Below, piece after piece: positions 1 through 64,000 of a stretch of 64,000 nt of DNA. The stretch comes from Halorientalis litorea (lineage in GTDB: Archaea > Halobacteriota > Halobacteria > Halobacteriales > Haloarculaceae), in assembly GCF_023028225.1 (NCBI RefSeq), contig NZ_CP095482.1, positions 992,001-1,056,000 of the forward strand, written 5' to 3'. Positions within the stretch are counted from its first letter, which is position 1; the number at the start of each line of letters is the position of its first letter. The notes beneath the pieces are model-generated. The model did not search any database, had not been told where the DNA came from, and saw only the letters and a program-made list of their open reading frames with translations. Made by a program: the position numbers and the translations under genes.

Positions 1-27
1 TAACACCGCTGCGGAGACGCCCTTGTG

Positions 28-1398
28 ATGCAGAGTATCGACCCGGCGACGACGGAGTGCATCGGGACGTTCGAGAGCCACGACGAGCAGGCAGTCGAGA
101 CGCGACTTGCGCGGGCCAGCGAGCGGTTCGAGACGTGGCGGGACCGCCCCATCACGGAGCGACAGGCGATGCTCGCTGGCGTCGCCGACGTACTCGAAGC
201 CAACGAGGCGGAGTACGCCCGGACGATGACGGCGGAGATGGGCAAGCCCATCACGCAGGCCCGGAGCGAGGTCAGGAAGTGTGCCCGCGTCTGTGAGTAC
301 TACGCCGAGAACGCGGCCGTCTTCCTGCAGGACGAACGGGTCGGTGTCGAACCCGATGCCGACACGTACGTCACCTACGAACCGCTGGGGCCGGTACTGG
401 CCGTGATGCCGTGGAACTATCCATTCTGGCAGGTGTTCAGGTTCGCGGCACCGGCACTCGCGGCCGGAAACGTCTGTCTGCTCAAACACGCCCCCAACGT
501 GCAGGGGTGTGCCGAGGCCATCGCGGACGCGTTCGAGCGAGCGGGGTTCCCGGCGTCCGCGCTTCAGGTACTTCGCGTGGCCGACGAGGCGGTAGCCGAC
601 ATCATCGCAGACGACCGGGTTCGTGCGGTGACGTTGACCGGGAGCGTCGGTGCGGGGCGGGCCGTCGCGCGGGAGGCCGGCGCGCAGTTGAAGAAGACGG
701 TGCTGGAACTCGGCGGGTCGGACCCGTTCATCGTACTGGACGACGCCGACATCGAAAGCGCGGCGGCAGTGGGGTGTCAGTCTCGCACCTACAACACCGG
801 CCAGTCCTGCATCGCGGCCAAGCGGTTCATCGTCCACGAGGCCGTCTACGACGCGTTCCTCGACCGACTCGCGGCCGAGATGGACGCGCTCGTCGTCGGC
901 GACCCGACGGACGACGCGACAGACGTGGGGCCGATGGCGCGAGCGGACCTGCTCACCGACCTGCACGAACAGGTCGAGCAGAGCGTGGCCGCCGGCGCGA
1001 CGGTCGAGCGCGGCGGGGAACCACTCGACCGCGAGGGGCATTTCTACCCCCCGACAATTCTGACCGACGTGCCCGCCGACGCCCCCGCGGCGTGTGAGGA
1101 ACTGTTCGGACCCGTCGCCGCCGTCCTCGCGGTCGAATCCGCCGAGGACGCACTCGAACTCGCCAACGACACGGAGTACGGCCTCGGCGCGACCGTCTGG
1201 ACCGACGACCGAGAGCGCGGCGAGGAACTGGCCCGGCGGATAGACGCCGGCGGCGTCTTCGTCAACGAGTTCGTCACGTCCCACCTCGAACTCCCCTTCG
1301 GTGGCATCAAGAACTCCGGGTACGGGCGGGAACTCGCCGGCGAGGGGATTCGCGAGTTCGTCAACAGGAAGTCCGTCTGGGTGAGCGACCCGTCTTGA
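28..1398 (+). CDS. NAD(P)-dependent aldehyde dehydrogenase, succinate/glutarate-semialdehyde type
   Basis: The 456-residue product is a full-length aldehyde dehydrogenase that would oxidise an aldehyde to the acid with NAD(P). The catalytic cysteine lies in [12 protein letters not shown] (about Cys261) and the general base in LELGGSDPF (about Glu227). The PWNYPFWQ cofactor-fold segment and the C-terminal [15 protein letters not shown] block are typical of short succinate-semialdehyde dehydrogenases. An in-frame GTG lies one codon before the chosen ATG, and the true upstream region is only partly in the window. Neighbours (glutamate dehydrogenase, class III aminotransferase, CoA-transferase, glutaryl-CoA dehydrogenase) suggest succinate or glutarate semialdehyde as substrate. 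The family is sure; the substrate is inference. Confidence 0.93.
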
Positions 1399-1456
1399 GC
1401 GACGACGCTCGGTGCCGCTCCGGTGGAAGTCCCCATATTCGTATTGAGTTCAAGTA

Positions 1457-1479
1457 TTTGTATAAATATTGTATACAAA
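1457..1479. promoter_or_regulatory. Inverted repeat in the gdh promoter region
   Basis: TTTGTATA (1457-1464) and TATACAAA (1472-1479) are perfect 8-bp inverted arms around a 7-base spacer. The sequence contains a good TATA-like stretch (gtataaat), so it is either promoter plus operator or a fortuitous AT-rich palindrome. It lies about 70-95 bases before the gdh ATG. A separate TTCGAACA octamer at 1499-1506 matches one arm of the palindrome upstream of the APC permease at 4421. Confidence 0.5.
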
Positions 1480-1549
1480 AGGATTAATAGCCATAGTATT
1501 CGAACACACGACGTTCACGGAGCGCGACAGCTCCGGGCAGGAGAGACAG

Positions 1550-2833
1550 ATGGCAAAATCAACGCACACAGATGTCACGGAGGACACGGAGCCGGAAACA
1601 GCACTGGAGACGGCGCGCCACCAACTCGAACGGGCGGCCGACCACGTCGACGTCGACCAAGGCGTCATCGAGCGGCTGAAACACCCGACGAAGGTCCTCA
1701 GCGGTTCGATTCCGCTGGAGCGGGACGACGGCACCGTCGAGGTGTTCACCGGCTACCGGGCACAGCACGACGACGTACGCGGCCCGTACAAGGGTGGCCT
1801 GCGCTACCACCCGGACGTGACCGAAGACGAGTGCGTGGGTCTGGCGATGTGGATGACCTGGAAGTGTGCCGTGATGGACCTGCCGTTCGGCGGGGCCAAG
1901 GGCGGCGTCGTCGCGGACCCCAAGGCGTTGAGCGAGGACGAACGAGAGCGACTCACCCGCCGGTTCGCCGAGGAGATGCGTGATTTCGTCGGCCCGACCA
2001 AGGACATCCCCGCGCCGGACATGGGGACCGACGCCCAGACCATGGCGTGGTTCATGGACGCCTACAGTATGCAGGAAGGCGAGACGGTGCCGGGGGTCGT
2101 CACCGGCAAGCCTCCGCTCATCGGCGGGAGTTACGGCCGCGCGGAGGCACCTGGGCGGAGCGTCGCCATCGTGGCCCGAGAGGCCGCCGACTACTACGGG
2201 ATGGCTCTCGACGACGTGACCGTCGCCGTCCAAGGGTTCGGGAGCGTCGGTGCGAACGCGGCGCGACTGCTCGACGAGTGGGGAGCCACCGTCGTCGCCG
2301 TCAGCGACGTCAACGGTGCCGTCTACGACCCGGACGGCCTACCGACCCGGGACATCAGTGCCCACGAGGAGGAACCAGAGGCCGTGACCGACGTGGCGGC
2401 GGCGTCACGAATCAGCAACGCCGAGTTGCTGGAACTCGACGTGGACATCCTCATCCCGGCGGCAGTCGGGAACGTGCTGACCGAGGCCAACGCCGACGCC
2501 GTCCGGGCGGACATCGTCGTCGAAGGTGCCAACGGGCCGACGACGACGGCGGCCGACCGGATTTTCGCCGAGCGTGGCGTGGCTGTCATCCCGGACATCC
2601 TCGCGAACGCCGGCGGCGTGACGGTGAGTTACTTCGAGTGGCTGCAGGACATCAACCGCCGACAGTGGACGGTCGAACGCGTGCGCGAGGAACTCGAATC
2701 AGAGATGCTCTCTGCGTGGGCCGACATCCGCGAGGAGTTCGAACAGCGAGACGTGACGTGGCGGGACGCGGCCTACATCGTCGGCCTGTCACGGGTCGCC
2801 GAGGCCAAGAGTACGCGCGGACTCTGGCCCTGA
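1550..2833 (+). CDS. gdhB: Glutamate dehydrogenase (Glu/Leu/Phe/Val family)
   Basis: The 427-residue protein carries out reversible oxidative deamination of glutamate to 2-oxoglutarate and ammonia. The N-terminal catalytic domain has [10 protein letters not shown] and [10 protein letters not shown], which hold the substrate-binding and catalytic lysines. The C-terminal Rossmann domain has [13 protein letters not shown]. The length is normal for a hexameric GDH. The start was set at ATG 1550 (MAKSTHTD) because the in-frame upstream extension to 1469 is not family-like and covers the promoter palindrome. The gene would recycle glutamate formed by the neighbouring aminotransferase. A substrate other than glutamate (Leu/Val) cannot be excluded from sequence alone. 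Confidence 0.93.
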
Positions 2834-2958
2834 CGCCCCACACCGCTCGCCGGCGAGCCGTCTCGGTTTACCGCTCCGTTCCACCCCAACTGCGTGCGTG
2901 GTGTTCTGTCGCCAGTGGCGACAGCGTTCCCGTCACGCCGGCGGCGTGAGGCGGGTAC

Positions 2959-4362
2959 TCAGTCCCCGTCGAAGCCGTGGGCTTCGATGCGTGAACTGCC
3001 CCCCGAGAGGCGCGACTGGGCGACCAGTCCGGCACCGAGCAGGACCCACAGGAGAACGATGCCCCACTCGAAGGGCCACTGCAACGCGGAGGGCGCGCCC
3101 GGGAGGTACATCCCGGTGAACCCGAGCGTCAGGACGAGACCGAGGACGCCCACAGCCCTCCCGGCAGGCAGTTTCAGGGGACGGTCCATCTCGGGTTCGC
3201 GGACGCGCAACACGAGGAAGGAGACGACGACCATCAGCCACGCGACGATGATGCCGAGGCCGCCGGCGTTGACTATCCAGATGAGCATCTGTTCGCCGAA
3301 CAGTGGCGCGAACACGGACAGCCCGCCGACGAGCGCGAGTGCCCGGGAGGGGGTGTTCGTCTCCGGGTTGATGGTCGCCAGCGTCTCGGGCAGCATGCTG
3401 GACTCGGCGAGGGCGTAGATGGCGCGGCTCCCGCCGAGCAAGAAGGAGTTCCAGCTAGTGAGGATGCCGGCGATGCCGGCCAGCGCCATTATCCGCCCGA
3501 CGAGCGCGCTACTGAACAGTGCCTCCATGGCCGACGCGGCAGGGAGGGAACTCTCGACCAGTGCCGACCCCGGGAGTGCCTGCCCGGAGGCCCAGATGAC
3601 GAGGATGTAGAAGAGCGCGGCGACGGAGACGGCGATGACGATGAGCAACCCCAGCGTCCGCTCGGAAACGTCCGCTTCCCCGGCGGCCTGCGGGATGACG
3701 TCGAACCCGACGAACATGAACGGCGTCATGATGGCGACGGTGAGTACGCCGGCCATCCCGGCGTCGGCGAACGGCGGCGTCGACGGCGATTGGCCGTTTG
3801 CCACCGCGCCGATGGCCAGCGTGACGCCGGCGAGACCGATGACGAGCGTCAGAATCGTCTGGAACTGCGCCGCCGGTTGGACGCCCCGGTAGTTCAGGTA
3901 CGTCATGACGAGTGCCCCGACACTGCCGACGAGTACCCACGTCCCGTAGACGGTTTGGCCGGCGACTGTCCAGAGGGGGAACGCGTTGAACCCCGGCACG
4001 ACGTACGCCAGTGCCGACGGGAACGCGACGACCTCGAAGACGACGACGCCGACGTACCCCAGAATTAGCGACCACGTACAGACGAACGAACCAATGGGGC
4101 CGAGTGCGCGCATGCTGTAGACGTGTTCTCCGCCGACGAACGGCATCGCCGACGCGAGTTCACCGTATATCAGCCCCACGACGGCGACCATGAACGCCCC
4201 GAGGACGAACGCTAGCACCGAGCCGGTGACACCGCCCTCGTCTATCCAGTATCCCGACTGGATTATCCATCCCCAGCCGACCATGGCACCGAAGGCCAGT
4301 ACGAACATATCGCGCTTCGAAAGAACGCGCGAGAACTCACCGTCCGTTTGTTCACTAACCAT
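2959..4362 (-). CDS. APC-superfamily amino acid permease
   Basis: The 467-residue integral membrane protein has about twelve hydrophobic segments. Its N-terminal signature (AFGAMVGWGWIIQSGYWIDEGG) is the unwound TM1 region of the APC amino acid/polyamine family. It probably imports an amino acid by proton or sodium coupling. The start at 4362 is supported by a TATA-like box centred 27 bases upstream. It is divergent from the hydroxyacid dehydrogenase/AOR pair's direction of use only in function: all are on the minus strand, with a 26-bp palindrome (4421-4446) between them. The cluster of catabolic genes suggests an amino acid or amine substrate, but which one cannot be told. Confidence 0.9.
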   Translation of the reverse strand: MVSEQTDGEFSRVLSKRDMFVLAFGAMVGWGWIIQSGYWIDEGGVTGSVLAFVLGAFMVAVVGLIYGELASAMPFVGGEHVYSMRALGPIGSFVCTWSLILGYVGVVVFEVVAFPSALAYVVPGFNAFPLWTVAGQTVYGTWVLVGSVGALVMTYLNYRGVQPAAQFQTILTLVIGLAGVTLAIGAVANGQSPSTPPFADAGMAGVLTVAIMTPFMFVGFDVIPQAAGEADVSERTLGLLIVIAVSVAALFYILVIWASGQALPGSALVESSLPAASAMEALFSSALVGRIMALAGIAGILTSWNSFLLGGSRAIYALAESSMLPETLATINPETNTPSRALALVGGLSVFAPLFGEQMLIWIVNAGGLGIIVAWLMVVVSFLVLRVREPEMDRPLKLPAGRAVGVLGLVLTLGFTGMYLPGAPSALQWPFEWGIVLLWVLLGAGLVAQSRLSGGSSRIEAHGFDGD

Positions 4363-4385
4363 ATGGTCTCGTTTTCCGAGGAACG

Positions 4386-4392
4386 TTTATAT
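4386..4392 (-). promoter_or_regulatory. TATA box of the APC permease
   Basis: Read on the minus strand this is ATATAAA, centred 27 bases before the start codon at 4362, which is the spacing of a leaderless haloarchaeal transcript. Confidence 0.65.
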
Positions 4393-4420
4393 CTTACTGA
4401 GTCCGAAAAGGCTTGATTAT

Positions 4421-4446
4421 TTCGAACATTGTCCAAGATGTTCGAA
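4421..4446. promoter_or_regulatory. 26-bp palindrome, candidate Lrp/AsnC operator
   Basis: Perfect arms TTCGAACA (4421-4428) and TGTTCGAA (4439-4446) flank a 10-base spacer that contains TTGTCCAA. The site is about 30 bases upstream of the permease TATA box, a position that usually serves activation. The reverse complement core TTGGACAATGTTC nearly equals TTGGACAGTGTTC found in front of the Lrp gene at 8848-8860. The site is seen directly; the assignment to Lrp is inference. Confidence 0.55.
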
Positions 4447-4538
4447 CGACACGGCAGTCGTCGCACGACCCGACGGCACGGTGGCCGTCACGCGAAACGG
4501 GGCCGGGTCGTTGGCCACAGTGTCCTGGCAGTCGACGG

Positions 4539-5504
4539 TCAGTGCGGGTGGACGACGTTCCGCAACTGGGCGTCCTCGTCGCCGTCGAGGAGCGCGCGGA
4601 CGTTGTCGCCGAGAACCGCCGCCAGCCGTGGCCAGTGTTCCGGCGTGTGGCCGCCGGTGTGCGGTGTCACGAGGGCGTTGTCGAGTCCCCAGAGCGGGTG
4701 GTCGGCCGGGAGTGGTTCGGGGTCGGTCACGTCGAGTGCGGCACCGCGGATGCCGCCGGTCCGGAGGGCCGCGACCAGCGCGTCGGTGTCGACGACGCGA
4801 CCGCGGGCGACGTTGACGACGACGGCCGACGGCGGCACCGTCGCGAGCGTGTCGGCGTCCAACAGTCCGCGAGTCAGGTCCGTCAGCGGACACGCGAGCA
4901 CCACGTAGTCCGCCCGCGCGAACGCCTCGTGGATGCCGTCGTAGCCGACCACCTCGTCGGTCGGGCCGCCCTTCGCCGGGGAGTGCCGGACGCCGACGGT
5001 GTGGACGTCGAACCCGGCGAGTCGGTCGACGACGGCCGTCCCGACGGCACCGAGGCCGACGACGGTCACCGTCGACCCCTTGAGTTCCGTCGACTGGACG
5101 TGTTGCCAGACGCCGCGCCGGCCACGCTCCCAACTGACGTGGAGTCGCCGGGCGAACGTGAGGACGTAACCGAGAACCTGTTCGGCGATGCCCGGTGCGT
5201 GAATCCCGCTCGCGTTCGTGACAGTGACGCCGCGGTCGGCGAGCGCGTCCACGGGCAGGTGGTCGGTGCCCGCGAACGTGCAGGCGAACAGGTCGAGGGC
5301 CTCGGCGTGGGCCAACAGGTCGCGGTCGATGTCGTTGCCGGTGACGACGGGTGCCCCCCGAATCAAGTCGCGTTCGGCGGCGGGCGTCGGTGCGTGGGCG
5401 ACGGTGTACTCCGGGAGAGCGGCGGCGAGTTCGTCGGCGTAGGCACGCGTCGAGAGTCCCTCGGTCCCCTCGCGTAACACGACAACGTCGGGCGATTCGG
5501 CCAT
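4539..5504 (-). CDS. D-2-hydroxyacid dehydrogenase
   Basis: The 321-residue protein belongs to the NAD-dependent D-isomer 2-hydroxyacid dehydrogenase family, which interconverts 2-oxo acids and D-2-hydroxy acids. The NAD-binding glycine motif is VVGLGAVGTAV near residue 150. The arginine motif is VVVNVARGRVVD, and the catalytic glutamate and histidine are in DVTDPEPL and TPHTGGHT near the C-terminus. The ATG overlaps the stop of the upstream aldehyde:ferredoxin oxidoreductase by one base (TGATG), so the two are co-translated. This suggests a joint role in handling 2-oxo acids or aldehydes from amino acid breakdown. The natural substrate is unknown. Confidence 0.92.
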   Translation of the reverse strand: MAESPDVVVLREGTEGLSTRAYADELAAALPEYTVAHAPTPAAERDLIRGAPVVTGNDIDRDLLAHAEALDLFACTFAGTDHLPVDALADRGVTVTNASGIHAPGIAEQVLGYVLTFARRLHVSWERGRRGVWQHVQSTELKGSTVTVVGLGAVGTAVVDRLAGFDVHTVGVRHSPAKGGPTDEVVGYDGIHEAFARADYVVLACPLTDLTRGLLDADTLATVPPSAVVVNVARGRVVDTDALVAALRTGGIRGAALDVTDPEPLPADHPLWGLDNALVTPHTGGHTPEHWPRLAAVLGDNVRALLDGDEDAQLRNVVHPH

Positions 5505-7171
5505 CAGTCCCCCACGACGACAGGTTCCTCGGGGACCGTGCCGTCCCGGTGCCAGCCGCGAATCTCGTAGTACTCGTCGAGTGCGTCCTCGAAGCCGGGG
5601 ATGTCGTAGGGGAGTTGGTCGTCGTCGCGGTCGAACCCGCGCTGGTTGTTGAAGTGGCGTTCGAGGGTGACGACTTCGGCACCGATGGCGAGCAGGGAGC
5701 CGATGTCGCGGCCGAACAGGCGTTCCAGTCGGTCGTGGGTCAGGAAATCACGGGAGAACCGACAGATGATACCGCAGTCCTCCAGCGCGCGCTGATTCTC
5801 CTGCTGGACGAGCAGTTCGGGCTTCCCGTCGAGGCCGTCGCGGCCGACGGCGTCTGCCTCGGGCACGAGTGGGTACTCGTAGGAGTAGAACACCGAGAAC
5901 ATGTGGTCTGCACCGCGGTTCGCCGTGGCGTAGCTCAGCCCCTGTCCGTTGAGCGTCCGGCCGTCGTGGGCGGGGAACTCCAGCCCTTTGACCGTCCAGT
6001 TCTCGACGCCCAGTTCGTCGTGGAAGCGGTCGATGCCCTCGGCGAGCAGGTCACCCTCGTCCTCGCGGTGGGCGATTTTCTCGACGAGGGTCTCGATGAG
6101 GTCGACGTTCCCGAACTCGTCGTTGGCGGCGAGATACGCAGACACCACGTCGCCGGTGCTGATGGCGTCGAGGCCGTAGCGGTCACACTGCTCGTTGGAC
6201 TTCATCACGTCCACGATGTCGTCGACGCCCGCGTTCGACCCGAACGCCATCACCGTCTCGAACTCCGGCCCCTCCGTCTCGACGCCGCTCTCCTCGTCTT
6301 TCGTCGGGAGTTTGCAGGCGAAGGCACACGCCGAGCAGGTACCCTTCTCGTACTTCTTCGCCTCGACGGCGTCGCCGCCGATAGCCCCAGCGTCCTCGAA
6401 GGACGTGTCCTCGAAGTAGTAGGCCGGGAGTGCCTCGATTTCGTTCGCGTACTCGGTGACGCTGGTCGTCCCCTGACGTTTCATGATGTGGTCGTCCGTC
6501 GCCGCCTCGCGGTGGATGTCCATCTGCATCGCCGGAATCTCGATGTCCGGCGCGGACTCACCGCTGAACGTGATGGCTTTGACGTTTTTGGCACCCATGA
6601 CCGCGCCGAGGCCGCCGCGGCCGAACGCCCGCGTCTCGGAAGTCATGACGCAGGCGAACCGCACCTCGTTCTCGCCGGCCGGACCGATGACCGCCGTGTT
6701 GTCCACGTCGATGTCGGGGCGGTCCGTGAGGGCGGCGACGGTGTCCGGTACCTCGGCACCGGCCAGTTCCGGGACTGGTTCGAACTCGACCCCCTCGTCG
6801 GAGACGTGGACGGCGAGGAGTTCGTCGCTCGCACCGTGGAACTCGACGGCTCCGTAGCCCGTCGCCGCGAGGTTGCGTGAGAGGAAGCCACCGGCGTTCG
6901 AGGACAGCAGGCCGTCGGTCAGCGGCGAGACGCCGGTACAGTTCGTGCGGCCGGTGAAGCTCATGTTCGAGGCCTGCATCGGCCCGGTAGTGAAGTAGAG
7001 GCGGTTGTCGGGGCCGAGCGGGTCCGCGTCGAACGGTATCCGCTCGTGTGCGAGTTTGGTCGCCACGCCACGCCCACCGATGAACGATTCGAGAACGCCG
7101 TCGACTGATTCGGCGTCTGTTCGCTGGGCGGTCAGGTCTATCGACAGGAGGTCGCCGACAGTGTGGAGCAT
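5504..7171 (-). CDS. Aldehyde:ferredoxin oxidoreductase (tungsten enzyme), first copy
   Basis: The 555-residue protein is a complete member of the tungstopterin AOR family, which oxidises aldehydes to acids with ferredoxin. The N-terminal domain holds GGRGVATKL and TGPMQASNMSFTGR. The [4Fe-4S] ligands are CSACAFAC near residue 290 plus a distal cysteine in EDCGIICRFS. ATG 7171 (MLHTVGDLL) is chosen over a start eight codons earlier because a TATA-like AATATTAAAA sits 27 bases upstream, and the family normally begins in this way. The stop overlaps the downstream hydroxyacid dehydrogenase. A second, larger paralogue is at 18107. Confidence 0.93.
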   Translation of the reverse strand: MLHTVGDLLSIDLTAQRTDAESVDGVLESFIGGRGVATKLAHERIPFDADPLGPDNRLYFTTGPMQASNMSFTGRTNCTGVSPLTDGLLSSNAGGFLSRNLAATGYGAVEFHGASDELLAVHVSDEGVEFEPVPELAGAEVPDTVAALTDRPDIDVDNTAVIGPAGENEVRFACVMTSETRAFGRGGLGAVMGAKNVKAITFSGESAPDIEIPAMQMDIHREAATDDHIMKRQGTTSVTEYANEIEALPAYYFEDTSFEDAGAIGGDAVEAKKYEKGTCSACAFACKLPTKDEESGVETEGPEFETVMAFGSNAGVDDIVDVMKSNEQCDRYGLDAISTGDVVSAYLAANDEFGNVDLIETLVEKIAHREDEGDLLAEGIDRFHDELGVENWTVKGLEFPAHDGRTLNGQGLSYATANRGADHMFSVFYSYEYPLVPEADAVGRDGLDGKPELLVQQENQRALEDCGIICRFSRDFLTHDRLERLFGRDIGSLLAIGAEVVTLERHFNNQRGFDRDDDQLPYDIPGFEDALDEYYEIRGWHRDGTVPEEPVVVGD

Positions 7172-7193
7172 TACCCGACCAGTGCGTGCGGGC

Positions 7194-7203
7194 AATATTA
7201 AAA
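7194..7203 (-). promoter_or_regulatory. TATA box of the AOR operon
   Basis: The AT-rich box AATATTAAAA is centred about 27 bases upstream of ATG 7171 on the minus strand and decides that start. Confidence 0.65.
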
Positions 7204-7232
7204 TACGGTGTTCGGTAGGACTCAGTACGAGT

Positions 7233-7260
7233 TATCTATTTTAGATAGAATTTTGTCCAA
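7233..7260. promoter_or_regulatory. Palindrome plus TTGTCCAA motif in the divergent AOR/aminotransferase promoter
   Basis: TATCTA (7233-7238) and TAGATA (7242-7247) form a perfect inverted repeat with a 3-base gap. TTGTCCAA follows at 7253-7260, the same octamer as in the APC permease operator. The pair lies between the divergent promoters of the AOR operon and the aminotransferase and could control both. Confidence 0.45.
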
Positions 7261-7360
7261 TAGCGGTCGGGCGCGACACCGTACACCGGTGTATCCCGGG
7301 CGGAGCGCGTAAGAGGATAAAATACAGTAAATCCTCATTTAGTTGGACGGAATACAAAGA

Positions 7361-7368
7361 TTTAGTAT
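7361..7368 (+). promoter_or_regulatory. TATA box of the class III aminotransferase
   Basis: TTTAGTAT is centred 26 bases before ATG 7390 and supports that ATG over the TTG at 7378 as the start of a leaderless mRNA. Confidence 0.6.
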
Positions 7369-7369
7369 C

Positions 7370-7390
7370 TAGTAGAATTGTGTTCTACTA
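7370..7390. promoter_or_regulatory. Inverted repeat ending on the aminotransferase start codon
   Basis: TAGTAGAA (7370-7377) and TTCTACTA (7383-7390) are perfect 8-bp arms around TTGTG. The last base of the right arm is the A of the ATG. It lies just after the TATA box and across the expected transcription start, the classic place for a repressor site. Confidence 0.55.
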
Positions 7391-8757
7391 TGGCCGTAGA
7401 GCAGACCTTCGACGACCTCCACTTCGCGCAGGAGCCGAACGTCGAAACAGCGATTCCCGGACCGGAGTCGGAGAAACTTCTCGAACGGCAACGCAACATC
7501 GACAGCAGTGCCGTCGCGTACCCGAAGGCCGTCCCCATAGCCATCGACGAGGCCAAGGGTGCGACGATACGCGACGCCGACGGGAACACGTTTCTGGACT
7601 TCTTCGCTGGTATCGGCGTCCTCAACGTGGGACACTCGAACCCGTACGTGCTGGAGGCAGTCCAGGAGCAGACCGAGAAGGCCGCACACACCATCGACTT
7701 TCCGACCGAGGCACGACTGGACCTCATCGACGCACTGAACGACATCGCGCCGGGGGCACTCCCGGACAACAACCGCGTCGTCTTCGGCGGGCCGACCGGG
7801 AGCGACGCCATCGAGGCGACCATCAAACTGGCCAAGTACAACACCGGTGGCGACGGACTCATCGCGTTCCGGGGGGCGTACCACGGCGGCAGTGCCGGGG
7901 CACTCAGTCTGACGGCGGGCAAGAAGTACAAGGAAGACTACGCCCCGATGCTCCCGAACGTCCACCACGTGCCGTATCCGTACGCACACAAGCAGGAACT
8001 CGACCCACAGGAAGCGTGCGACCGGGCACTCGCGAACGTCCGCGAACTCCTCGAAGACCCCTACGGCGGGATGACGAACCCGGCGGGAATCTGGGTCGAA
8101 CCGATTCAGGGCGAGGGCGGCGTCGTCGCCCCGCCCGAGGGGTTCCTCCCGGGCCTGAAGGAAATCGCCGAGAACAACGACATCCCACTCATCGTCGACG
8201 AGATTCAAACCGGGTTCGGTCGGACCGGCGAGTGGTTCGCCAGCGACCACTACGACGTGACCCCCGACGCCATGCCGATGGCGAAGGCAATCGGCGGTAT
8301 CGGACTCCCGCTGTCGGGGACGATGTACCACGAGGACCTCGACACGTGGGACGCCGGCGGCCACGTCGGTACGTACCGCGGCAACGCCCCGGCGATGGTC
8401 GGCGGCGTCCGCGCCATCGAATACATCCGGGACAACGACCTGCTCGCCCACGCACGTGAGGTCGGGAGCTACATCCGCGACCGCCTGCGGGAGTCGGCCG
8501 GCGTGAACGACCGCCTCGTCGACGTGCGCGGCCGTGGCCTGTTCGTCGGTGCGGAGTTCGCCGACGGCGAGGAACAGACCGGCAAGGAACTCGTCAAGGC
8601 CATACAGCAGTACTGCTACGAGCGCGGCGTACTAGTGTGGTCCGCCGGCCGCCACGGGAACGCACTCCGACTGATTCCACCCCTCGTGCTCACGCAGGAA
8701 CAGGCGACCGCAGGGATGGACATCATCTGCGAAGCCATCGAGCAACACGCACCCTGA
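7390..8757 (+). CDS. Class III PLP-dependent aminotransferase (omega-amino acid type)
   Basis: The 455-residue enzyme is a fold-type I class III aminotransferase. The phosphate-binding segment is [14 protein letters not shown]. The PLP aspartate is in [15 protein letters not shown] and the Schiff-base lysine in [15 protein letters not shown]. The family transfers amino groups from omega-amino acids (GABA, 5-aminovalerate, ornithine, diaminobutyrate) to 2-oxoglutarate; some relatives are amino acid racemases. The GPTGSDA variant resembles diaminobutyrate-type enzymes, so the substrate is not fixed. Context with an aldehyde dehydrogenase, glutarate CoA-transferase-like and glutaryl-CoA dehydrogenase genes favours 5-aminovalerate or GABA. 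A palindrome covers the start codon. Confidence 0.9.
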
Positions 8758-8847
8758 CCGCCGCCGTACCCGCGCCCGACGAACCGCGCCGCGTCCCCGG
8801 CCTTCGAAACCCCCGGACCAGTATACATTTGTATGAGCCCACAATCA

Positions 8848-8865
8848 TTGGACAGTGTTCAGAAC
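8848..8865. promoter_or_regulatory. Candidate autoregulatory Lrp site
   Basis: TTGGACAGTGTTCAGAAC lies between a TATA-like TATACATTT (8822-8830) and the ATG at 8872. It matches the reverse complement of the APC permease operator core at almost every base, and its position over the transcription start suggests self-repression. Confidence 0.5.
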
Positions 8866-8871
8866 GTGCCC

Positions 8872-9357
8872 ATGGATGAGAAGGACATTCGAATTCTGAC
8901 GACGATAGCCAGAGACGGCACGGCGAGCCCAGATAAAATCGAGGAGGCGACCGGCATCCCGAAATCGACGGTCCACTACCGGCTGAACCAACTACGCGAG
9001 GCCGGCGTCATCAAAAACGACCTCTACGACATCGACCTCGAGAAGGTCGGGCTCTCGATTACGCTCATCTCGGAGATTTGGGCCGAGTTCGAGGAGGGGT
9101 ACCACGAAACCGTCGGGGAGAAACTCGCGGCCGTCGAGGGCGTCAACCAAGTGTATTTCACCATGGGCGACACCGATTTCGTCGCCATCGCACACGTCGC
9201 CAACCGCGAGATGGTCGAGGAACTCGTCGAAGACTACGAAGCCATCGGCGAAATCGAGCGCACCTCCTCGAAGTTCGTCATCACGACGGTCAAGGACGAA
9301 CACAACCCGCTCAACGACTTCGACACCGAGACGCTCGTCGACGCTCTGGCCGAGTGA
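8872..9357 (+). CDS. Lrp/AsnC family transcriptional regulator
   Basis: The 161-residue protein has an N-terminal winged helix-turn-helix (residues about 1-55; GIPKSTVHYRLNQLREAGVI is the recognition region) and a C-terminal RAM/AsnC ligand-binding domain (about 65-145, with VNQVYFTMGDTDFV). Such proteins sense amino acids and act as local or global regulators. ATG 8872 is preferred over ATG 8833 because the TATA-like box at 8822-8830 is too close to 8833. It lies directly after the aminotransferase, inside the catabolic cluster, and probably controls it. Shared palindromes in nearby promoters support this. Confidence 0.92.
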   Translation: MDEKDIRILTTIARDGTASPDKIEEATGIPKSTVHYRLNQLREAGVIKNDLYDIDLEKVGLSITLISEIWAEFEEGYHETVGEKLAAVEGVNQVYFTMGDTDFVAIAHVANREMVEELVEDYEAIGEIERTSSKFVITTVKDEHNPLNDFDTETLVDALAE

Positions 9358-9400
9358 CGAGAACGCCAAAGCCCGACGCGGTTGCCTCGTTTTCCGTCGG

Positions 9401-10621
9401 TTAGACGATGTCGCGGGCCGCCATCTCCTCGATGGTCTCGTCGTCGTACCCAAACTCACGGAGGACCGACTCGGTGTGTTCGCCCAACTGCGGCGGGTGG
9501 CGGTCGATGGCCGTCGGCGTCCGCGAGAAGTGCATCGGACTGCCCGCCATCTCGACGCTGCCGATGGTCGGATGCTCGACCGTCCGGTGCATATCCCGTG
9601 CCTGTACCTGCGGGTTCTCGAAGACATCCTCCATGTCGCAGACGCGGCTGGCGGGGACACCCGCCTCCTCCATCCGCGCCACCGCCTCGGCGGTCGAATA
9701 CGATTCGAACTCGTCGTTTAGGATTCGGTCCAACTCCGACCGGTTCTCGACGCGGTCGGCGTTGACCGCGAAGCGGTCGTCGTCGACGAGGTCCTCGCGG
9801 TCGATAGCGCGGCAGAACTTCGGCCAGAGGTTCTCCGAGGCCGTCGCGACGACGACGTAGCCGTCGGTCGTCTCGAACGCCTGGTACGGAGCGATGGTCG
9901 GGTGCTTGCTCCCCATCCGTCCCGGCGGGTCCCCGGTCGCGAAGTAGTACGACGCCATGTAGGACATCCACGCAACCTGTCCGTCGAGGAGGCTCACGTC
10001 CACTTTCTGGCCGGTCCCGTCGCCGAGTTCCCGATAGAGGAGTGCCGCGAGGATGGCCTGCGTGGCGTACATCCCGGCACCGATGTCGGCGATGGCGACG
10101 CCCACCCTGACCGGCGGGCCGCCCTCCTCGCCGGTGATACTCATGAGTCCGCCTTCGGCCTGCATCATGATGTCGTAGGCCGGACGGTCCTTGTGTGGCC
10201 CCCACTCGCCGTACCCCGACAGCGAGCAGTAGACGAGTTCGGGGTTCTCCGCGCTGAGAGTCTCGTAGTCCAGTCCCCACTCGTCCATCTTGCCGACCCG
10301 GAAGTTCTCGACGAGGACGTCTGCCTCGCTCGCCAAGTCGCGGAACACCTCACGGCCCTCCTCGCTGGCGAGGTTCAGCGTCAGCGAACGCTTGTTGCGG
10401 TTGACGCTGACGTAGTACGCACTCTCGTCCCCGTAGGTCGGCGGGTGCCAGCCGCGAGTCTGGTCGCCGCCGTCGGGCCGCTCGATTTTGATGACCTCGG
10501 CACCGAGGTCCCCCAGTTGCATCGTACAGAACGGCCCCACGAGGACGCGGGAGGCGTCGAGGACGGTCAGCCCCTCTAGAGGCTGTTCGTCGCTGTCGGA
10601 GGTGCGTGCTTCGCCGGTCAT
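9401..10621 (-). CDS. Family III (CaiB/BaiF) CoA-transferase, possibly succinyl-CoA:glutarate CoA-transferase
   Basis: The 406-residue protein is a formyl-CoA/CaiB-type CoA-transferase. The N-terminal LTVLDASRVLVGPFCTMQLGDLGA block and the catalytic aspartate (about Asp179 in VGVAIADIGAG) are present. These enzymes move CoA between carboxylic acids by a ping-pong mechanism. The start was placed at ATG 10621, two bases after the stop of the glutaryl-CoA dehydrogenase gene. That operon suggests activation of glutarate, as done by the human SUGCT enzyme of the same family. The substrate is inference from context. Transcription may be cut off by the insertion element in the upstream gene. Confidence 0.88.
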   Translation of the reverse strand: MTGEARTSDSDEQPLEGLTVLDASRVLVGPFCTMQLGDLGAEVIKIERPDGGDQTRGWHPPTYGDESAYYVSVNRNKRSLTLNLASEEGREVFRDLASEADVLVENFRVGKMDEWGLDYETLSAENPELVYCSLSGYGEWGPHKDRPAYDIMMQAEGGLMSITGEEGGPPVRVGVAIADIGAGMYATQAILAALLYRELGDGTGQKVDVSLLDGQVAWMSYMASYYFATGDPPGRMGSKHPTIAPYQAFETTDGYVVVATASENLWPKFCRAIDREDLVDDDRFAVNADRVENRSELDRILNDEFESYSTAEAVARMEEAGVPASRVCDMEDVFENPQVQARDMHRTVEHPTIGSVEMAGSPMHFSRTPTAIDRHPPQLGEHTESVLREFGYDDETIEEMAARDIV

Positions 10622-11616
10622 GGTTACTCGTAGGCGGGGATGCCGGTGAGGTCCTCGCCCAGAATGAGCGTGTGGATGTCGTGGGTGCCCTCGTAGGTGT
10701 AGACGGTTTCGAGATTCGCCATGTGACGCATCGGCGAGTAGTCGGCAGTGATGCCGTTCCCGCCCAAAATCTCCCGGGCGATGCGTGATTGGTCCCGCGC
10801 CATCCGCACGTTGTTGCGCTTTGCCAGCGAGACGTGCTGGGGCCGCATCTCCCCGCGTTCTTTCAGGTCCGCCAGCCGGTGGGCGAGCAACTGCGCCAGC
10901 GTAATCTCGCTCGCCATCTCCGCGAGCTTGTCCTGTTGCATCTGGAACCGCGCGATGGGGCCGCCGAACTGGTCGCGGTCTTTCGCGTAGTCCAGCGCCG
11001 TCTGGAAACTGTCCCGTGCCGCCCCGATGGCTCCCCACGCGATGCCGTAGCGCGCTTGCGTGAGACACGACAGCGGCCCGTTCATCCCCTGCACGTCCGG
11101 CAAGACGTTCTCCTCGGGGACGAAGACGTTCTGCAGGCTGATTTCGCCCGTGATGGACGCACGGAGCGAGAGTTTCTCGTCGATTTTGTTGGTGGTGACG
11201 CCGTCGCGGTCGGTTTCGACGAGGAACCCACGCACCGGCGTGTCGGGGTCGGAGGTGTCACGTGCCCAGACGACGGCCACGTCCGAAATCGGGGAGTTGG
11301 TAATCCACGTCTTCGCGCCGTTGAGCACGTAGCCGCCGTCGGCGGCTTCCGCCCGGGTCTCCATGGCCGTGGGGTTCGAGCCGTGCTGGGGTTCGGTCAG
11401 GCCGAAACAGCCCACCGCCTCGCCCGTCCCGAGTTTGGGGAGCCACTCGTCTTTCTGCGCCTCGCTCCCGAAGGCGTGAATCGGGTACATGACCAGCGCG
11501 CCCTGCACCGAGGCCATCGAGCGCAGCCCCGAGTCACACGCCTCCAACTCCTGCATGAGCAGGCCGTAGGCCTTCTCGCTGACGTTGGGCAGGCCGTAGC
11601 CCTCAAGGTTCGGGGC

Positions 11617-11624
11617 GTAAAAAC
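11617..11624. repeat. Target site duplication, left copy
   Basis: GTAAAAAC directly abuts the element and is repeated exactly at 12322-12329. Eight bases is the usual duplication of the IS6 family. Confidence 0.92.
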
Positions 11625-12321
11625 GGTAGTGTTCAGATTAGCTGATTCCATGCGAAGGCAAACGATTGGAGCCAGTCGTCAGCTGTGTCTCGCTCGGCGT
11701 TGCTGAAACAGTTTGAGAACGAAGAAGTACGTCGTTTTACCTCACGAAAGACACGTTCGACACTGTTCCGATTTCCATGACGTTCATATCTGAAATCGAG
11801 GCCGTGTCGTTGACAGGCGTCTTTCAGCGGGGCGGCACCATCGACGAGAAACACGGCGTCGTCGACGGCGTGTTTCTCGCGGAGTTCGGCAAAGAACGCG
11901 TGAGCGAAAGCGTTTGTTCTCACTGGCTCAAGCTTTGTATGGAGTAATTCGTTCGTGTCAGGATCGACGGCGGCGTACAGCCAGTAGCGCTCGTCGTCAA
12001 GCTGGATCACAGTTTCGTCGACCGCAACGTGATCTGGCTGGCGTCCATCCTGGGGCTGTAGATCGGCCTTGTGAACCCAGTTGTGAACAGTGGATCGTGC
12101 GCGTTGGACACCGAATACATCAAGAAACGAAACAGTATTCGAAAGCGAGAGTCCAGCAAGATGCAACTGAATACTGAGTTTCATCAGCAGTTGCGGTGTC
12201 GCTTCGCGCTCCACAAACTCTAACTCGATCTGGTCTAAACAGCCGTTGAGGCGGTCGGTTTTTGGCATAGAGCACTAAAAACCGCATCCGCCTCACCTTT
12301 CAAGCTTATCTGAACACCGCC
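11625..12321 (-). mobile_element. Complete IS6-family insertion sequence, 697 bp
   Basis: The 16-bp ends are GGTAGTGTTCAGATTA on the left and, read inward from the right, GGCGGTGTTCAGATAA, matching at 13 of 16 positions. They are flanked by the 8-bp duplication GTAAAAAC. The only gene is a DDE transposase occupying nearly all of the element; its stop codon lies in the left end. Base composition is visibly poorer in GC than the surroundings. Size, ends and duplication all fit short haloarchaeal IS6 elements (ISH14/ISH15-like). The exact name would need a database match. Confidence 0.93.
11633..12268 (-). CDS. IS6-family DDE transposase
   Basis: The 211-residue protein matches the compact IS6/IS240 transposases. 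The catalytic triad is visible as VAVDETVIQL (first Asp), VFLVDGAAPL (second Asp) and NSVERVFREVKRR (Glu). The N-terminal region has a helix-turn-helix-like segment (GVQRARSTVHNWVHK). IS6 elements move by cointegrate formation. No frameshift or stop interrupts it, so the element may still be active. Confidence 0.92.
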   Translation of the reverse strand: MPKTDRLNGCLDQIELEFVEREATPQLLMKLSIQLHLAGLSLSNTVSFLDVFGVQRARSTVHNWVHKADLQPQDGRQPDHVAVDETVIQLDDERYWLYAAVDPDTNELLHTKLEPVRTNAFAHAFFAELREKHAVDDAVFLVDGAAPLKDACQRHGLDFRYERHGNRNSVERVFREVKRRTSSFSNCFSNAERDTADDWLQSFAFAWNQLI

Positions 12322-12329
12322 GTAAAAAC
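12322..12329. repeat. Target site duplication, right copy
   Basis: GTAAAAAC is the second copy of the duplication and encodes the end of the GFY codons of the glutaryl-CoA dehydrogenase N-terminal fragment. Confidence 0.92.
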
Positions 12330-12517
12330 CCATCTCGCCCATCTCCGGGATGAGGTCGGTCAGGAAGGTACCCTCGATCCAGTGGTCACCGATGTCCGGT
12401 GTGACGTTCTCTTCGACGAACTCTCGGGCGGTCTCCTGTATCATCCGCTCTTCGTCCGAGAGGTCCGACTCCAAGTTCACGTAGTCGAGCATTACGAGGA
12501 ACCAGATGTCGCAGAGG

Positions 12518-12525
12518 ATATAATT
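12518..12525 (-). promoter_or_regulatory. TATA box of the gcdH/CoA-transferase operon
   Basis: ATATAATT is centred about 29 bases upstream of the start codon at 12492. The rest of the 299-base gap (12493-12791) holds AT-rich stretches with a short GGATTTTATCC palindrome at 12531-12541 and nothing that looks coding. Confidence 0.6.
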
Positions 12526-12756
12526 TTTTGGATTTTATCCATACTTAGCTATTTTTCTCGTATAATATCTAATCAAGACTCCTGCATCGCTAGCTGGCTC
12601 CGAACGGACAGGACCGGGAGTCATCCTCTGAGAGGAGTAGATGGGTGTCCGGTTCGGCACCGAACCGCCGGATGTCGTCGGGAGTCCGTAACGGACCCGG
12701 TTGTTTTTTCTTCCATATAGTCCCTTATTCTTGGATTAGGTACGAAATTGCGAAGG

Positions 12757-12765
12757 TATTATATA
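12757..12765 (+). promoter_or_regulatory. TATA box of the branched-chain-type ABC importer operon
   Basis: TATTATATA is centred 31 bases before ATG 12792 and 22 bases before GTG 12783. The ATG with a very short leader is the better fit. Confidence 0.65.
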
Positions 12766-12791
12766 CAATGGTGTAAAACAGCGTGGCAGGT

Positions 12792-14069
12792 ATGCGAGAT
12801 AACATCAAGAACACGATTGACCGGCGGAACTTCGTGAAGGCGGCGGGATTGACGAGCACACTCGGTGTCGCAGGGGTGTCCGGGTGTCTCGGGGGCGGGG
12901 AGTCAGACCAAGGGAGAGACACGTTCAAGTTCGGTGCGGTGACGTCGCTGTCCGGTGACCTCCGGTTCGGTGGCGAGGTGACGCGCCGTGGGTACGACCT
13001 CTGGAAGAAGACGGTCAACGACAACGGCGGCATCGAGATAGACGGCAGCAGTTACGAAGTCGAACTGACCTACGCGGATGCACAGTCCGACCCGAGCACC
13101 GGTGCCGACGCGGCGTCACAGATGATTAACAACGAGGGCGTCGACGCGGTGCTGGGCCCGTACTCCAGTAACGTGACGCTGGCGGTGGCACCCATCATGG
13201 AGAAAAACCAGACGCCGCACATCACCGGGAGTGCCGAGTCGCCGCGTATCTGGGGAGAGCAGTACAACCACACGTTCGGGACCGTCCCGGCGGTGACCCA
13301 GATTGCACGGCAGACGGCCGACGAGATTCTGTCGCTCGACCCGGCGGCCGAGTCGGTGTACGTGAGCGGCGTGAACGGGCCGTTCTCGGAGGCGACGGCG
13401 AGCGCGATGCGGGCCGCCGCCGAGGACCGGAACGTCGAGGTGCTCGATTACAGCCTGAACCCGTCCGACACCGACTGGACGAACGTCGTCAGTAGCGCGA
13501 AAGACCAGGACCCGGACCTACACTTCCACGGCGGCCACATCGGGAGCCACGTGAGCCTCCTGAACGCTGCAGACCAGTTGAACTACCAGCCGAACGGCTT
13601 CTTCTGTCACTACGGCGTGAACACGTCGAGTTTCAGAGAGGGGCTCGGCGACGGGGCCACGAACACGTTCGGGGCGACGGTGTGGCTCCCCAGCGTCGAG
13701 CGCGCCGGCGGTGTCCTGTTCGGCTCCGCGGCGGACTACGCCGAGGCGTCCCGGAACGAGTTCGACGCGGAGCCGGACTACACGCAGGCCGGGTCCAGTG
13801 CCGCGGGCATCGTCTACCAGCAGGCACTCGAGGAGTTGGGGGCGGCCCCGCCGCTCTCTGCCTCCGAGCAGAGCCAACTCGTGAGCATCATCGAGGACAT
13901 CGAGGTCGAGACGTTCTACGGGGACGTCACGTTCGACAAAGAGGGCGAGTTCTACCACAACAACACGACAACGGACCCGCTGCCGATTCAGTTGCAGGAC
14001 GACAACGAGGCAGTGGTCGTCGGGTCCTCGGCGTCGGCCTCGGACGCCAACTACCCAGTCAGTGAGTAA
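12792..14069 (+). CDS. livJ: Branched-chain amino acid-type ABC transporter substrate-binding lipoprotein
   Basis: The 425-residue protein has a Tat-type signal with RRNFVK near residue 12 followed by a lipobox (GVSGC), so it is exported folded and anchored outside the membrane by a lipid-modified cysteine. The mature part is a LivJ/periplasmic-binding type I domain (FKFGAVTSLSGDLRFGG, GVDAVLGPYSSNVTL). Five genes with small gaps or overlaps follow and encode the rest of a HAAT-family importer. The ligand may be branched-chain or other amino acids, urea or short amides; the surrounding amino acid catabolism supports an amino acid. GTG 12783 is an alternative start. Confidence 0.93.
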   Translation: MRDNIKNTIDRRNFVKAAGLTSTLGVAGVSGCLGGGESDQGRDTFKFGAVTSLSGDLRFGGEVTRRGYDLWKKTVNDNGGIEIDGSSYEVELTYADAQSDPSTGADAASQMINNEGVDAVLGPYSSNVTLAVAPIMEKNQTPHITGSAESPRIWGEQYNHTFGTVPAVTQIARQTADEILSLDPAAESVYVSGVNGPFSEATASAMRAAAEDRNVEVLDYSLNPSDTDWTNVVSSAKDQDPDLHFHGGHIGSHVSLLNAADQLNYQPNGFFCHYGVNTSSFREGLGDGATNTFGATVWLPSVERAGGVLFGSAADYAEASRNEFDAEPDYTQAGSSAAGIVYQQALEELGAAPPLSASEQSQLVSIIEDIEVETFYGDVTFDKEGEFYHNNTTTDPLPIQLQDDNEAVVVGSSASASDANYPVSE

Positions 14070-14071
14070 CG

Positions 14072-14962
14072 ATGGTCTCGACAGAACTCCTCGTCCAGTC
14101 AATCATAAATGGCCTGCTGCTCGGGGGCATCTACGTCACCGTCGGCGTGGGATTCGCGCTCGTGTTCGGCGTCTTGGAGATAATCGACTTCGCCGTCGGC
14201 GAGTACGTGATGCTCGGTGCCTTCACCGGTGCCATCGTGGCCCCGATACTCGGTGGTGAAGGGTTGTTCGTCGTCCCGATAGCGTTCGTCGTCTTCTTCC
14301 TCGTCGGCGTCGCCGTCCAGCCGTTCATCCACCACGTGACGACGGGAGACCGACCGATGCCGTTGCTGATGGGACTCGTGTTCACGTTCGGGCTTGCGAC
14401 CTTCCTTCGCGGGTCGGTCCTGACGATTTTCGGCCCGAACACGCGAAACGTCCCGACGAAGGCACTGAGCGGCGGCATCGACGTGACGGGTATCGGCGTC
14501 TTCCCGGAAATACGGGTCGTCACCGCCATCGTCGGCGTGCTGTCGCTCGTCGCGTTCATGTACTACCTCTACCGGACCACCGGCGGGACGGCCATCCGGG
14601 CCATCGCCGAGGACCGGGACATCGCGGGGCTGATGGGCGTCAACATCAACCGGTACCAGTCCATCGCGTACGGCGTCTACGCCGGCCTGACGGCGACGGG
14701 CGGGGTCTTCATCGGCCTCATCTACGCCGCCGGCCCCGGCATGGGCCTGCAGTACACCGCGTTCGCGTTCTTCATGATCGTACTCGCCGGGCTGGGCTAC
14801 CTACCCGGAATCATCGTCAGTGGCGTCGTCCTCGGGTTAGTACAGTCGCTGACGTCGATTTATCTCGGCGGGGACGTGGTGTTTTTCGCCCTGTTCGGGC
14901 TGATTTACCTGCTCCTGCTGGTCCGGCCCGAAGGACTCCTCGGCAAAGGGGAGGTGGCCTGA
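14072..14962 (+). CDS. livH: Branched-chain amino acid-type ABC transporter permease LivH
   Basis: The 296-residue membrane protein has about eight transmembrane segments and the LivH signatures GGIYVTVGVGFALVFGVLEI near the N-terminus and AIRAIAEDRDIAGLMGVN, the loop that contacts the ATPase. It starts two bases after the binding-protein stop and forms the channel with the next gene product. Confidence 0.93.
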   Translation: MVSTELLVQSIINGLLLGGIYVTVGVGFALVFGVLEIIDFAVGEYVMLGAFTGAIVAPILGGEGLFVVPIAFVVFFLVGVAVQPFIHHVTTGDRPMPLLMGLVFTFGLATFLRGSVLTIFGPNTRNVPTKALSGGIDVTGIGVFPEIRVVTAIVGVLSLVAFMYYLYRTTGGTAIRAIAEDRDIAGLMGVNINRYQSIAYGVYAGLTATGGVFIGLIYAAGPGMGLQYTAFAFFMIVLAGLGYLPGIIVSGVVLGLVQSLTSIYLGGDVVFFALFGLIYLLLLVRPEGLLGKGEVA

Positions 14963-14963
14963 C

Positions 14964-16016
14964 GTGAGTACCGAAAACGAGGCGACCGTTCGGGACCGCA
15001 TCCAAGCCATCTTCGAGCGCGACGATGCCCCCTTCTGGCTGTTCGCCATCGCGGCACTCGTCCTGACGGTGCTCCCGTTCGCGCTCGACACGTTCTGGAC
15101 GCGTATCGCTCTCGGCGCGTTGCTGTGGGTCGGCCTCGCCCAGTCGTGGAACATGATCGGCGGCTACGCCGGCTATCTGGACTTCGGTCACGGGGCGTAC
15201 TTCGGCGTGGGCGCGTTCGTCACCGGCATCGCGATGACGGAACTCGGCGTCTCCTTCGTCGTGGGCCTGACCATCGCGGCCGCGTTCTGTGCCGTGCTCG
15301 CCTACGCCGTCGGCGTGCCGACGCTCCGCCTGTCGGGTGCGTACTTCGCCATCGCGACGTGGGCGTTCGCGGAGGCCATCAAGGAACTCGCACTCATCCT
15401 CGACATCACCGGCGGCAACTACGGGATGACGTTCCCCACGGGACCGGAGTCCACGGGCCTCCCGTTCGTCGGTGCCCCGAACGAGACGTTTTTCTACTAC
15501 CTGATGTTGGTGCTGTCGCTCGGGACCATCGCGCTCGCCTACTGGCTCTTCGAGCGCAGCGAGTTCGGCTTCCGCGTGAAAGCGATTCGTGACCACGAGG
15601 ACGCCGCCCAGTCGCTAGGCATCGACGCGACCCAAATCAAACGACGGGTGTACGTCCTCTCGTGTGTCATCGCCGCGCTGTTCGGCGGTGCCAACGCCTA
15701 CTACATCACGTTCATCCACCCGAACGACGTGCTGGCACCCCTCATCACCGACCAGATGATAATCATGGCACTGCTGGGCGGACTCGGCACCATCGGCGGC
15801 CCCATCATCGGCGGCGTCATGATATTCCTGCTGAACCGCTTATCGTCGCTGTTCCTCGGGAGCTCGACGCTGTATCTGCCGCTCATCGGGTTGCTCATCA
15901 TGGCCACCGTGCTGTTCGCGCCGAGCGGCGTCGTCGGCATTCTCCGAGGGGAAGTCGGCCGCGACGACGTCAAACGCAACCTGCGTGAACTCGGCGAGAA
16001 GTTCGACATCCTGTAA
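14964..16016 (+). CDS. livM: Branched-chain amino acid-type ABC transporter permease LivM
   Basis: The 350-residue membrane protein is the second permease. GYAGYLDFGHGAYFGVGAF and the ATPase-coupling loop KAIRDHEDAAQSLGID are diagnostic of LivM. The start is GTG 14964, one base after the livH stop. About 45 cytosolic residues precede the first membrane helix. It ends two bases before the ATPase gene. Confidence 0.93.
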   Translation: MSTENEATVRDRIQAIFERDDAPFWLFAIAALVLTVLPFALDTFWTRIALGALLWVGLAQSWNMIGGYAGYLDFGHGAYFGVGAFVTGIAMTELGVSFVVGLTIAAAFCAVLAYAVGVPTLRLSGAYFAIATWAFAEAIKELALILDITGGNYGMTFPTGPESTGLPFVGAPNETFFYYLMLVLSLGTIALAYWLFERSEFGFRVKAIRDHEDAAQSLGIDATQIKRRVYVLSCVIAALFGGANAYYITFIHPNDVLAPLITDQMIIMALLGGLGTIGGPIIGGVMIFLLNRLSSLFLGSSTLYLPLIGLLIMATVLFAPSGVVGILRGEVGRDDVKRNLRELGEKFDIL

Positions 16017-16018
16017 CC

Positions 16019-16750
16019 ATGTCCGAACCACTACTCCAGACCGACGGCCTCACGAAGCAGTTCGGCGCGCTGACCGCGAACGACGACATCACGTTGCGCG
16101 TCGACCGCGGCGAGATTCGTGGCATCATCGGCCCGAACGGCAGCGGCAAGACGACGTTTTTCAACTCGCTGACGGGTTTTTACACGCCCGACGGCGGGAC
16201 CGTTACCTTCGATGGCACGGACATCACCGGCTGGGAACCGCACGAAATCGCCCGGCGCGGCGTCGGCCGGACGTTCCAAATCGCCGCACCGTTCGGGAAC
16301 ATGACCGTCCGGCAGAACATGCTGGCGGTCCAGACGCCGGACGACGTCGACGAACACGAGCGTGCACAGGAGATACTCGAGTTCCTCGAAATCGACCACA
16401 TCGCCGACGACGGTGCCAGCGGGATGAGCGGCGGACAGAAGAAACTCCTCGGCCTCGGCCGCGTGCTGATGCTCGACCCGGAGATGATTCTGCTCGACGA
16501 ACCGACGGCCGGCGTCAACCCGGCACTCGCGGACCGCATCCTCGACCACCTGCGGGAACTCAACGAGGACGGGACGACGTTCATGATAATCGAACACGAC
16601 ATGGACGTGTTGAAACAGATAGTCGACACCGTCTCGGTGCTGGACCAAGGGGAACACATCGTGCAGGGTACCTTCGACGAGGTCAGTACGGACACTCGCG
16701 TCCGCGAAGCGTACCTCGGGTCCGCCGACGAGGAGGAGGTGCCGATATGA
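16019..16750 (+). CDS. livG: Branched-chain amino acid-type ABC transporter ATPase LivG
   Basis: The 243-residue ATPase has Walker A GPNGSGKTTF, the signature SGGQKKLLGLGR, Walker B MILLDEPTAG and the H-loop histidine in MIIEHDMDV. Its final codons overlap livF by four bases (ATGA), so translation of the two is coupled. Confidence 0.94.
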   Translation: MSEPLLQTDGLTKQFGALTANDDITLRVDRGEIRGIIGPNGSGKTTFFNSLTGFYTPDGGTVTFDGTDITGWEPHEIARRGVGRTFQIAAPFGNMTVRQNMLAVQTPDDVDEHERAQEILEFLEIDHIADDGASGMSGGQKKLLGLGRVLMLDPEMILLDEPTAGVNPALADRILDHLRELNEDGTTFMIIEHDMDVLKQIVDTVSVLDQGEHIVQGTFDEVSTDTRVREAYLGSADEEEVPI

Positions 16751-17490
16751 GTTCGGACCGCCAGCAGACGACGCGGTCGGACCCCCCCGTCCTCCGCGCG
16801 GAGAGCATCGTCACGGGGTACGGTGACCACGAGGTCATCCACGGCGTCGACATTCAGTCCCACGAAGGCATCACCTGTCTGTTCGGCCCCAACGGCAGCG
16901 GGAAGTCCACGCTGCTGAAGACGCTGAACGGGTCCGTCCCCATCTGGGACGGCACGATTACCTACGGGGATACGGACCTGTCGGACGCCAAGCCGGACGA
17001 AATCGTCCGCGAGGGCATCGCCACAGTCCCCCAAGGTGGCGGCGTCTTCGGGACGCTCACCGTCGAGGAGAACCTGCAGGTCGGCGGCTTCACCGTCTCC
17101 GACAAGGACGCGTATCGGCGTCGGCGTGAGGAAGTCCTCGACGCCTTCCCGGCACTGGAAGACAAACTGGACGACCGGGCGTCGTCGCTGTCCGGCGGCC
17201 AGCAGATGATGGTGAGTCTCGGCCGAGCGATGATGACCGGCGCGGACACGTTCCTGCTCGACGAACCCAGTGCCGGCCTCTCGCCCGCGCTGGTCGAGGA
17301 CGCCTTCGAACTCGTCGAGCGTCTCGTCACGCGCGGTGCGCGCATCATTCTCATCGAGCAGAACGTCACGGCCGCGCTCCGTCTGGCCGACCACGTCAAC
17401 ATCCTCGTCGCGGGGGAACTCGCCTTCGACGGGTCACCGGACGAACTCTCCGACGAGAACGAACTGATGGAAGTGTACCTCGGACTCTAG
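16747..17490 (+). CDS. livF: Branched-chain amino acid-type ABC transporter ATPase LivF
   Basis: The 247-residue ATPase has Walker A GPNGSGKSTLLK, signature LSGGQQMMVSLGR and Walker B TFLLDEPSAG. It pairs with LivG to power the importer. The ATG overlaps the livG stop. The 3' end overlaps the end of the convergent VanZ-like gene by four bases. Confidence 0.94.
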   Translation: MSSDRQQTTRSDPPVLRAESIVTGYGDHEVIHGVDIQSHEGITCLFGPNGSGKSTLLKTLNGSVPIWDGTITYGDTDLSDAKPDEIVREGIATVPQGGGVFGTLTVEENLQVGGFTVSDKDAYRRRREEVLDAFPALEDKLDDRASSLSGGQQMMVSLGRAMMTGADTFLLDEPSAGLSPALVEDAFELVERLVTRGARIILIEQNVTAALRLADHVNILVAGELAFDGSPDELSDENELMEVYLGL

Positions 17491-17969
17491 CGCGACTCCC
17501 GAGCCACCCACCGTCCCGACGACTCATCCAAACACCACGAGACGACCCAGAGCACCAGGCCAGCCACGAGGACACCGAGCGTGTTGGCCGCCGCGTCGAG
17601 TCTGTCGAACGTTCGGAACGGCAGGGCCGACTGGACGAGTTCGATGCCGAGACCGTACACGCTCGCGACGACGGCCACCACCACCAGCAACCGGAACGTG
17701 GTCGCCCACAGCGCGTAAGCGAGGAGGACGGTCAGAACCGCGTACGCAATCGCGTGAACCCACTTGTCCGCACCGACGAGTCCGAGCGGCCCGACCGCTG
17801 GTTGCCCACCCGACGGCGGGTTCACGACGGACGCGGCGAACACGATACCGGCGTACACGATAGCCGGGACTGTCCGACCGGGCCATTCCCTGAGCGAGTG
17901 CCGAATCGACTGCACGTCCGTCCCTCGACAGCAGAGGCTGAAGACTGCTCGGGTTCGCCGGGCCGTCAC
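17487..17969 (-). CDS. VanZ-like membrane protein
   Basis: The 160-residue protein has four likely membrane helices and the VanZ-family pattern ADKWVHAIAYAVL, GLGIELVQSALPFRTFDRLD and a final helix. The family is widespread and of poorly known function; distant bacterial members are tied to teicoplanin resistance. The start is uncertain: GTG 17915 would remove 18 residues of Cys/Arg-rich sequence that is unlike the family. Confidence 0.75.
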   Translation of the reverse strand: MTARRTRAVFSLCCRGTDVQSIRHSLREWPGRTVPAIVYAGIVFAASVVNPPSGGQPAVGPLGLVGADKWVHAIAYAVLTVLLAYALWATTFRLLVVVAVVASVYGLGIELVQSALPFRTFDRLDAAANTLGVLVAGLVLWVVSWCLDESSGRWVARESR

Positions 17970-18106
17970 CGTGGCGTCGATGCGGGCCGCCGGTGGTGTC
18001 CCGTTTGCGACCAGTTCGCATGGACGTAGCGTAAACAGTACTAGTTACAACTCGCGAGCAACCAATAATCCGTTGTAGCCCCTAGTAAAGTACGGTACGT
18101 TAATTC

Positions 18107-20101
18107 ATGACAAACCTCGGTGGATTCCACGACAACGTGGCACGGGTAGACCTCGGCTCGGGCGACGTGAACTACGAGAGCATCGACGACGAGGACGCGA
18201 AGAAGTACATCGGGGCGCGGGGCCTCGGTGTCAAGTACGTCTTCGACCAAGGCCCGGACGTGGACCCGCTGGGCGAGGACAACCTGCTCGCGTTCATGAA
18301 CGGGCCGCTCACGGGTACACAGACCACGATGAGCGGCCGTATCGCCGTCTGCACGAAGTCACCGCTGACGGGGACGGTCACCGACTCCCACCACGGCGGG
18401 TGGTCGGGGGCACGGCTGAAGTGGGCCGGGTTCGACGGCCTGCTGTTCGAGGGGCGGGCCGACGAGCCAGTGTACGCCTTCGTCGAGGACGGCGAAGTCG
18501 AACTCCGGGACGCCTCACACCTCTGGGGGTCGGGCGTCCACGAGACGCGGGACACGCTGGAGGAGGAACTGGAAGGGGCCTACGGCAAGAACCTCTCGAT
18601 GATGGCCATCGGGCAGGGCGGGGAGAACGAAGTCAAGTACGCCTGCATCGTCAACGAGGACGACCGAGCCTCGGGCCGGGGCGGCACTGGCTGTGTGATG
18701 GGCAACAAGAATCTCAAAGCCGTCGTCGTCAAGTCCACGACGAAGATGCCCCAGCCGGCGGACAAGGAGACGTTCATGGAGGGGCACAAGCAGGCCATGC
18801 AACTCATTCAGGAGTCGGAGGTGACGGCACCGAACGAGGGCGGCCTCTCGATGTACGGGACGAACGTCCTGATGAACGCGACCGAGGAGATGGACGGCCT
18901 GCCGACGAAGAACGGCCAGTACTCCTCGACGCGGGCCATGTCCGACGCCGAAGGCGACGGCGAGCGAATCATCGACGCCGAGAAAGTCAGCGGCGAGAAC
19001 GTCCGCGAGAACATCCTCGTGGACGAACCCACCTGTCACTCTTGCCCGGTCGCCTGCAAGAAGGAAGTCGAGGTGACGGCGATGCACAAGGGCGAGGAGA
19101 TGAACGTGCGGATGGAGTCCTACGAGTACGAATCCGCGTGGGCACTCGGTCCCAACTCCGGCCATCACGACCGGGACCGCATCGCCGTGATGCTCGACAA
19201 GTGCAACGACCTCGGCATCGACACCATCGACACGGGCAACACCATCGCGATGGCGATGGAGATGACCGAGGAGGGGAAATTCGACGAGTTGGGCGACGTC
19301 TCCGAGTCGGGAGACTCGGAGGCTCGGGAGACAGCGTCTCCCGGCGGCATCGACTGGGGCGACTCCGACGAGATGATAGACCTCATCGAGAAAATCGGCC
19401 ACCGCGAGACCGAGCTCGCGGACCACCTCGCGGAGGGACCGACCCACCTCGGCGACGCGTTCGACGCCCACGACAACTCACTCGCGGTGAAGGGGCAATC
19501 GATGGCGGCCTACGACCCCCGGTGCATGAAGGGGATGGCCATCGGCTACGCCACCTCGAACCGCGGGGCCTGTCACCTGCGCGGGTACACCCCCGCCGCC
19601 GAGATTCTCGGCATCCCCGAGAAAGTCGACCCCTACGAACCGGCGGGTAAAGGCGAGTTGTGTGCTACCTTCCAGAACCTCCACGCCATCAGCGACAGCT
19701 TCGACATCTGCAAGTTCAACGCCTTCGCGGAGGGCATCGAGGAGTACGTCCTCCAGTACAACGGCATGACCGGACTGGACGTGACCGAGGAGGAACTCAT
19801 CGAGGCCGGCGAGCGCGTCTACAACCTCGAACGCTACTACAACAACCTGTGTGGCTTCGACGGCGCAGACGACGACTTGCCCGACCGCTTCGTGGAAGGG
19901 TCCGAGAACGCAATCCCCGCACAGGGCGCGAGCGAGGGCGAACTCGCCGAACTCGACCAGATGAAAGACGAGTACTACGAGGTTCGGGGCTGGGTCGACG
20001 GCGTCGTCCCCGACGAGAAACTCGACGCACTCGACATCGACGTCGGTCCCGGCACCGGCGTCTCCAGCGAGGGCGGCGCGGCCGCCCCGAGCGACGACTA
20101 G
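18107..20101 (+). CDS. Aldehyde:ferredoxin oxidoreductase family protein, second copy
   Basis: The 664-residue tungstopterin oxidoreductase is about 110 residues longer than its paralogue at 5504. It keeps GARGLGVKYVFDQG, the GPLTGTQTTMSGR cofactor region, iron-sulfur ligands in TCHSCPVAC near residue 310 and a late cysteine in SFDICKFNAF. Part of the extra length is a 16-residue insertion at residues 398-413 encoded by a double-hairpin DNA element. The C-terminus carries a Gly/Ala/Ser-rich tail. The substrate is unknown, but its neighbours point to aldehydes from amino acid breakdown. It lies downstream of the importer but has its own intergenic region. Confidence 0.92.
   Translation: MTNLGGFHDNVARVDLGSGDVNYESIDDEDAKKYIGARGLGVKYVFDQGPDVDPLGEDNLLAFMNGPLTGTQTTMSGRIAVCTKSPLTGTVTDSHHGGWSGARLKWAGFDGLLFEGRADEPVYAFVEDGEVELRDASHLWGSGVHETRDTLEEELEGAYGKNLSMMAIGQGGENEVKYACIVNEDDRASGRGGTGCVMGNKNLKAVVVKSTTKMPQPADKETFMEGHKQAMQLIQESEVTAPNEGGLSMYGTNVLMNATEEMDGLPTKNGQYSSTRAMSDAEGDGERIIDAEKVSGENVRENILVDEPTCHSCPVACKKEVEVTAMHKGEEMNVRMESYEYESAWALGPNSGHHDRDRIAVMLDKCNDLGIDTIDTGNTIAMAMEMTEEGKFDELGDVSESGDSEARETASPGGIDWGDSDEMIDLIEKIGHRETELADHLAEGPTHLGDAFDAHDNSLAVKGQSMAAYDPRCMKGMAIGYATSNRGACHLRGYTPAAEILGIPEKVDPYEPAGKGELCATFQNLHAISDSFDICKFNAFAEGIEEYVLQYNGMTGLDVTEEELIEAGERVYNLERYYNNLCGFDGADDDLPDRFVEGSENAIPAQGASEGELAELDQMKDEYYEVRGWVDGVVPDEKLDALDIDVGPGTGVSSEGGAAAPSDD
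19298..19345. repeat. In-frame double-hairpin element inside the second AOR gene
   Basis: Arms CTCCGAGT (19300-19307) and ACTCGGAG (19314-19321) form one hairpin; GGGAGAC (19326-19332) and GTCTCCC (19336-19342) form a second with a 3-base loop. An alternative pairing, GTCTCC with GGAGAC, is also possible. The 48 bases add residues VSESGDSEARETASPG between an aspartate and GGIDWGD without breaking the frame. A related element lies in pckA in the opposite orientation. Confidence 0.65.
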
Positions 20102-20727
20102 GGATTCGCCTCGGTCACGACGCTCGTGCGTTGTGTCTCGGGGTCGACGTAGACGAGGAGTGACCCGTCGTCGGTGGTCGCCTCCGCGACCCAGACGTGT
20201 TGCTGTTGTTCGATGCCCGTTACCGTGGCGTCGATGCCGCGGTTCGCCAGTTCCTCTTCGGCCAGTTCCGTCGCGTGGTCTTCGTCCTCGACGGTAACGT
20301 TCGTCTCGGGGAGGCGAACCGTCATCACCGGACAGGACGCGCGGCGGACGAGTCGTTCGGCGACGCTGCCGATGAGGCGGCGCTCGATGCCCGACCGGCC
20401 GTGTGTCCCCGCGACGACAAGGTCCGCGTCTATCTCGTCGGCGTAGTCGAGAATCGTCGTCGCCGGGTCCCCTTCCAGTACCTCTGCCGCCACGTCGACA
20501 CCGTGAGCCTGCACCATCCGCTCTACCTTCTCGACGGCGCGTTGGCCGTACTCGCGGAGTTCGGGTTCGGTTATCTTCATGCTCTGTAGCAGCGACCCAA
20601 CGTCCTCGTCGACGACGTAGACGACGTGTACCGTCGCGTCGTACTGCTCGGCGAGGTCGATGGCCTGCATGGCGATGTGCGCGCTCCCGGTACTCCCGTC
20701 AGTGGGTACAAGTATTCGGTCGTACAT
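20098..20727 (-). CDS. Universal stress protein with extra C-terminal domain
   Basis: Residues 1-142 are a UspA domain: RILVPTDGSTGS at the start and GTHGRSGIERRLIGSVAERL, the ATP-binding G-2x-G-9x-GS-type motif. Residues about 150-209 form an additional acidic region (EEELANRGIDATVTGIEQQQ) that is not part of the usual fold and looks like a small alpha/beta regulatory domain. A TATA-like box about 27 bases upstream on the minus strand supports the start. The last codon overlaps the end of the convergent AOR gene. Confidence 0.88.
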   Translation of the reverse strand: MYDRILVPTDGSTGSAHIAMQAIDLAEQYDATVHVVYVVDEDVGSLLQSMKITEPELREYGQRAVEKVERMVQAHGVDVAAEVLEGDPATTILDYADEIDADLVVAGTHGRSGIERRLIGSVAERLVRRASCPVMTVRLPETNVTVEDEDHATELAEEELANRGIDATVTGIEQQQHVWVAEATTDDGSLLVYVDPETQRTSVVTEANP

Positions 20728-20831
20728 GTTCGGAACTCCGCCGGGGAGACCTAAATACCGGCCACCCGATTCCCGGCGTCTGAGAACACGCGTCGGGAAC
20801 GCTCTTTTTAGTTGCGCCCGTACTCCGTGTC

Positions 20832-21764
20832 GTGACCGACCGACTCACCGACGTGGCACTGACACACGACCACGTCACCGTCGACGGCACGCGCCTCCAC
20901 ACCGTGACGGCGGGCGACCCGGCGGGACCGCTCGTCGTCTGTCTCCACGGGTTCCCCGAGTTCTGGTATTCGTGGCGCGCCCAGATACCCGGGCTGGTGG
21001 CGGCCGGGTACCGCGTCGTCGCGCCCGACCTCAGGGGGTACAACCGCTCGGAGAAACCGCCCGGCGTCGGCAGTTACACCCTCGACGAACTCGTCGGCGA
21101 CGTGACGGGACTGATACGCCACTACGGGGAGTCAGCCCACCTCGTCGGCCACGACTGGGGCGGGACACTCGCGTGGACGACGGCCGCGGAGCATCCCGAG
21201 TTGCTCGACAGCCTCACCGTGATGAACGCACCACACCCCGCGGCACTGGCCGAGCGGTTCGACCTCGCGCAACTGCGTCGGTCGTGGTACGCGCTCGCGT
21301 TTCAACTCCCGTGGCTCCCCGAGCGGCTGCTGACGCTGGGCCGGGGCCGTGCGGTCGGGTCGATGTTCCGCGAAAGCGCGGCGACCCCAGCGGCGTTCAC
21401 CGACGAGGACATCCACCGCTACCGCGAGGCGTTCTGCCGTCCGGGGGCGGCCCGCGCCGCCGTCAACTACTACCGGGCGTACGCCCGCGAGACGGCGGGC
21501 GCGATACTGCCCGGCACCGCCGCCGCACCGCCCGCCGACACCGAGAGTCAGGTGCCGACGCTGTTGCTGTGGGGCGAGCAGGACCCGGCACTCGGCGTCG
21601 GCCTCTCGGAAGGGTTGGAGCGGTGGGTCGCCGACCTCCGGGTCGAGCGGTTCCCGGAAGCCAGCCACTGGGTTCACCACGACGCGCCCGAGCGAGTGGG
21701 CGACCGGCTACTCGAATTTCTCGACGGCCACGGTGCCGACGAGGACGCAGGCCCGAATCTCTAG
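20832..21764 (+). CDS. Alpha/beta hydrolase, epoxide hydrolase-like
   Basis: The 310-residue protein has the HGFPEFWYSWR oxyanion motif, the nucleophile elbow GHDWGG (Asp nucleophile) and a C-terminal catalytic histidine in ASHWVHHD. The Asp nucleophile with HGFPE is typical of epoxide hydrolases and haloalkane dehalogenases. The GTG start at 20832 fits a T-rich TATA-like box 25 bases upstream. The physiological substrate is unknown. Confidence 0.88.
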   Translation: MTDRLTDVALTHDHVTVDGTRLHTVTAGDPAGPLVVCLHGFPEFWYSWRAQIPGLVAAGYRVVAPDLRGYNRSEKPPGVGSYTLDELVGDVTGLIRHYGESAHLVGHDWGGTLAWTTAAEHPELLDSLTVMNAPHPAALAERFDLAQLRRSWYALAFQLPWLPERLLTLGRGRAVGSMFRESAATPAAFTDEDIHRYREAFCRPGAARAAVNYYRAYARETAGAILPGTAAAPPADTESQVPTLLLWGEQDPALGVGLSEGLERWVADLRVERFPEASHWVHHDAPERVGDRLLEFLDGHGADEDAGPNL

Positions 21765-22085
21765 GGCCGTCTCGAACTCCTCGCGGCGTCCCACCCGGCG
21801 GCCGTCTCGGCGGAGTTGTTCGTGGTGGGCACGCCGCACCGCGTCTCTCTCGCGGTCGTCGAACCCGACCCGCTCGCCGATTTCCTCCCAGTGGCCGTCC
21901 TCGACGAAGAAGGCGGCGTAGTCGTCTGTCTCGTGTGCGAGTTCGTACTCGCGGCGGTACTGCTCGCGGCACTCCCGGAGGTCGGCCTGCACCACGTCCA
22001 CGAGGTCCGGGAGTTGCCGCGGCCCGACGCTCGCCTTCGCCGCGACGAGCAACAGTGTCTGCCCGTCGATGGGGTCGCCCGCCAT
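21708..22085 (-). CDS. Conserved-looking hypothetical protein, 125 residues
   Basis: I do not recognise the family. The acidic protein is mainly helical, with charged repeats around EYELAHETDDYAAFFVEDGHWEEIGERVGF. It starts one base inside the stop of the preceding small gene (TGATG), so it is probably the last gene of the SAMP-like operon. Its 3' end overlaps the end of the convergent hydrolase by 57 bases, so the annotated C-terminus could be wrong only if a frameshift existed; none is visible. Confidence 0.65.
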   Translation of the reverse strand: MAGDPIDGQTLLLVAAKASVGPRQLPDLVDVVQADLRECREQYRREYELAHETDDYAAFFVEDGHWEEIGERVGFDDRERDAVRRAHHEQLRRDGRRVGRREEFETALEIRACVLVGTVAVEKFE

Positions 22086-22360
22086 CAGCCACCGGCACGC
22101 ATCGCCTTCTGCGAGAACTGCTCGACCAGCGGCTCCACGGCCGATTCCGAACCCTCGAAGGTGACGCTCACTTCGGTCAACTGCATCGACCCGGCCACGT
22201 CCACTTTCTCGGCCGAGAGCGTGACAGTCCAGTCCGGGCCTGCGACGCGGGCCTCCGCGTCGTCCTCACGGTCACCGACCACGAGGTCGCCGCCGAGGTT
22301 CTCGAGGTAGTGGACGGCCAACCGCTTCGAGATGCCGCGGAACGCCTTGTCGACTCTCAT
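22085..22360 (-). CDS. Hypothetical protein in the SAMP-like operon, 91 residues
   Basis: A small alpha/beta-looking protein (RVDKAFRGISKRLAVHYLENLGG ahead of strands ending in EVSVTFEGSESAVEPLVEQF). It overlaps the SAMP-like gene by four bases (ATGA) and the next gene by one base, so all three are co-translated. I cannot assign a function; tight coupling to a ubiquitin-like protein suggests a sulfur-transfer or conjugation partner. Confidence 0.72.
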   Translation of the reverse strand: MRVDKAFRGISKRLAVHYLENLGGDLVVGDREDDAEARVAGPDWTVTLSAEKVDVAGSMQLTEVSVTFEGSESAVEPLVEQFSQKAMRAGG

Positions 22361-22656
22361 CGGTCGACCCCCTCCGCGCCGCCGGCAACCGGGGGGAAAA
22401 TAGAGAGGGAGTCGCCGTCCGAGAGGGGCGTCTCGGCCCCCTGCATGTGGACGACTTCCCGGCCGTTCTTGAGGACGGACAGTTGTGGCCGAATCTCGCC
22501 CTCCTCGTCGAGGAGTTGCCGTTCGAGGTCCCGGTAGTCGGATTCGAGGGCGGCGAGGACATCGGCCACCGTCGCGTCGTCGGGGAACTCCCGGTCGAGT
22601 TCCTTCTGCCCGACGACGGCCCGGAAGGTGGCGAAAAAGCGCAGTTCGAGGTGCAT
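22357..22656 (-). CDS. MoaD/ThiS-like ubiquitin-fold protein (SAMP-like) with C-terminal extension
   Basis: The 99-residue protein has the beta-grasp pattern of MoaD and of haloarchaeal small archaeal modifier proteins, closest in style to the SAMP3 subgroup (ELRFFATFRAVVGQKEL, LKNGREVVH, FPPVAGG). Such proteins carry sulfur for molybdopterin or tRNA, or are conjugated to lysines, through a C-terminal Gly-Gly. Here Gly92-Gly93 is followed by six residues, AEGVDR, so the diglycine is not terminal. The extension lies in the overlap with the next gene. Start ATG 22656; GTG 22662 is an alternative. Confidence 0.85.
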   Translation of the reverse strand: MHLELRFFATFRAVVGQKELDREFPDDATVADVLAALESDYRDLERQLLDEEGEIRPQLSVLKNGREVVHMQGAETPLSDGDSLSIFPPVAGGAEGVDR

Positions 22657-22697
22657 GTCCACGGAGAGGCGCGCTGGCGGTATAAATTCGGCGCGGG

Positions 22698-23084
22698 TCA
22701 GAGGTCGCGCAACCGGATGCCGTCGTCGACGACCCGGTGGGTCCGCTCCCTGTCGAGTCGCTCGCCGAGGTCGTCGTGGTCGTACAACTGCCCGATGAGG
22801 TCGGCCATGAGGTTGCGCCACGCGATGGCGTAGATGGGGGACTGGCCCCACGCCCGGAGTTCAGGGACGAACGCGTCGTAGGTTTCGAGACGGTCGTCCA
22901 TCCGCTCGATGGCGTCCAACACGTACCCCGTGGCTTCGGCGTCGTCGTCGGCCTCGGCGATGGCGTGGTTGATGCGTTGTTCCCAGCCCTCGACGGCGCG
23001 TTGCATGTCCTGTGCCGCCGCCTGCCCGTCCTCCGGGAGCGAGTCGAGAATCGGTGCTGGCACGCCCAGCGATATCTCGTCCAT
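22698..23084 (-). CDS. Hypothetical haloarchaeal protein, 128 residues
   Basis: An acidic, mostly helical protein (EDGQAAAQDMQRAVEGWEQR, NAIAEADDDAE-like segments) with a conserved-looking WGQSPIYAIAWRNLMADLIGQ block. I do not recognise it. ATG 23084 was chosen over upstream in-frame starts, which overlap the divergent membrane protein gene. It sits 41 bases ahead of the SAMP-like gene and is likely its operon partner. Confidence 0.7.
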   Translation of the reverse strand: MDEISLGVPAPILDSLPEDGQAAAQDMQRAVEGWEQRINHAIAEADDDAEATGYVLDAIERMDDRLETYDAFVPELRAWGQSPIYAIAWRNLMADLIGQLYDHDDLGERLDRERTHRVVDDGIRLRDL

Positions 23085-23165
23085 GCCTCCGGGAGGGACG
23101 GCCGAGACTAAAGTTTCCCGGCGGCGACCATTACAGATTTCACTCTGGGCCGGGCTATCCGGCGT

Positions 23166-23798
23166 ATGGACGAGCCCTCCCGAGTCGAGTTCGACTGGCT
23201 GACGCTCGACGACGCCGAGCGTGTCCTGTGGTCGGGTCAGCCGCACGTCTACAGTATCGTCCCCGCGCTGGTCGTCGGCATTCCCCTCTCGCTGCTACTC
23301 GTCGGCATCCCGATAGTCGTCGGCTCCTACCTCAACCGGGAGAACACGCACTACGTGCTGACGACCGATGCCCTCTACCAGAAACGGGGTATCTTCTCGC
23401 GGAGCGTCCGCAAGATAGCGTTCGAGAAGATACAGAACACCTCGTACAGTCAGGGCGCGCTCGGCAAGCACTTCGGCTACGGAAACGTCGATATCTCGAC
23501 GGCTGGCGGGTCCGGCGTCGAGATGCAGTTCGGCTCCGTGCCCGACCCCAAAGGCGTACAGGAACGCATCAACCGGCGAATTCGACAGGCCCGCGGGCCG
23601 AGAGACGAACACGAAAACGAAGAGTCGTCGGCGGAGGTACTCGACGAGATTCTCGCGGAGTTACGGGCCATCCGGACGGCACTCGATGCCGAAGGCGGAA
23701 CCGTCACAGAGCGGCAGGGGAACAGTTCGCAGTCAGAACGCCGCGAGCAGACCGGTCGGCGAGCGCGGGGTGACAGAGCCGATGGGAGCGGCGAGTGA
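23166..23798 (+). CDS. Membrane protein with bacterial PH (bPH2) domain, first of a pair
   Basis: The 210-residue protein has two adjacent hydrophobic segments (about residues 33-60) followed by a bPH2/YdbS-like domain (LTTDALYQKRGIFSRSVRKI, FGYGNVDISTAGGSG) and an acidic linker with a helical tail. The function is unknown in the family; a role in membrane or lipid organisation is inferred. It overlaps the next gene, which encodes the same architecture. Confidence 0.82.
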   Translation: MDEPSRVEFDWLTLDDAERVLWSGQPHVYSIVPALVVGIPLSLLLVGIPIVVGSYLNRENTHYVLTTDALYQKRGIFSRSVRKIAFEKIQNTSYSQGALGKHFGYGNVDISTAGGSGVEMQFGSVPDPKGVQERINRRIRQARGPRDEHENEESSAEVLDEILAELRAIRTALDAEGGTVTERQGNSSQSERREQTGRRARGDRADGSGE

Positions 23799-24363
23799 CG
23801 ACGGCGTGCCGTGGCTGACTGCCGGCCCCGGCGAGGCGGTTCGCTGGTGCGGTGGGCCGCGTATCCAGACAGCACTCCCGGGAGCCGTTATCGGCGTCGT
23901 CGTCGCCGCCGCCTCGGTGCTGGTCCCCGAGGTTCCGTCCCTGCTGGGGGTGGCCGGCGTCGTCCCCGCTGCCGGTGTGTATCTCTGGGTCCGGAACGTC
24001 GAGTACGTCGTGACGACGGACAAACTCTACCGGAAACAGGGTGTCCTCGGCCGGCGCGTGACTGCCGTGGGCTACGAGACAGTCCAGAACGCGTCCTACT
24101 CACAGGGCATCCTCGGGACGGCCTTCGGCTACGGGACCGTCACCTTCGACACCGCCGGCGGGAACGGTACCGAACTCGCTTTCAGCAACGTGACCGACCC
24201 GCGAGCAGTCGAGCAACTCGTCTCGGAGTTGCTCGGAGAGGAGGAGTCCCCTGCAGACGCGGCGGTTCCGGGGTCCATCGAGCAGTGGCAGGCCATCCGC
24301 GAGGAAGTGCAACGGCTCCGACGGACGGTCGAACAGCGAACCGACGCCGACCGCGAGCGGTAG
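23770..24363 (+). CDS. Membrane protein with bacterial PH (bPH2) domain, second of a pair
   Basis: The 197-residue protein repeats the design of the preceding one: two hydrophobic segments (about residues 35-80), then VTTDKLYRKQGVLGRRVTAV and FGYGTVTFDTAGGNG. The two genes are clearly a tandem duplication and overlap by 17-29 bases depending on whether GTG 23770 or ATG 23782 is used. They may form a heteromer. Confidence 0.8.
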   Translation: MTEPMGAASDDGVPWLTAGPGEAVRWCGGPRIQTALPGAVIGVVVAAASVLVPEVPSLLGVAGVVPAAGVYLWVRNVEYVVTTDKLYRKQGVLGRRVTAVGYETVQNASYSQGILGTAFGYGTVTFDTAGGNGTELAFSNVTDPRAVEQLVSELLGEEESPADAAVPGSIEQWQAIREEVQRLRRTVEQRTDADRER

Positions 24364-24364
24364 C

Positions 24365-26173
24365 TTACCGCTCCGCGACGTGGCGGACTTCACTGGCGAC
24401 ACCACGGGTAGATTCGGCCATCTCCGGGCCGCTCATCTCCGCCCGGCCGACGGCGAACGCGGACGGCCCCTCGACGACTACCTCGTCGCCCGGGCGGATG
24501 TCGTCGCTGGCGTCGACAACGCCGGGCGCGAGGACGCTCCCGTGAGGGACGAAGTCGTCTATCTCGACGCGTTTCGTCGGCACCGGACTCTCGACCCACT
24601 GGCGGGCACCCGCGAGCGTCAGCGAGAGGACGCCGTACTGAGGGACCATCGCCGCCAACTGCTCGCCGTCGGCGTCGGCCACCCGGAGTTTCGGGTAGAA
24701 CGCCTCCGTCTGGAGGTCCGGGAACAGGTCGTCGCCCGCGCCGGGGTATTCGGGGCTTCCGAACTGGTAGTCCGCGATGGCACGGACGGTGTTGTGTTCG
24801 CGCTCCCGCTTCCGATACGTCTCTTCGCCGTCGAGGGCATTTTCGAGGTTCGCCAGCGACTCGTCGGTCGTCGGGTGGTCCGGGACCGTGAACTCGGGGT
24901 CGTACGCCAGCGAGTCGGTGGCACGCTCGACGATTTCGCGGTAGCCCTCGTCGGGGACGTGTGCCACGATTCGGGGGTAGTCGGCCCGGCGGAGGTACGC
25001 TTCGAGTACGTCGGCGACGAACTCGGTTTCGGTCGCCGTCCACTCACCAGTGACCACCGAGTCGTAGTGTTGGGCGGGATAGGTACACTCCAACTCTTGG
25101 GGGACGACGCCGATGGGGGAGGTCATCGAGACGACGTGGCCCCGCCACTGGATGGCGTCGTGGAACTGGCCGTGACTCTGTGACTCGCTGTAGGGTTTCG
25201 AGGCCGAGCAGGGGACCAACACCAGCGGCGCGTCGAACCGGTTGCGGTAGCGCGTGGTCACGCGCTCGGCGAACCGCTGAATCTCGACCCGCCGGAGGCT
25301 GTCGTCGGTGGCGGCGGTCATCTCGGCCCGGCGCAGGACTGGTACCCGCTGTTCGAGGTAACTGTACTGCTGGTCGAGGCGGCGCATCGTCGCCGTCAGC
25401 CACTGGTCGTGGCGGGCCTGCCCCTCGACGTAATCGCGCAGGCGACCGTCCCGAATCCGGCGACGGACGCGCTTCAGTTCCGCCGCCAGCGCGTTGACGT
25501 TGTGTGCCACGCAGTCCTCGCGGTCGAACGCCTCGCGGGGCGTCTGACACGCGGGACAGGCACAGGGGAGTTCGTCCAAGTCTTCGAGGAACTGGTGGCC
25601 GTCGGTCGTCAGGTAGCGGCCCTGCGTCCCGCAGACGACGGCACGGTCGGCGTCCACGAGGTCCACGCCCGCGTAGACGAGCGTGGCGACGTTGGCCGGC
25701 GTGGCGACGCCCGAGAGGTAGAGCGCGCTGTCCGCCGGGACGGCGTCGCGCGTGGTCACGATAGCGTCGACGAACGCCGCCGCGTGGCCGACGTAGCCGC
25801 CCGCACCCGAGAGGACGTAGCCGTCCGCACCGCAGTCGCTCGCGGTGGACGGCGAGACGACGGCCGCACTCGGGTAGTCCACGTCGGTGTAGTCGGTGGC
25901 GAACGCGGCTTCCACCTCGTCCGGCGTCCCCGCGGGAAGTCCCCGGTGGGGCAGGACGGTCAGCACGGACTCGTCGCCGTCGGGCACCTCGCGGTCGGTG
26001 GGCCAGCGACTCCCGGCGTCACGGATGACGGCCGCGGCGTGTGTTGCTTCGGCGTCGCCGCCGTCACCGTCGGCGTCGGCGACGAGCGCGGGCGTCGGCA
26101 CCGGGTCCGCGAGGCGCAACTCCCCCATCCGGGCGGCCCCGTCGCGCTCGTGGACCTCGAAGTAGTCGGTCAT
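24365..26173 (-). CDS. arcS: Archaeosine synthase ArcS (TGT-like, with PUA domain)
   Basis: The 602-residue protein converts preQ0 at position 15 of tRNA to archaeosine. It has a degenerate TGT-like N-terminal half with a zinc site (CACPACQTP), the ArcS-specific VPCSASKPYSESQSH motif near residue 330 and a C-terminal PUA RNA-binding domain (about 525-602; SVLAPGVVDASDDIRPGDEV). The active TGT partner tgtA lies immediately upstream with one small gene between. Identity is firm because of the PCSxSKPY motif. Confidence 0.92.
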   Translation of the reverse strand: MTDYFEVHERDGAARMGELRLADPVPTPALVADADGDGGDAEATHAAAVIRDAGSRWPTDREVPDGDESVLTVLPHRGLPAGTPDEVEAAFATDYTDVDYPSAAVVSPSTASDCGADGYVLSGAGGYVGHAAAFVDAIVTTRDAVPADSALYLSGVATPANVATLVYAGVDLVDADRAVVCGTQGRYLTTDGHQFLEDLDELPCACPACQTPREAFDREDCVAHNVNALAAELKRVRRRIRDGRLRDYVEGQARHDQWLTATMRRLDQQYSYLEQRVPVLRRAEMTAATDDSLRRVEIQRFAERVTTRYRNRFDAPLVLVPCSASKPYSESQSHGQFHDAIQWRGHVVSMTSPIGVVPQELECTYPAQHYDSVVTGEWTATETEFVADVLEAYLRRADYPRIVAHVPDEGYREIVERATDSLAYDPEFTVPDHPTTDESLANLENALDGEETYRKREREHNTVRAIADYQFGSPEYPGAGDDLFPDLQTEAFYPKLRVADADGEQLAAMVPQYGVLSLTLAGARQWVESPVPTKRVEIDDFVPHGSVLAPGVVDASDDIRPGDEVVVEGPSAFAVGRAEMSGPEMAESTRGVASEVRHVAER

Positions 26174-26211
26174 GGCTCCGGGTCGGGGAGCGGCGGTGAA
26201 CTATCTTTCCT

Positions 26212-26475
26212 TCACAGTCGCGCCGCGAGGACGCTGAGGACGACGAGTACCGCACCCGCCGCGACGAGGTAGGCGAGCCACGAGTCGCTGACCGAACTCG
26301 ACCGGTCCGGCTCTTTCAGCCCGTAGAGGCCGGCCCCGAGGACCAGCGCGCTCGCGGCTATCGTTCCACCCCGCGCGAGCGTGAGACCCGCCGCGAGGAC
26401 CGACAGCACCGTATCGAGCCCGATGACGGCCCCGTAGACGGCCATCGACCCGTGGAACAGGTTCGGGCGGTTCAT
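26212..26475 (-). CDS. Small membrane protein between tgtA and arcS
   Basis: The 87-residue protein has about three hydrophobic helices and no known motif. It overlaps the tgtA stop by four bases (ATGA), so it is co-translated with tgtA. I do not recognise a function. Confidence 0.75.
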
Positions 26476-27968
26476 TCGGTCCCTCCGTGCCAATCCGTGT
26501 CGTCCACGCCGAGTTGGTGGGTGTCGACCGAGCCGGGGAGGGCCGCGAGTGCCTGCTCGGGCCAGTCCCAGTGGGCGACCGTGAACGTCGCGTCCGGGTT
26601 CGCCTCGACCAACCGACGGACGCCGGCGGCGGCGGCCTCGTAGGCCGGGCCGTCGAGTCGGTCGGGGAGTTCCGCGTTGAGCGGGTACACCTCCGAGAGT
26701 TCCCGCGGGTACGGGCCGAAGGGGGGCCGGAGCCGCCACGTCTCGTCGTACGCCTCGTTCGTGTCCCCCTCGCTGAGGAGGATGTCGCCTGTGGCGTCCA
26801 GTCGCGAGAGGCGGTCGTGGTGCCGCAGGACCTCGGGCCGGGCCGCGCTCTCGCTTGAGAGGTAGAAGAAGGCGTCCTTCGAGGCGGGGTCGGTCCGTTC
26901 GAGTTGTGCGGCGTGGCCGGTCAGCGCGCGGTAGCCGTCGAGCATCGCCGGGTGCCCCCGGGCGCGCGTCTCGACGAGTTCCAGCAGGTTCCCCCGCCGA
27001 ATCGCCTGCTTGATGGTTCGCATCTCCTCGTAGGTGACGTGGAGGTTGTGTTCCGCGAGCAGTCGTTCGCGCTCGTCGGCGGGTTCGGCCTCCAACTCCG
27101 AGGGCGTGGTGGTGGCACAGACCGGACACGAACAGGGGAGATAGTCGAGGTCCTCGAGGTGTTCGGTCCCCCGGACGGTCAGGTAGCGGTCGTCCCGGGC
27201 GTACAGCGCGTAAGCGGCGGAGTCGAACAGGTCACACCCCATCGCGACGGCGAGTGCGAACATCATCGGGTGGCCCGCACCGAACAGGTGGACGGGGGCG
27301 TCCGCGCCGAGGCCGCGTTTCGCCGCCGTCACCACGTCCACGATGTCGGCGTATCGGTAGTTGTTCAACAGCGGGACCACCGCACCGACGGGGAACACGT
27401 CGAGGTCGGTTCCGTAGGCCCGTTCGGCGGCCGACTCGCGGAGGTCCGGGAACGCACCGCCTTGGACCGGCGCGTTGACCAACATCTCGCCCGTGTCCAC
27501 CGTCTCGGCGAGTTCGAGTCGCTCTTGGGTCCGGTCGAGTTCCGCCGCCGCCTGCTCGCGGTCGGCGTCGGGCGGCGTCGGGATGTCCACTGGCGTCCCG
27601 ATGTCCGACCCGATGTCCCGCTGGAACTCGAGAATCTCGCGGGTGCCCACGTCGATGTCGCCGTACTCGGCGAGTTGGAACGACCCGGAATCGGTCATGA
27701 TGGCACCCGAGAAGTCGTAGAGGTCGTGCAGTCCCTCCTCGAGTGCGCGCTCGCGGAACGGGTCGGACCCGTACAGCGAGTAGCCGTTGGTGATGAGAAT
27801 CTCCGCCCCGAACTCGGCTTCGAGGCGGGCGGGTTCGACTGTCCGAACGTGTGGGTTGACCACCGGCAGGAGCGCGGGCGTCTCGACGGTCACGTCGGCC
27901 CGCGGAACCGTCAACTCGCCGAGTCGGCCGGCGGCGTCGTAGTCCCGCACCTCGAAACAGTCGGGCAT
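26472..27968 (-). CDS. tgtA: Archaeosine tRNA-guanine transglycosylase
   Basis: The 498-residue enzyme exchanges guanine-15 of archaeal tRNA for preQ0. The catalytic region has [15 protein letters not shown] (Asp nucleophile), [13 protein letters not shown] and the zinc ligands CSCPVC followed by a histidine. Compared with full-length archaeal TGT of about 580 residues it lacks the C-terminal PUA domain, as usual in haloarchaea, where arcS carries one. It is the first gene of the tgtA-membrane protein-arcS group. Confidence 0.93.
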
Positions 27969-28011
27969 TGCCCCGGCGTAGCCCCGGGGCGGGCCTAAGG
28001 CTGTCGTTCGG

Positions 28012-28443
28012 CTACAGCATCGCGGGGTCGGTACGGTCGGCGATACCGTCGAAGCCGTCGTCGAACGCGAGTATCGTGTCGATGTCGTGTCTGTCCGCCA
28101 GCGCGACGGTAGCCGCGTCGGTGAAACTCAGTCCTTGGTCGTCGAACTGTTCGAAGGTCTCGACAGCCGACCCAAAGACGGCCGGTGTTACGTACAGCAG
28201 AGAGTACACGTCCGGAAAGCTACCGACGCCACGGAGTCGTTCCCCGAGCGTCTTCGCCACCTCGAACGACCCCGTTCTGCGCTGGGTCAGCGTCACGACT
28301 TCGTCGTAGATGTAGTCGCTCGTGAACGGTTGCCCGAGTTCGCCGTCGTACACCGTCTCCATCGCGTCCGCTGCCGCGTCGTGACGGGTCGCCGACCGGT
28401 CGTACTCCGCGTAGAGAACGCCCGTATCCACGAGAACCGTCAT
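28012..28443 (-). CDS. PIN-domain ribonuclease toxin, VapC-like
   Basis: The 143-residue protein has the PIN pattern: [13 protein letters not shown] at the N-terminus and acidic residues in [12 protein letters not shown] and [11 protein letters not shown] that would bind Mg2+ or Mn2+. VapC toxins cleave tRNA or rRNA. It overlaps the upstream antitoxin-like gene by four bases, the usual type II toxin-antitoxin arrangement. Confidence 0.85.
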
Positions 28444-28715
28444 CCGTACAGTATCTCGTCGATGTCGTCCTCGTCCGTTTCCCGACCGGATTCGATGCGC
28501 GTCTCCGAGAGCCGCGACCGCTCGGCGTCGGACAGCGGGACACTCTCTTCTCGAAACTCGTCCACGAACTCGGCTTTGGATTCGTACGCGGTCGCCACCA
28601 ACTGTGCCAGCAGTTCCTGCTGGGTCACTTTCTCGCCCGTCGCCAACCGGATTTCGGCCTGCAACTCCTCTAACCTCGATTTTGCCTCCTCGTCCATCTT
28701 GACCGCTGTCGCCAT
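28440..28715 (-). CDS. VapB-like antitoxin
   Basis: The 91-residue acidic protein has an N-terminal ribbon-helix-helix-like segment (ATAVKMDEEAKSRLEELQ) and a disordered acidic C-terminus that would bind the toxin. The start at 28715 follows a short region with two GTAACT direct repeats (28716-28745) that could be its operator. The pair is on the minus strand, toxin second. Confidence 0.75.
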   Translation of the reverse strand: MATAVKMDEEAKSRLEELQAEIRLATGEKVTQQELLAQLVATAYESKAEFVDEFREESVPLSDAERSRLSETRIESGRETDEDDIDEILYG

Positions 28716-28775
28716 ACCTGTAGTTACAACTGCAACCAAGTTACTCTTTCTACCAGAATCGGCGGTCCGTCGCTA

Positions 28776-29330
28776 TCAGGCGAACGCGTCGTAGTAGAGG
28801 ACGCCCATCGCCGTCCGGCCGTCGCGCACGTCGCCGTCGCGGATACCCTCCCGGAGGGCGTCGAGGGTGGTCGTCTCGACGCGGATGGACTCGTTGAAGT
28901 CGAGGCTCTGTTCGCCCGCCGGTTCACAGTCGCGGGCGACGAAGTAGTGGAAGACGGCGTCGCTGATGCCGTTCGCCGGTTCGACGGTGGTCAAGTGCTC
29001 GACCGAGTCGGTGGTGTAGCCCGTCTCCTCTTCGAGTTCCCGCACTGCGGTGGCTTCGAGGTCGACATCCTCGCCCTCGACGCCGCCCGCAGGGAGGCCG
29101 CGGTTGACCCGCTTGACCGCCTGTCGCCACTCCTCGATGACCACCACCTCGCCGTCGGCGGTGAACGGGAGGACGACCACGCTCGCGCTCTCGGAGAGGT
29201 AGTCGAAGTCGGTCTCCGTCCCGTCGGGCAGTCGGACTTGCTCGCGCTGGATGTCGAAGCCCGGACACATGTAGGCCGTCTCGCCGTACAGCGTCTCCCA
29301 CGCGAGGTCGGCCCCGGAGTCGTCGGTCAT
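28776..29330 (-). CDS. NUDIX hydrolase, ADP-ribose pyrophosphatase type
   Basis: The 184-residue protein has a full Nudix box, GGVEGEDVDLEATAVRELEE plus ETGY, with the REXXEE metal ligands intact. The upstream EEWRQAVKRVNRGLPAG stretch is typical of ADP-ribose pyrophosphatases, which hydrolyse ADP-ribose and related nucleoside diphosphate sugars. Confidence 0.88.
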   Translation of the reverse strand: MTDDSGADLAWETLYGETAYMCPGFDIQREQVRLPDGTETDFDYLSESASVVVLPFTADGEVVVIEEWRQAVKRVNRGLPAGGVEGEDVDLEATAVRELEEETGYTTDSVEHLTTVEPANGISDAVFHYFVARDCEPAGEQSLDFNESIRVETTTLDALREGIRDGDVRDGRTAMGVLYYDAFA

Positions 29331-29445
29331 AGCCGGTCAACGGCCCGGTGGCTCAAAAGCACCCATCAAACTCGGAATCCCGTGTTTGGCGTTTGCACGC
29401 CACACGAGTTCTCGTCCGTGGTGTGGTGACGCACCGAGTGCCCGG

Positions 29446-29823
29446 TCAGGCCTCGTCGGGGTCGTAAGCCCGCCCGATATCGTGTTTCGGCGCGCCGACG
29501 CCGAGGACCCGGGTCGGGCCGTCGGCGTCGGTCGGCGCGTGGGGCCGGATGGGACTCTCCGGTTCCGAGACGAACACCTCGCCGGGGTCGACGACGTACG
29601 TCTCCGCGGGCGTCTCGACGTGGAGTTCGCCGGCGGCGACGTAGAACAGTTCCTCCCGGCGTTCGTGGTAGTGGTAGGTCGTCGACAGTTGCTCGCCGGG
29701 AGCGAGGGTGTACACTGCGGCCGCGAGCTGTGCCAGTTCCGCGGCGTCTGCGATACCCCGGCGGTCACAGGGGTGGTCGGGCGACGCGGACAGGTCGTCG
29801 GGGTCGATGACGTGATAGCCCAT
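29446..29823 (-). CDS. Cupin-domain protein
   Basis: The 125-residue protein is a single cupin barrel: STTYHYHERREELFYVAAGE is the first metal-binding motif and VDPGEVFVSEPESPIRPHAP the second. Enzyme or binding role unknown. It may be a sugar isomerase-like or mannose-6-phosphate isomerase-like cupin. Confidence 0.82.
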   Translation of the reverse strand: MGYHVIDPDDLSASPDHPCDRRGIADAAELAQLAAAVYTLAPGEQLSTTYHYHERREELFYVAAGELHVETPAETYVVDPGEVFVSEPESPIRPHAPTDADGPTRVLGVGAPKHDIGRAYDPDEA

Positions 29824-29847
29824 ACCGGAGGCGACGGCAGTGTCACC

Positions 29848-31959
29848 CTACAGTGTGTCGGCGTCGAGTGCCTGTTCGGCCCGTCTGTCCGCCTGTTCGA
29901 GACGACGCTCGACAGCGTTGACCAGCGACTCCGGGAGGTCGTCACTGGCGTCGAGGAGGCGCTCACCAGCCCGTTGCAGGTTCTCGGTGGCCACTTCGAG
30001 CCGTCGGTCGGCCCCGCCGGCGTCACCGTCTTCGGCGGCGTCGGCGGCCCGCGCCGCGGCCGCCGCCGCCGCATCGAAGGCCCGTGCGAGACCACGCACA
30101 CCGGGCGGTAGTCCTGCCGTGTCGTCGTCCCTGCCGGCGTCACCGTCGTCACCGCCGCCGTCCTGCCCGCCCACGGCGCGCACCTCCGTCCCCGTCTCCT
30201 CGGCGATGGCGGAGAGGAACGTGGCGAGCGACGCCTTCCCCGTCCGCGGGTTCTCGATGGTCGTCGCCGCCTCGTCCGCGGGGTTGACGCGGAACGCACC
30301 CACCTCGTCGTCGGCGTCCCTGACCTCCGTCGTGTAGGCTCCCCGGCGGTCGACGTAGACCGCGTCTCGGCCGTCGAGGGGTGCGTCGTACAGACGGCCC
30401 GCGAAGTCGTCCTCGACGGCGAGAGCACGCAGGTCGTCGTCGGTCCCGTCGGCGTCCACTCGGACCTTGACGGCCCGTTCGTTCGCGGTCAGCGCGACAT
30501 CGCCGTCGACGCCCGCACGAGTCGGTTCCGGGCCGTCCGAGACCGTGACGCGTTCGCTGTGGGGCGCGTACCCGGGTCCGTTGACCGTCAGCCGGTGGTC
30601 ACCCGCGGGCACGTCGTCCACGACGACGGTCCCGGCGAAGGAGGGAACCGCCTCGGGGTCACTCTCCAGTCGTGCCACCGTCTCGACGGTGGTCTGCTCC
30701 GTCGTGACGCCCTCGCCGTCGGGGGCGTCCTCGTTCTCGTCGGTCCGTCGGACGGCCGCGACGACGCGGTTGATGGGGGCCGGGTCGCCGATGGCGTCGT
30801 ACCGCTCGGCGAGTGCCTGCCGGTGGGCCGGTTCTGAGATGTCCGCCGCGGGGTTCTCGTACCGCTCCTGTTCCCACGGGAGTCCGGTGGTCGTGATGTA
30901 CCCGGAAACGAGGTCGTCGGCGAAGTCGGGCACCAAGAACTCGAAACTCAACTGCGGCCCGGTGAACGCCGTGATGTGTTCCAGTTCCGCCGTCGACACG
31001 AGATCGTACCCCACGTCGACGTCGGCGTCCGCCGCGTTGCGGTCCCCATCGAAGCCGAAGATGGCTCCCGTCTCGCGTTCGGGAAGGTCCGCGGGTGGCG
31101 ACGACAGTTCCGAGAACGAGCGGACGGTGAGGTCGGGCGCGACCAGCGAGGACCGGTCCACCGAGGGGAGGCGGTCGTCCTCGTACACCGGTCGGCCGTC
31201 GAGTTCCGGCACGAGGAAGGGGAGGCGAAAGCCCTCGTCACGGGGCAACCCGTAGGCCGCGGGAATCGCCGCGAGTGACTCGCTGGCCTCCAGCGTCCGG
31301 TTCGTGATGTCCGCGAAGGTGTCGCCGGTCGGCAGGCGTTGGAAGCGGTCGGGAATGTCGTTGACCGAGAGCGCGCTGGAGTGTGACCCCAGCTCCGACA
31401 GCACCCGCGGCACCGTTCGCTCCGGGTCGACGAACTCGTTGTTGGGCACCTTCCGCGAGTGGGCACTGGCGACGAACAGTTCCGGTTCGTCGGCCTCGCG
31501 GTTCACGAACACGTGAACCACCTCCCAGTCGTGCCAGTGGAAGTTCACCGAGAACTGGTCGAACGCCCCGTACCACCAGTACTGGACGGCGGCGAGCGGG
31601 GAGTTCTCGTAGGCCCGAACGTGGTAGAACAGCGTCGGGTCCGGCGGCCCGTCCTCCGCCTGTGACCGGCGGGCGTACCCGTCGAAGGCGTCGAACCCGT
31701 CGACGACCGGGTCGCCGTCCTGTTCGCTCTCGTACGGCCGCGGGTCAGTCGGGTACCACTTCTCGGCGGCGTCGAAGTACAGCACCGGCGCGTAGCGTTC
31801 GGCCAACCGGCGCGCGTCTTCGTCCGTCACGTCCGCCGTGGTCGCGTCCGAGTCGCGCTGGAGGACGCTACACCCGGCAGTGAACGATGTTCCGGCGACG
31901 GCGAGCGTCCCAGTCGCCTGCAGCAGGTCCCGGCGACTGAACGCTGATGTGTCGGTCAT
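29848..31959 (-). CDS. Large Tat-exported lipoprotein with Vps62-like domain
   Basis: The 703-residue protein begins with a Tat signal (FSRRDLLQ) and a lipobox (FTAGC), so it is exported folded and lipid-anchored. Residues about 45-180 (APVLYFDAAEKWYPTDPRP, VNFHWHDWEVVHVFVN) resemble the Vps62/DUF946 domain seen in some secreted proteins. A middle region (about 430-480; GTVVVDDVPAGDHRLTVNG) looks like an Ig-like or carboxypeptidase-regulatory fold. The last 120 residues are Ala/Asp-rich helices. Similarity is by motif only and function is unknown. Confidence 0.7.
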   Translation of the reverse strand: MTDTSAFSRRDLLQATGTLAVAGTSFTAGCSVLQRDSDATTADVTDEDARRLAERYAPVLYFDAAEKWYPTDPRPYESEQDGDPVVDGFDAFDGYARRSQAEDGPPDPTLFYHVRAYENSPLAAVQYWWYGAFDQFSVNFHWHDWEVVHVFVNREADEPELFVASAHSRKVPNNEFVDPERTVPRVLSELGSHSSALSVNDIPDRFQRLPTGDTFADITNRTLEASESLAAIPAAYGLPRDEGFRLPFLVPELDGRPVYEDDRLPSVDRSSLVAPDLTVRSFSELSSPPADLPERETGAIFGFDGDRNAADADVDVGYDLVSTAELEHITAFTGPQLSFEFLVPDFADDLVSGYITTTGLPWEQERYENPAADISEPAHRQALAERYDAIGDPAPINRVVAAVRRTDENEDAPDGEGVTTEQTTVETVARLESDPEAVPSFAGTVVVDDVPAGDHRLTVNGPGYAPHSERVTVSDGPEPTRAGVDGDVALTANERAVKVRVDADGTDDDLRALAVEDDFAGRLYDAPLDGRDAVYVDRRGAYTTEVRDADDEVGAFRVNPADEAATTIENPRTGKASLATFLSAIAEETGTEVRAVGGQDGGGDDGDAGRDDDTAGLPPGVRGLARAFDAAAAAAARAADAAEDGDAGGADRRLEVATENLQRAGERLLDASDDLPESLVNAVERRLEQADRRAEQALDADTL

Positions 31960-32133
31960 TGGTCTGTGTGGGGGAGCGACCCCGAAAGCTGTTCGGACGA
32001 AACCGCGGTCGCGGTATATCCTTTCTGGCAGTGGGGCCGAGCGGTGGTTCCGGTGGACCGGCAGGCACCACCCAACGACTCACAAAACCACCGATAATTG
32101 TCAGTAGAGGGGCGAAAAAGTGTGAGTATGTAG

Positions 32134-32206
32134 TGGGCCGGCGCAGATTCGAACTGCGGTTACGGCCACCCGAAGGCCGAAGGATACCAAGCTACCCCAC
32201 CGGCCC
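32134..32206 (-). tRNA. tRNA-Pro, anticodon CGG
   Basis: The minus strand folds into a complete cloverleaf: acceptor GGGCCGG with CCGGCCC, anticodon stem CGGCC with GGCCG around loop TTCGGGT (anticodon CGG, reading CCG), and T-arm CGCAG TTCGAAT CTGCG. The discriminator base is A and CCA is not encoded. There is no intron. A short AT-rich box lies about 30 bases upstream. Confidence 0.95.
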
Positions 32207-32388
32207 GCTTGGTATCGAATGATTGCCTGCCAGCCGATAAAACGCTTCCGAACTACTACCGTCGACGCCCGTCGGGTTCGAACACAGCCGTACTCCGTAC
32301 GCGAATCCAGGCGTCCGAACCGGCGGAGGTGTCGTGACGGTACTGGCGTGGACGGTCACACTCATGTTGGTGTAGCCCAACCGTACGT

Positions 32389-33759
32389 ATGCAGGTTTTC
32401 TGGCATCAGCGTGACCTCCGCGTTCCAGACAACAGGGGACTCACCTCGGCGACGAAGACGGGACCGACACTGCCCGCATACATCGTCGACACCGAACTCT
32501 TGAAGCGAATCGGGAAGCGACAGCGTGCGTTCCTGCTGGACGGCGTTCGGAATCTGAAACGACAGTACCGCAAACTCGGGTCGGACCTGCTCGTCCGCGT
32601 CGGACCAGCGGCCGAAACGCTCGAAACGTTGGTCTCCGAGTTCGACGCCGACCGGGTCTACTACAACCGTCACTACCGTCCGGCCCGTCGGAACCGACAG
32701 CGGGCCGTCGACGAGGCAGTCCCGACGGAATCGGTCACCGACCTCGTTTTAGTCGACCCGGAGCGGCTGGACTCGCAGTACGCGAACCACAGCCAGTTCT
32801 ACAACGACTGGCAAGACGAACACAAGCTAACGCCGTTCGGCGTTCCCGACGCGGAGGGCCTCGTCTCGCTCGACGACGATACCGGAGTCCCGTCGGTCAC
32901 GGCCGACATCGACCTTCCGGCGGCTGGCTACCGCGCGGCACGTGACCGGTACGAACAGTTCCTAAACGCCGGTATCGAGACGTACAACGACACCCGCGAC
33001 GACATGCACCGGGCGGTGGAACAGCCAGTCGGTGCCGTGTCGCGGCTCTCGCCGTACATCGCGGCGGGGATGCTCGGACTTCGAGAGATATGGGCCGACG
33101 CGAGCGAGCGGTACGACGCTGCGCAGGGTAGCGCGCGGCGGAACATCGACAAGTTCCGGTACGAACTCTCGTGGCGGGAACAGAACTACCACCTGCTGTA
33201 CTACAACCCGACACTACTCACGGAGAACTACAAGTCGTTCCCCAACGAAATCGAGTGGCGGGACGACGACGACCACCTCGAAGCGTGGAAGCGCGGGGAG
33301 ACTGGATACCCGTTCGTCGACGCAGGTATCCGACAGCTGAACGAGGAGGGATACATCCACAATCGACCGCGACAGGTCGTCGCGTCCTTCCTGTGCAAGC
33401 ACCTCCTGATCGACTGGCGAGAGGGTGCGCGATACTTCAAGAAGCAACTGCTCGACCACGACCCCGCGAACAACTACGCGAACTGGCAGTGGATCGCTTC
33501 GACGGGCACCGACAGCGTCGACGTGCGAATCTTCGACCCCGTGTCACAGATGTCGAAGTACGACGACGGTGCCACGTACGTCACCGAGTACGTTCCCGAA
33601 CTGCGAGACGTGCCCGCAGACAAGATTGTCGACTGGCCGACGCTCTCTCGGGACGAGCGTGACCGGTTGGCACCCGAGTACCGACACCCGGTCGTGGACC
33701 GCAACGAGGGGTACGAGCGGGCACAGCGGACGTTCGAGCGCGCGCTCGGAAAGCGATAA
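32389..33759 (+). CDS. phr: DNA photolyase/cryptochrome family protein
   Basis: The 456-residue protein has the N-terminal antenna domain (VFWHQRDLRVPDN) and the C-terminal FAD-binding helical domain (RYELSWREQNYHLLYYN, NNYANWQWIASTGTD, VRIFDPVSQMSKYD), which bind the flavin and repair pyrimidine dimers with blue light. The length is usual for a class I photolyase. Photolyases are common in haloarchaea, which live in strong sunlight. It could be a cryptochrome or 6-4 type enzyme; sequence alone does not settle that. Confidence 0.92.
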   Translation: MQVFWHQRDLRVPDNRGLTSATKTGPTLPAYIVDTELLKRIGKRQRAFLLDGVRNLKRQYRKLGSDLLVRVGPAAETLETLVSEFDADRVYYNRHYRPARRNRQRAVDEAVPTESVTDLVLVDPERLDSQYANHSQFYNDWQDEHKLTPFGVPDAEGLVSLDDDTGVPSVTADIDLPAAGYRAARDRYEQFLNAGIETYNDTRDDMHRAVEQPVGAVSRLSPYIAAGMLGLREIWADASERYDAAQGSARRNIDKFRYELSWREQNYHLLYYNPTLLTENYKSFPNEIEWRDDDDHLEAWKRGETGYPFVDAGIRQLNEEGYIHNRPRQVVASFLCKHLLIDWREGARYFKKQLLDHDPANNYANWQWIASTGTDSVDVRIFDPVSQMSKYDDGATYVTEYVPELRDVPADKIVDWPTLSRDERDRLAPEYRHPVVDRNEGYERAQRTFERALGKR

Positions 33760-33940
33760 TCTGGCGGCAGTCCCGTCGTCGCCCCTCGCTCGCTGGGATT
33801 CGGCCCCGGCCACCGGGTGCGGCGGGGGACGACCCGGTCTCTCCGGCTCGCGCGGTGTCAGAATCGGACGCCGGGACAGTCGGGGCCGCGCCAGCCCGGG
33901 CCGCACCAACACTTAGGCCCCGGCGGGCCGACACCCGGGT

Positions 33941-34453
33941 ATGGAAGTCGGCATCGTCTCCGACACGCACGACAACTACGGCGCCGCAACGGAAATCGCC
34001 GAGCGGTTCGCGGACCGCGGTATCGAGACGGTCCTCCACTGTGGAGACTTCATCTCGCCGCCGTTGCTCGGAGCCTTCGAGGGGCACGGTTTCGTGTTCC
34101 ACGGCGTCCTCGGGAACAACGACGGAGAGCGGGACGGACTCGAACGGACCATCGACGACCTGAGCGCGGACAGCAAACTCCACGGCCGGGAGGTGGACCT
34201 GACCCTCGACGGGGTTCGGGTTCACGCCCTCCACGGTGACCAAGGCATCGACACGGTGAACACCCGCGCCGAGTCCGGGGAGTACGACGTGGTCTGTTAC
34301 GGGCACTTCCACGTCGCCGAACAGCGCGACGTGGACGGAACGACAGTCGTCAACCCCGGCGCGCACTTCCCCACAGTCTCCGACGAGAACCGGAGCGTGG
34401 CGATACTCGACACCGAGACAGGTGGGCTGGAGTTCCTCGGCATCGAGGGATGA
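33941..34453 (+). CDS. YfcE/MJ0936-type metallophosphoesterase
   Basis: The 170-residue protein has the calcineurin-like metal sites: GIVSDTHDN, VLHCGDF, GVLGNNDGE, ALHGDQG and CYGHFHVAE, which bind two metal ions. The family hydrolyses phosphodiesters, for example 2',3'-cyclic nucleotides. A TATA-like CTTAGG about 28 bases upstream supports the ATG. Confidence 0.9.
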   Translation: MEVGIVSDTHDNYGAATEIAERFADRGIETVLHCGDFISPPLLGAFEGHGFVFHGVLGNNDGERDGLERTIDDLSADSKLHGREVDLTLDGVRVHALHGDQGIDTVNTRAESGEYDVVCYGHFHVAEQRDVDGTTVVNPGAHFPTVSDENRSVAILDTETGGLEFLGIEG

Positions 34454-34525
34454 GGAGTCGGGACCGCAACCCCGACGGACAGCCGTCACTACGCGGCCGA
34501 ACGAACGTGAAGAAGCGGTGCCACC

Positions 34526-34684
34526 TCAGGAGAGGTCGGGGACGAGCGGCGCGTCGGCCTCGTCGAGTACAGCGTTCGCTCCGGTCGTTTCGTCGCGCGT
34601 CCGGCCGCCGTCGGTTCGGAGCCGGGACTTGGGCATCTCGGGAACGAGCGGAGCAGTGGTCTCGATGTCGGGCCGTTCGGTCAT
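34526..34684 (-). CDS. Small acidic/proline-rich protein with twin APLVP motifs, 52 residues
   Basis: I do not recognise this protein. It contains two copies of a short motif, APLVPEM near residue 10 and APLVPDLS at the very end, separated by a charged linker. An in-frame ATG is preceded by GAGGTG at a Shine-Dalgarno-like distance and by TATA-like TAAATAA at 34714-34720. It is too short to be certain as coding, but its composition is haloarchaeal and its frame is uninterrupted. Confidence 0.5.
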   Translation of the reverse strand: MTERPDIETTAPLVPEMPKSRLRTDGGRTRDETTGANAVLDEADAPLVPDLS

Positions 34685-34813
34685 TGTCTTCACTCCCACC
34701 TCAGAGTCCACGGTAAATAAACGTAATGGTCTATAATTATCACGGTCGTTCGTAGGTAGTGTCTCGGCGGGAGAGATGGCAACCGCGAAGAGGGGCGCGT
34801 ACCGAGTCGAGGC

Positions 34814-35275
34814 ATGGAAGAGCGGCCAGTATCTGAGGAAGACTGGGCGACAGTCGTCCGGAACGTTCCGGTCGTGTCGGTCGATTTGGTCGTCGAGACG
34901 GACGAGGGCGTAGTGTTAGGTAAACGAGAGAACGACCCCGCGAAGGGGGAGTGGTTCGTCCCCGGTGGGCGCGTGCAGAAAAACGAGCAGTTGACGGAGG
35001 CCGTCCGTCGAGTCGCGCGCACGGAACTGGACGCGACAGTCACTATCGAGCGAAAGTTGGGTGTCTACGAGCACTTCTGGGACACCGCCGACGTTCCGGA
35101 CGCCGACGGCAAACACTACGTCCCCATCGGGTACCACGTCCGTCCGACCGACGAGACGACGTTTCGGGCGGACGACCAACACGCCGCAGTCGACGTGTTC
35201 GCGCCGCCGTTCGAGTTCGACCTGCACCCCTACGTCGAGGCGTACCTCCGGGACGCTGGCGTTCCGGTAGGGTGA
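34814..35275 (+). CDS. GDP-mannose mannosyl hydrolase-type NUDIX protein
   Basis: The 153-residue protein starts like GDP-mannose mannosyl hydrolase (PVVSVDLVVETDEGVVLGKR) and has that subfamily's altered Nudix box GGRVQKNEQLTEAVRRVART, in which the usual REXXEE is degenerate. The HYVPIGYHV block after it is also characteristic. The enzyme would release mannose or another hexose from a GDP sugar and may feed or trim nucleotide sugars for the glycan locus downstream. Subfamily assignment is by motif. Confidence 0.78.
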   Translation: MEERPVSEEDWATVVRNVPVVSVDLVVETDEGVVLGKRENDPAKGEWFVPGGRVQKNEQLTEAVRRVARTELDATVTIERKLGVYEHFWDTADVPDADGKHYVPIGYHVRPTDETTFRADDQHAAVDVFAPPFEFDLHPYVEAYLRDAGVPVG

Positions 35276-35292
35276 GTCGGAACGCGGCGGCG

Positions 35293-35889
35293 TCAGTACG
35301 TCCGAAAGCCGTCGGTGTCGAGGTAGTTGTGGGCGACGGTGATGGCGTCGTCTGCGTGGAGCGCGCGCGGGCCGAGGCTGACACGGCGGTCCGCGCGCTC
35401 GGCGAGTAGGTCACGTTCGCGCTCGGTGAACTCGCGGTGGTCCGAGAGGACGAACGCGGGGTCGGTCGGCGGGTCCACCTCGACGGCGGGTGTGCCGTCG
35501 GCGTGGAGGTGGACGAGCGTCCCGTCGGCGGCCACCTCGTCGATGACGCTCTCGACGCCCCGGCGGGAGATGCTGACGCCCGGCGTACTCTCGGCGGCGA
35601 CGTGGCCGACGGCCGTCTCACGGTGGTCGAGTGCCTCCCGAATCAGGGCCGCGGTGCTGCGCTCGTCTGGGTTGAGGCGGTGGAGGTCGGCCCCGTCGAA
35701 GTGGACGGTAAACTCGTCTCCGAGGACGAGGTGAACGCGCACGTCCGCGCGACTGTCGTGAGAGAGCAGGAGTGCGGCGGTGACACACCGGCAGAGTACG
35801 TCCAGCCGTCCCGCCTCGCTCGGGAGCGCGTCGAGGGGAAACTCCGGCGTCGTGGGGGCCTCGTGGCCGATGACGACGAACTGTCGCAT
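35293..35889 (-). CDS. trmY: tRNA (pseudouridine-54-N1)-methyltransferase TrmY
   Basis: The 198-residue protein is a SPOUT-class methyltransferase that makes N1-methylpseudouridine at position 54 of archaeal tRNA with SAM. The N-terminus MRQFVVIGHEAPTTPEFPLD, the CRCVTAALLLSHDSRAD block and the C-terminal knot region (VSLGPRALHADDAIT) are all typical. Confidence 0.92.
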   Translation of the reverse strand: MRQFVVIGHEAPTTPEFPLDALPSEAGRLDVLCRCVTAALLLSHDSRADVRVHLVLGDEFTVHFDGADLHRLNPDERSTAALIREALDHRETAVGHVAAESTPGVSISRRGVESVIDEVAADGTLVHLHADGTPAVEVDPPTDPAFVLSDHREFTERERDLLAERADRRVSLGPRALHADDAITVAHNYLDTDGFRTY

Positions 35890-36033
35890 ACTGAATCGTC
35901 CCGGTGGCAGGGCTTACGTCCGTCGGTCCGCCCCGGGACGGGGCGGCAGGTGGCCACGCTCACCCGGCCGTCGGTGAGAGCAGTAAACACGAGAGACGCC
36001 AGACAGTGGCACACGGCCGATAAATAGCGCGGC

Positions 36034-36040
36034 TTTATTT
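36034..36040 (+). promoter_or_regulatory. TATA box of pckA
   Basis: TTTATTT is centred 27 bases before ATG 36064, giving a leaderless transcript. The same heptamer at the same distance precedes the actin homologue at 39999. Confidence 0.6.
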
Positions 36041-36063
36041 GTTGGGCTACGTTTGTTCTGGTA

Positions 36064-37623
36064 ATGTCAGAGTCCGGTATTGCCGTCACGAAACCGGCGA
36101 CAGTGTTACCCGACCCGGCGACAGCCGACAACGTCGTCTACAACCCATCGTTCGACGAGCTACGGGAGTTCTCCAGCCACCTGGAGACGACGACGGAGTT
36201 CGGGTCGCCGGCATACGTCAGCGAAGAGCAGTCACGCAACGCGGACAAGACACGCAACGCCGTCGACCACGAGTTCGACGACGCGGACTACCAGCACTTC
36301 GAGGACGCCGTCTCCTACGTCGAAGACACGGAGATGGTGTGTCTCGACCGGCAGGTCGGCCGCCACACCGACCACTCCTACGTCTGCCGGTACTACGTGC
36401 CGAAGGAGTACGGCCGCATCGCGTTGGCGTGGGCCAAACTCTTCGAACCGGTCCACGGTGACCGCGAACCCGACTTCTTCACCGTGCAGATTCCCGACCA
36501 CGAGGAGACGGCCATCCGCATCCTCCCCGAGGCCGGGTTCACCGCCGTCCTCGGCAGCGACTACACCGGGGAAGCCAAGAAGTCCTTCCTCCGCCTGTTC
36601 ATGTTCTACGCCAAACAGGCCGGTGGCCTCGGCCTCCACGCCGGGAGCAAGCGCGTGTGCCTCGAACAAGACGACGAGGGCGGACTGGAGACGGTCGGCC
36701 AACTCTTCTTGGGCCTCTCTGGGACCGGCAAGTCCACGCTGACCGCCCACGGCCTCGGTTTGGAGGACCCGGAAGGCACCGGGGAGCGAAGCTCCCCGAG
36801 CTCTCGCTCGCAGGCTCGCGAGAACGCCACAATGCTCCAAGACGACGTGTGCGCGCTCCTGCCCGACGGCACCGTCGCCGGGAGCGAAGGGCAAGGCCTC
36901 TACATCAAAACCATCGGCCTCGAACGCGAGGAGCAACCCGAACTCTACGACGCCGCGACCCACGAGTCCGCCGTCCTAGAGAACGTCGACGTGGCCGCGG
37001 ACGGCACCGTCGACTTCGACAGCGACCACCACACCACGAACGGCCGCGCCGTCATCCAGCGGTCCTGTCTCGACTCCGCGGGCGAGGACATCGACCTGCC
37101 GGACCTCGACCAGATTTTCTTCATCACCCGCAACCCCGCGATGCCACCCGTCGCCAAACTGGACTACGACGAGGCCGCCGCCGCGTTCATGCTCGGCGAG
37201 TCCATCCAGACCAGCGCGGGCGACCCCTCGAAGGCCGGCGAATCCATCCGCGTCGTCGGCACCAACCCCTTCATCATGGGGTCGGAAGGCGAGGAGGGCA
37301 ACCGCTTCCGTGACCTCATCGCGGACCTAGACGTGGACTGTTTCGTCCTCAACACCGGGTCGGTCGGCGACCGGGACGTGGGTGTCGAGGACACCGTGGC
37401 CCTCCTGCGCGGCATCTCGCGTGGCACCGTCGAGTGGACCGACGACGACGCGACGGGCCTGACCGTCCCGAGTGCCGTGCCGGACGTGGACGTCGCCGAG
37501 TTCGACGTGGCCGAGAACCTCGACGGCTACGAGGAGCGCGCCGCGACGTTGCGCGCCGAACGCGAGGCGTATCTGGCCGCGTTCGAGGACCTCAGCGAGG
37601 ACATTCGCGACGCCGTGTACTGA
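36064..37623 (+). CDS. pckA: Phosphoenolpyruvate carboxykinase (ATP)
   Basis: The 519-residue enzyme converts oxaloacetate and ATP to PEP and CO2 in gluconeogenesis. The P-loop GLSGTGKST is at residues 217-225, followed by the metal-binding LQDDVCAL and the VPVAKL-type substrate region (NPAMPPVAKLDYDE). The protein is intact but carries a 16-residue low-complexity stretch, TGERSSPSSRSQAREN, at residues 239-254, between the P-loop helix and ATMLQDD. It is encoded by a double-hairpin DNA element related to one in the AOR gene. The inserted residues are basic/serine-rich, unlike the acidic background. Confidence 0.94.
   Translation: MSESGIAVTKPATVLPDPATADNVVYNPSFDELREFSSHLETTTEFGSPAYVSEEQSRNADKTRNAVDHEFDDADYQHFEDAVSYVEDTEMVCLDRQVGRHTDHSYVCRYYVPKEYGRIALAWAKLFEPVHGDREPDFFTVQIPDHEETAIRILPEAGFTAVLGSDYTGEAKKSFLRLFMFYAKQAGGLGLHAGSKRVCLEQDDEGGLETVGQLFLGLSGTGKSTLTAHGLGLEDPEGTGERSSPSSRSQARENATMLQDDVCALLPDGTVAGSEGQGLYIKTIGLEREEQPELYDAATHESAVLENVDVAADGTVDFDSDHHTTNGRAVIQRSCLDSAGEDIDLPDLDQIFFITRNPAMPPVAKLDYDEAAAAFMLGESIQTSAGDPSKAGESIRVVGTNPFIMGSEGEEGNRFRDLIADLDVDCFVLNTGSVGDRDVGVEDTVALLRGISRGTVEWTDDDATGLTVPSAVPDVDVAEFDVAENLDGYEERAATLRAEREAYLAAFEDLSEDIRDAVY
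36779..36822. repeat. In-frame double-hairpin element inside pckA
   Basis: GGGGAGC (36781-36787) and GCTCCCC (36791-36797) close a 3-base loop; CTCGC (36803-36807) pairs with GCGAG (36818-36822) in a second hairpin. Reversed, the element reads with the same order and lengths of parts as the AOR element, ending in a shared GCTCGGG...CCCGG block. Confidence 0.65.
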
Positions 37624-37739
37624 CGGCCCCACGTCGCCGTTCCGTCGGCTTCCCCCCGAGTACGCTCTGCCGCGTCGGGCCGCAGTCCCTCGCGGCCGAC
37701 CCTGAAACACTTTTGCGGTGTCTCCCGTACCGGCCACGC

Positions 37740-38291
37740 ATGGAGTGTCCCCGCTGTGGCGGTACCGTCACCGTCTATCGACTCCGTGGTCGGGAGTCGT
37801 TCGCGTGTGACGACTGTGAATACGTCGGAATCGAGGTCGAACACGGGTCCGAGCGGCGTCCCTCCGAGTCGTGGGCGACGGCCCTCAGCCGCTTTCGTGG
37901 GCGGGAGAGCAGCGAGGAGAGACAGGATACGGACGACGCGGAGGCGGCGGCCGAGGACGAACGGACCGAGGACGTGTCCCACGACGGCGTTCCCTCGGCC
38001 GCCCGGGCCGTCCGTGACCTCGATGTCCCGGGAGGAGACGTGACCCGCGCACAACGACGGGCGGCGATTCAGTCGCTGTACGAGGCGTTACGGACCCGAG
38101 GGGAGGCGACCCGCGAGGAGTTGCTGACAGTCGTCGACCCGGAGACGGTCGGATACGAGAGTTCCGACGCCTTCTGGACGGACATCGGCCGGGACAGGCT
38201 CGCATCGCTCCCGGGCGTGCAGGAGCGCGCCGCAGACGACGGTGTCTGGCGGTTCGACGCCGACGCCGCCACCGAAGAACCCGCACCCTGA
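37740..38291 (+). CDS. Zinc-ribbon protein of unknown function
   Basis: The 183-residue protein opens with a four-cysteine zinc ribbon (MECPRCGGTV, FACDDCEYVG), has an acidic disordered middle (about 65-100) and a C-terminal helical domain (RAQRRAAIQSLYEALRTRGE) that could be a winged helix. The layout suggests a nucleic-acid-binding regulator, but that is inference. A TATA-like box lies about 28 bases upstream. Confidence 0.78.
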   Translation: MECPRCGGTVTVYRLRGRESFACDDCEYVGIEVEHGSERRPSESWATALSRFRGRESSEERQDTDDAEAAAEDERTEDVSHDGVPSAARAVRDLDVPGGDVTRAQRRAAIQSLYEALRTRGEATREELLTVVDPETVGYESSDAFWTDIGRDRLASLPGVQERAADDGVWRFDADAATEEPAP

Positions 38292-38362
38292 TGCCTGTAG
38301 TGGCCGCCGAACGGTACGTGGGGAGGGGTGTGATTATGTGGGCCGGGGCACAAGGCCGCGAT

Positions 38363-38791
38363 ATGCACGAACTCCGGATACGCGAGGACCAAGCCGAACG
38401 ACTCGCTGAGATACAGGAGGAACTCGCGGCGGCCCACGCGGGCCCGTACGCGTCGGTCCAAACCGAGGATGCCGTCGAGTACCTGTTGGACCTCGCCGAG
38501 GAAGCCGACGACCGCGGGACACCGGCCGAGTCGGCGGAAGAGTCGGACACGGCGTCCGCCAGCGCGAGTGCCGAGGCGTCGGCTACAGACGAGGACGCGG
38601 GACAGAGCGAGGACGAGGCGAGCGACGACGACAGTGCGGGCGGGATGTTCGACCTGTTGGAGACACACAGCGACAAGTGGCGCGAAGCGGACGGTGAGGA
38701 ACCGTACGAGGTCGACCTGCCGGACGGCGGCGTCGAAACCGTTCGGACGAGAGACGACGTGAAAGCGACCCTGTTCCGGGAGTACCGATGA
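38363..38791 (+). CDS. Hypothetical acidic protein, 142 residues
   Basis: N-terminal residues 1-60 look like a helical or ribbon-helix-helix-like module (ELRIREDQAERLAEIQEELA), residues 65-100 are a Ser/Glu/Asp/Ala-rich linker and the C-terminus is a small folded patch (PYEVDLPDGGVETVRTRDDV). Not recognised. ATG 38363 has a TATA-like GATTATG 28 bases upstream. It is coupled to the next gene by ATGA overlap. Confidence 0.72.
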   Translation: MHELRIREDQAERLAEIQEELAAAHAGPYASVQTEDAVEYLLDLAEEADDRGTPAESAEESDTASASASAEASATDEDAGQSEDEASDDDSAGGMFDLLETHSDKWREADGEEPYEVDLPDGGVETVRTRDDVKATLFREYR

Positions 38792-39000
38792 GCCTGCTCG
38801 ACCGACTGCGGGCGTGGTTCCGCGGCGAACCCGACGAGGGCGACGCGACGGACCAGCCCACCGACCAGTCCGACGAGGGTGCCGAACCCGAACTCGACCC
38901 GAACAACGTGACCGAAGTCCGTGCCAGCAACGCCGACGGCGTCGACCCGGTCGAACAGTTACAGAACCTCGACGGTGACGACGAAAACGGAGGTTCCTGA
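38788..39000 (+). CDS. Small acidic hypothetical protein, 70 residues
   Basis: It begins with an amphipathic, membrane-touching-looking helix (SLLDRLRAWFRGEP) and continues as a highly acidic disordered tail. It overlaps the previous gene by four bases. Function not recognised. Confidence 0.65.
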   Translation: MSLLDRLRAWFRGEPDEGDATDQPTDQSDEGAEPELDPNNVTEVRASNADGVDPVEQLQNLDGDDENGGS

Positions 39001-39056
39001 GACGTGCACCCATCCCGACAAAACAATCATTGTGGCGGCATCGGTAGTGCCCGACA

Positions 39057-39953
39057 ATGACCGACGGAAGCCAGCCCGAGAACGTCCTGTTCGAGTGGTA
39101 CGAGCGGTACATCGGCGAACCGACCGCGGAGACGGAAGTGTACCTCGGCTTCGGCCTCTTTTTCGGCGGGTGTGCCTTTGCGGCACTCGGCCTCGTGTTG
39201 TTCCTCGGGGGAACTGTCGTGTACGGACTGCGGACCGGCGGCTACTTCGCGCTCGCACAACCGGGCTACTTCCTCGGAATGTTGTCCGTCCCGATGGCGG
39301 TGCTGTCCATCGTGGTGTTGCTCCCGACGGAACGGCGTCTCACGCTCGCCGCGTACGGTGGCGCGGGCGTCACCACCGTCGCCGCCGTCGCGTTCCTCCT
39401 CGCGTACCCCGACCAGTGGTTCGAGTTCGGGACGCAGAACACCCTCGCCGTCGTCGGGTCCTACGCCGTCGGCGTCGCCACCGTCGTCGCCGCCGCCGGG
39501 AGCGCGCTCGTCGCACACCGTGTCGAGCAGGCACAGGGGGCGGGCAGTGTCGACGACGAAACCGACGGCGACGCGGTCGAGACAGTCACCGACGAGCAGG
39601 TGGCGGCCGACATCGACGAGGCGATGTCGGACGTCGACCTCAACTGGGGCGGCGTCGAGCAGGAGGAACACCGCCGCTTGGAGTTTACCACCGAGGCGGA
39701 CGACGTCTCGGCCGCAGATGTCGACATCGAGGCGGAACAGACCGTCAGTTCCGGCGGCGTCGACGCCGAGGTGCAGGGCCTCAAACAGCTCAAAGGCGGG
39801 AACAGCGAGGTCGACACGTCGACGAACACCGTCGACGACCAGACGGCCGCACTCAACGAACTCAAGCGACAGAAGCAGGCCGAAAAAGCCCAAAAGGGAG
39901 ACGACGGCTGGAATCCGTTCGCGCGACTGGTGCAGTGGCTTCGCGGGTCGTGA
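39057..39953 (+). CDS. Four-helix membrane protein upstream of the actin homologue
   Basis: The 298-residue protein has about four membrane helices between residues 28 and 150, then a long acidic cytosolic tail (about 155-298) ending in a basic/aromatic helix (DDGWNPFARLVQWLRGS). The family is haloarchaeal and uncharacterised to my knowledge. The actin homologue begins 46 bases later. A membrane anchor or partner for that filament is a reasonable guess, not shown by sequence. Confidence 0.75.
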   Translation: MTDGSQPENVLFEWYERYIGEPTAETEVYLGFGLFFGGCAFAALGLVLFLGGTVVYGLRTGGYFALAQPGYFLGMLSVPMAVLSIVVLLPTERRLTLAAYGGAGVTTVAAVAFLLAYPDQWFEFGTQNTLAVVGSYAVGVATVVAAAGSALVAHRVEQAQGAGSVDDETDGDAVETVTDEQVAADIDEAMSDVDLNWGGVEQEEHRRLEFTTEADDVSAADVDIEAEQTVSSGGVDAEVQGLKQLKGGNSEVDTSTNTVDDQTAALNELKRQKQAEKAQKGDDGWNPFARLVQWLRGS

Positions 39954-39968
39954 AACGCATCCTGTAGA

Positions 39969-39975
39969 TTTATTT
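39969..39975 (+). promoter_or_regulatory. TATA box of the actin homologue
   Basis: TTTATTT is centred 27 bases before ATG 39999 and fixes that start over an in-frame codon at 39978. Confidence 0.6.
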
Positions 39976-39998
39976 CGTTGGCTTACGGTACCTCCATC

Positions 39999-41027
39999 AT
40001 GGCCAAAGGCCTAGACGTTGGCACAATGAACATCCTGTCTGCCCGACAGGATGGGACAGATACGGTCTTCGTGCAACAGCGAAACTCCTTCGTGGAGATC
40101 GAATACTCCGACATGGCGGAGCAGATGCTCTCCCGAAGCGATGTCCTCCACATTCGGAAAGACGACAAGGTGTACGTCGTCGGCGACGACGCCCTCAACT
40201 TCGCGAACATTTTCAACAAGGAGACGCGGCGGCCGATGCAACACGGTATCCTCTCCAGCGACGAGCAGTCCGCCATCCCGATGATGAAACTCATCATCGA
40301 GCAGGTTGTCGGCGAACCCGACTATCCCGGTGAGCGGCTGTACTTCTCCTCACCGGCCGACCCTATCGACTCGGACCTCTCGACGCTGTATCACCAGAAG
40401 ACGCTCGAATCGTTCATCGGCGACATGGGGTACGACGCCGAACCTATCAACGAGGGGATGGCCGTCATCTACTCCGAGCTCGCGAACAACTCCTTCACCG
40501 GCCTCGGTATCTCGTTCGGTGCGGGCATGACGAACGTCTGCCTGTCGTACTACGCCGTCCCGGTGATGAAGTTCTCCGTCGCACGCGGCGGGGACTGGGT
40601 GGACGAACAGGCCGCACAGGCGACCGGCACACCGGTCGACAAAGTCACCTCCATCAAAGAGGAGGACTTCGAGCTCGACTTCGAGACGGACGTCGGCGGC
40701 GTCGAGGGCGCGCTCGCAATCTACTACGAGAACCTCCTCGATTACGTCGTCGACCGCATCGTCGAGGAAGTCGACGAGGAAGACATCGAGGAAGGACTCG
40801 ACGTGCCCGTAGTCGTCACCGGCGGGACGGCCAGTCCCGACGGCTTCCAAGAACTGTTCCGTGACCACATCGAGGACGCGGAAATCCCCTTCAGCATCAG
40901 CGACGTCTCCCACGCCGACGAGCCGCTGTACAGTGTCGCCCGCGGCGGACTGGTCGCCGCCCGGTCGGACGAAGAAGAGGACAACGAGGACGCGGCCGGC
41001 GAAGCGACAGAGGCCGAAGGAGAGTAA
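39999..41027 (+). CDS. Actin-superfamily ATPase, salactin-type
   Basis: The 342-residue protein has the actin/Hsp70 ATPase core: phosphate-1 loop KGLDVGTMN at residues 3-11, phosphate-2 loop [13 protein letters not shown] near 175 and the adenosine motif [13 protein letters not shown] near 275. It closely resembles the haloarchaeal actin homologue salactin of Halobacterium, which forms dynamic filaments that help partition the chromosome. The C-terminal 25 residues are an acidic tail. It has its own promoter and lies 66 bases before the STT3-like gene's start. Confidence 0.88.
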
Positions 41028-41064
41028 CGGCCGGTCACCCCACTGGCGACCGCAAGGCGGTGTG

Positions 41065-41070
41065 TTTATA
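41065..41070 (+). promoter_or_regulatory. TATA box of the STT3-like gene
   Basis: TTTATA is centred about 27 bases before ATG 41094 and only 12 before ATG 41079, so 41094 is the likely leaderless start. Confidence 0.65.
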
Positions 41071-41093
41071 CGCGGTAGATGACAGACTCGAAT

Positions 41094-43370
41094 ATGGTCA
41101 CCGTCCGCGATGTCGCCGCCCTCATCGCGGAGCGGCCGGAACTCGAACCCTGCATCCGCGAGGTGCTCGCGGCGGAGGAGCCGTTTTCCTTCGACGACCT
41201 GTCACTCGACTCGGGACAGTTCGGTGAACTGGTCGCCGCCGGTGTCGTCACAGAAGTCGATGCGGGCTACCGCGTCGTCGACGACACCGTCGTTCGACAG
41301 GCACTAGACGGGGACGCGGCGGGCGGCACAGACGCGACAGCGCGACGGAGAGTCACCGTCGACATCTCGTTGGACCGTCGGGTAGCCGTTGCCCTCGCGG
41401 GTGTGTTGGCCGTCCTCGTGGCGTTCCGCGTGGTGTCGTTCCCCTCGGTGTTCCGTGACGGGGCCGTCGTCCTCTCCGGGAACGACCCGTACTACTACCG
41501 CTACTGGGTCGAACAGTTGCTGACAGCGAGCGGCGTCTCGCCGGGGTCGCTCCCAGCCGAAGTTGCCCGGGGCGAACCGCTGACAGTGGTCACGCTGTGG
41601 CTGGTCACCGAACTCGTCGGCGGCACACGCGCCGCCGCGGGACACGTGCTCGCGTGGTACCCGGTCGTGTCGGCACTCGTGACGGGCGTGCTGACCTACG
41701 TCCTGACCGTCCGCGTGACCGACGACCGCCGGGTCGGACTCGCCGCGGTCCTGTTGCTCGCGGTCGTCCCGGGGCACGCGTTCCGGACGAGTCTCGGCTT
41801 CGCCGACCACCACGCGTTCGACTACCCGTGGCTCGTCCTGACAGCACTCGCGCTCGTCACGCTCGTGGAACGGCGCGAACTGTCTCGACGGGCCGCCGTT
41901 CCGGCACTCGGCCTCGCCGTCGGCGTCACGGGGACGACGCTGGCGTGGGAAGCGGGGCCGCTCTTGCTCGCCCCCATCGGACTCTCGGCGGTCGGGGTGA
42001 CGCTCCTCGCCGTCCACGATGGGCGACAACCGTTCCGGGAGATGGCGGGGGTACTCGCGGGACTCGGCGTGGCAGCAGCCCTCGTGTGGGTCGCCCACAC
42101 GGCACTCGGCTGGCACACGGCCCTCGTCGCGGCTGCACCGACCGTGTTGTTCGGCGGTACCGTCGCAGTCGTCGCCGTCGGCGGCGCGGTCCGTCGGGCG
42201 GGGCGTTCGTGGCGCGTCCTCCTCGCTAGTTACCTCGTCGCCGGAGTCGGCGGCAGTCTCACGGTGGCCGTCGGTGCCCCGGCCTACTGGAACCAGATTG
42301 TGGCCGCCGTGGGAGACGACCTCCTTCGGGGCGGGAACATCGCGGGGACCCAGACCCTGTTCGGCGACTCGTTCGGGTGGCTCCTGCTGTTCGGGTTCGT
42401 CCTCGTCCTCGCCCTGCCGTACGTGGTGTGGGCGACATCCCGGGCGAGAGCGGACACGCGGTGGCTTCCGCTGGTGGCGTACAGTTGGGTACTCCTCGTG
42501 CTCGCGGCGACGCAAGTCCGGTTCGTCGGCGAGTTCGCGGCGTTTGCGGCCCTGTTCGCCGGACTCGGGTTCGTTCACCTCGCGGAGCGGGTCGATATCG
42601 CCCGCTCACCTGCACCGTTTCTCGGCGAGCGTGTCAGAAGTATCGAGCGGCCATCTGCCCAGCAACTCGGGGCTCTCGTCGTCCTCTTCCTGCTGATCGG
42701 GGGCCTCGGTATGGTGCAGGTGCCGGTAAAAGTGAGTCAGGTGACGATACCGAACGGCCAGCACGAGACGGCCACGTGGATGGGAGACTACGCCGAAGAG
42801 CACGGACTCGACTACCCCGACAACTACGTCTTCAGTCAGTGGGGGGCGAACCGACACTACAACTACTTCGTCAGCGGCGAGTCTCGGTCGTACGCGTACG
42901 CGCAGTCGAACTACGGGGACTTCGTCGGTGCCGGGAACGCCACCGCGTGGTACGAGCAGTTGCACGGCCGCGCCGGATTCGTCGTCACCGCCCCGACGAC
43001 ACCCACGGGGACGGGGACAGTCGGCGGGCAGTTACACCGGGCCTACGGGAGTCGAACGGACCAACTCCCGGCCACGGAACACTACCGTGCGGTGTACGAG
43101 ACAGCGGACGGACGGTACAAGGTGTTCAGGTTGGTCCCCGGTGCAGTCCTCACAGGAACCGGACCGCCGGGGACGACTGTCACCCTCGGCACGACTGTCG
43201 ACGTCGGGGACAGTACCGTCGAGTACACCCAGCAGGCACGCACCACTAGCGACGGGACGTTCACCGCACGCGTCCCGTACCCGGGCCAGTACACGGTCGG
43301 TAACCGGACGGTACGTGTCCCACAGAGTGCGGTGGCGAACGGGCGGACCGTCTCGGTTGCACAGTCCTAA
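41094..43370 (+). CDS. STT3/AglB-like oligosaccharyltransferase with altered WWDYG motif
   Basis: The 758-residue protein has an unusual soluble N-terminal domain (about 1-75; VRDVAALIAERPELEPCIRE), about eleven membrane helices and a C-terminal extracellular part. It keeps two acidic metal-site motifs of the GT-C fold, GNDPYYYRYW (Asp131) and GFADHHAFDY (Asp238). The family hallmark WWDYG is replaced by SQWGANRHYNYF near residue 582. AglB transfers lipid-linked glycans to asparagine; whether this paralogue does so is open. The C-terminus ends in a beta-rich Ig-like segment. It opens the glycan locus. Confidence 0.8.
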   Translation: MVTVRDVAALIAERPELEPCIREVLAAEEPFSFDDLSLDSGQFGELVAAGVVTEVDAGYRVVDDTVVRQALDGDAAGGTDATARRRVTVDISLDRRVAVALAGVLAVLVAFRVVSFPSVFRDGAVVLSGNDPYYYRYWVEQLLTASGVSPGSLPAEVARGEPLTVVTLWLVTELVGGTRAAAGHVLAWYPVVSALVTGVLTYVLTVRVTDDRRVGLAAVLLLAVVPGHAFRTSLGFADHHAFDYPWLVLTALALVTLVERRELSRRAAVPALGLAVGVTGTTLAWEAGPLLLAPIGLSAVGVTLLAVHDGRQPFREMAGVLAGLGVAAALVWVAHTALGWHTALVAAAPTVLFGGTVAVVAVGGAVRRAGRSWRVLLASYLVAGVGGSLTVAVGAPAYWNQIVAAVGDDLLRGGNIAGTQTLFGDSFGWLLLFGFVLVLALPYVVWATSRARADTRWLPLVAYSWVLLVLAATQVRFVGEFAAFAALFAGLGFVHLAERVDIARSPAPFLGERVRSIERPSAQQLGALVVLFLLIGGLGMVQVPVKVSQVTIPNGQHETATWMGDYAEEHGLDYPDNYVFSQWGANRHYNYFVSGESRSYAYAQSNYGDFVGAGNATAWYEQLHGRAGFVVTAPTTPTGTGTVGGQLHRAYGSRTDQLPATEHYRAVYETADGRYKVFRLVPGAVLTGTGPPGTTVTLGTTVDVGDSTVEYTQQARTTSDGTFTARVPYPGQYTVGNRTVRVPQSAVANGRTVSVAQS

Positions 43371-43391
43371 CCGGCGGCCGACGTAGCGGGG

Positions 43392-44099
43392 TTACTGTTC
43401 GCGTTCGTAGTGGACGAGAAAGGAGACGTGCCGGTCCCTGCTGTCGTAGACGTACTTGTCGAGGAGCGTGAAGCAGACGTGAAACGGCGTGTGTTTCGTG
43501 TAGCCGGTCGGTCCCGGGTAACTGTACAGCGAGGCTACCCGCCACGGGTACCGGGTCGTCGCGCGGTCGATGTCCGCCATCGTCCCCCAGTTGTACGCCG
43601 TCGGGTAGGTGTCCACGTCGGTCGTCTCGTGGCCCTGTGATTTGAGCCACCACTCGTGAAACCAGAACGGCGTGTGGTCGGCGATACGTGCGTAGTAGTG
43701 GCGGGGATTCGGGACGAGGACGAGGACCGAACCGCCGGGACGGAGGACGCGGTCGATTTCGTCGAGCGTTCGCCACGGGGCCGGGAGGTGTTCGAAGACG
43801 TACTCCGAAAACACGAGGTCGAACGTGTCGCGTGCGAACGGGAGAGTCGCACCGTCACCGACGAGGGTGCGGTCGTTCTCGTTCAGGCCGAGCGCGGTGT
43901 GGTCGGGGTCGAGACTCACCACGTCGTCGGCCGTCACGTCCGCGACGACGCCGTGTTTGTCCCGGCCACTGCCGAGGTGGAGGGCGGCGGCCGCGTCGAC
44001 ACCCCGGAGCAGTTCACGGTACACCGCGAGGGGAGAACGCCGCTCCCCGACGAGCGCGCGCTCGATGCTGTCGTTCACCCGCCGCATTCGCTCCCACAT
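43392..44099 (-). CDS. SAM-dependent methyltransferase, class I
   Basis: The 235-residue protein has the Rossmann methyltransferase pattern: ALHLGSGRDKHGVV (motif I), VVSLDPDH (acidic loop), DTFDLVFSEYVFEHLPAPW (motif IV) and VLRPGGSVLVLVPN (motif VI). It is Ubie/Methyltransf_11-like. Inside a glycan locus it may methylate a sugar or lipid carrier. It is divergent from the phosphoglycosyl transferase across a 189-base gap. Confidence 0.85.
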   Translation of the reverse strand: MWERMRRVNDSIERALVGERRSPLAVYRELLRGVDAAAALHLGSGRDKHGVVADVTADDVVSLDPDHTALGLNENDRTLVGDGATLPFARDTFDLVFSEYVFEHLPAPWRTLDEIDRVLRPGGSVLVLVPNPRHYYARIADHTPFWFHEWWLKSQGHETTDVDTYPTAYNWGTMADIDRATTRYPWRVASLYSYPGPTGYTKHTPFHVCFTLLDKYVYDSRDRHVSFLVHYEREQ

Positions 44100-44288
44100 G
44101 GACGCTACTAGCCGTGACCGACGCCGCCGGTATCATGGCTTCGTCTTCGCGCGACGACTCGACGCGTGCTACCGGTACCCTGTCGGGACCGATGCCGGGA
44201 AGTCACGGGCTAGCGGAACAGAGAGGGGCACCGCGGGCACGCGGTGTGGACGTAGCACTTAACCACCACGCCGTATTGCTGTCGGATA

Positions 44289-45722
44289 GTGAATAGCAGT
44301 TGGCGGTACAGAGTCGCGAGCGTACTCGGGGTCGTTCTCGCCTCGGTCTTTGCCGTCGCCGTCGCGGCCGCCCCGCCGGTGCAGGCCGCGTTCAGTCTGC
44401 TTCCGGTCGTCGGCGACCTGCCGTTCGACAACCCGCGAGGGGCCGAGTTCGCCATCGAGGCCACCACGACGGCCGTGGTGCTCGTCGCGGCACTGTTCCC
44501 GATGTACAAGTCGCGGCCGCGGCGAATCCTCGACGTGGCGATGCTGACCGCCCGGCGGACCTGCCTCGCGCTGGTCGCGCTCGCCGCCATCGGTTACTTC
44601 GACTACGACTACCGGCTGTCACGAGCGACCCTGTTGGTCGCTGGCGGCGTCCTCCTCGTGACCCTCCCCGCGTGGTTCGTCGCCATCCGGCAACGGCCGC
44701 GGGTCGGCGGCGAGACGACGATAATCATCGGCGACGACTCGGGGACGATGGCCGACATCCTCGAAGCCGTCGAGGGAGAGGTCCTCGGCTACGTCGCACC
44801 GCCGTCGGCGTACTTCGGTGACGAGTCCCCGCGGGTCGGCACCGCGGAGGTGGCCGACGGCGGACGGCCGTCAGAACTCGACGAACTGGTGTGTCTCGGT
44901 GGCCTCTCCCGACTCGACGAGGTTCTCGTCGAACACGACATCGACACGGCCGTCCTCGCGTTCGCGCGGCCCGACCGAGCGGAGTTCTTCGGCGCGCTGG
45001 ACACGTGCTACGAACACGGTGTCGCGGCGAAGATTCACCGCGAACACGCGGATGTCGTCCTCACCCGGAACGTCGCGGGTGGCGAACTGGTCGACATCGA
45101 CCTCGAACCGTGGGACCCCCTCGACCACGTCATCAAGCGCGCGTTCGACGTGGTGTTCGCGGGGGTCGGACTGGTCGTCCTCTCGCCGGTCATCCTCGTC
45201 CTCGCACTCCTCATCAAGGCAGACGACGGTGGGCCGATACTGTACGCACAGGAGCGAACGGCGTCGTTCGGCGACACGTTCACCATCTACAAGTTCCGGA
45301 GTATGACGCCGGATGTCGAACGCGAGAGCGGTCCCCGCCTCAGCGACGAAGGGGCCGGGCGACGCGACCCACGGGTGACCGACGTGGGACGCGTCATTCG
45401 CCGGACGCACCTCGACGAGATTCCGCAGTTGTGGTCCATCCTCGTCGGCGACATGAGCGTCGTCGGCCCACGCCCCGAGCGTCCGGTCCTCGACGACGAC
45501 ATCGAGACGGGCACCAGCCAGTGGCGGAGCCGGTGGTTCGTCAAACCCGGGTTGACGGGGCTGGCACAGATTCACGACGCGACCAGTCACGACCCCGAAG
45601 AGAAACTCCGTTACGACGTGGAGTACATCCGCCGCCAGTCGTTCTGGTTCGACGTGAAAATCGTCGTCCGACAGGTGTGGTACGTGTTCGAAGACGTGGT
45701 TTCGTTCGTCCGTGGTGGGTGA
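44289..45722 (+). CDS. Polyprenyl phosphate sugar-1-phosphate transferase (WcaJ/WbaP type)
   Basis: The 477-residue membrane protein has four N-terminal helices, a Rossmann-like middle part and the bacterial sugar-transferase domain (residues about 275-470): KRAFDVVFAGVGLVVLSPVI, YAQERTASFGDTFTIYKFRS, RRTHLDEIPQLWSILVGDMS and GPRPERP. It would start glycan assembly by placing a sugar phosphate on a lipid phosphate. The GTG start at 44289 fits a TATA-like ACTTAAC 29 bases upstream. It overlaps the next gene. Confidence 0.92.
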   Translation: MNSSWRYRVASVLGVVLASVFAVAVAAAPPVQAAFSLLPVVGDLPFDNPRGAEFAIEATTTAVVLVAALFPMYKSRPRRILDVAMLTARRTCLALVALAAIGYFDYDYRLSRATLLVAGGVLLVTLPAWFVAIRQRPRVGGETTIIIGDDSGTMADILEAVEGEVLGYVAPPSAYFGDESPRVGTAEVADGGRPSELDELVCLGGLSRLDEVLVEHDIDTAVLAFARPDRAEFFGALDTCYEHGVAAKIHREHADVVLTRNVAGGELVDIDLEPWDPLDHVIKRAFDVVFAGVGLVVLSPVILVLALLIKADDGGPILYAQERTASFGDTFTIYKFRSMTPDVERESGPRLSDEGAGRRDPRVTDVGRVIRRTHLDEIPQLWSILVGDMSVVGPRPERPVLDDDIETGTSQWRSRWFVKPGLTGLAQIHDATSHDPEEKLRYDVEYIRRQSFWFDVKIVVRQVWYVFEDVVSFVRGG

Positions 45723-46912
45723 CACCGGTGGGCGAACACGGAGACTCCGTCGTCGTGTTCAACCACGTCGGCAGACTCGCGCCACGCGTCAGACAGGAAC
45801 TCCGAACGCTCAGCGACGTGGGGGCCGACGTGACCGTGTTCCACTGGGGGCGCGGGGAATCGACGGCGGGCGGCGGCGACCCGTGGACCGACCACCGACT
45901 CGACACCGACGCGCCGGTCGGGTGGCTCGGTGCCATGCTGTACCTCCCGTGGCTGTACGCCCGGTTGTTGGCCGTGGCGTGGCGTCGAGACGCGGACGTG
46001 GTCCATCTCACTCACCTCATGTTCCTGCCGCTCGCGCCCGTTCTCGCCTACGGCGTCGGTCTCTCGGTGGTGTACGACAGCTACGAGTTCCACGCGCTCG
46101 ACCTCTCGCTTCGCTTCCCCGCCCCGGTCCGCCCGCTCGTCGAGGGTACGGTCAGAGTCGTCGAAGACACACTCGTTCGGACAGTCGACTGCGTTCTCAC
46201 TATCGACTCCGTGGGCGGCCACCTCGCCCGACGGTACCGGCGAGTCTGTCACAACGTCGCCGTCCTCTACAACGTTCCGGCAGTGGCGGGTAGCGATGGG
46301 CCGCCGGAGGGGGTGTCGGACCGCGACGACGGCGACGGATATCGGCTCGTGTACGTCGGCGGCATCTCCGTCGAGAAGGGCGCGCTACGTGCCGTCGAGA
46401 CGGCGCGTGTCCTCCGCGAGGCGGGCTATCCGGTCACACTCCAGTTCGTCGGAACGATTCACGGCGACGAGTCGTGGTTCCACGAGGCCGTCCGTGACGC
46501 TGGCGTGGCCGACGCAGTCACGCACACGGCGTGGCTCCCGTACGAGGAGATGTTGGCCCGCATCGCGGACGCGGACGTGGCACTGGCACTGCACCAACCG
46601 ACCGAGCGGTTCCGTCGCGTCTCGACCGGAAACGGACGGAAGTTCTTCACCTACATGGAGGCGGGCCTCCCGGTCGTCGGTCCCGCCTTCGGCGAAGTCG
46701 GCGACGCTGTCAGTGCGGCCGAGTGCGGCCGGCTGGTCGATACGACGGACACGGCGGCGGTAGCCGGTGCCGTCGGAGACTTCCTCGACGACCCAGAACT
46801 GCGGGCGGAGTTGGGAGCGAGCGGACGGCGGGCTGTCGAGTCGCGGTTCAATTGGGGCGCGGAAAGAAGAAAGCTGATAACGGCCTACGAGCAGGTGACG
46901 AACATAGAATGA
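45719..46912 (+). CDS. Glycosyltransferase, family 4-like
   Basis: The 397-residue protein has the GT-B layout: N-terminal LAPRVRQELRTLSDVGADVT, a central VVYDSYEFHALDLSLR, and the donor site GISVEKGALRAVETARVL, ALHQPTERFRRVSTGNGRKF and YMEAGLPVV near residue 310. GTG 45719 overlaps the previous stop by four bases; GTG 45728 is an alternative start. It adds a sugar to the lipid-linked glycan. Donor and acceptor are unknown. Confidence 0.88.
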   Translation: MTPVGEHGDSVVVFNHVGRLAPRVRQELRTLSDVGADVTVFHWGRGESTAGGGDPWTDHRLDTDAPVGWLGAMLYLPWLYARLLAVAWRRDADVVHLTHLMFLPLAPVLAYGVGLSVVYDSYEFHALDLSLRFPAPVRPLVEGTVRVVEDTLVRTVDCVLTIDSVGGHLARRYRRVCHNVAVLYNVPAVAGSDGPPEGVSDRDDGDGYRLVYVGGISVEKGALRAVETARVLREAGYPVTLQFVGTIHGDESWFHEAVRDAGVADAVTHTAWLPYEEMLARIADADVALALHQPTERFRRVSTGNGRKFFTYMEAGLPVVGPAFGEVGDAVSAAECGRLVDTTDTAAVAGAVGDFLDDPELRAELGASGRRAVESRFNWGAERRKLITAYEQVTNIE

Positions 46913-48069
46913 GCGACGACCCGGAACTGAAGACATTATCGAAAGACGACCTGACCGACACCGTCGGCGTCGTCGTCGGGACGCGACCGAGCATCGTGAT
47001 GTTCAGCCCCATCATCCGCGAACTCGAACGGCGGGACCAGGAGTTCTTCGTCGTCCACACCGGCCAGCACTACTCGGACAACATGGACGCCCAGTTCTTC
47101 GAGGACCTGAACCTCCCGGAACCGGACTACAAGTTCGAGCACGTCAAGGAGTGTACCTACCACGGCGAACAGACGGCCGAGATGCTGAAAGGCTGTGAGG
47201 AGGTCTTCCTGCGCGAACGGCCGCGGATGGTGCTGGTCGGCGGCGACGCGAACTTCAACATCGCGGGCGCGCTGGCCGCCCGAAAGCTCCACATCCGTAT
47301 CGGCCACGTCGAGGCGGGCGCGCGGAGCGGCGACTGGCGGATGCCCGAGGAGCACAACCGCGTGATGCTCGACCACATCTCCGAGTACCTCTTCACCACG
47401 AACGACGGGGGACGCGAGAACCTCGAAGCCGACAACGTGGCGGGGGACATCCACATGTCCGGGAATCCGATAGTGGACGCGGCGGTGCAGAACCGCGAAA
47501 TCGCGCGTGAGCAGTCCGACGCGCTCGCCCGCTTTGGGCTAACCGAGGGAGAGTACGCGCTGATGACGCTCCACCGCGAGGAGAACGTCGACACGGAGGA
47601 GAACCTCCGGGACGCGCTCCACGGCGTGGACGCGGTCACAGACCAGTTCGACATGCCCGTCCTGTTCCTCGCACACCCGCGGACACAGGACCGTATCGAG
47701 GAGTTCGGCATGTCCGAGTTCGTCGCCGACATCGACGGGCTGAACTACACGGACGCAGTCGGGTACCTCGACTTCCTCCGGGTACTCGACAGCGCGGCCG
47801 TCACACTCACCGACTCCGGCGGCGTCCAGCAGGAGAGTTGCATCCTCGACGTGCCGTGTGTCACGCTCCGGGATACGACCGAGTGGGAGGAGACGCTCGA
47901 CATCGGTGCGAATACCCTCGTCGGAACCGACCCCGAACGCATCGTCGCGGGTGTCGAACGAATGCTCGACACGGATGCGGCGTGGGAGAACCCGTTCGGC
48001 GACGATCACGCCGCCGAACGCATCGTCGACGCGGCACAGACGGCGGCCGCGGGCGAAGACGACTGGTGA
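46909..48069 (+). CDS. UDP-N-acetylglucosamine 2-epimerase family enzyme
   Basis: The 386-residue enzyme belongs to the WecB/WbpI family, which inverts C2 of UDP-GlcNAc or UDP-2,3-diacetamido sugars. VGTRPSIVMFSPIIREL replaces the usual GTRPE-IK; GHVEAGARSGDWRMPEEHNR and TDSGGVQQESCILDVPCVTL are intact. It overlaps the preceding glycosyltransferase by ATGA. With the dehydrogenase and aminotransferase genes that follow, WbpI-type use on a diacetamido-uronic acid is plausible. Confidence 0.92.
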   Translation: MSDDPELKTLSKDDLTDTVGVVVGTRPSIVMFSPIIRELERRDQEFFVVHTGQHYSDNMDAQFFEDLNLPEPDYKFEHVKECTYHGEQTAEMLKGCEEVFLRERPRMVLVGGDANFNIAGALAARKLHIRIGHVEAGARSGDWRMPEEHNRVMLDHISEYLFTTNDGGRENLEADNVAGDIHMSGNPIVDAAVQNREIAREQSDALARFGLTEGEYALMTLHREENVDTEENLRDALHGVDAVTDQFDMPVLFLAHPRTQDRIEEFGMSEFVADIDGLNYTDAVGYLDFLRVLDSAAVTLTDSGGVQQESCILDVPCVTLRDTTEWEETLDIGANTLVGTDPERIVAGVERMLDTDAAWENPFGDDHAAERIVDAAQTAAAGEDDW

Positions 48070-48127
48070 AGCCACGAAACCGTGATGTATATGCTGCTGG
48101 GTACGAACACCCTCACAGAACCAGTTT

Positions 48128-49111
48128 ATGAGCGAAGTTAGCGTCGGTGTCCTCGGCTGTGGCAAAATCGCGGGGAAACACCTCGATTCGTACCAGAAGA
48201 TAGACGGGTTCGATATCACAGTCACCGACATTCAACCCGACAAGGCACGCGAGGCGGCGTCCAAGTACGACGTGGCGTGGGAGCGCGACCCGGAGAAAGT
48301 CCTCCGGGACCCGGACATCGACGCTATCGACGTCTGCGTGCCGGTCACCGCACACAAGGACGTCATCGAAACCGCCCTCCGGGAAGGCAAGGACGTGTTC
48401 TGTGAGAAGCCACTCGCACAGACAGCCGAGGATGCGGCGGAGATTCGGGGGTTCGCCGACGAGACGGGGAACATGGTCATGGTGGGCTACCTCTATCGGT
48501 TCCACCCGGCCTTCGAGCTCGCACAGGAGGCACTCTCGGACGGTGTCATCGGAGACCCCCACTACGCGATTTTCCGTGTCGGGGGCCGCGGGTCACACCG
48601 TGCGTGGAAACACAAGTCCGACACCGGCGGCGGCGCGGCGAACGAGATGCTCGTCCACATGCTCGACCTGATGGTCTGGTGGTTCGGCGCGCCAGCCGAA
48701 ACCGAGGGGCTGTGGACCGACACGATTCTTCCGGAGCGCGACATCGGCGGCGAGACCGTCGAGGCCGACGCCGAGGACCTCGTCGTGTTGCGGGCACGCG
48801 CCGAGGACGACACGGAAATCCTCTGCGAGAGCGACCTCGTCAGCCCGTCGTACATGAACTCTATCGAGATTCACGGGGAGAACGGGTCGATAATAACGTC
48901 GATTCTCGACCAGTTCCCGACATCTATCTACTGCAACGAGCCGACCGGTATCTACGACCGTGGCCACAACTACCACGACTTCTCCCGCGTCGACCTGTTC
49001 AAAAAGGAGCTGGAGTACTTCAAAGACTGTGTCACCGCGGAGAGCGACCCGGAGCTGAACACGCTCGACGACGCCATCGAAGTTCGCCGCATCATCGATT
49101 CGACCCTGTGA
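48128..49111 (+). CDS. Gfo/Idh/MocA-family oxidoreductase, WlbA/WbpB-like
   Basis: The 327-residue NAD-dependent enzyme has GVLGCGKIAGKHLDSYQK (Rossmann), VFCEKPLAQTAEDA (the EKP lysine) and the C-terminal substrate sheet. In the Pseudomonas and Bordetella pathway this family oxidises C3 of UDP-GlcNAc uronic acid. It is followed six bases later by a DegT aminotransferase, the normal partner. The exact substrate is inference. Confidence 0.9.
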   Translation: MSEVSVGVLGCGKIAGKHLDSYQKIDGFDITVTDIQPDKAREAASKYDVAWERDPEKVLRDPDIDAIDVCVPVTAHKDVIETALREGKDVFCEKPLAQTAEDAAEIRGFADETGNMVMVGYLYRFHPAFELAQEALSDGVIGDPHYAIFRVGGRGSHRAWKHKSDTGGGAANEMLVHMLDLMVWWFGAPAETEGLWTDTILPERDIGGETVEADAEDLVVLRARAEDDTEILCESDLVSPSYMNSIEIHGENGSIITSILDQFPTSIYCNEPTGIYDRGHNYHDFSRVDLFKKELEYFKDCVTAESDPELNTLDDAIEVRRIIDSTL

Positions 49112-49117
49112 GTACAC

Positions 49118-50236
49118 ATGAGTCAAGGAAAGATACCGATCGCAGACGTAGAACTCACCGACGAAGAGATAGCCGCCGCCGTGGAGGTGCTGGAGTCGGG
49201 CTATCTCGTCTTCGGCCCGAACGGCGAGGAGTTCGAGGAACGGTTCGCGGACCACGTCGGTGCCGACCACGCTATCGCAGTGAGTTCCGGTACAGCCGCG
49301 CTCCACATCGTCTACCACGCGATGCTGGAGGCGGACGACGAAGTGCTGGTCCCCTCGTTCAGCCACATCTCGACAGCCAGCATGCTGCCGATGGTGGGCT
49401 GTACACCGGTGTTCTGTGACGTCGACCCCGACACCTACACCATCGACGTGGAAGATGCCCGTGAACGGATTACCCCCGACACCGAGGCCATCGTGCCGGT
49501 ACATCTCTACGGGAACGCCTGCGACGTCGACGGTGTCGTCGAACTGGCCAGAGAACACGACCTCAAAATCGTCTGGGACGCGGCACAGGCCCACGGGACG
49601 GAGTACGACGGCGTCGACATCGGCAGCATCCCCGACGCGGTGACGTACTCGTTTTACCCGACCAAGAACATGTTTACCGGCGAGGGCGGGATGATAACCA
49701 CGTCGGACCCGGACCTCGCGGAGCAGTGTCGGCTCCTCCGTGCCCACTGGCAGACGGACAAGTACTACCACCCCGACCTCGGCTTCAACTACCGGATGAG
49801 CGATATGGAGGCGGCCATCGGGCTGGAACAACTGAAGAAACTCGACGACATGGTCGACCAGCGACGGGAGAACGCCGCCTACCTGACCGACCACCTCTCG
49901 GACGTCGACGGCGTCAAGACACCCCGTGTCGAACCGGAGGTGAACCACTCGTATCACCTCTACACCGTCGCACTCGACCCGGCAGCGTTCGACATCGGAC
50001 GCGACGCGTTCATCGACGAACTGGACGAGCGTGGCGTCGGAGCATCGGTGCACTACCCCCGGCCGCTCCACGAACAGCCGGCCTTCCGTGACCGGTTGGG
50101 TGAGAAAGAGTTGCCCGTCGCCGAAGAGATGGCCGACCGCGTCCTCTCGATTCCGGTGTATCCCGGCCTCGATACGGACGAACTGGCGACGGTTGCCGAC
50201 GCCGTCGCCGACGTCGCCGCCGAACACCGAGTCTGA
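49118..50236 (+). CDS. DegT/DnrJ/EryC1 sugar aminotransferase, WlbC/WbpE-like
   Basis: The 372-residue PLP enzyme has VSSGTAALHIVY, IVWDAAQAHG (Asp154) and the Schiff-base lysine Lys183 in YSFYPTKNMFTGEGG. It aminates a keto-sugar nucleotide, here most likely the 3-keto product of the preceding enzyme. Length and motifs are complete. Confidence 0.93.
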   Translation: MSQGKIPIADVELTDEEIAAAVEVLESGYLVFGPNGEEFEERFADHVGADHAIAVSSGTAALHIVYHAMLEADDEVLVPSFSHISTASMLPMVGCTPVFCDVDPDTYTIDVEDARERITPDTEAIVPVHLYGNACDVDGVVELAREHDLKIVWDAAQAHGTEYDGVDIGSIPDAVTYSFYPTKNMFTGEGGMITTSDPDLAEQCRLLRAHWQTDKYYHPDLGFNYRMSDMEAAIGLEQLKKLDDMVDQRRENAAYLTDHLSDVDGVKTPRVEPEVNHSYHLYTVALDPAAFDIGRDAFIDELDERGVGASVHYPRPLHEQPAFRDRLGEKELPVAEEMADRVLSIPVYPGLDTDELATVADAVADVAAEHRV

Positions 50237-50239
50237 CCG

Positions 50240-51445
50240 ATGAGCGACGCTCGGGTGTTGCTGTTCTCACACCACTTCCCGACCCCGGACCAACCGGGTG
50301 CGGCCCGGCCGTGGGAGTTCGCGGACGCGCTCGCCGACAGTGGGAACGACGTGACCGTCGTGACCTCCGCCACACACTACATGGAGTCGGAGTTCGACAC
50401 AGAGGCGGACGGCCTCTGGTCGGCCAACTCAGTCGGCGGTTTCGAGGTGGTGCGCGTCCGGAGTCTCGACCAGTACCGCGGCGGGTTGGCGACGCGACTG
50501 CTCAACTACGCGCTGTACTCGCTCCTCGCGTTCGTGTACGTCGCCACCGACCGGGACGCCGACGCCGTCGTCGCTGGGACGCCACCGCCGATTCACCTCC
50601 CGGTCGTGTACCTGCTCTCGCTCGTGGCCGGCGCGCGGTTCGTCCTCGACGTGCGCGACCTCTACCCCGAGACGGCGGTCGCACTCGGCGTCGTACAACA
50701 CCGGGCGGTCGAGTGGGCGTACCGACGGTACGAGCGCGGCTTCTGGCGGTTGGCCGACAGGCTCGTCGTCCCGAGCGAGCCGATGGTCGACGTACTCGCC
50801 GACGCGGGCGTCCCCCGAGAGCGAATCGAAGTCATCCACAACGCGTACAACAGCGCGGGGACGGCAGCCGACGGTGTGGAGTCGCCGGCAGTCCCCGAGT
50901 GGGACGAGGAGTTCGTCGTCGTCTACGCCGGCGGGATGGGGTACGCGCCCGACATCCCGACGCTGCTGGACGCCGCGGCGCGACTGCAGGGTCGGGGCTA
51001 CCGGTTCGTCTTCCTCGGCGACGGCGAGCGCAAGGCCGAGTACGAGGCCCGATGTGCGCGCGAGGGTCTAGACAACTGTACGTTCCTCCCGGCGGTCCCC
51101 CGGCGGGATGTCGGAGCGTATCTCGCACGCGCCGACGCGTGCCTCCACGCCCTCACAGACTGTGACGTGTGGGAACTCGCCTTGCCGAACAAGGTGTTCG
51201 AGTACATGCGACACGGGAAACCAGTCGTCTTCGCCGGTGGTGGGGCGACGGCTGACCTGCTCGACGACGCCGACTGTGGTATCGCCGTCGCCCCGGGGGA
51301 CTGCGAGGCGGTGGCGGCGGCACTCGAACGGCTCTCGGCGGCGGACGAACTCAGGGCAGATATGGCGACTGCAGCGACAGACTACATGACCGAGACACAC
51401 CCGCGCGAACGGCTGGTGGCGTCGCTCGACGCCGTGATAGCATGA
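50240..51445 (+). CDS. Glycosyltransferase, family 4
   Basis: The 401-residue GT-B protein resembles WbuB-type transferases: LLFSHHFPTPDQPGAARPWE, FVLDVRDLYPETAVALGV and the donor site VYAGGMGYAPDIPTLLDAAA, PLPNKVFEYMRHGKPV-like near residue 315. It starts four bases after the aminotransferase and overlaps the exporter permease gene by four bases. Confidence 0.9.
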   Translation: MSDARVLLFSHHFPTPDQPGAARPWEFADALADSGNDVTVVTSATHYMESEFDTEADGLWSANSVGGFEVVRVRSLDQYRGGLATRLLNYALYSLLAFVYVATDRDADAVVAGTPPPIHLPVVYLLSLVAGARFVLDVRDLYPETAVALGVVQHRAVEWAYRRYERGFWRLADRLVVPSEPMVDVLADAGVPRERIEVIHNAYNSAGTAADGVESPAVPEWDEEFVVVYAGGMGYAPDIPTLLDAAARLQGRGYRFVFLGDGERKAEYEARCAREGLDNCTFLPAVPRRDVGAYLARADACLHALTDCDVWELALPNKVFEYMRHGKPVVFAGGGATADLLDDADCGIAVAPGDCEAVAAALERLSAADELRADMATAATDYMTETHPRERLVASLDAVIA

Positions 51446-52227
51446 CGGGACTCCGTGACTACCCCGCGGAACTGGCAGAGCGCAAGGACCTCCTCCGGTT
51501 TCTCGTCCTCTCGAACCTGAAATCCGACTACAGCGACCTCGTGTTGGGGTATCTGTGGTGGTTGCTCAGTCCCCTCCTGCTCATCGTGTCGTACTACTTT
51601 CTCGTCGCCGTCATCTTCCAGCGTGGCGGGGAGAACTACCCGCTGTTCATCGGCATCGGCATCCTCGCGTGGCGGTACTTCGTCGTCAGCATCAACCAGT
51701 CGATGGGGTCCATCGCCAACGGGCCGAGCGTCATCTACGAGATAGACTTCCCGAAGGCGGTTCTGCCGATGGCTAACGTCGCCTCCAACCTCGTGTACTT
51801 CGTACTCGGAATGGGCGTCGTGTTCGTGCTGCTCATGGTGGCCGGAATCATGCCGACGCCGCTGGTGGCGTTCGTGCCGGTCATCATGGCCATACAGGTG
51901 GTGCTCACTCTCGGCGTGAGCATCATCCTCGCACTGGTCGCGGTGTACCTCGAAGACATACAGAACGTGATGCGGTTCGCGACGCGGGGGTTGTTCTTCG
52001 TCTCACCGGCACTGTATCCCGTCACCCGCATCCCGGAACAGTTCCGTGACCTCTACATGCTGAACCCGTTCGCCACCCTGTTCACGAGTTACCGGGACGT
52101 GATGCTGTACGGGGAGATGCCGCCGCTGGGCTACCTCGCGTTCACCTTCGTCGTCTCGGTGCTGGTGCTCGTGGTCGGGTTCGCCGTGTTCATCCGGTAC
52201 GAGAGCGATATCGTGAAGAAAGTGTGA
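51442..52227 (+). CDS. Polysaccharide ABC exporter permease, Wzm-like
   Basis: The 261-residue ABC-2 type protein has six membrane helices and typical TagG/Wzm segments: SDLVLGYLWWLLSPLLLIVS, GILAWRYFVVSINQSMGSI and VSPALYPVTRIPEQFRDLYM. It exports lipid-linked or free polysaccharide across the cytoplasmic membrane together with the next gene product. Confidence 0.92.
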   Translation: MTGLRDYPAELAERKDLLRFLVLSNLKSDYSDLVLGYLWWLLSPLLLIVSYYFLVAVIFQRGGENYPLFIGIGILAWRYFVVSINQSMGSIANGPSVIYEIDFPKAVLPMANVASNLVYFVLGMGVVFVLLMVAGIMPTPLVAFVPVIMAIQVVLTLGVSIILALVAVYLEDIQNVMRFATRGLFFVSPALYPVTRIPEQFRDLYMLNPFATLFTSYRDVMLYGEMPPLGYLAFTFVVSVLVLVVGFAVFIRYESDIVKKV

Positions 52228-52288
52228 CCACGAGACCGCTATACTTATCACCGCGTCACCGTCTCCGTACGGATAACTTGCTGTCGTC

Positions 52289-53020
52289 ATGAGCACCATC
52301 GACATATCGGGACTGGGCATCAAATTCGACATCTCACAGTCGAATCTGTCGGTGCGTCGGCTCTTCGGGCGTGTGTTCCCGTTCGTCGACGTCGAGACGG
52401 ACACGACGGATACGTACTGGGCACTCCGGGACGTCTCGCTAACCGTCGATGAGGGCGAGACGCTGGGCATCATCGGCGGGAACGGCGCGGGCAAGACGAC
52501 GCTCCTCCGAACCATCGCTGGCGTGTTCGAACCGGACGAAGGCGACATCGAGACGAACGGCAACGTCTCACCGCTCATGTCGTTGGGCATCGGCTTCGAC
52601 CCGAGCCTGAGTGGGCGACACAACATCTACCTCAACGCGGCGTATCTCGGCTTGAGCAAGGCCGAAACCGAACAATTGGTACCGGAGATTATCGAGTTCG
52701 CGGAACTGGAGGAGTTCATCGACCGCCCCGTCAGGACGTACTCCTCCGGAATGAAGGTCCGCCTCGGGTTCGCCATCGCAACCAACATCGACCCGGACAT
52801 CCTCCTACTCGACGAAGTGATGAGCGTCGGCGACGCAGACTTTCAGGAGAAGTCCCAGCGGCGGATGGACGAGATGCTCGAACAGTCCCGCGTCATCGTC
52901 ATCGCGTCACACAGTATGAGTTTCGTCACGGACAACTGCGACAAAGCGGTCTATCTGGAGGACGGACGCGTGGCGGCCACGGGTAACCCCGAAACAGTCG
53001 TGGAGGCGTACACCGGATGA
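52289..53020 (+). CDS. Polysaccharide ABC exporter ATPase, Wzt-like short form
   Basis: The 243-residue ATPase has Walker A GGNGAGKTTLLR, the SLGIGFDPSLSGRHNIYLNA helix typical of TagH/Wzt, signature YSSGMKVRLGFAIA and Walker B ILLLDEVMSVGD. It ends soon after the H-loop and so lacks the C-terminal carbohydrate-binding domain of long Wzt proteins. It is joined to the next gene by ATGA overlap. Confidence 0.92.
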   Translation: MSTIDISGLGIKFDISQSNLSVRRLFGRVFPFVDVETDTTDTYWALRDVSLTVDEGETLGIIGGNGAGKTTLLRTIAGVFEPDEGDIETNGNVSPLMSLGIGFDPSLSGRHNIYLNAAYLGLSKAETEQLVPEIIEFAELEEFIDRPVRTYSSGMKVRLGFAIATNIDPDILLLDEVMSVGDADFQEKSQRRMDEMLEQSRVIVIASHSMSFVTDNCDKAVYLEDGRVAATGNPETVVEAYTG

Positions 53021-54657
53021 GCGGCGATACCGACGACGACAGCGTGGTCCTGTTCGCCCGCAAGACGCTGGAGAACAACACGCGCATCTTCAAGCAGGCG
53101 AAGACGCTGACCGAGGAGGGTTACGACGTAACTCTCATCGGCATCAAGCCGACGCATCTGCCGCGTGAGGAAGAACAGGAGGGGTACACAATCGTTCGCG
53201 TCGGGAAGATAACGCCGGACTTGACGCGACTGCGGAACGTCTCGAAGAAACTCATTCCGCTGTACCCGCTGTACGTTGTCCTGAAGTGGTTCGTGCTCCA
53301 CCTGCTGTCGTTGGTGCGGGGGGTGAAGCGTCTCGTCGGTCCGCTACTCCGGCGGTCGCTGTCCGGACTCCGCGCACTCGTGCCCCGTCGTCTCGCGTGG
53401 GCGTACAACGTCGCGACGGGACTCACCTACCGCCACCTCCGCATCGCCAAGATACGCTGGTACGTCAAGAGCCGACTCATCAGGTTGCGGACGCGCTACG
53501 GCAGCCAGACCCGGAGTCGGATACCCCGTCGTCCCACGGGCAGGGGTCGGCTCCGTCGTCTCTACGTCCGGTCGAGGCGTCTGCTTGACCGGGGGCTCAC
53601 TCGTCTGCTCCAACGACTGCTCGCCCACGGTCGGTGGTTCGTGATGTCGTACAACTACTACCGGAAGAGCTACCGGGCGATGAAAGAGCGTGACCTCGAC
53701 CCGGACGTGGTGCAGGCCAACGACCTGAACACGCTCGTCGTCGCGATTCTCGCGGCGCGCCGTCACGACGCACCCCTCTACTACGATGCCCAAGAGTTGT
53801 ACACCGAGATTCACACGCTCCCGGGGTGGTACAGCCGACTGCTCAGCGTGCAAGAACGTGTGCTCATCCGCTTCGCCGACCGCGTGACCGTGGTCAACCC
53901 CTTCATCGCCGAAGTGATGGAGGAGCGGTACGGGCGAGAGATAGACGACGTGATACTGAACTGCCCGCCGTTCGACCCGGTCGAGGACGTGGACGCGCGG
54001 CCGGGGACGACGGCCCGCGAGAAGTTCGACATCGACCCGGAGACGCCGGTGGTGCTGTACAGCGGCGGCCTCTCGACCCAGCGCGGACTGGAGAATCTCG
54101 TCAAGGCGATGGCGGACGTACCCGACGCAGTCCTCGTGATTCTGGGTGAGGGGCCACTCCGCAACGAACTGGAGGCGATGACTCTCAAGTACGACATCGA
54201 GGAGCGCGTGTACTTCTCTGAGTTCGTTCCCCACGAGGAGGTGCCGACGTTCATCGCCTCGGCGGACGTCGGCGTCGTCCCCTACGAGCGGGTCGGGATG
54301 AACCACTTCCTCTGTAGCCCGAGCAAACTGTTCCACTACATGATGGCCGAACTGGTCGTCGTCGGGAGCGCGTTCCCGTTTCTCGGCCACGTCATCGAGG
54401 GCCACGACATCGGCGGCACCTTCGACCCGCAGGACCACCAGAGCATGGCCGAAGCCATCGGCGACATCGTCGCGGACTCCGACCGACTAGACCGCCATCG
54501 GGAGAACGTCGCCGAGGCCAAGCACCGCTACACGTGGGAGCACGAGGCCGAGACGTTCCTCGCACAGTACGAGGCAGTGAACGGTGAAGTCGGCGGCGAG
54601 TCGGTGTCGGAGGAGGAAGACGCCCAGCAGCGTCGGTCGGCCACGGCCGCACAGTAG
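53017..54657 (+). CDS. Glycosyltransferase family 4 with a large arginine-rich membrane-associated insert
   Basis: The 546-residue protein has the GT-B ends of family 4: VVLFARKTLENNTRIFKQAK at the N-terminus, VVLYSGGLSTQRGLENLVKA, FSEFVPHEEVPTFIASADVG and SKLFHYMMAELVVV near the C-terminus. Between residues about 75 and 220 is an insert with an aliphatic-aromatic helix and then a strongly basic stretch. Residues 101-200 contain 31 Arg/Lys and a single acidic residue, which is extreme for a haloarchaeal protein. It would bind the membrane and lipid phosphate. Donor unknown. Confidence 0.88.
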   Translation: MSGDTDDDSVVLFARKTLENNTRIFKQAKTLTEEGYDVTLIGIKPTHLPREEEQEGYTIVRVGKITPDLTRLRNVSKKLIPLYPLYVVLKWFVLHLLSLVRGVKRLVGPLLRRSLSGLRALVPRRLAWAYNVATGLTYRHLRIAKIRWYVKSRLIRLRTRYGSQTRSRIPRRPTGRGRLRRLYVRSRRLLDRGLTRLLQRLLAHGRWFVMSYNYYRKSYRAMKERDLDPDVVQANDLNTLVVAILAARRHDAPLYYDAQELYTEIHTLPGWYSRLLSVQERVLIRFADRVTVVNPFIAEVMEERYGREIDDVILNCPPFDPVEDVDARPGTTAREKFDIDPETPVVLYSGGLSTQRGLENLVKAMADVPDAVLVILGEGPLRNELEAMTLKYDIEERVYFSEFVPHEEVPTFIASADVGVVPYERVGMNHFLCSPSKLFHYMMAELVVVGSAFPFLGHVIEGHDIGGTFDPQDHQSMAEAIGDIVADSDRLDRHRENVAEAKHRYTWEHEAETFLAQYEAVNGEVGGESVSEEEDAQQRRSATAAQ

Positions 54658-54669
54658 ACGTCCGCGGAG

Positions 54670-55920
54670 TCACTCGAGCAGTTCCTCGTAACGCTGAACC
54701 TTGTACCGGAGGTCCTCTACCTCCTCTTTCAGTTCCTCGTACTCCTCGGCCTTGTTCTGGAGTTCCTGTAACTCCTCTTCCAGCTCCTCGCGCTTTTTCA
54801 TCTGGTAACGGAGTTTGAACTTCTTGTTCCGTTGGTCTTCGTACTGGGAGTGGAGATAATCGAAGTCGGAAGTCGCCTCCGGTTTCATGTTCCCGGTCGG
54901 TTCCCGCTCTAGCACCTCTTCGTACAGGTCCACGAGTTGGTCGGTGACGGTCTCGATGTCGTGGTTTTCCTCGACGTACTCGCGCCCGTCCCGTCCGAGG
55001 CGAGCGCGTTTGTCGGGGTCTCGAATCAACTCCCGGAGTGTGTCGGTGAGGGTTTCGGGGTTCGCTTCCGCAACCGGCACGTCGTCGGAGTTCAAGTCGT
55101 CGCGGATGTAGCAGACGGCAGGCTTTCCGAGTGCCATCGCTTCCAGCGTGACGACTCCGTGCCATCCAATGAGCAACTGGTCGACGATTACATCGGCTTG
55201 TTTATACTTTTCGACCGCTTCCTCGTGCGGGAGGCCGCTGATTTCCTCGTACTCGAAGTCCAATCCCTCCTCTCGGAGCGTATCGACCGCTTCCTGGACG
55301 AACCACGACCCTTTGACGTCTTTGTTCGAGGGCGGGTGAACGACGAGGGGGGTTTCCTTGCTCTCGTCGATTCCGACGGGGTCCCACTCGTCAGGGTCCA
55401 TCGCCCGGGGGATGATAGTTGCGTCTGGCCGGTAGCCGTGCATCTCGCGGTCCTGAACGATGAACTGGTCGACGTAGTGTTCGAGGAATTCGAGATACTC
55501 GCGCTGCCGTTCTTCGTCGTAATTAGACTCGTAACCGTATCTGTAGACGTTGTACGGGTTGATGTCTTTCTGGACGCTCTCTAATCGGAGGTCCTGTCCA
55601 GTGAACCGGTACAGAATTCGGATATCCCGCGACTTCAACAGCGGAAGGTCGAATCCGGCCAACTGGTCGTACCCCTCTCCCATGAACAGCGGACGGTGCC
55701 AGAGGTGAACGATGTCGTAATCCTCCTCGACCACGTCCTTTGCAGTCTCTATCTGTGCTTTCGCTCGGTCGCCGGAGATGTCGACCACCTTGTCGGCCTC
55801 GTATCCGAAATCCGTGTCACCGTACTGGACGAGGTCGGCCTCGATACCACGCTCTTCCAAGCTGTTGACTAGTTTGATAGGTTGCCCGGCGAAATTCTGG
55901 GGGCCCATAAGGACCTTCAT
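54670..55920 (-). CDS. Glycosyltransferase with C-terminal coiled coil
   Basis: The 416-residue protein has the family 4-like fold (VLMGPQNFAGQPIKLVNSLE, VHPPSNKDVKGSWFVQEAV, ADVIVDQLLIGWHGVVTLEA, MALGKPAVCYIRDD). The start was set at ATG 55920 because the upstream in-frame extension is not family-like. Residues about 360-416 are a charged heptad-rich helix (KKREELEEELQELQNKAEE), a likely coiled coil for dimers or partner binding. It is divergent from the next glycosyltransferase across 246 bases with no gene. Confidence 0.88.
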   Translation of the reverse strand: MKVLMGPQNFAGQPIKLVNSLEERGIEADLVQYGDTDFGYEADKVVDISGDRAKAQIETAKDVVEEDYDIVHLWHRPLFMGEGYDQLAGFDLPLLKSRDIRILYRFTGQDLRLESVQKDINPYNVYRYGYESNYDEERQREYLEFLEHYVDQFIVQDREMHGYRPDATIIPRAMDPDEWDPVGIDESKETPLVVHPPSNKDVKGSWFVQEAVDTLREEGLDFEYEEISGLPHEEAVEKYKQADVIVDQLLIGWHGVVTLEAMALGKPAVCYIRDDLNSDDVPVAEANPETLTDTLRELIRDPDKRARLGRDGREYVEENHDIETVTDQLVDLYEEVLEREPTGNMKPEATSDFDYLHSQYEDQRNKKFKLRYQMKKREELEEELQELQNKAEEYEELKEEVEDLRYKVQRYEELLE

Positions 55921-56166
55921 ACCTCGGTATCTGATGGGGTAGTGAGAAATCAGTTGTGTTCCGGCGGCCGGTGAGCCGGGCGAGAATGTCACTATCCGGG
56001 TTGTCGGACAGTGAACCGACACGGACTGCTCCATCTACCGCTCCGAGACTCGGTTCAAAGGAGGCAGTACAAACACAGCGGCAGTAGCTCTTCGGAGTAC
56101 ATCGTCGAACGGCACACGTCCGCCAATCACAGTACTTACCTCTTTTGACCGGGTGAGTTTCAGGAA

Positions 56167-57552
56167 ATGGCGAGGGTGTGTATCGTAGCACGAAAACCGT
56201 TGGAGTGGAACTATCGGATTCAGCGACAGGTCACGGAGTTGGCCGACGCCGGTCACGAAGTGACGCTGATTTCCCTCTCTGCACCGCAAGACCTCGAACA
56301 GTCGACAAACGTTCGTATTATCACAGTAGATACGTACGGACCGGCAGGACACGTATTCGCATATTTACGGGAGCAAGGAGCGGTTCGGCGGAAACTCATC
56401 GAAAAATCCATCAACGGCACGGGGGCGGTGTTGAAACGCACCGACGCCCTCACCGGCGTCGGTGGGGAGTACGACTACGATATGCGGGGAGTTATACGGC
56501 GGTTTCAGAGCGAGTACGGCGCGCCCCTCATCTCTCGGAGTTTCGTCGGCGACATCCCGGACAGGGTATTCTGGATGGACTTCGACGTCGTGCAAGTCCA
56601 CGACTCGTACGCTATCTCAGCCGGAATCGAAATCGCCGAACGGACTGACGCTCGACTGGTCGCGGACATCGTCGAGCTTGCAACCGAGCGGACGGGTGAC
56701 GCGCTGAAATCGGAGTCGGTTATCTCGTCTATCGTCGTGAAGAAATGGTTCAAGCGAGTGTACAGTAAATTCCACGACTCGATTGCAGTCGGGGACGGCG
56801 TCGCGTCGTGGACCGCAGAGGAGTTGGACATCGACAAGCCGACCATCATTCGGAACTGTCGCCCGGCGGCACTCCGTGACATTGAACCGCCGTACGACAT
56901 CCGGGCGGAGACGCCGATGCCGGACGATGCACTCCTCGGTGTGTTCGTCGGAGCGATACGCGAGACCATCGGCGTGGACTCACTCCTTCGGGCACTACCG
57001 CGTCTGGACAGAGAGGTGTACGTGTCACTGCTCGGGCCGGGTCACGACTCCGACTACGCGGAACACCTGCGGGAGACTGCCGAAGAGACGGGCGTCAGCG
57101 AGAAACTCAACTTCATCGACCCGGTGAACGCTCGCGAAGTGCCGGCCACGATTATGTCGGCCGACTTCGGATTCCACGGGCTGGACGACTCGGCACTGAA
57201 CAACATCTACGCGCTCCCCAACAAGTTCTTCGAGTACGTCACGGCACAAATTCCGCTCGCCGTCCCGAACTATCCGGACATGGGTGGGCTGGTGAAGGAG
57301 TACGACATGGGCGTCTCGTTCGCGGAGGTGGCCCCCGAGGAAATCGCGTCGTCGCTCGAAAACCTCTTCGAGAACTACGACCGGTACAAAGAGAACGTCG
57401 TCGAAGCGAGTCGGGAACTTACGTGGGCCAACGAGGCCGAGAAGTACCGCACCCTCATCGAGGAACAGGCCGCCGAGTCGACCGAGAAGCGGCCTGCCTA
57501 CGAGTGGATAGACGGCGACCGCGGGACAGTCGGGTCGGGCCAAATCCAGTGA
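56167..57552 (+). CDS. Glycosyltransferase, family 4-like
   Basis: The 461-residue protein begins ARVCIVARKPLEWNYRIQRQ, as family 4 enzymes with an N-terminal Rossmann half. The C-terminal half has LGVFVGAIRETIGVDSLLRA, FIDPVNAREVPATIMSADFG and LPNKFFEYVTAQIPLAVPNY, the donor-binding glutamate region. GC is lower than in neighbouring genes around 56,100-56,800. Donor and acceptor are unknown. Confidence 0.88.
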   Translation: MARVCIVARKPLEWNYRIQRQVTELADAGHEVTLISLSAPQDLEQSTNVRIITVDTYGPAGHVFAYLREQGAVRRKLIEKSINGTGAVLKRTDALTGVGGEYDYDMRGVIRRFQSEYGAPLISRSFVGDIPDRVFWMDFDVVQVHDSYAISAGIEIAERTDARLVADIVELATERTGDALKSESVISSIVVKKWFKRVYSKFHDSIAVGDGVASWTAEELDIDKPTIIRNCRPAALRDIEPPYDIRAETPMPDDALLGVFVGAIRETIGVDSLLRALPRLDREVYVSLLGPGHDSDYAEHLRETAEETGVSEKLNFIDPVNAREVPATIMSADFGFHGLDDSALNNIYALPNKFFEYVTAQIPLAVPNYPDMGGLVKEYDMGVSFAEVAPEEIASSLENLFENYDRYKENVVEASRELTWANEAEKYRTLIEEQAAESTEKRPAYEWIDGDRGTVGSGQIQ

Positions 57553-57618
57553 CACGCGGACGATGATGACCGCCGCCCGACCGCAACACCGAATACTCCG
57601 ACGCCAGCACGGACACCC

Positions 57619-58194
57619 ATGGCAGAGGATACACCGGCGGGCGTCGACGTGGGCGAGACAGCTATCCTCGGGGTCGAGTACACCGAGGACTCGAACCCGC
57701 CAGTCGTCGGCGAGGGGAGTACCGTCCGTGAGGGCACAATCGTCTACAACGACGTGGAGACAGGCACGGGATTCCAGACGGGCCACCACGCCTTGGTCCG
57801 CGAGCAGACCGTCCTCGGCGACGACGTACTGGTCGGAACGCAGGCGGTCATCGACGGTGCGACGGCCGTGGGTGACGGCGTGGCGATGCAGACGGGCGTA
57901 TACGTCCCCCGCGAGACGGACATCGGCGACGACGTATTCCTCGGACCGAACGCCACGCTGTTGAACGACATGTACCCGGCCATCCGCCGCGACGCGGACC
58001 TCGTCGGCCCGGACATCCGCGACGGAGCCAGCGTCGGCGCGAACGCGACGGTCCTTCCGGGCGTCACCGTCGGGCAGAACGCGTTCGTCGCTGCGGGTGC
58101 CGTCGTGGTCGAGGACGTGCCCCCGGAGACGCTGGCGATGGGCGTCCCTGCCGAGACGCGACCGCTCCCCGAGGCACTCGACGACGGGCTGTAG
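57619..58194 (+). CDS. Hexapeptide-repeat acyltransferase, WlbB/WbpD-like
   Basis: The 191-residue protein is a left-handed beta-helix of hexapeptide repeats (GEGSTVREGTIVYNDVETG, GDDVLVGTQAVIDGATAVGD, GQNAFVAAGAVVVEDVPPET) that ends with the usual MGVPAETRPLP segment. WlbB/WbpD N-acetylate the 3-amino group of the UDP sugar made by the Gfo/Idh/MocA and DegT pair, which suits the locus. Other acetyl acceptors are possible. Confidence 0.88.
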   Translation: MAEDTPAGVDVGETAILGVEYTEDSNPPVVGEGSTVREGTIVYNDVETGTGFQTGHHALVREQTVLGDDVLVGTQAVIDGATAVGDGVAMQTGVYVPRETDIGDDVFLGPNATLLNDMYPAIRRDADLVGPDIRDGASVGANATVLPGVTVGQNAFVAAGAVVVEDVPPETLAMGVPAETRPLPEALDDGL

Positions 58195-58232
58195 CGGTCG
58201 CGGGCGGCCGCTCTCCGCACTGGTTGGTGGGA

Positions 58233-59117
58233 CTACTCGTCGCCCGCCAACGCGTCGAGCATCGCCGGGTCGGCTCCCGCCTCCCGGACCTGTGCGGCGA
58301 GGTCGGCAGCGGCCGTCGGGAGATGTGCCTCCCGCGGCCCACGGCCGGCCGCGTCGCCGACGTGGCCGGCCGAGCGCAACGCGTCGACGACCGCACGCGC
58401 GTCCACGTCGAGTTCGTCACAGACGGTCGCGATGTCGGCCACCAGCGCGTCTTGGGCGGTGCTGGCGACGCTGTCGGCGAACGGCAGCAGTTCGGCCTCG
58501 CGGCGACCCAACTCGACGACGGGCACGTCCCACCCGGCGACCAGCGGTTCGTACAGTTCGGCGAGCAAATCGAGTACCCGCTCGTCGCCGTCGGACCCGA
58601 CGACCAGCCGTTCGGGGTCCATGAAGTCGTCGACGGCAGCCCCCGGTCGCTGGAAGGTCGGGGTCACGGCTACGCCGAGGTCGGTCCCATCGGTCCGGTC
58701 CGAGGCGGCTTCCAGCGCGGGAATCACGGTTTCGGCAGTCGTCCCGGGGAGCACCGGGCTCCGAACCGCGACGAGGTGGTACGCCTCGGACCCGGCCAGT
58801 TCGTTGCCGACGGCGTCGGCCGCGGCCGCGAGCGTGTCGGTGTCGGCGTGCCCGGCGTCGGCCGCGGCCGGAACCGCCAGTACGGTCAGGTCGCCGTCGG
58901 GTACGGCGTCGTAGTCGGTCGTCGCCCGCAACCGGTCACCGCCGTAGAGGGAGACGAGCGGGGCCAACCCCGGTTCCTCGACCGGCGACTCGCCGGCTTC
59001 GATTGCGGCCGCGGTGTCCGGGTCCGCACCGACGATTGTGGCATCGTGACCGATGTCGACGAGACAGGCGGCGGTCGTGGTCCCGAGGCGACCGCTCCCG
59101 ACGACGCTGACGTGCAT
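58233..59117 (-). CDS. UDP-sugar dehydrogenase-like protein lacking catalytic residues
   Basis: The 294-residue protein has the N-terminal NAD domain (VSVVGSGRLGTTTAACLVDI, AVRSPVLPGTTAETVIPALE) and middle domain of UDP-glucose/GlcNAc 6-dehydrogenases, but not the C-terminal UDP-binding domain (family length about 430). The catalytic Glu of the PEF motif is Thr (TPTFQRPGAA). The Lys/Asn helix reads EAELLPFADS, and the Cys of the PGGxCxPKD loop is His (GRGPREAHLP). It is likely a pseudoenzyme or a different reductase. Start ATG 59117; an upstream start would add 28 non-homologous residues. Confidence 0.8.
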   Translation of the reverse strand: MHVSVVGSGRLGTTTAACLVDIGHDATIVGADPDTAAAIEAGESPVEEPGLAPLVSLYGGDRLRATTDYDAVPDGDLTVLAVPAAADAGHADTDTLAAAADAVGNELAGSEAYHLVAVRSPVLPGTTAETVIPALEAASDRTDGTDLGVAVTPTFQRPGAAVDDFMDPERLVVGSDGDERVLDLLAELYEPLVAGWDVPVVELGRREAELLPFADSVASTAQDALVADIATVCDELDVDARAVVDALRSAGHVGDAAGRGPREAHLPTAAADLAAQVREAGADPAMLDALAGDE

Positions 59118-59172
59118 ATCCGACCGGAAGTCGGGTCGGGCCTTCAGGCTTCCGGGCCACGCCAAGGGTGGC

Positions 59173-60585
59173 CTACCGCACAGCGACGCGGTCGAGGACA
59201 CCGCGCCGGCGGAGTACCCGCACAGTCTCGGTCACGACGAGGGCCAACAGGGTGAGGAGTGCCACGAATCCGGCGACGATTTGCTCCGCGAGCACCCACG
59301 CCGGTGTCGTCCACTGTAACCCGGACGCGAGCAGCGACGCCTGTTCGTCGGGGAGGACGAGGCCGAAGATACGCTCCAACTGGAACGACCGCTTCTCGTC
59401 GATGACGACGCTCTCGTTTCTCGCGGTGGTCCGGTTGGCGTCGGTCGAGGCGATACGGCTCGTGAGGTTCAACGCTGTGGCACTGTGTCCGCCCGCGCTC
59501 TCGTCGCCGGTGCCGATGCGTTCTGCGTCGTAGGGGAGCGATATCGGGACGCTCCAGACGACTTCGCCCGACTGGTCGACTTCGATGACGCGGCCACCGT
59601 TCGAGTCGACGATGAGCGTGTTACCGTTCGGGAGCCGGTCGGCGTCACGGGGCCATTCGAGACGGGGGTCGGACCAGACCCACGACTGCTCCCACGTGCC
59701 GTCGACGCGCTGGTACTCGACGATGCGGTCGTTCTCGCTGTCCGCGACCAGCACCGCCGGGCCGCCTCTCGACGCGGGGATGTAGTCTGGGTTGTGCTGC
59801 TCGAACATGACGTCGTGGTCACCGTCGCTGCCGAGCGTCCAGTTCTCCTGTATCCCCTCGCCCGGTTCGATGAACACGACGGAGTCTTGGTTCCGAAGCG
59901 ATGCCATGACGCGGCCGTCGTGCAGCATGTCGGCGTCGTTGATGTGCGTCCAGTCCCCGGGGTACTCACCGCCGCTGTCGGGGTCGTACGACTGGTTGGC
60001 GTCCCACGTCCACGTGTGCTCGCCGGTCCGCACGTCGACGATGAACACCCTGTCGGCGGCGATGTCCGCGACGAGGTAGTGCGTGCTGTTGAGGCGGTCG
60101 GCATCGTGCCAGTTGACCGACGAGCGCGGGCCGGGGTTCGTCGCGGACTCCCGGTAGACAGTCTCCGTCGTGCCGTTGTTCCACCACATCCGCTCGAAGT
60201 TGTTGCGGGTGCACCGCCCCTCGGTGCGGTTGATGTACTGCTGGCACGTCTCGCCGGCCCGGAGGTTCGCCGAAATCGTGAACACCGACCGCGTCCCCGG
60301 TATCGGGTCCACGTCGGCGTAGACGTAGTGCGTGTCGTTGTGATAGGCGACGCCCCCCTCGGGCGTGAACACGAGGAGTGCCGACGCGACGGTTCCTTGC
60401 CACCGGCGGTTGATTGAGATGGCCGTGTGGTTCGGCCGGTCGGGGACGACTTGCCCGCCGTCGTCGTACGCGGACTCGTACAGCGACTCGCTGGCCCGAA
60501 CGTCCGAGGTTGCCCACGAGTATCCGAGAAATCCGACAGAGACGAGAAGCAGTGCGACGAGACCGATTCGTAGCCGATTCCTCAT
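59173..60585 (-). CDS. Membrane-anchored arylsulfotransferase-like beta-propeller protein
   Basis: The 470-residue protein has an N-terminal signal/anchor helix, an extracytoplasmic beta-propeller with ASST-like repeats (VNWHDADRLNSTHYLVADIA, DWTHINDADMLHDGRVMASL, WPRDADRLPNGNTLIVDS) and a second membrane helix near residue 435. Several N-x-S/T sequons suggest it is glycosylated. ASST enzymes move sulfate between phenols; the haloarchaeal members may modify surface glycans. The activity is unproven. Confidence 0.8.
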   Translation of the reverse strand: MRNRLRIGLVALLLVSVGFLGYSWATSDVRASESLYESAYDDGGQVVPDRPNHTAISINRRWQGTVASALLVFTPEGGVAYHNDTHYVYADVDPIPGTRSVFTISANLRAGETCQQYINRTEGRCTRNNFERMWWNNGTTETVYRESATNPGPRSSVNWHDADRLNSTHYLVADIAADRVFIVDVRTGEHTWTWDANQSYDPDSGGEYPGDWTHINDADMLHDGRVMASLRNQDSVVFIEPGEGIQENWTLGSDGDHDVMFEQHNPDYIPASRGGPAVLVADSENDRIVEYQRVDGTWEQSWVWSDPRLEWPRDADRLPNGNTLIVDSNGGRVIEVDQSGEVVWSVPISLPYDAERIGTGDESAGGHSATALNLTSRIASTDANRTTARNESVVIDEKRSFQLERIFGLVLPDEQASLLASGLQWTTPAWVLAEQIVAGFVALLTLLALVVTETVRVLRRRGVLDRVAVR

Positions 60586-60739
60586 CAGTCGCCTTCCATC
60601 TCCGGCCGGTAATTACTCTTTCTACTCACCCCCTCGGTCGGCTGAGTCCGTTTCTGTTCCCTTCGAACACCGCTCTCGACGGGTAACTCGGGGCGAAGGT
60701 TCGGCCCGTCGACTCGGCCAGAGGAGACAACTCGAACAG

Positions 60740-61720
60740 TCAGGCGTCCGAGAGGAGTTCACGCACGGTCTGCTCGACGGACTCACGTGGCTCCCACCCC
60801 AGTTTCTCGGCGGCCCGGGACGTGTCGACGCCGAACTCGTCGACGAGCGTCTCGGCCGCACGGGGGTTCTCGACGAGTTCGACCGCCGGCTCCCGCCCGA
60901 GGATGTCAGCGGCGACAGCCTGGACCGTCTCGGCGACGGCCATCACGCTGTGGTCCTCGTCGCTCGCTATCTCGAACTTCTCCGTGCCCGTCTCGCCCGC
61001 CGCCGTCTGGTCGACGAGTCGCTCGGCACTCTTGACGAAGGCGTCCGCCACGTCGCGGACGTGGACGAAGTTGCGCGACTGGGTGCCCGGTTCGTAGACG
61101 GTCAGCGGTTCGCCGGCGAGCGCGCGGTCGACGAAGAAGTTAATCACGGTCCCCTTCGAGACGCGGCGGCCGTTCAGTTCGTGACTGCCGTAGAGGTTCG
61201 CAATCATGAACTGGTGGGCCGGGAACGCGCCGTCGGCGAAGTCCTCGATGGCGTGTTCGCCCAGCAGTTTCGTCCGGCCGTACCAGTTCAGCGGGTCTCG
61301 CGGGTGGTCGACCGTGATGGGGAACGACTGTGGGTCACCGACGACGGCCATCGAGAACGGGAAGGTCAGTCCGGCACCCGTCTGCCGGCAGTGCCACGCG
61401 ACGTTGTTCGTGCCGACGACGTTCACGTCGTAGGCCAAGTCCGCGTCCTCGTCACAGTCGTCGACGCCCGAAATCGCGGCCAAGTGGAGGACTACGTCCG
61501 CACCGTCGAGTGCGTCGGCGAGTCGGTCGCGGTTGCGGATGTCGACGTGTTCGACGGGTACGTCACCGATGGCACGGATGTCACCGAGGTAGAAGTTGTC
61601 CAGCGCGGTCACCTCCCAGTCGGGGTGGGCCGCCTGCAGTTGTGCGACGACGCGACTGCCGATGTATCCCGCCGCGCCCGTGACCGCGACGTGAGTGTTC
61701 GAGGACGGCGATTCGGTCAT
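60740..61720 (-). CDS. NAD-dependent epimerase/dehydratase (extended SDR)
   Basis: The 326-residue enzyme has the extended SDR pattern: VTGAAGYIGSRVVAQL, the YxxxK pair in NWYGRTKLLGEH, and LYGSHELNGRRVSKGTVINF. Such enzymes epimerise or dehydrate nucleotide sugars (GalE, RmlB relatives). TATATA at 61743-61748 is centred about 26 bases before ATG 61720 and fixes the start. It is at the edge of the glycan locus and may supply a sugar. Confidence 0.9.
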   Translation of the reverse strand: MTESPSSNTHVAVTGAAGYIGSRVVAQLQAAHPDWEVTALDNFYLGDIRAIGDVPVEHVDIRNRDRLADALDGADVVLHLAAISGVDDCDEDADLAYDVNVVGTNNVAWHCRQTGAGLTFPFSMAVVGDPQSFPITVDHPRDPLNWYGRTKLLGEHAIEDFADGAFPAHQFMIANLYGSHELNGRRVSKGTVINFFVDRALAGEPLTVYEPGTQSRNFVHVRDVADAFVKSAERLVDQTAAGETGTEKFEIASDEDHSVMAVAETVQAVAADILGREPAVELVENPRAAETLVDEFGVDTSRAAEKLGWEPRESVEQTVRELLSDA

Positions 61721-61742
61721 GGTCGCCACGTCGGCGCGGGAG

Positions 61743-61748
61743 TATATA
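61743..61748 (-). promoter_or_regulatory. TATA box of the epimerase/dehydratase gene
   Basis: TATATA, palindromic, lies 26 bases upstream of the start codon at 61720 on the minus strand. Confidence 0.65.
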
Positions 61749-61841
61749 CGCCCGGTGGTTCGGACGCAAAGCCCCACGAACGCGGGTCGAGCACGCACGT
61801 GCGTCCGAGAGACGGACAGGAACGCTCGCTGAACCACCGGG

Positions 61842-61848
61842 TTTAAAT
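61842..61848 (+). promoter_or_regulatory. TATA box of the IMPDH/GMPR gene
   Basis: TTTAAAT lies 32 bases before ATG 61877 and 23 before GTG 61868; the ATG with a short leader is preferred, GTG remains possible. Confidence 0.5.
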
Positions 61849-61876
61849 CTACGAGTCACGTTCGAAAGTGTCGGCT

Positions 61877-62962
61877 ATGGACGAACTGCGAACGGGACTC
61901 AGCTACGGTGACGTGTTACTCGTCCCACAGCGGTCTCCCGTCGACAGTCGGACCGACGTCGACCTCACGACGCGGCTCACGCCTGCCATCGAACTCGATA
62001 CGCCGTTGGTGTCCGCGGCGATGGACACGGTGACGAGTGCCGAGTTGGCCCGTCGCCTCGGAGACAGCGGCGGCGTCGGGACGATACACCGGTTTTTCAC
62101 CGTCGAGGAACAGGCCGAAGCCGTGGCGACGGCCGCCGCGGACGGCGTTCCGGTGACGGCCGCCGTCGGCATCGACGAGGACTACCTCGGGCGTACCGAG
62201 GCACTACTCGAAGCCGGCGCGGCCGCCGTCGTCGTCGACGTCGCACACGGGCATCTGGGGCGGACGCTCGACGCCGTCGCGGACATCCGCGCCGAGTTCC
62301 CGGATGTCGAACTCGTCGCCGGGAACGTGGCGACGCCGTCGGGTGTCGAGGACCTCCACGCCGCCGGCGCGGACTGTGTGAAGGTCGGCATCGGCCCCGG
62401 GTCACACTGCACGACGCGGAAAGTCGCGGGTGCGGGCGTCCCGCAGTTGACGGCTATCGACGACTGTGCCGACGCCGCAGCGGACCTCGGCGTCACCGTC
62501 TGTGCCGACGGGGGGATTCGCACCTCCGGCGACGCAGTGAAGGCCCTGATGGCCGGTGCGGACACCGTGATGATGGGCAGTCTGTTCGCGGGGACCGAGG
62601 AAGCCCCCGGCGACGTCGTCGAAGTCGACGGCGTGAAGTACAAACGCTCGCGTGGGATGGCGACGACGGCCGCCGCCGAGGAACGCTCCGACAAGGAGGA
62701 GAACGTCACCGCCGACGAGGGCGTCGAAGGGCTGACGCCGTACAAGGGGCCGGTCGTCGAGGTGGCCGAGGAGTTCTGTGCCGGTATCAGGTCGGGCCTC
62801 TCGTACTGTGGCGGCCACACGATTCCGGACGCGCGCGAGAACGCCGAGTTCATCCGCGTCGCCGGGAGTGCCAAGGAGCGGGAAGGGGCACACTCGGACC
62901 ACGAGTGGGAGTCCGTCAGTGTGGACAGTACGAAGCATGCGAAAAGCGAGGCCGACGATTGA
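61877..62962 (+). CDS. IMP dehydrogenase/GMP reductase family enzyme without CBS domains
   Basis: The 361-residue protein is a TIM-barrel purine oxidoreductase. [18 protein letters not shown], the catalytic loop [12 protein letters not shown] (Cys) and the phosphate site [14 protein letters not shown] are intact. There is no CBS pair after residue 90, the length of GMP reductase rather than of usual IMPDH. It may reduce GMP to IMP or oxidise IMP; the flap region ([20 protein letters not shown]) does not decide. The last five residues, SEADD, and the stop are inside a 151-bp repeat. An NCS2 purine-type permease follows, convergent. Confidence 0.88.
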
Positions 62963-63263
62963 ACGGAGTGAAAGAGTCAGCCTCGAAGCGGAGCGGGGAG
63001 GCGAAACCGACCCGTGGAGCGAGAGCGAGGCGGATGATTGAGCGAAGCGAGGGAATCCGCCTCGGAACCAACGAGCGGGCGTAGCCCGCGAGCAGAGCGA
63101 GGCCGACGACTGAGCGGAGTGAAAGAGTCAGCCTCGAAGCGGAGCGGGGAGGCGAAACCGACCCGTGGAGCGAGAGCGAGGCGGATGATTAAGCGAAGCG
63201 AGGGAATCCGCCTCGGAACCAACGAGCGGGCGTAGCCCGCGAGCAGAGCGAGGCCGACGACTG
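62946..63263. repeat. Tandem 151-bp palindrome-rich repeat after the IMPDH/GMPR gene
   Basis: The same sequence recurs with a period of 151 bases (starts at 62946, 63097 and a short third start at 63248). Each unit holds two sub-units about 79 and 72 bases long, both starting AGCGAGGC(C/G)GA and running through an in-frame TGA. Perfect inverted arms include CGAGGCGGAT with ATCCGCCTCG and GCGGGC with GCCCGC around GTA. The two full copies differ at only a few bases. Bases 62963-63334 contain no convincing gene. Confidence 0.9.
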
Positions 63264-63334
63264 ACGCGCTTCGCTCGCGGCTCTTTCGTCGCCGCTCGCG
63301 CAGTTGGAGACGCTCCCTGTAGTCGCGTCTCGTG

Positions 63335-64000
63335 TCAGTCGTCGCTGGAGAGAATCCCCATCGACTCGGCGGGCGTCTCGTCGGGGTCGGCGTCGAACAG
63401 CGGACTCTGGTCGCCGGGGACGAACGTGTTGAGGACGAGTGCCGACAGTGCCGTCAGGATGACCGGTTGCCCGAAGAACGTCTCGGCAGCACTCGGGAGG
63501 CCGCCGAGGGCTTCGGGCCGGGTCGCGACGCCGAGGCCGAGACCGAGCGAGACGGCCATGATGACCATGTTGCGCCGGTTCAGGTCCGTGTGCAGGAAGA
63601 TGAGTCGCGTCCCGCTCGCGGCGACCATCCCGACCATCAGCAGGACCGCACCGCCGAAGACGGCACTGGGAATCGTCGTGACGGCGGCACCGACCTTCGG
63701 GACGAGGCCGAGGACGGCGAGGAGGACGCCGCCGATGCCGACGACGTGACGGCTCATCACGCCGGTGAAGTTGACGATGCCGACGTTTTGGGAGAAGGAA
63801 GTGATGGGGAACGCGGCGAAGGCAGAGCCGATGGAACTGAGCAGTCCGTCGGTGAAGAGGCCGCCCCGGAACTCCTCGTGAGTAGGGTTGCGGCCCTCTG
63901 CGGCCGTGATGCCGGACATGTCCCCGACGGTTTCCATCGCGGAGACGAGAAACAGGAACGCGAACGTCACGATGGGGACCGGTTCGAACGCGAAGCCGAA
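63335..64000 (-). CDS. NCS2-family xanthine/uracil permease (C-terminal part)
   Basis: The visible 221 residues are the C-terminal half of a nucleobase:cation symporter-2 protein. SAMETVGDMSGITAAEG carries the family's conserved Glu region, followed by SSIGSAFAAFPITSFSQNVG and further helices. The frame runs on past the window edge, so the N-terminus is outside. It would import uracil, xanthine or another purine base, matching the neighbouring purine enzyme. Confidence 0.9.
   Translation of the reverse strand, partial: FGFAFEPVPIVTFAFLFLVSAMETVGDMSGITAAEGRNPTHEEFRGGLFTDGLLSSIGSAFAAFPITSFSQNVGIVNFTGVMSRHVVGIGGVLLAVLGLVPKVGAAVTTIPSAVFGGAVLLMVGMVAASGTRLIFLHTDLNRRNMVIMAVSLGLGLGVATRPEALGGLPSAAETFFGQPVILTALSALVLNTFVPGDQSPLFDADPDETPAESMGILSSDD

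Follow-up and report, generated by a model that had tools for sequence, protein, structure and literature searches.

We describe a dispersed family of double-hairpin DNA elements in haloarchaea, larger than first claimed, whose copies lie between genes and, with the reading frame kept, within them. The family, its exact boundaries, its absence from orthologues and the preservation of frame are directly established. We consider it fairly probable that this is a minimal palindromic mobile element without a transposase, like the terminal-only PATEs (palindrome-associated transposable elements) or REPs, and that its gene-borne copies are tolerated as in-frame loops. Two copies lie in the window (the whole 64-kb stretch of DNA analysed), one in pckA and one in a gene of the aldehyde ferredoxin oxidoreductase (AOR) family, and their coordinates are given in Table 1.

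Table 1. Window coordinates of the two double-hairpin elements, their host genes and the flanks of the pckA insertion.
Feature	Position	Strand	Details
Host gene pckA, PEP carboxykinase (ATP type)	36064..37623	+	519 aa
Double-hairpin element in pckA	36778..36825	-	48 nt, GTTCTCGCGAGCCTGCGAGCGAGAGCTCGGGGAGCTTCGCTCCCCGGT; coding strand: peptide TGERSSPSSRSQAREN, codons 239-254
pckA copy, hairpin 1	36800..36825	-	26 nt, 8 bp + inner tandem G.A mismatch + one pair
pckA copy, hairpin 2	36779..36799	-	9 bp, 3-nt loop TTC (plus strand: GAA)
pckA insertion, left flank, coding strand	36772..36777	+	GAAGGC
pckA insertion, right flank, coding strand	36826..36831	+	GCCACA
Host gene, AOR family	18107..20101	+	664 aa
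Double-hairpin element in AOR gene	19298..19345	+	48 nt, peptide VSESGDSEARETASPG, codons 398-413
AOR copy, hairpin 1	19298..19323	+	11 bp, 4-nt loop
AOR copy, hairpin 2	19324..19344	+	9 bp, 3-nt loop

In each copy a 26-nt hairpin abuts one of 21 nt, and a single base completes the 48 nt; in its minus orientation the pckA element reads GTTCTCGCGAGCCTGCGAGCGAGAGC-TCGGGGAGCTTCGCTCCCCGG-T. The copies align over 48 columns without a gap and their stem changes are compensated, which bears out what the initial annotation had said of equal order, spacing and compensation, down to an identical 26 + 21 + 1 partition. It had also rightly placed an element in pckA, at 36779-36822, and given both copies a similar size, but the true extent is 36778-36825, four bases more, and the length is exactly 48 nt in both rather than near 45 bases. 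Its view that both copies are in frame holds, each being a precise insertion of 16 codons with the frame kept. The 16-residue pckA peptide does lie downstream of the P-loop, but about 15 residues past GLSGTGKS (residues 217-224) and thus not immediately next to it; the initial annotation had it come right after the P-loop helix. This gene is the sole PEP carboxykinase (PEPCK) match in the genome, and its P-loop residues are intact. The AlphaFold model of the enzyme has a pLDDT of 80, with values below 50 in the insert and likewise in the P-loop segment; according to this model, in which the P-loop itself is of low confidence, the inserted residues probably form an unstructured loop.

A bulk sequence-identity search of the genome returned the pckA copy alone, and structure models were therefore used; the family is recognised by its structure and short conserved blocks and not by bulk identity, because this genome has a single close match to the pckA copy. 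The covariance model R1, built from the pckA and AOR copies only, scored these sources at 62.8 and 61.4 bits in the window, where the next best place reached 16.7 bits, and over the 3.2-Mb genome (3.21 Mb) it found a third copy (38.9 bits, E 0.0016) in the riboflavin synthase gene ribE. R2, built from three copies, gave matches in 77 of the 146 genomes of the taxonomic family at E up to 1, with a mixed weak end, and R3 was built from 63 aligned matches. R3 scores are bimodal, one group lying above about 33 bits and the other below about 28 bits. Its counts, which are lower bounds with 150 candidates scored per genome, come to at least 9 (about 9) copies in the window's own genome (G000) and, in seven further Halorientalis genomes, at least 18-34 apiece; the further copies that the initial annotation had expected genome-wide are thus found, the third by R1 and more by R3. 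At the level of the order, matches at E up to 0.001 were obtained in 163 of the 195 genomes sampled, and the element is present in most sampled genera. A phylum sample (n=197), in which most genomes from outside the order are smaller and their G+C may be different, served as a specificity control, and all 30 of its matching genomes lie inside the order. Within the sample, the family is restricted to haloarchaea. Chance palindromes in a GC-rich genome, joined to unrelated low-complexity protein insertions, would account for the 23 perfect hairpins of at least 8 bp in the window; this explanation is refuted by the gap between 61 and 17 bits, by the in-frame third copy found blind and by the precise empty sites described below, and with the 30 phylum-sample matches all within the order it retains next to no probability.

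In the window's own genome, gene-borne copies were found in pckA, AOR, ribE, etfA (L103), a CoA ligase gene (L187, 57 nt) and mutS (L189, 51 nt), and non-coding copies at L188 and L190. The initial annotation had argued for a dispersed family of protein-coding palindromes; dispersal and coding copies are supported, but the family is not purely coding and many copies are intergenic. Near-identical copies occur in unrelated genes and genera, those of AOR (G000) and nadB (G017) differing at 2 of 48 bases. In some genomes (G043, G110, G299 and G122) a single variant of 43-53 nt is present in many copies that are the same or nearly so; these may stem from recent bursts or belong to larger repeats. 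Rfam covariance models matched tRNAs alone in the loci and gave no match in window positions 19000-37500, and one exact 23-nt pattern, too strict to mean much, had no match in viral contigs.

The layout common to the family is GTC-stem1-loop-stem1'-GGCTCG-stem2-loop-stem2'-CGGY, in which the G-T-C start, the GGCTCG junction and the CGGY end are the conserved blocks and the two unlike hairpins always stand in one fixed order. Length ranges from 45 to 66 nt and is 48 nt for the pckA, AOR and ribE site 1 copies. Stem 1 frequently has CGCGAGC-GAA-GCGAGCG as its interior, including a tandem G.A mismatch. Its inner GCGAAGC loop is an unusually stable DNA mini-hairpin, which suggests recognition as single-stranded DNA. 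In an alignment of 26 copies without gaps, 92% of cells are paired, against 30-50% in slid controls, and compensated changes are seen at 14 of 20 pairs, counts that are inflated because the copies were found by structure-based models. The mutS and CoA ligase insertions lay outside every training set, and mutS was then checked independently against orthologues.

Exact empty and filled sites are available at five positions of four genes (pckA, AOR, ribE sites 1 and 2, and mutS), presence and absence being compared between species with one genome per species. The 16 pckA codons are absent from all 39 other haloarchaeal PEPCK loci (whole genomes supplied 30 and GTDB contigs 10, with overlapping species and the window's own locus subtracted), which read ...DPE/DATMLQDD or ...DPEG/ATMLQDD, the slash marking the insertion point; these are clean junctions (DPE/DATM or DPEG/ATM) with no variable insert region, the precise absence for which the initial annotation had asked that orthologues be compared. 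With 36778-36825 removed, pckA reads GAAGGC/GCCACA, or DPEG/ATM, the form of Halorientalis sp. LUM.68 (L035). The AOR insert of 16 codons is absent in every orthologue compared; without its 48 nt the gene reads GGCGAC/GGCATC, and the best-conserved orthologues, L048 and L053, read GGTGAC/GGCATC and GGCGAG/GGCATC. At ribE site 1 the window genome has a precise 48-nt in-frame insertion, and orthologues are without exactly 16 residues; its peptide GAESDDSARRETESPG and the AOR peptide VSESGDSEARETASPG are read from the same element frame. At ribE site 2 the comparison can be made within one genus, between the filled GGCGAG[GGTCCCGCG...TCCGACGGT]GACTGG (L247), with 54 nt, and the empty GGGGAG/GACTGG (L253), and in mutS between the filled ADESDG[51 nt]/DVTFL and orthologues without the insert. 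In two species a tRNA-Tyr pseudogene, a partial copy split by the element just ahead of GTTCAAATC as CCC[66 nt]/GTTCAAATC, adjoins the intact tRNA-Tyr (L190:1001-1066, L195:1001-1066).

The element itself is all that distinguishes a filled site from an empty one: there is no target duplication, and the boundary is ambiguous by at most 1 nt. This is a G that is seen in both element and flank but once in the empty site, so that the cut could lie a base further along. The +1 base, a position outside the model, is G in 117 of the 122 distinct copies. Among non-tandem, non-coding copies, +1 is G in 37 of 38, -4 is C in 24 of 38 and -3 is G in 28 of 38, other positions being weak. Position -1 has a C in 39 of 59 copies. 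Insertion is before a G, often after CGNC, and flank preference beyond the +1 G is weak in non-coding copies. The empty sites carry no hairpin precursor, which bears on whether the hairpins could have arisen without mobility, by local template-switch or quasi-palindrome repair, their likeness being due to GC-rich composition and repair bias. Hairpin-templated correction would indeed give stems that differ between copies with nearly perfect compensation. We nevertheless hold such an origin to be very improbable, and strongly disfavour it for the non-kinase copies, as one 48-nt layout, with the same GGCTCG junction and the same ends, is seen again and again in dozens of unrelated genes and places between genes, and near-identical copies are found across genes and genera.

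Coding potential around the 122 distinct copies was assessed by a codon model for which acidic ORFs from the window and from syntenic stretches served as training set. The check on matches in genes and in frame proposed in the initial annotation gave a uniform result, since all 69 copies classed as coding (39 non-kinase and 30 histidine-kinase copies) keep the frame, with a length divisible by three and an insertion in phase 0, between codons. The 48 non-coding copies have lengths of 0, 1 and 2 modulo 3 in 19, 12 and 17 cases (Fisher p for frame, 5e-15 for all copies, 1e-10 without kinases and 6e-8 with one copy per site, on a hand-made grouping into 25 sites). Gene-borne copies add an insert of 15-21 residues that is mostly non-basic. 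Non-kinase coding copies are in plus orientation in 37 of 39 cases (e.g. VPASEASGGSEDESSG), the two minus ones being pckA and L104, and the kinase copies are all minus, with the peptide AVEHGSTSPRSQARED adjoining the host N-box AVEHG. Plus phase 0 offers few stops (12% of non-coding copies have one) and little net basic charge. Minus-strand phase 2 has stops in 6% of non-coding copies against that 12%, yet is never used. Selection on frame alone was accordingly rejected as the cause of phase 0, and a codon-boundary target preference, added to selection, probably contributes to it. Occurrences of the target CGGC^G have phase 0 at rates of 66% and 81%.

We propose a model in which the element is, or was, mobile. 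It would move as single-stranded DNA recognised via its hairpins, as is thought for IS200/IS605-derived terminal-only PATEs, and an enzyme supplied in trans would copy or move it. It would be inserted precisely and without target duplication before a G, landing both in and between genes, and in-frame insertions into genes would survive as flexible, harmless loops on the host protein. In pckA the element adds 16 residues, which follow the P-loop helix and precede the strand after it. The peptides themselves would be neutral passengers, filtered by selection. Among 27 Y1 transposase loci of seven Halorientalis genomes no element-like ends were found that would mark an autonomous partner, the best R3 score being 21 bits; within these loci, IS200/IS605 Y1 transposases were rejected in this role as their ends differ. 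The nearly complete Halorientalis genome G048 holds at least 28 elements and has no PF01797 (Y1 transposase) match.

The anatomy of the element resembles that of terminal-only PATEs, and its behaviour resembles that of Rickettsia palindromic elements (RPEs) and intragenic REPs. In Haloquadratum walsbyi, 52-bp terminal-only PATEs consist of fused terminal palindromes, e.g. ISHwa23 and HqIRS46 (Dyall-Smith et al. 2011, PMC3119063), and these 52-nt forms occur as strain-specific insertions in Haloquadratum (PMC3119063). As characterised in that paper, they share with the present element a haloarchaeal host, a length of about 50 nt, two fused near-terminal palindromes, the lack of coding capacity, of terminal inverted repeats and of target duplication; the present element, at 45-66 nt, is too short for a transposase. 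The same text gives PATEs a targeting sequence of 4-5 nt on the 5' side, which the preference of our element for CG at -4/-3 may resemble, other 5' positions being weak, and it matches PATE palindromes to IS605-type transposons, whereas no IS with such ends was found among the Halorientalis Y1 loci. It describes PATEs in one species, against most sampled genera of the order for the present family, and in this accessible portion describes no in-frame protein-coding PATEs, unlike what we find here. A MITE would have terminal inverted repeats and usually target duplications, and the element has neither.

Close in biology to the mobile element proposed above would be a REP/BIME-type system, in which each hairpin is REP-like and a RAYT-like enzyme moves pairs, but in which the transposase is domesticated and the pair does not descend from an IS. 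The GTAG and CGTC REP superfamilies consist of covarying hairpins that are mostly intergenic, with some in-frame intragenic copies and several in repair genes (Di Nocera et al. 2013, PMC3733652); the CGTC class has no known transposase, and the phyla listed for the superfamilies include no archaea (PMC3733652). The size, GC-rich hairpins, compensated stems and tandem clusters (L202, four abutting copies) of our family agree with such a system, as do intragenic copies that include one in the mismatch-repair gene mutS, REPs being known in repair genes (PMC3733652), and CGTC REPs likewise lack a dedicated transposase. The unpaired GTAG or CGTC tag is absent, however. Unlike GTAG REPs, the element ends in paired GTC and CGGY, and unlike CGTC REPs, with their unpaired CGTC, single hairpin of 8-9 bp and CCA tail, it has two hairpins, no CCA tail and a GTC that is paired in stem 1, with C at -1 in 39 of 59 copies. 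Head-to-head dimers dominate among REPs (PMC3733652), whereas here two unlike hairpins stand in fixed order and abutting copies run head-to-tail, and among PF01797 matches there is no RAYT with flanking copies. We regard the REP/BIME reading as rather unlikely, if deserving of consideration. At L202:948-1159 the four intergenic elements differ in sequence and length and abut head-to-tail, as if each had inserted at another's end.

Palindromic elements that code for protein have already been described in Rickettsia and in certain REP-rich bacteria (PMC10969869, PMC3733652). RPEs (Ogata 2000, 2002) are about 150 bp and belong to AT-rich bacterial hosts, as summarised in the review PMC10969869; as they are described there, they too are palindromic, selfish-looking DNA found in frame in unrelated genes, absent from orthologues and accompanied by intergenic copies, and the present family differs from this description in being archaeal, GC-rich, 45-66 nt long and built of two abutting hairpins. 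In the open-access literature we found no description of protein-coding palindromic elements in Archaea, nor of this family or its core sequence GCGAGCGAAGCGAGC; an earlier mention in subscription papers or genome supplements is possible. More tentatively than for the element itself, we suggest that an order-wide family of about 50 nt may still be mobile as single-stranded DNA through a trans-acting enzyme and may routinely write in-frame loops into conserved enzymes, which could make it, in Archaea, the counterpart of the palindromes that code for protein in Rickettsia, and also a general source of lineage-specific insertions. If so, the hosts of new loops would include PEPCK, riboflavin synthase, AOR, NadB, EtfA, MutS and histidine kinases. 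The family would account for many unexplained insertions in haloarchaeal protein alignments, and haloarchaeal annotation and evolutionary protein analyses should mask such inserts. Genes such as ribE, hit at three sites, would be natural experiments in loop tolerance. As several haloarchaea are genetically tractable, the mover of such tiny palindromes and the role of the added peptides become testable.

Inserts in ribE lie at three sites across haloarchaea (L237-L247, L207): site 1 is filled in the window genome, site 2 in several genera whose close relatives have it empty, and the site 3 insert of G020 has a palindrome that is no longer apparent. In nadB (L-aspartate oxidase) the same element site is used in six genomes of four genera (L074-L079), and the insertion is thus old or the site was reused; in etfA the same insertion site is found across genera (L103, L119, L120). 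The keeping of sites across genera in nadB, etfA and ribE site 2, together with the retained palindromy of coding copies, would also be expected of functional inserts, in which selection in the host acts on the peptide or on the mRNA hairpins (for regulation, high-salt solubility or folding pauses). This we consider unlikely, given a patchy presence among close relatives, the use of three ribE sites, functionally unrelated hosts, a site 3 palindrome that can no longer be seen in G020 and non-coding copies that are equally structured. The DNA mismatch repair gene mutS of G000 (L189) is a further host, with its 51-nt element; bacterial REPs have also been reported in repair genes. In histidine kinases of several genera (L087, L090, L169, L172, L111, L168) the element lies in the ATP-binding N-box, frequently in tandem arrays of two to four 48-nt units in which the host AVEHG is repeated, and the N-box appears to be a hot spot at which the element expands in tandem. 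Here the insert copies the host's own AVEHG codons, which is in keeping with an origin by local repair and suggests local duplication at this site.
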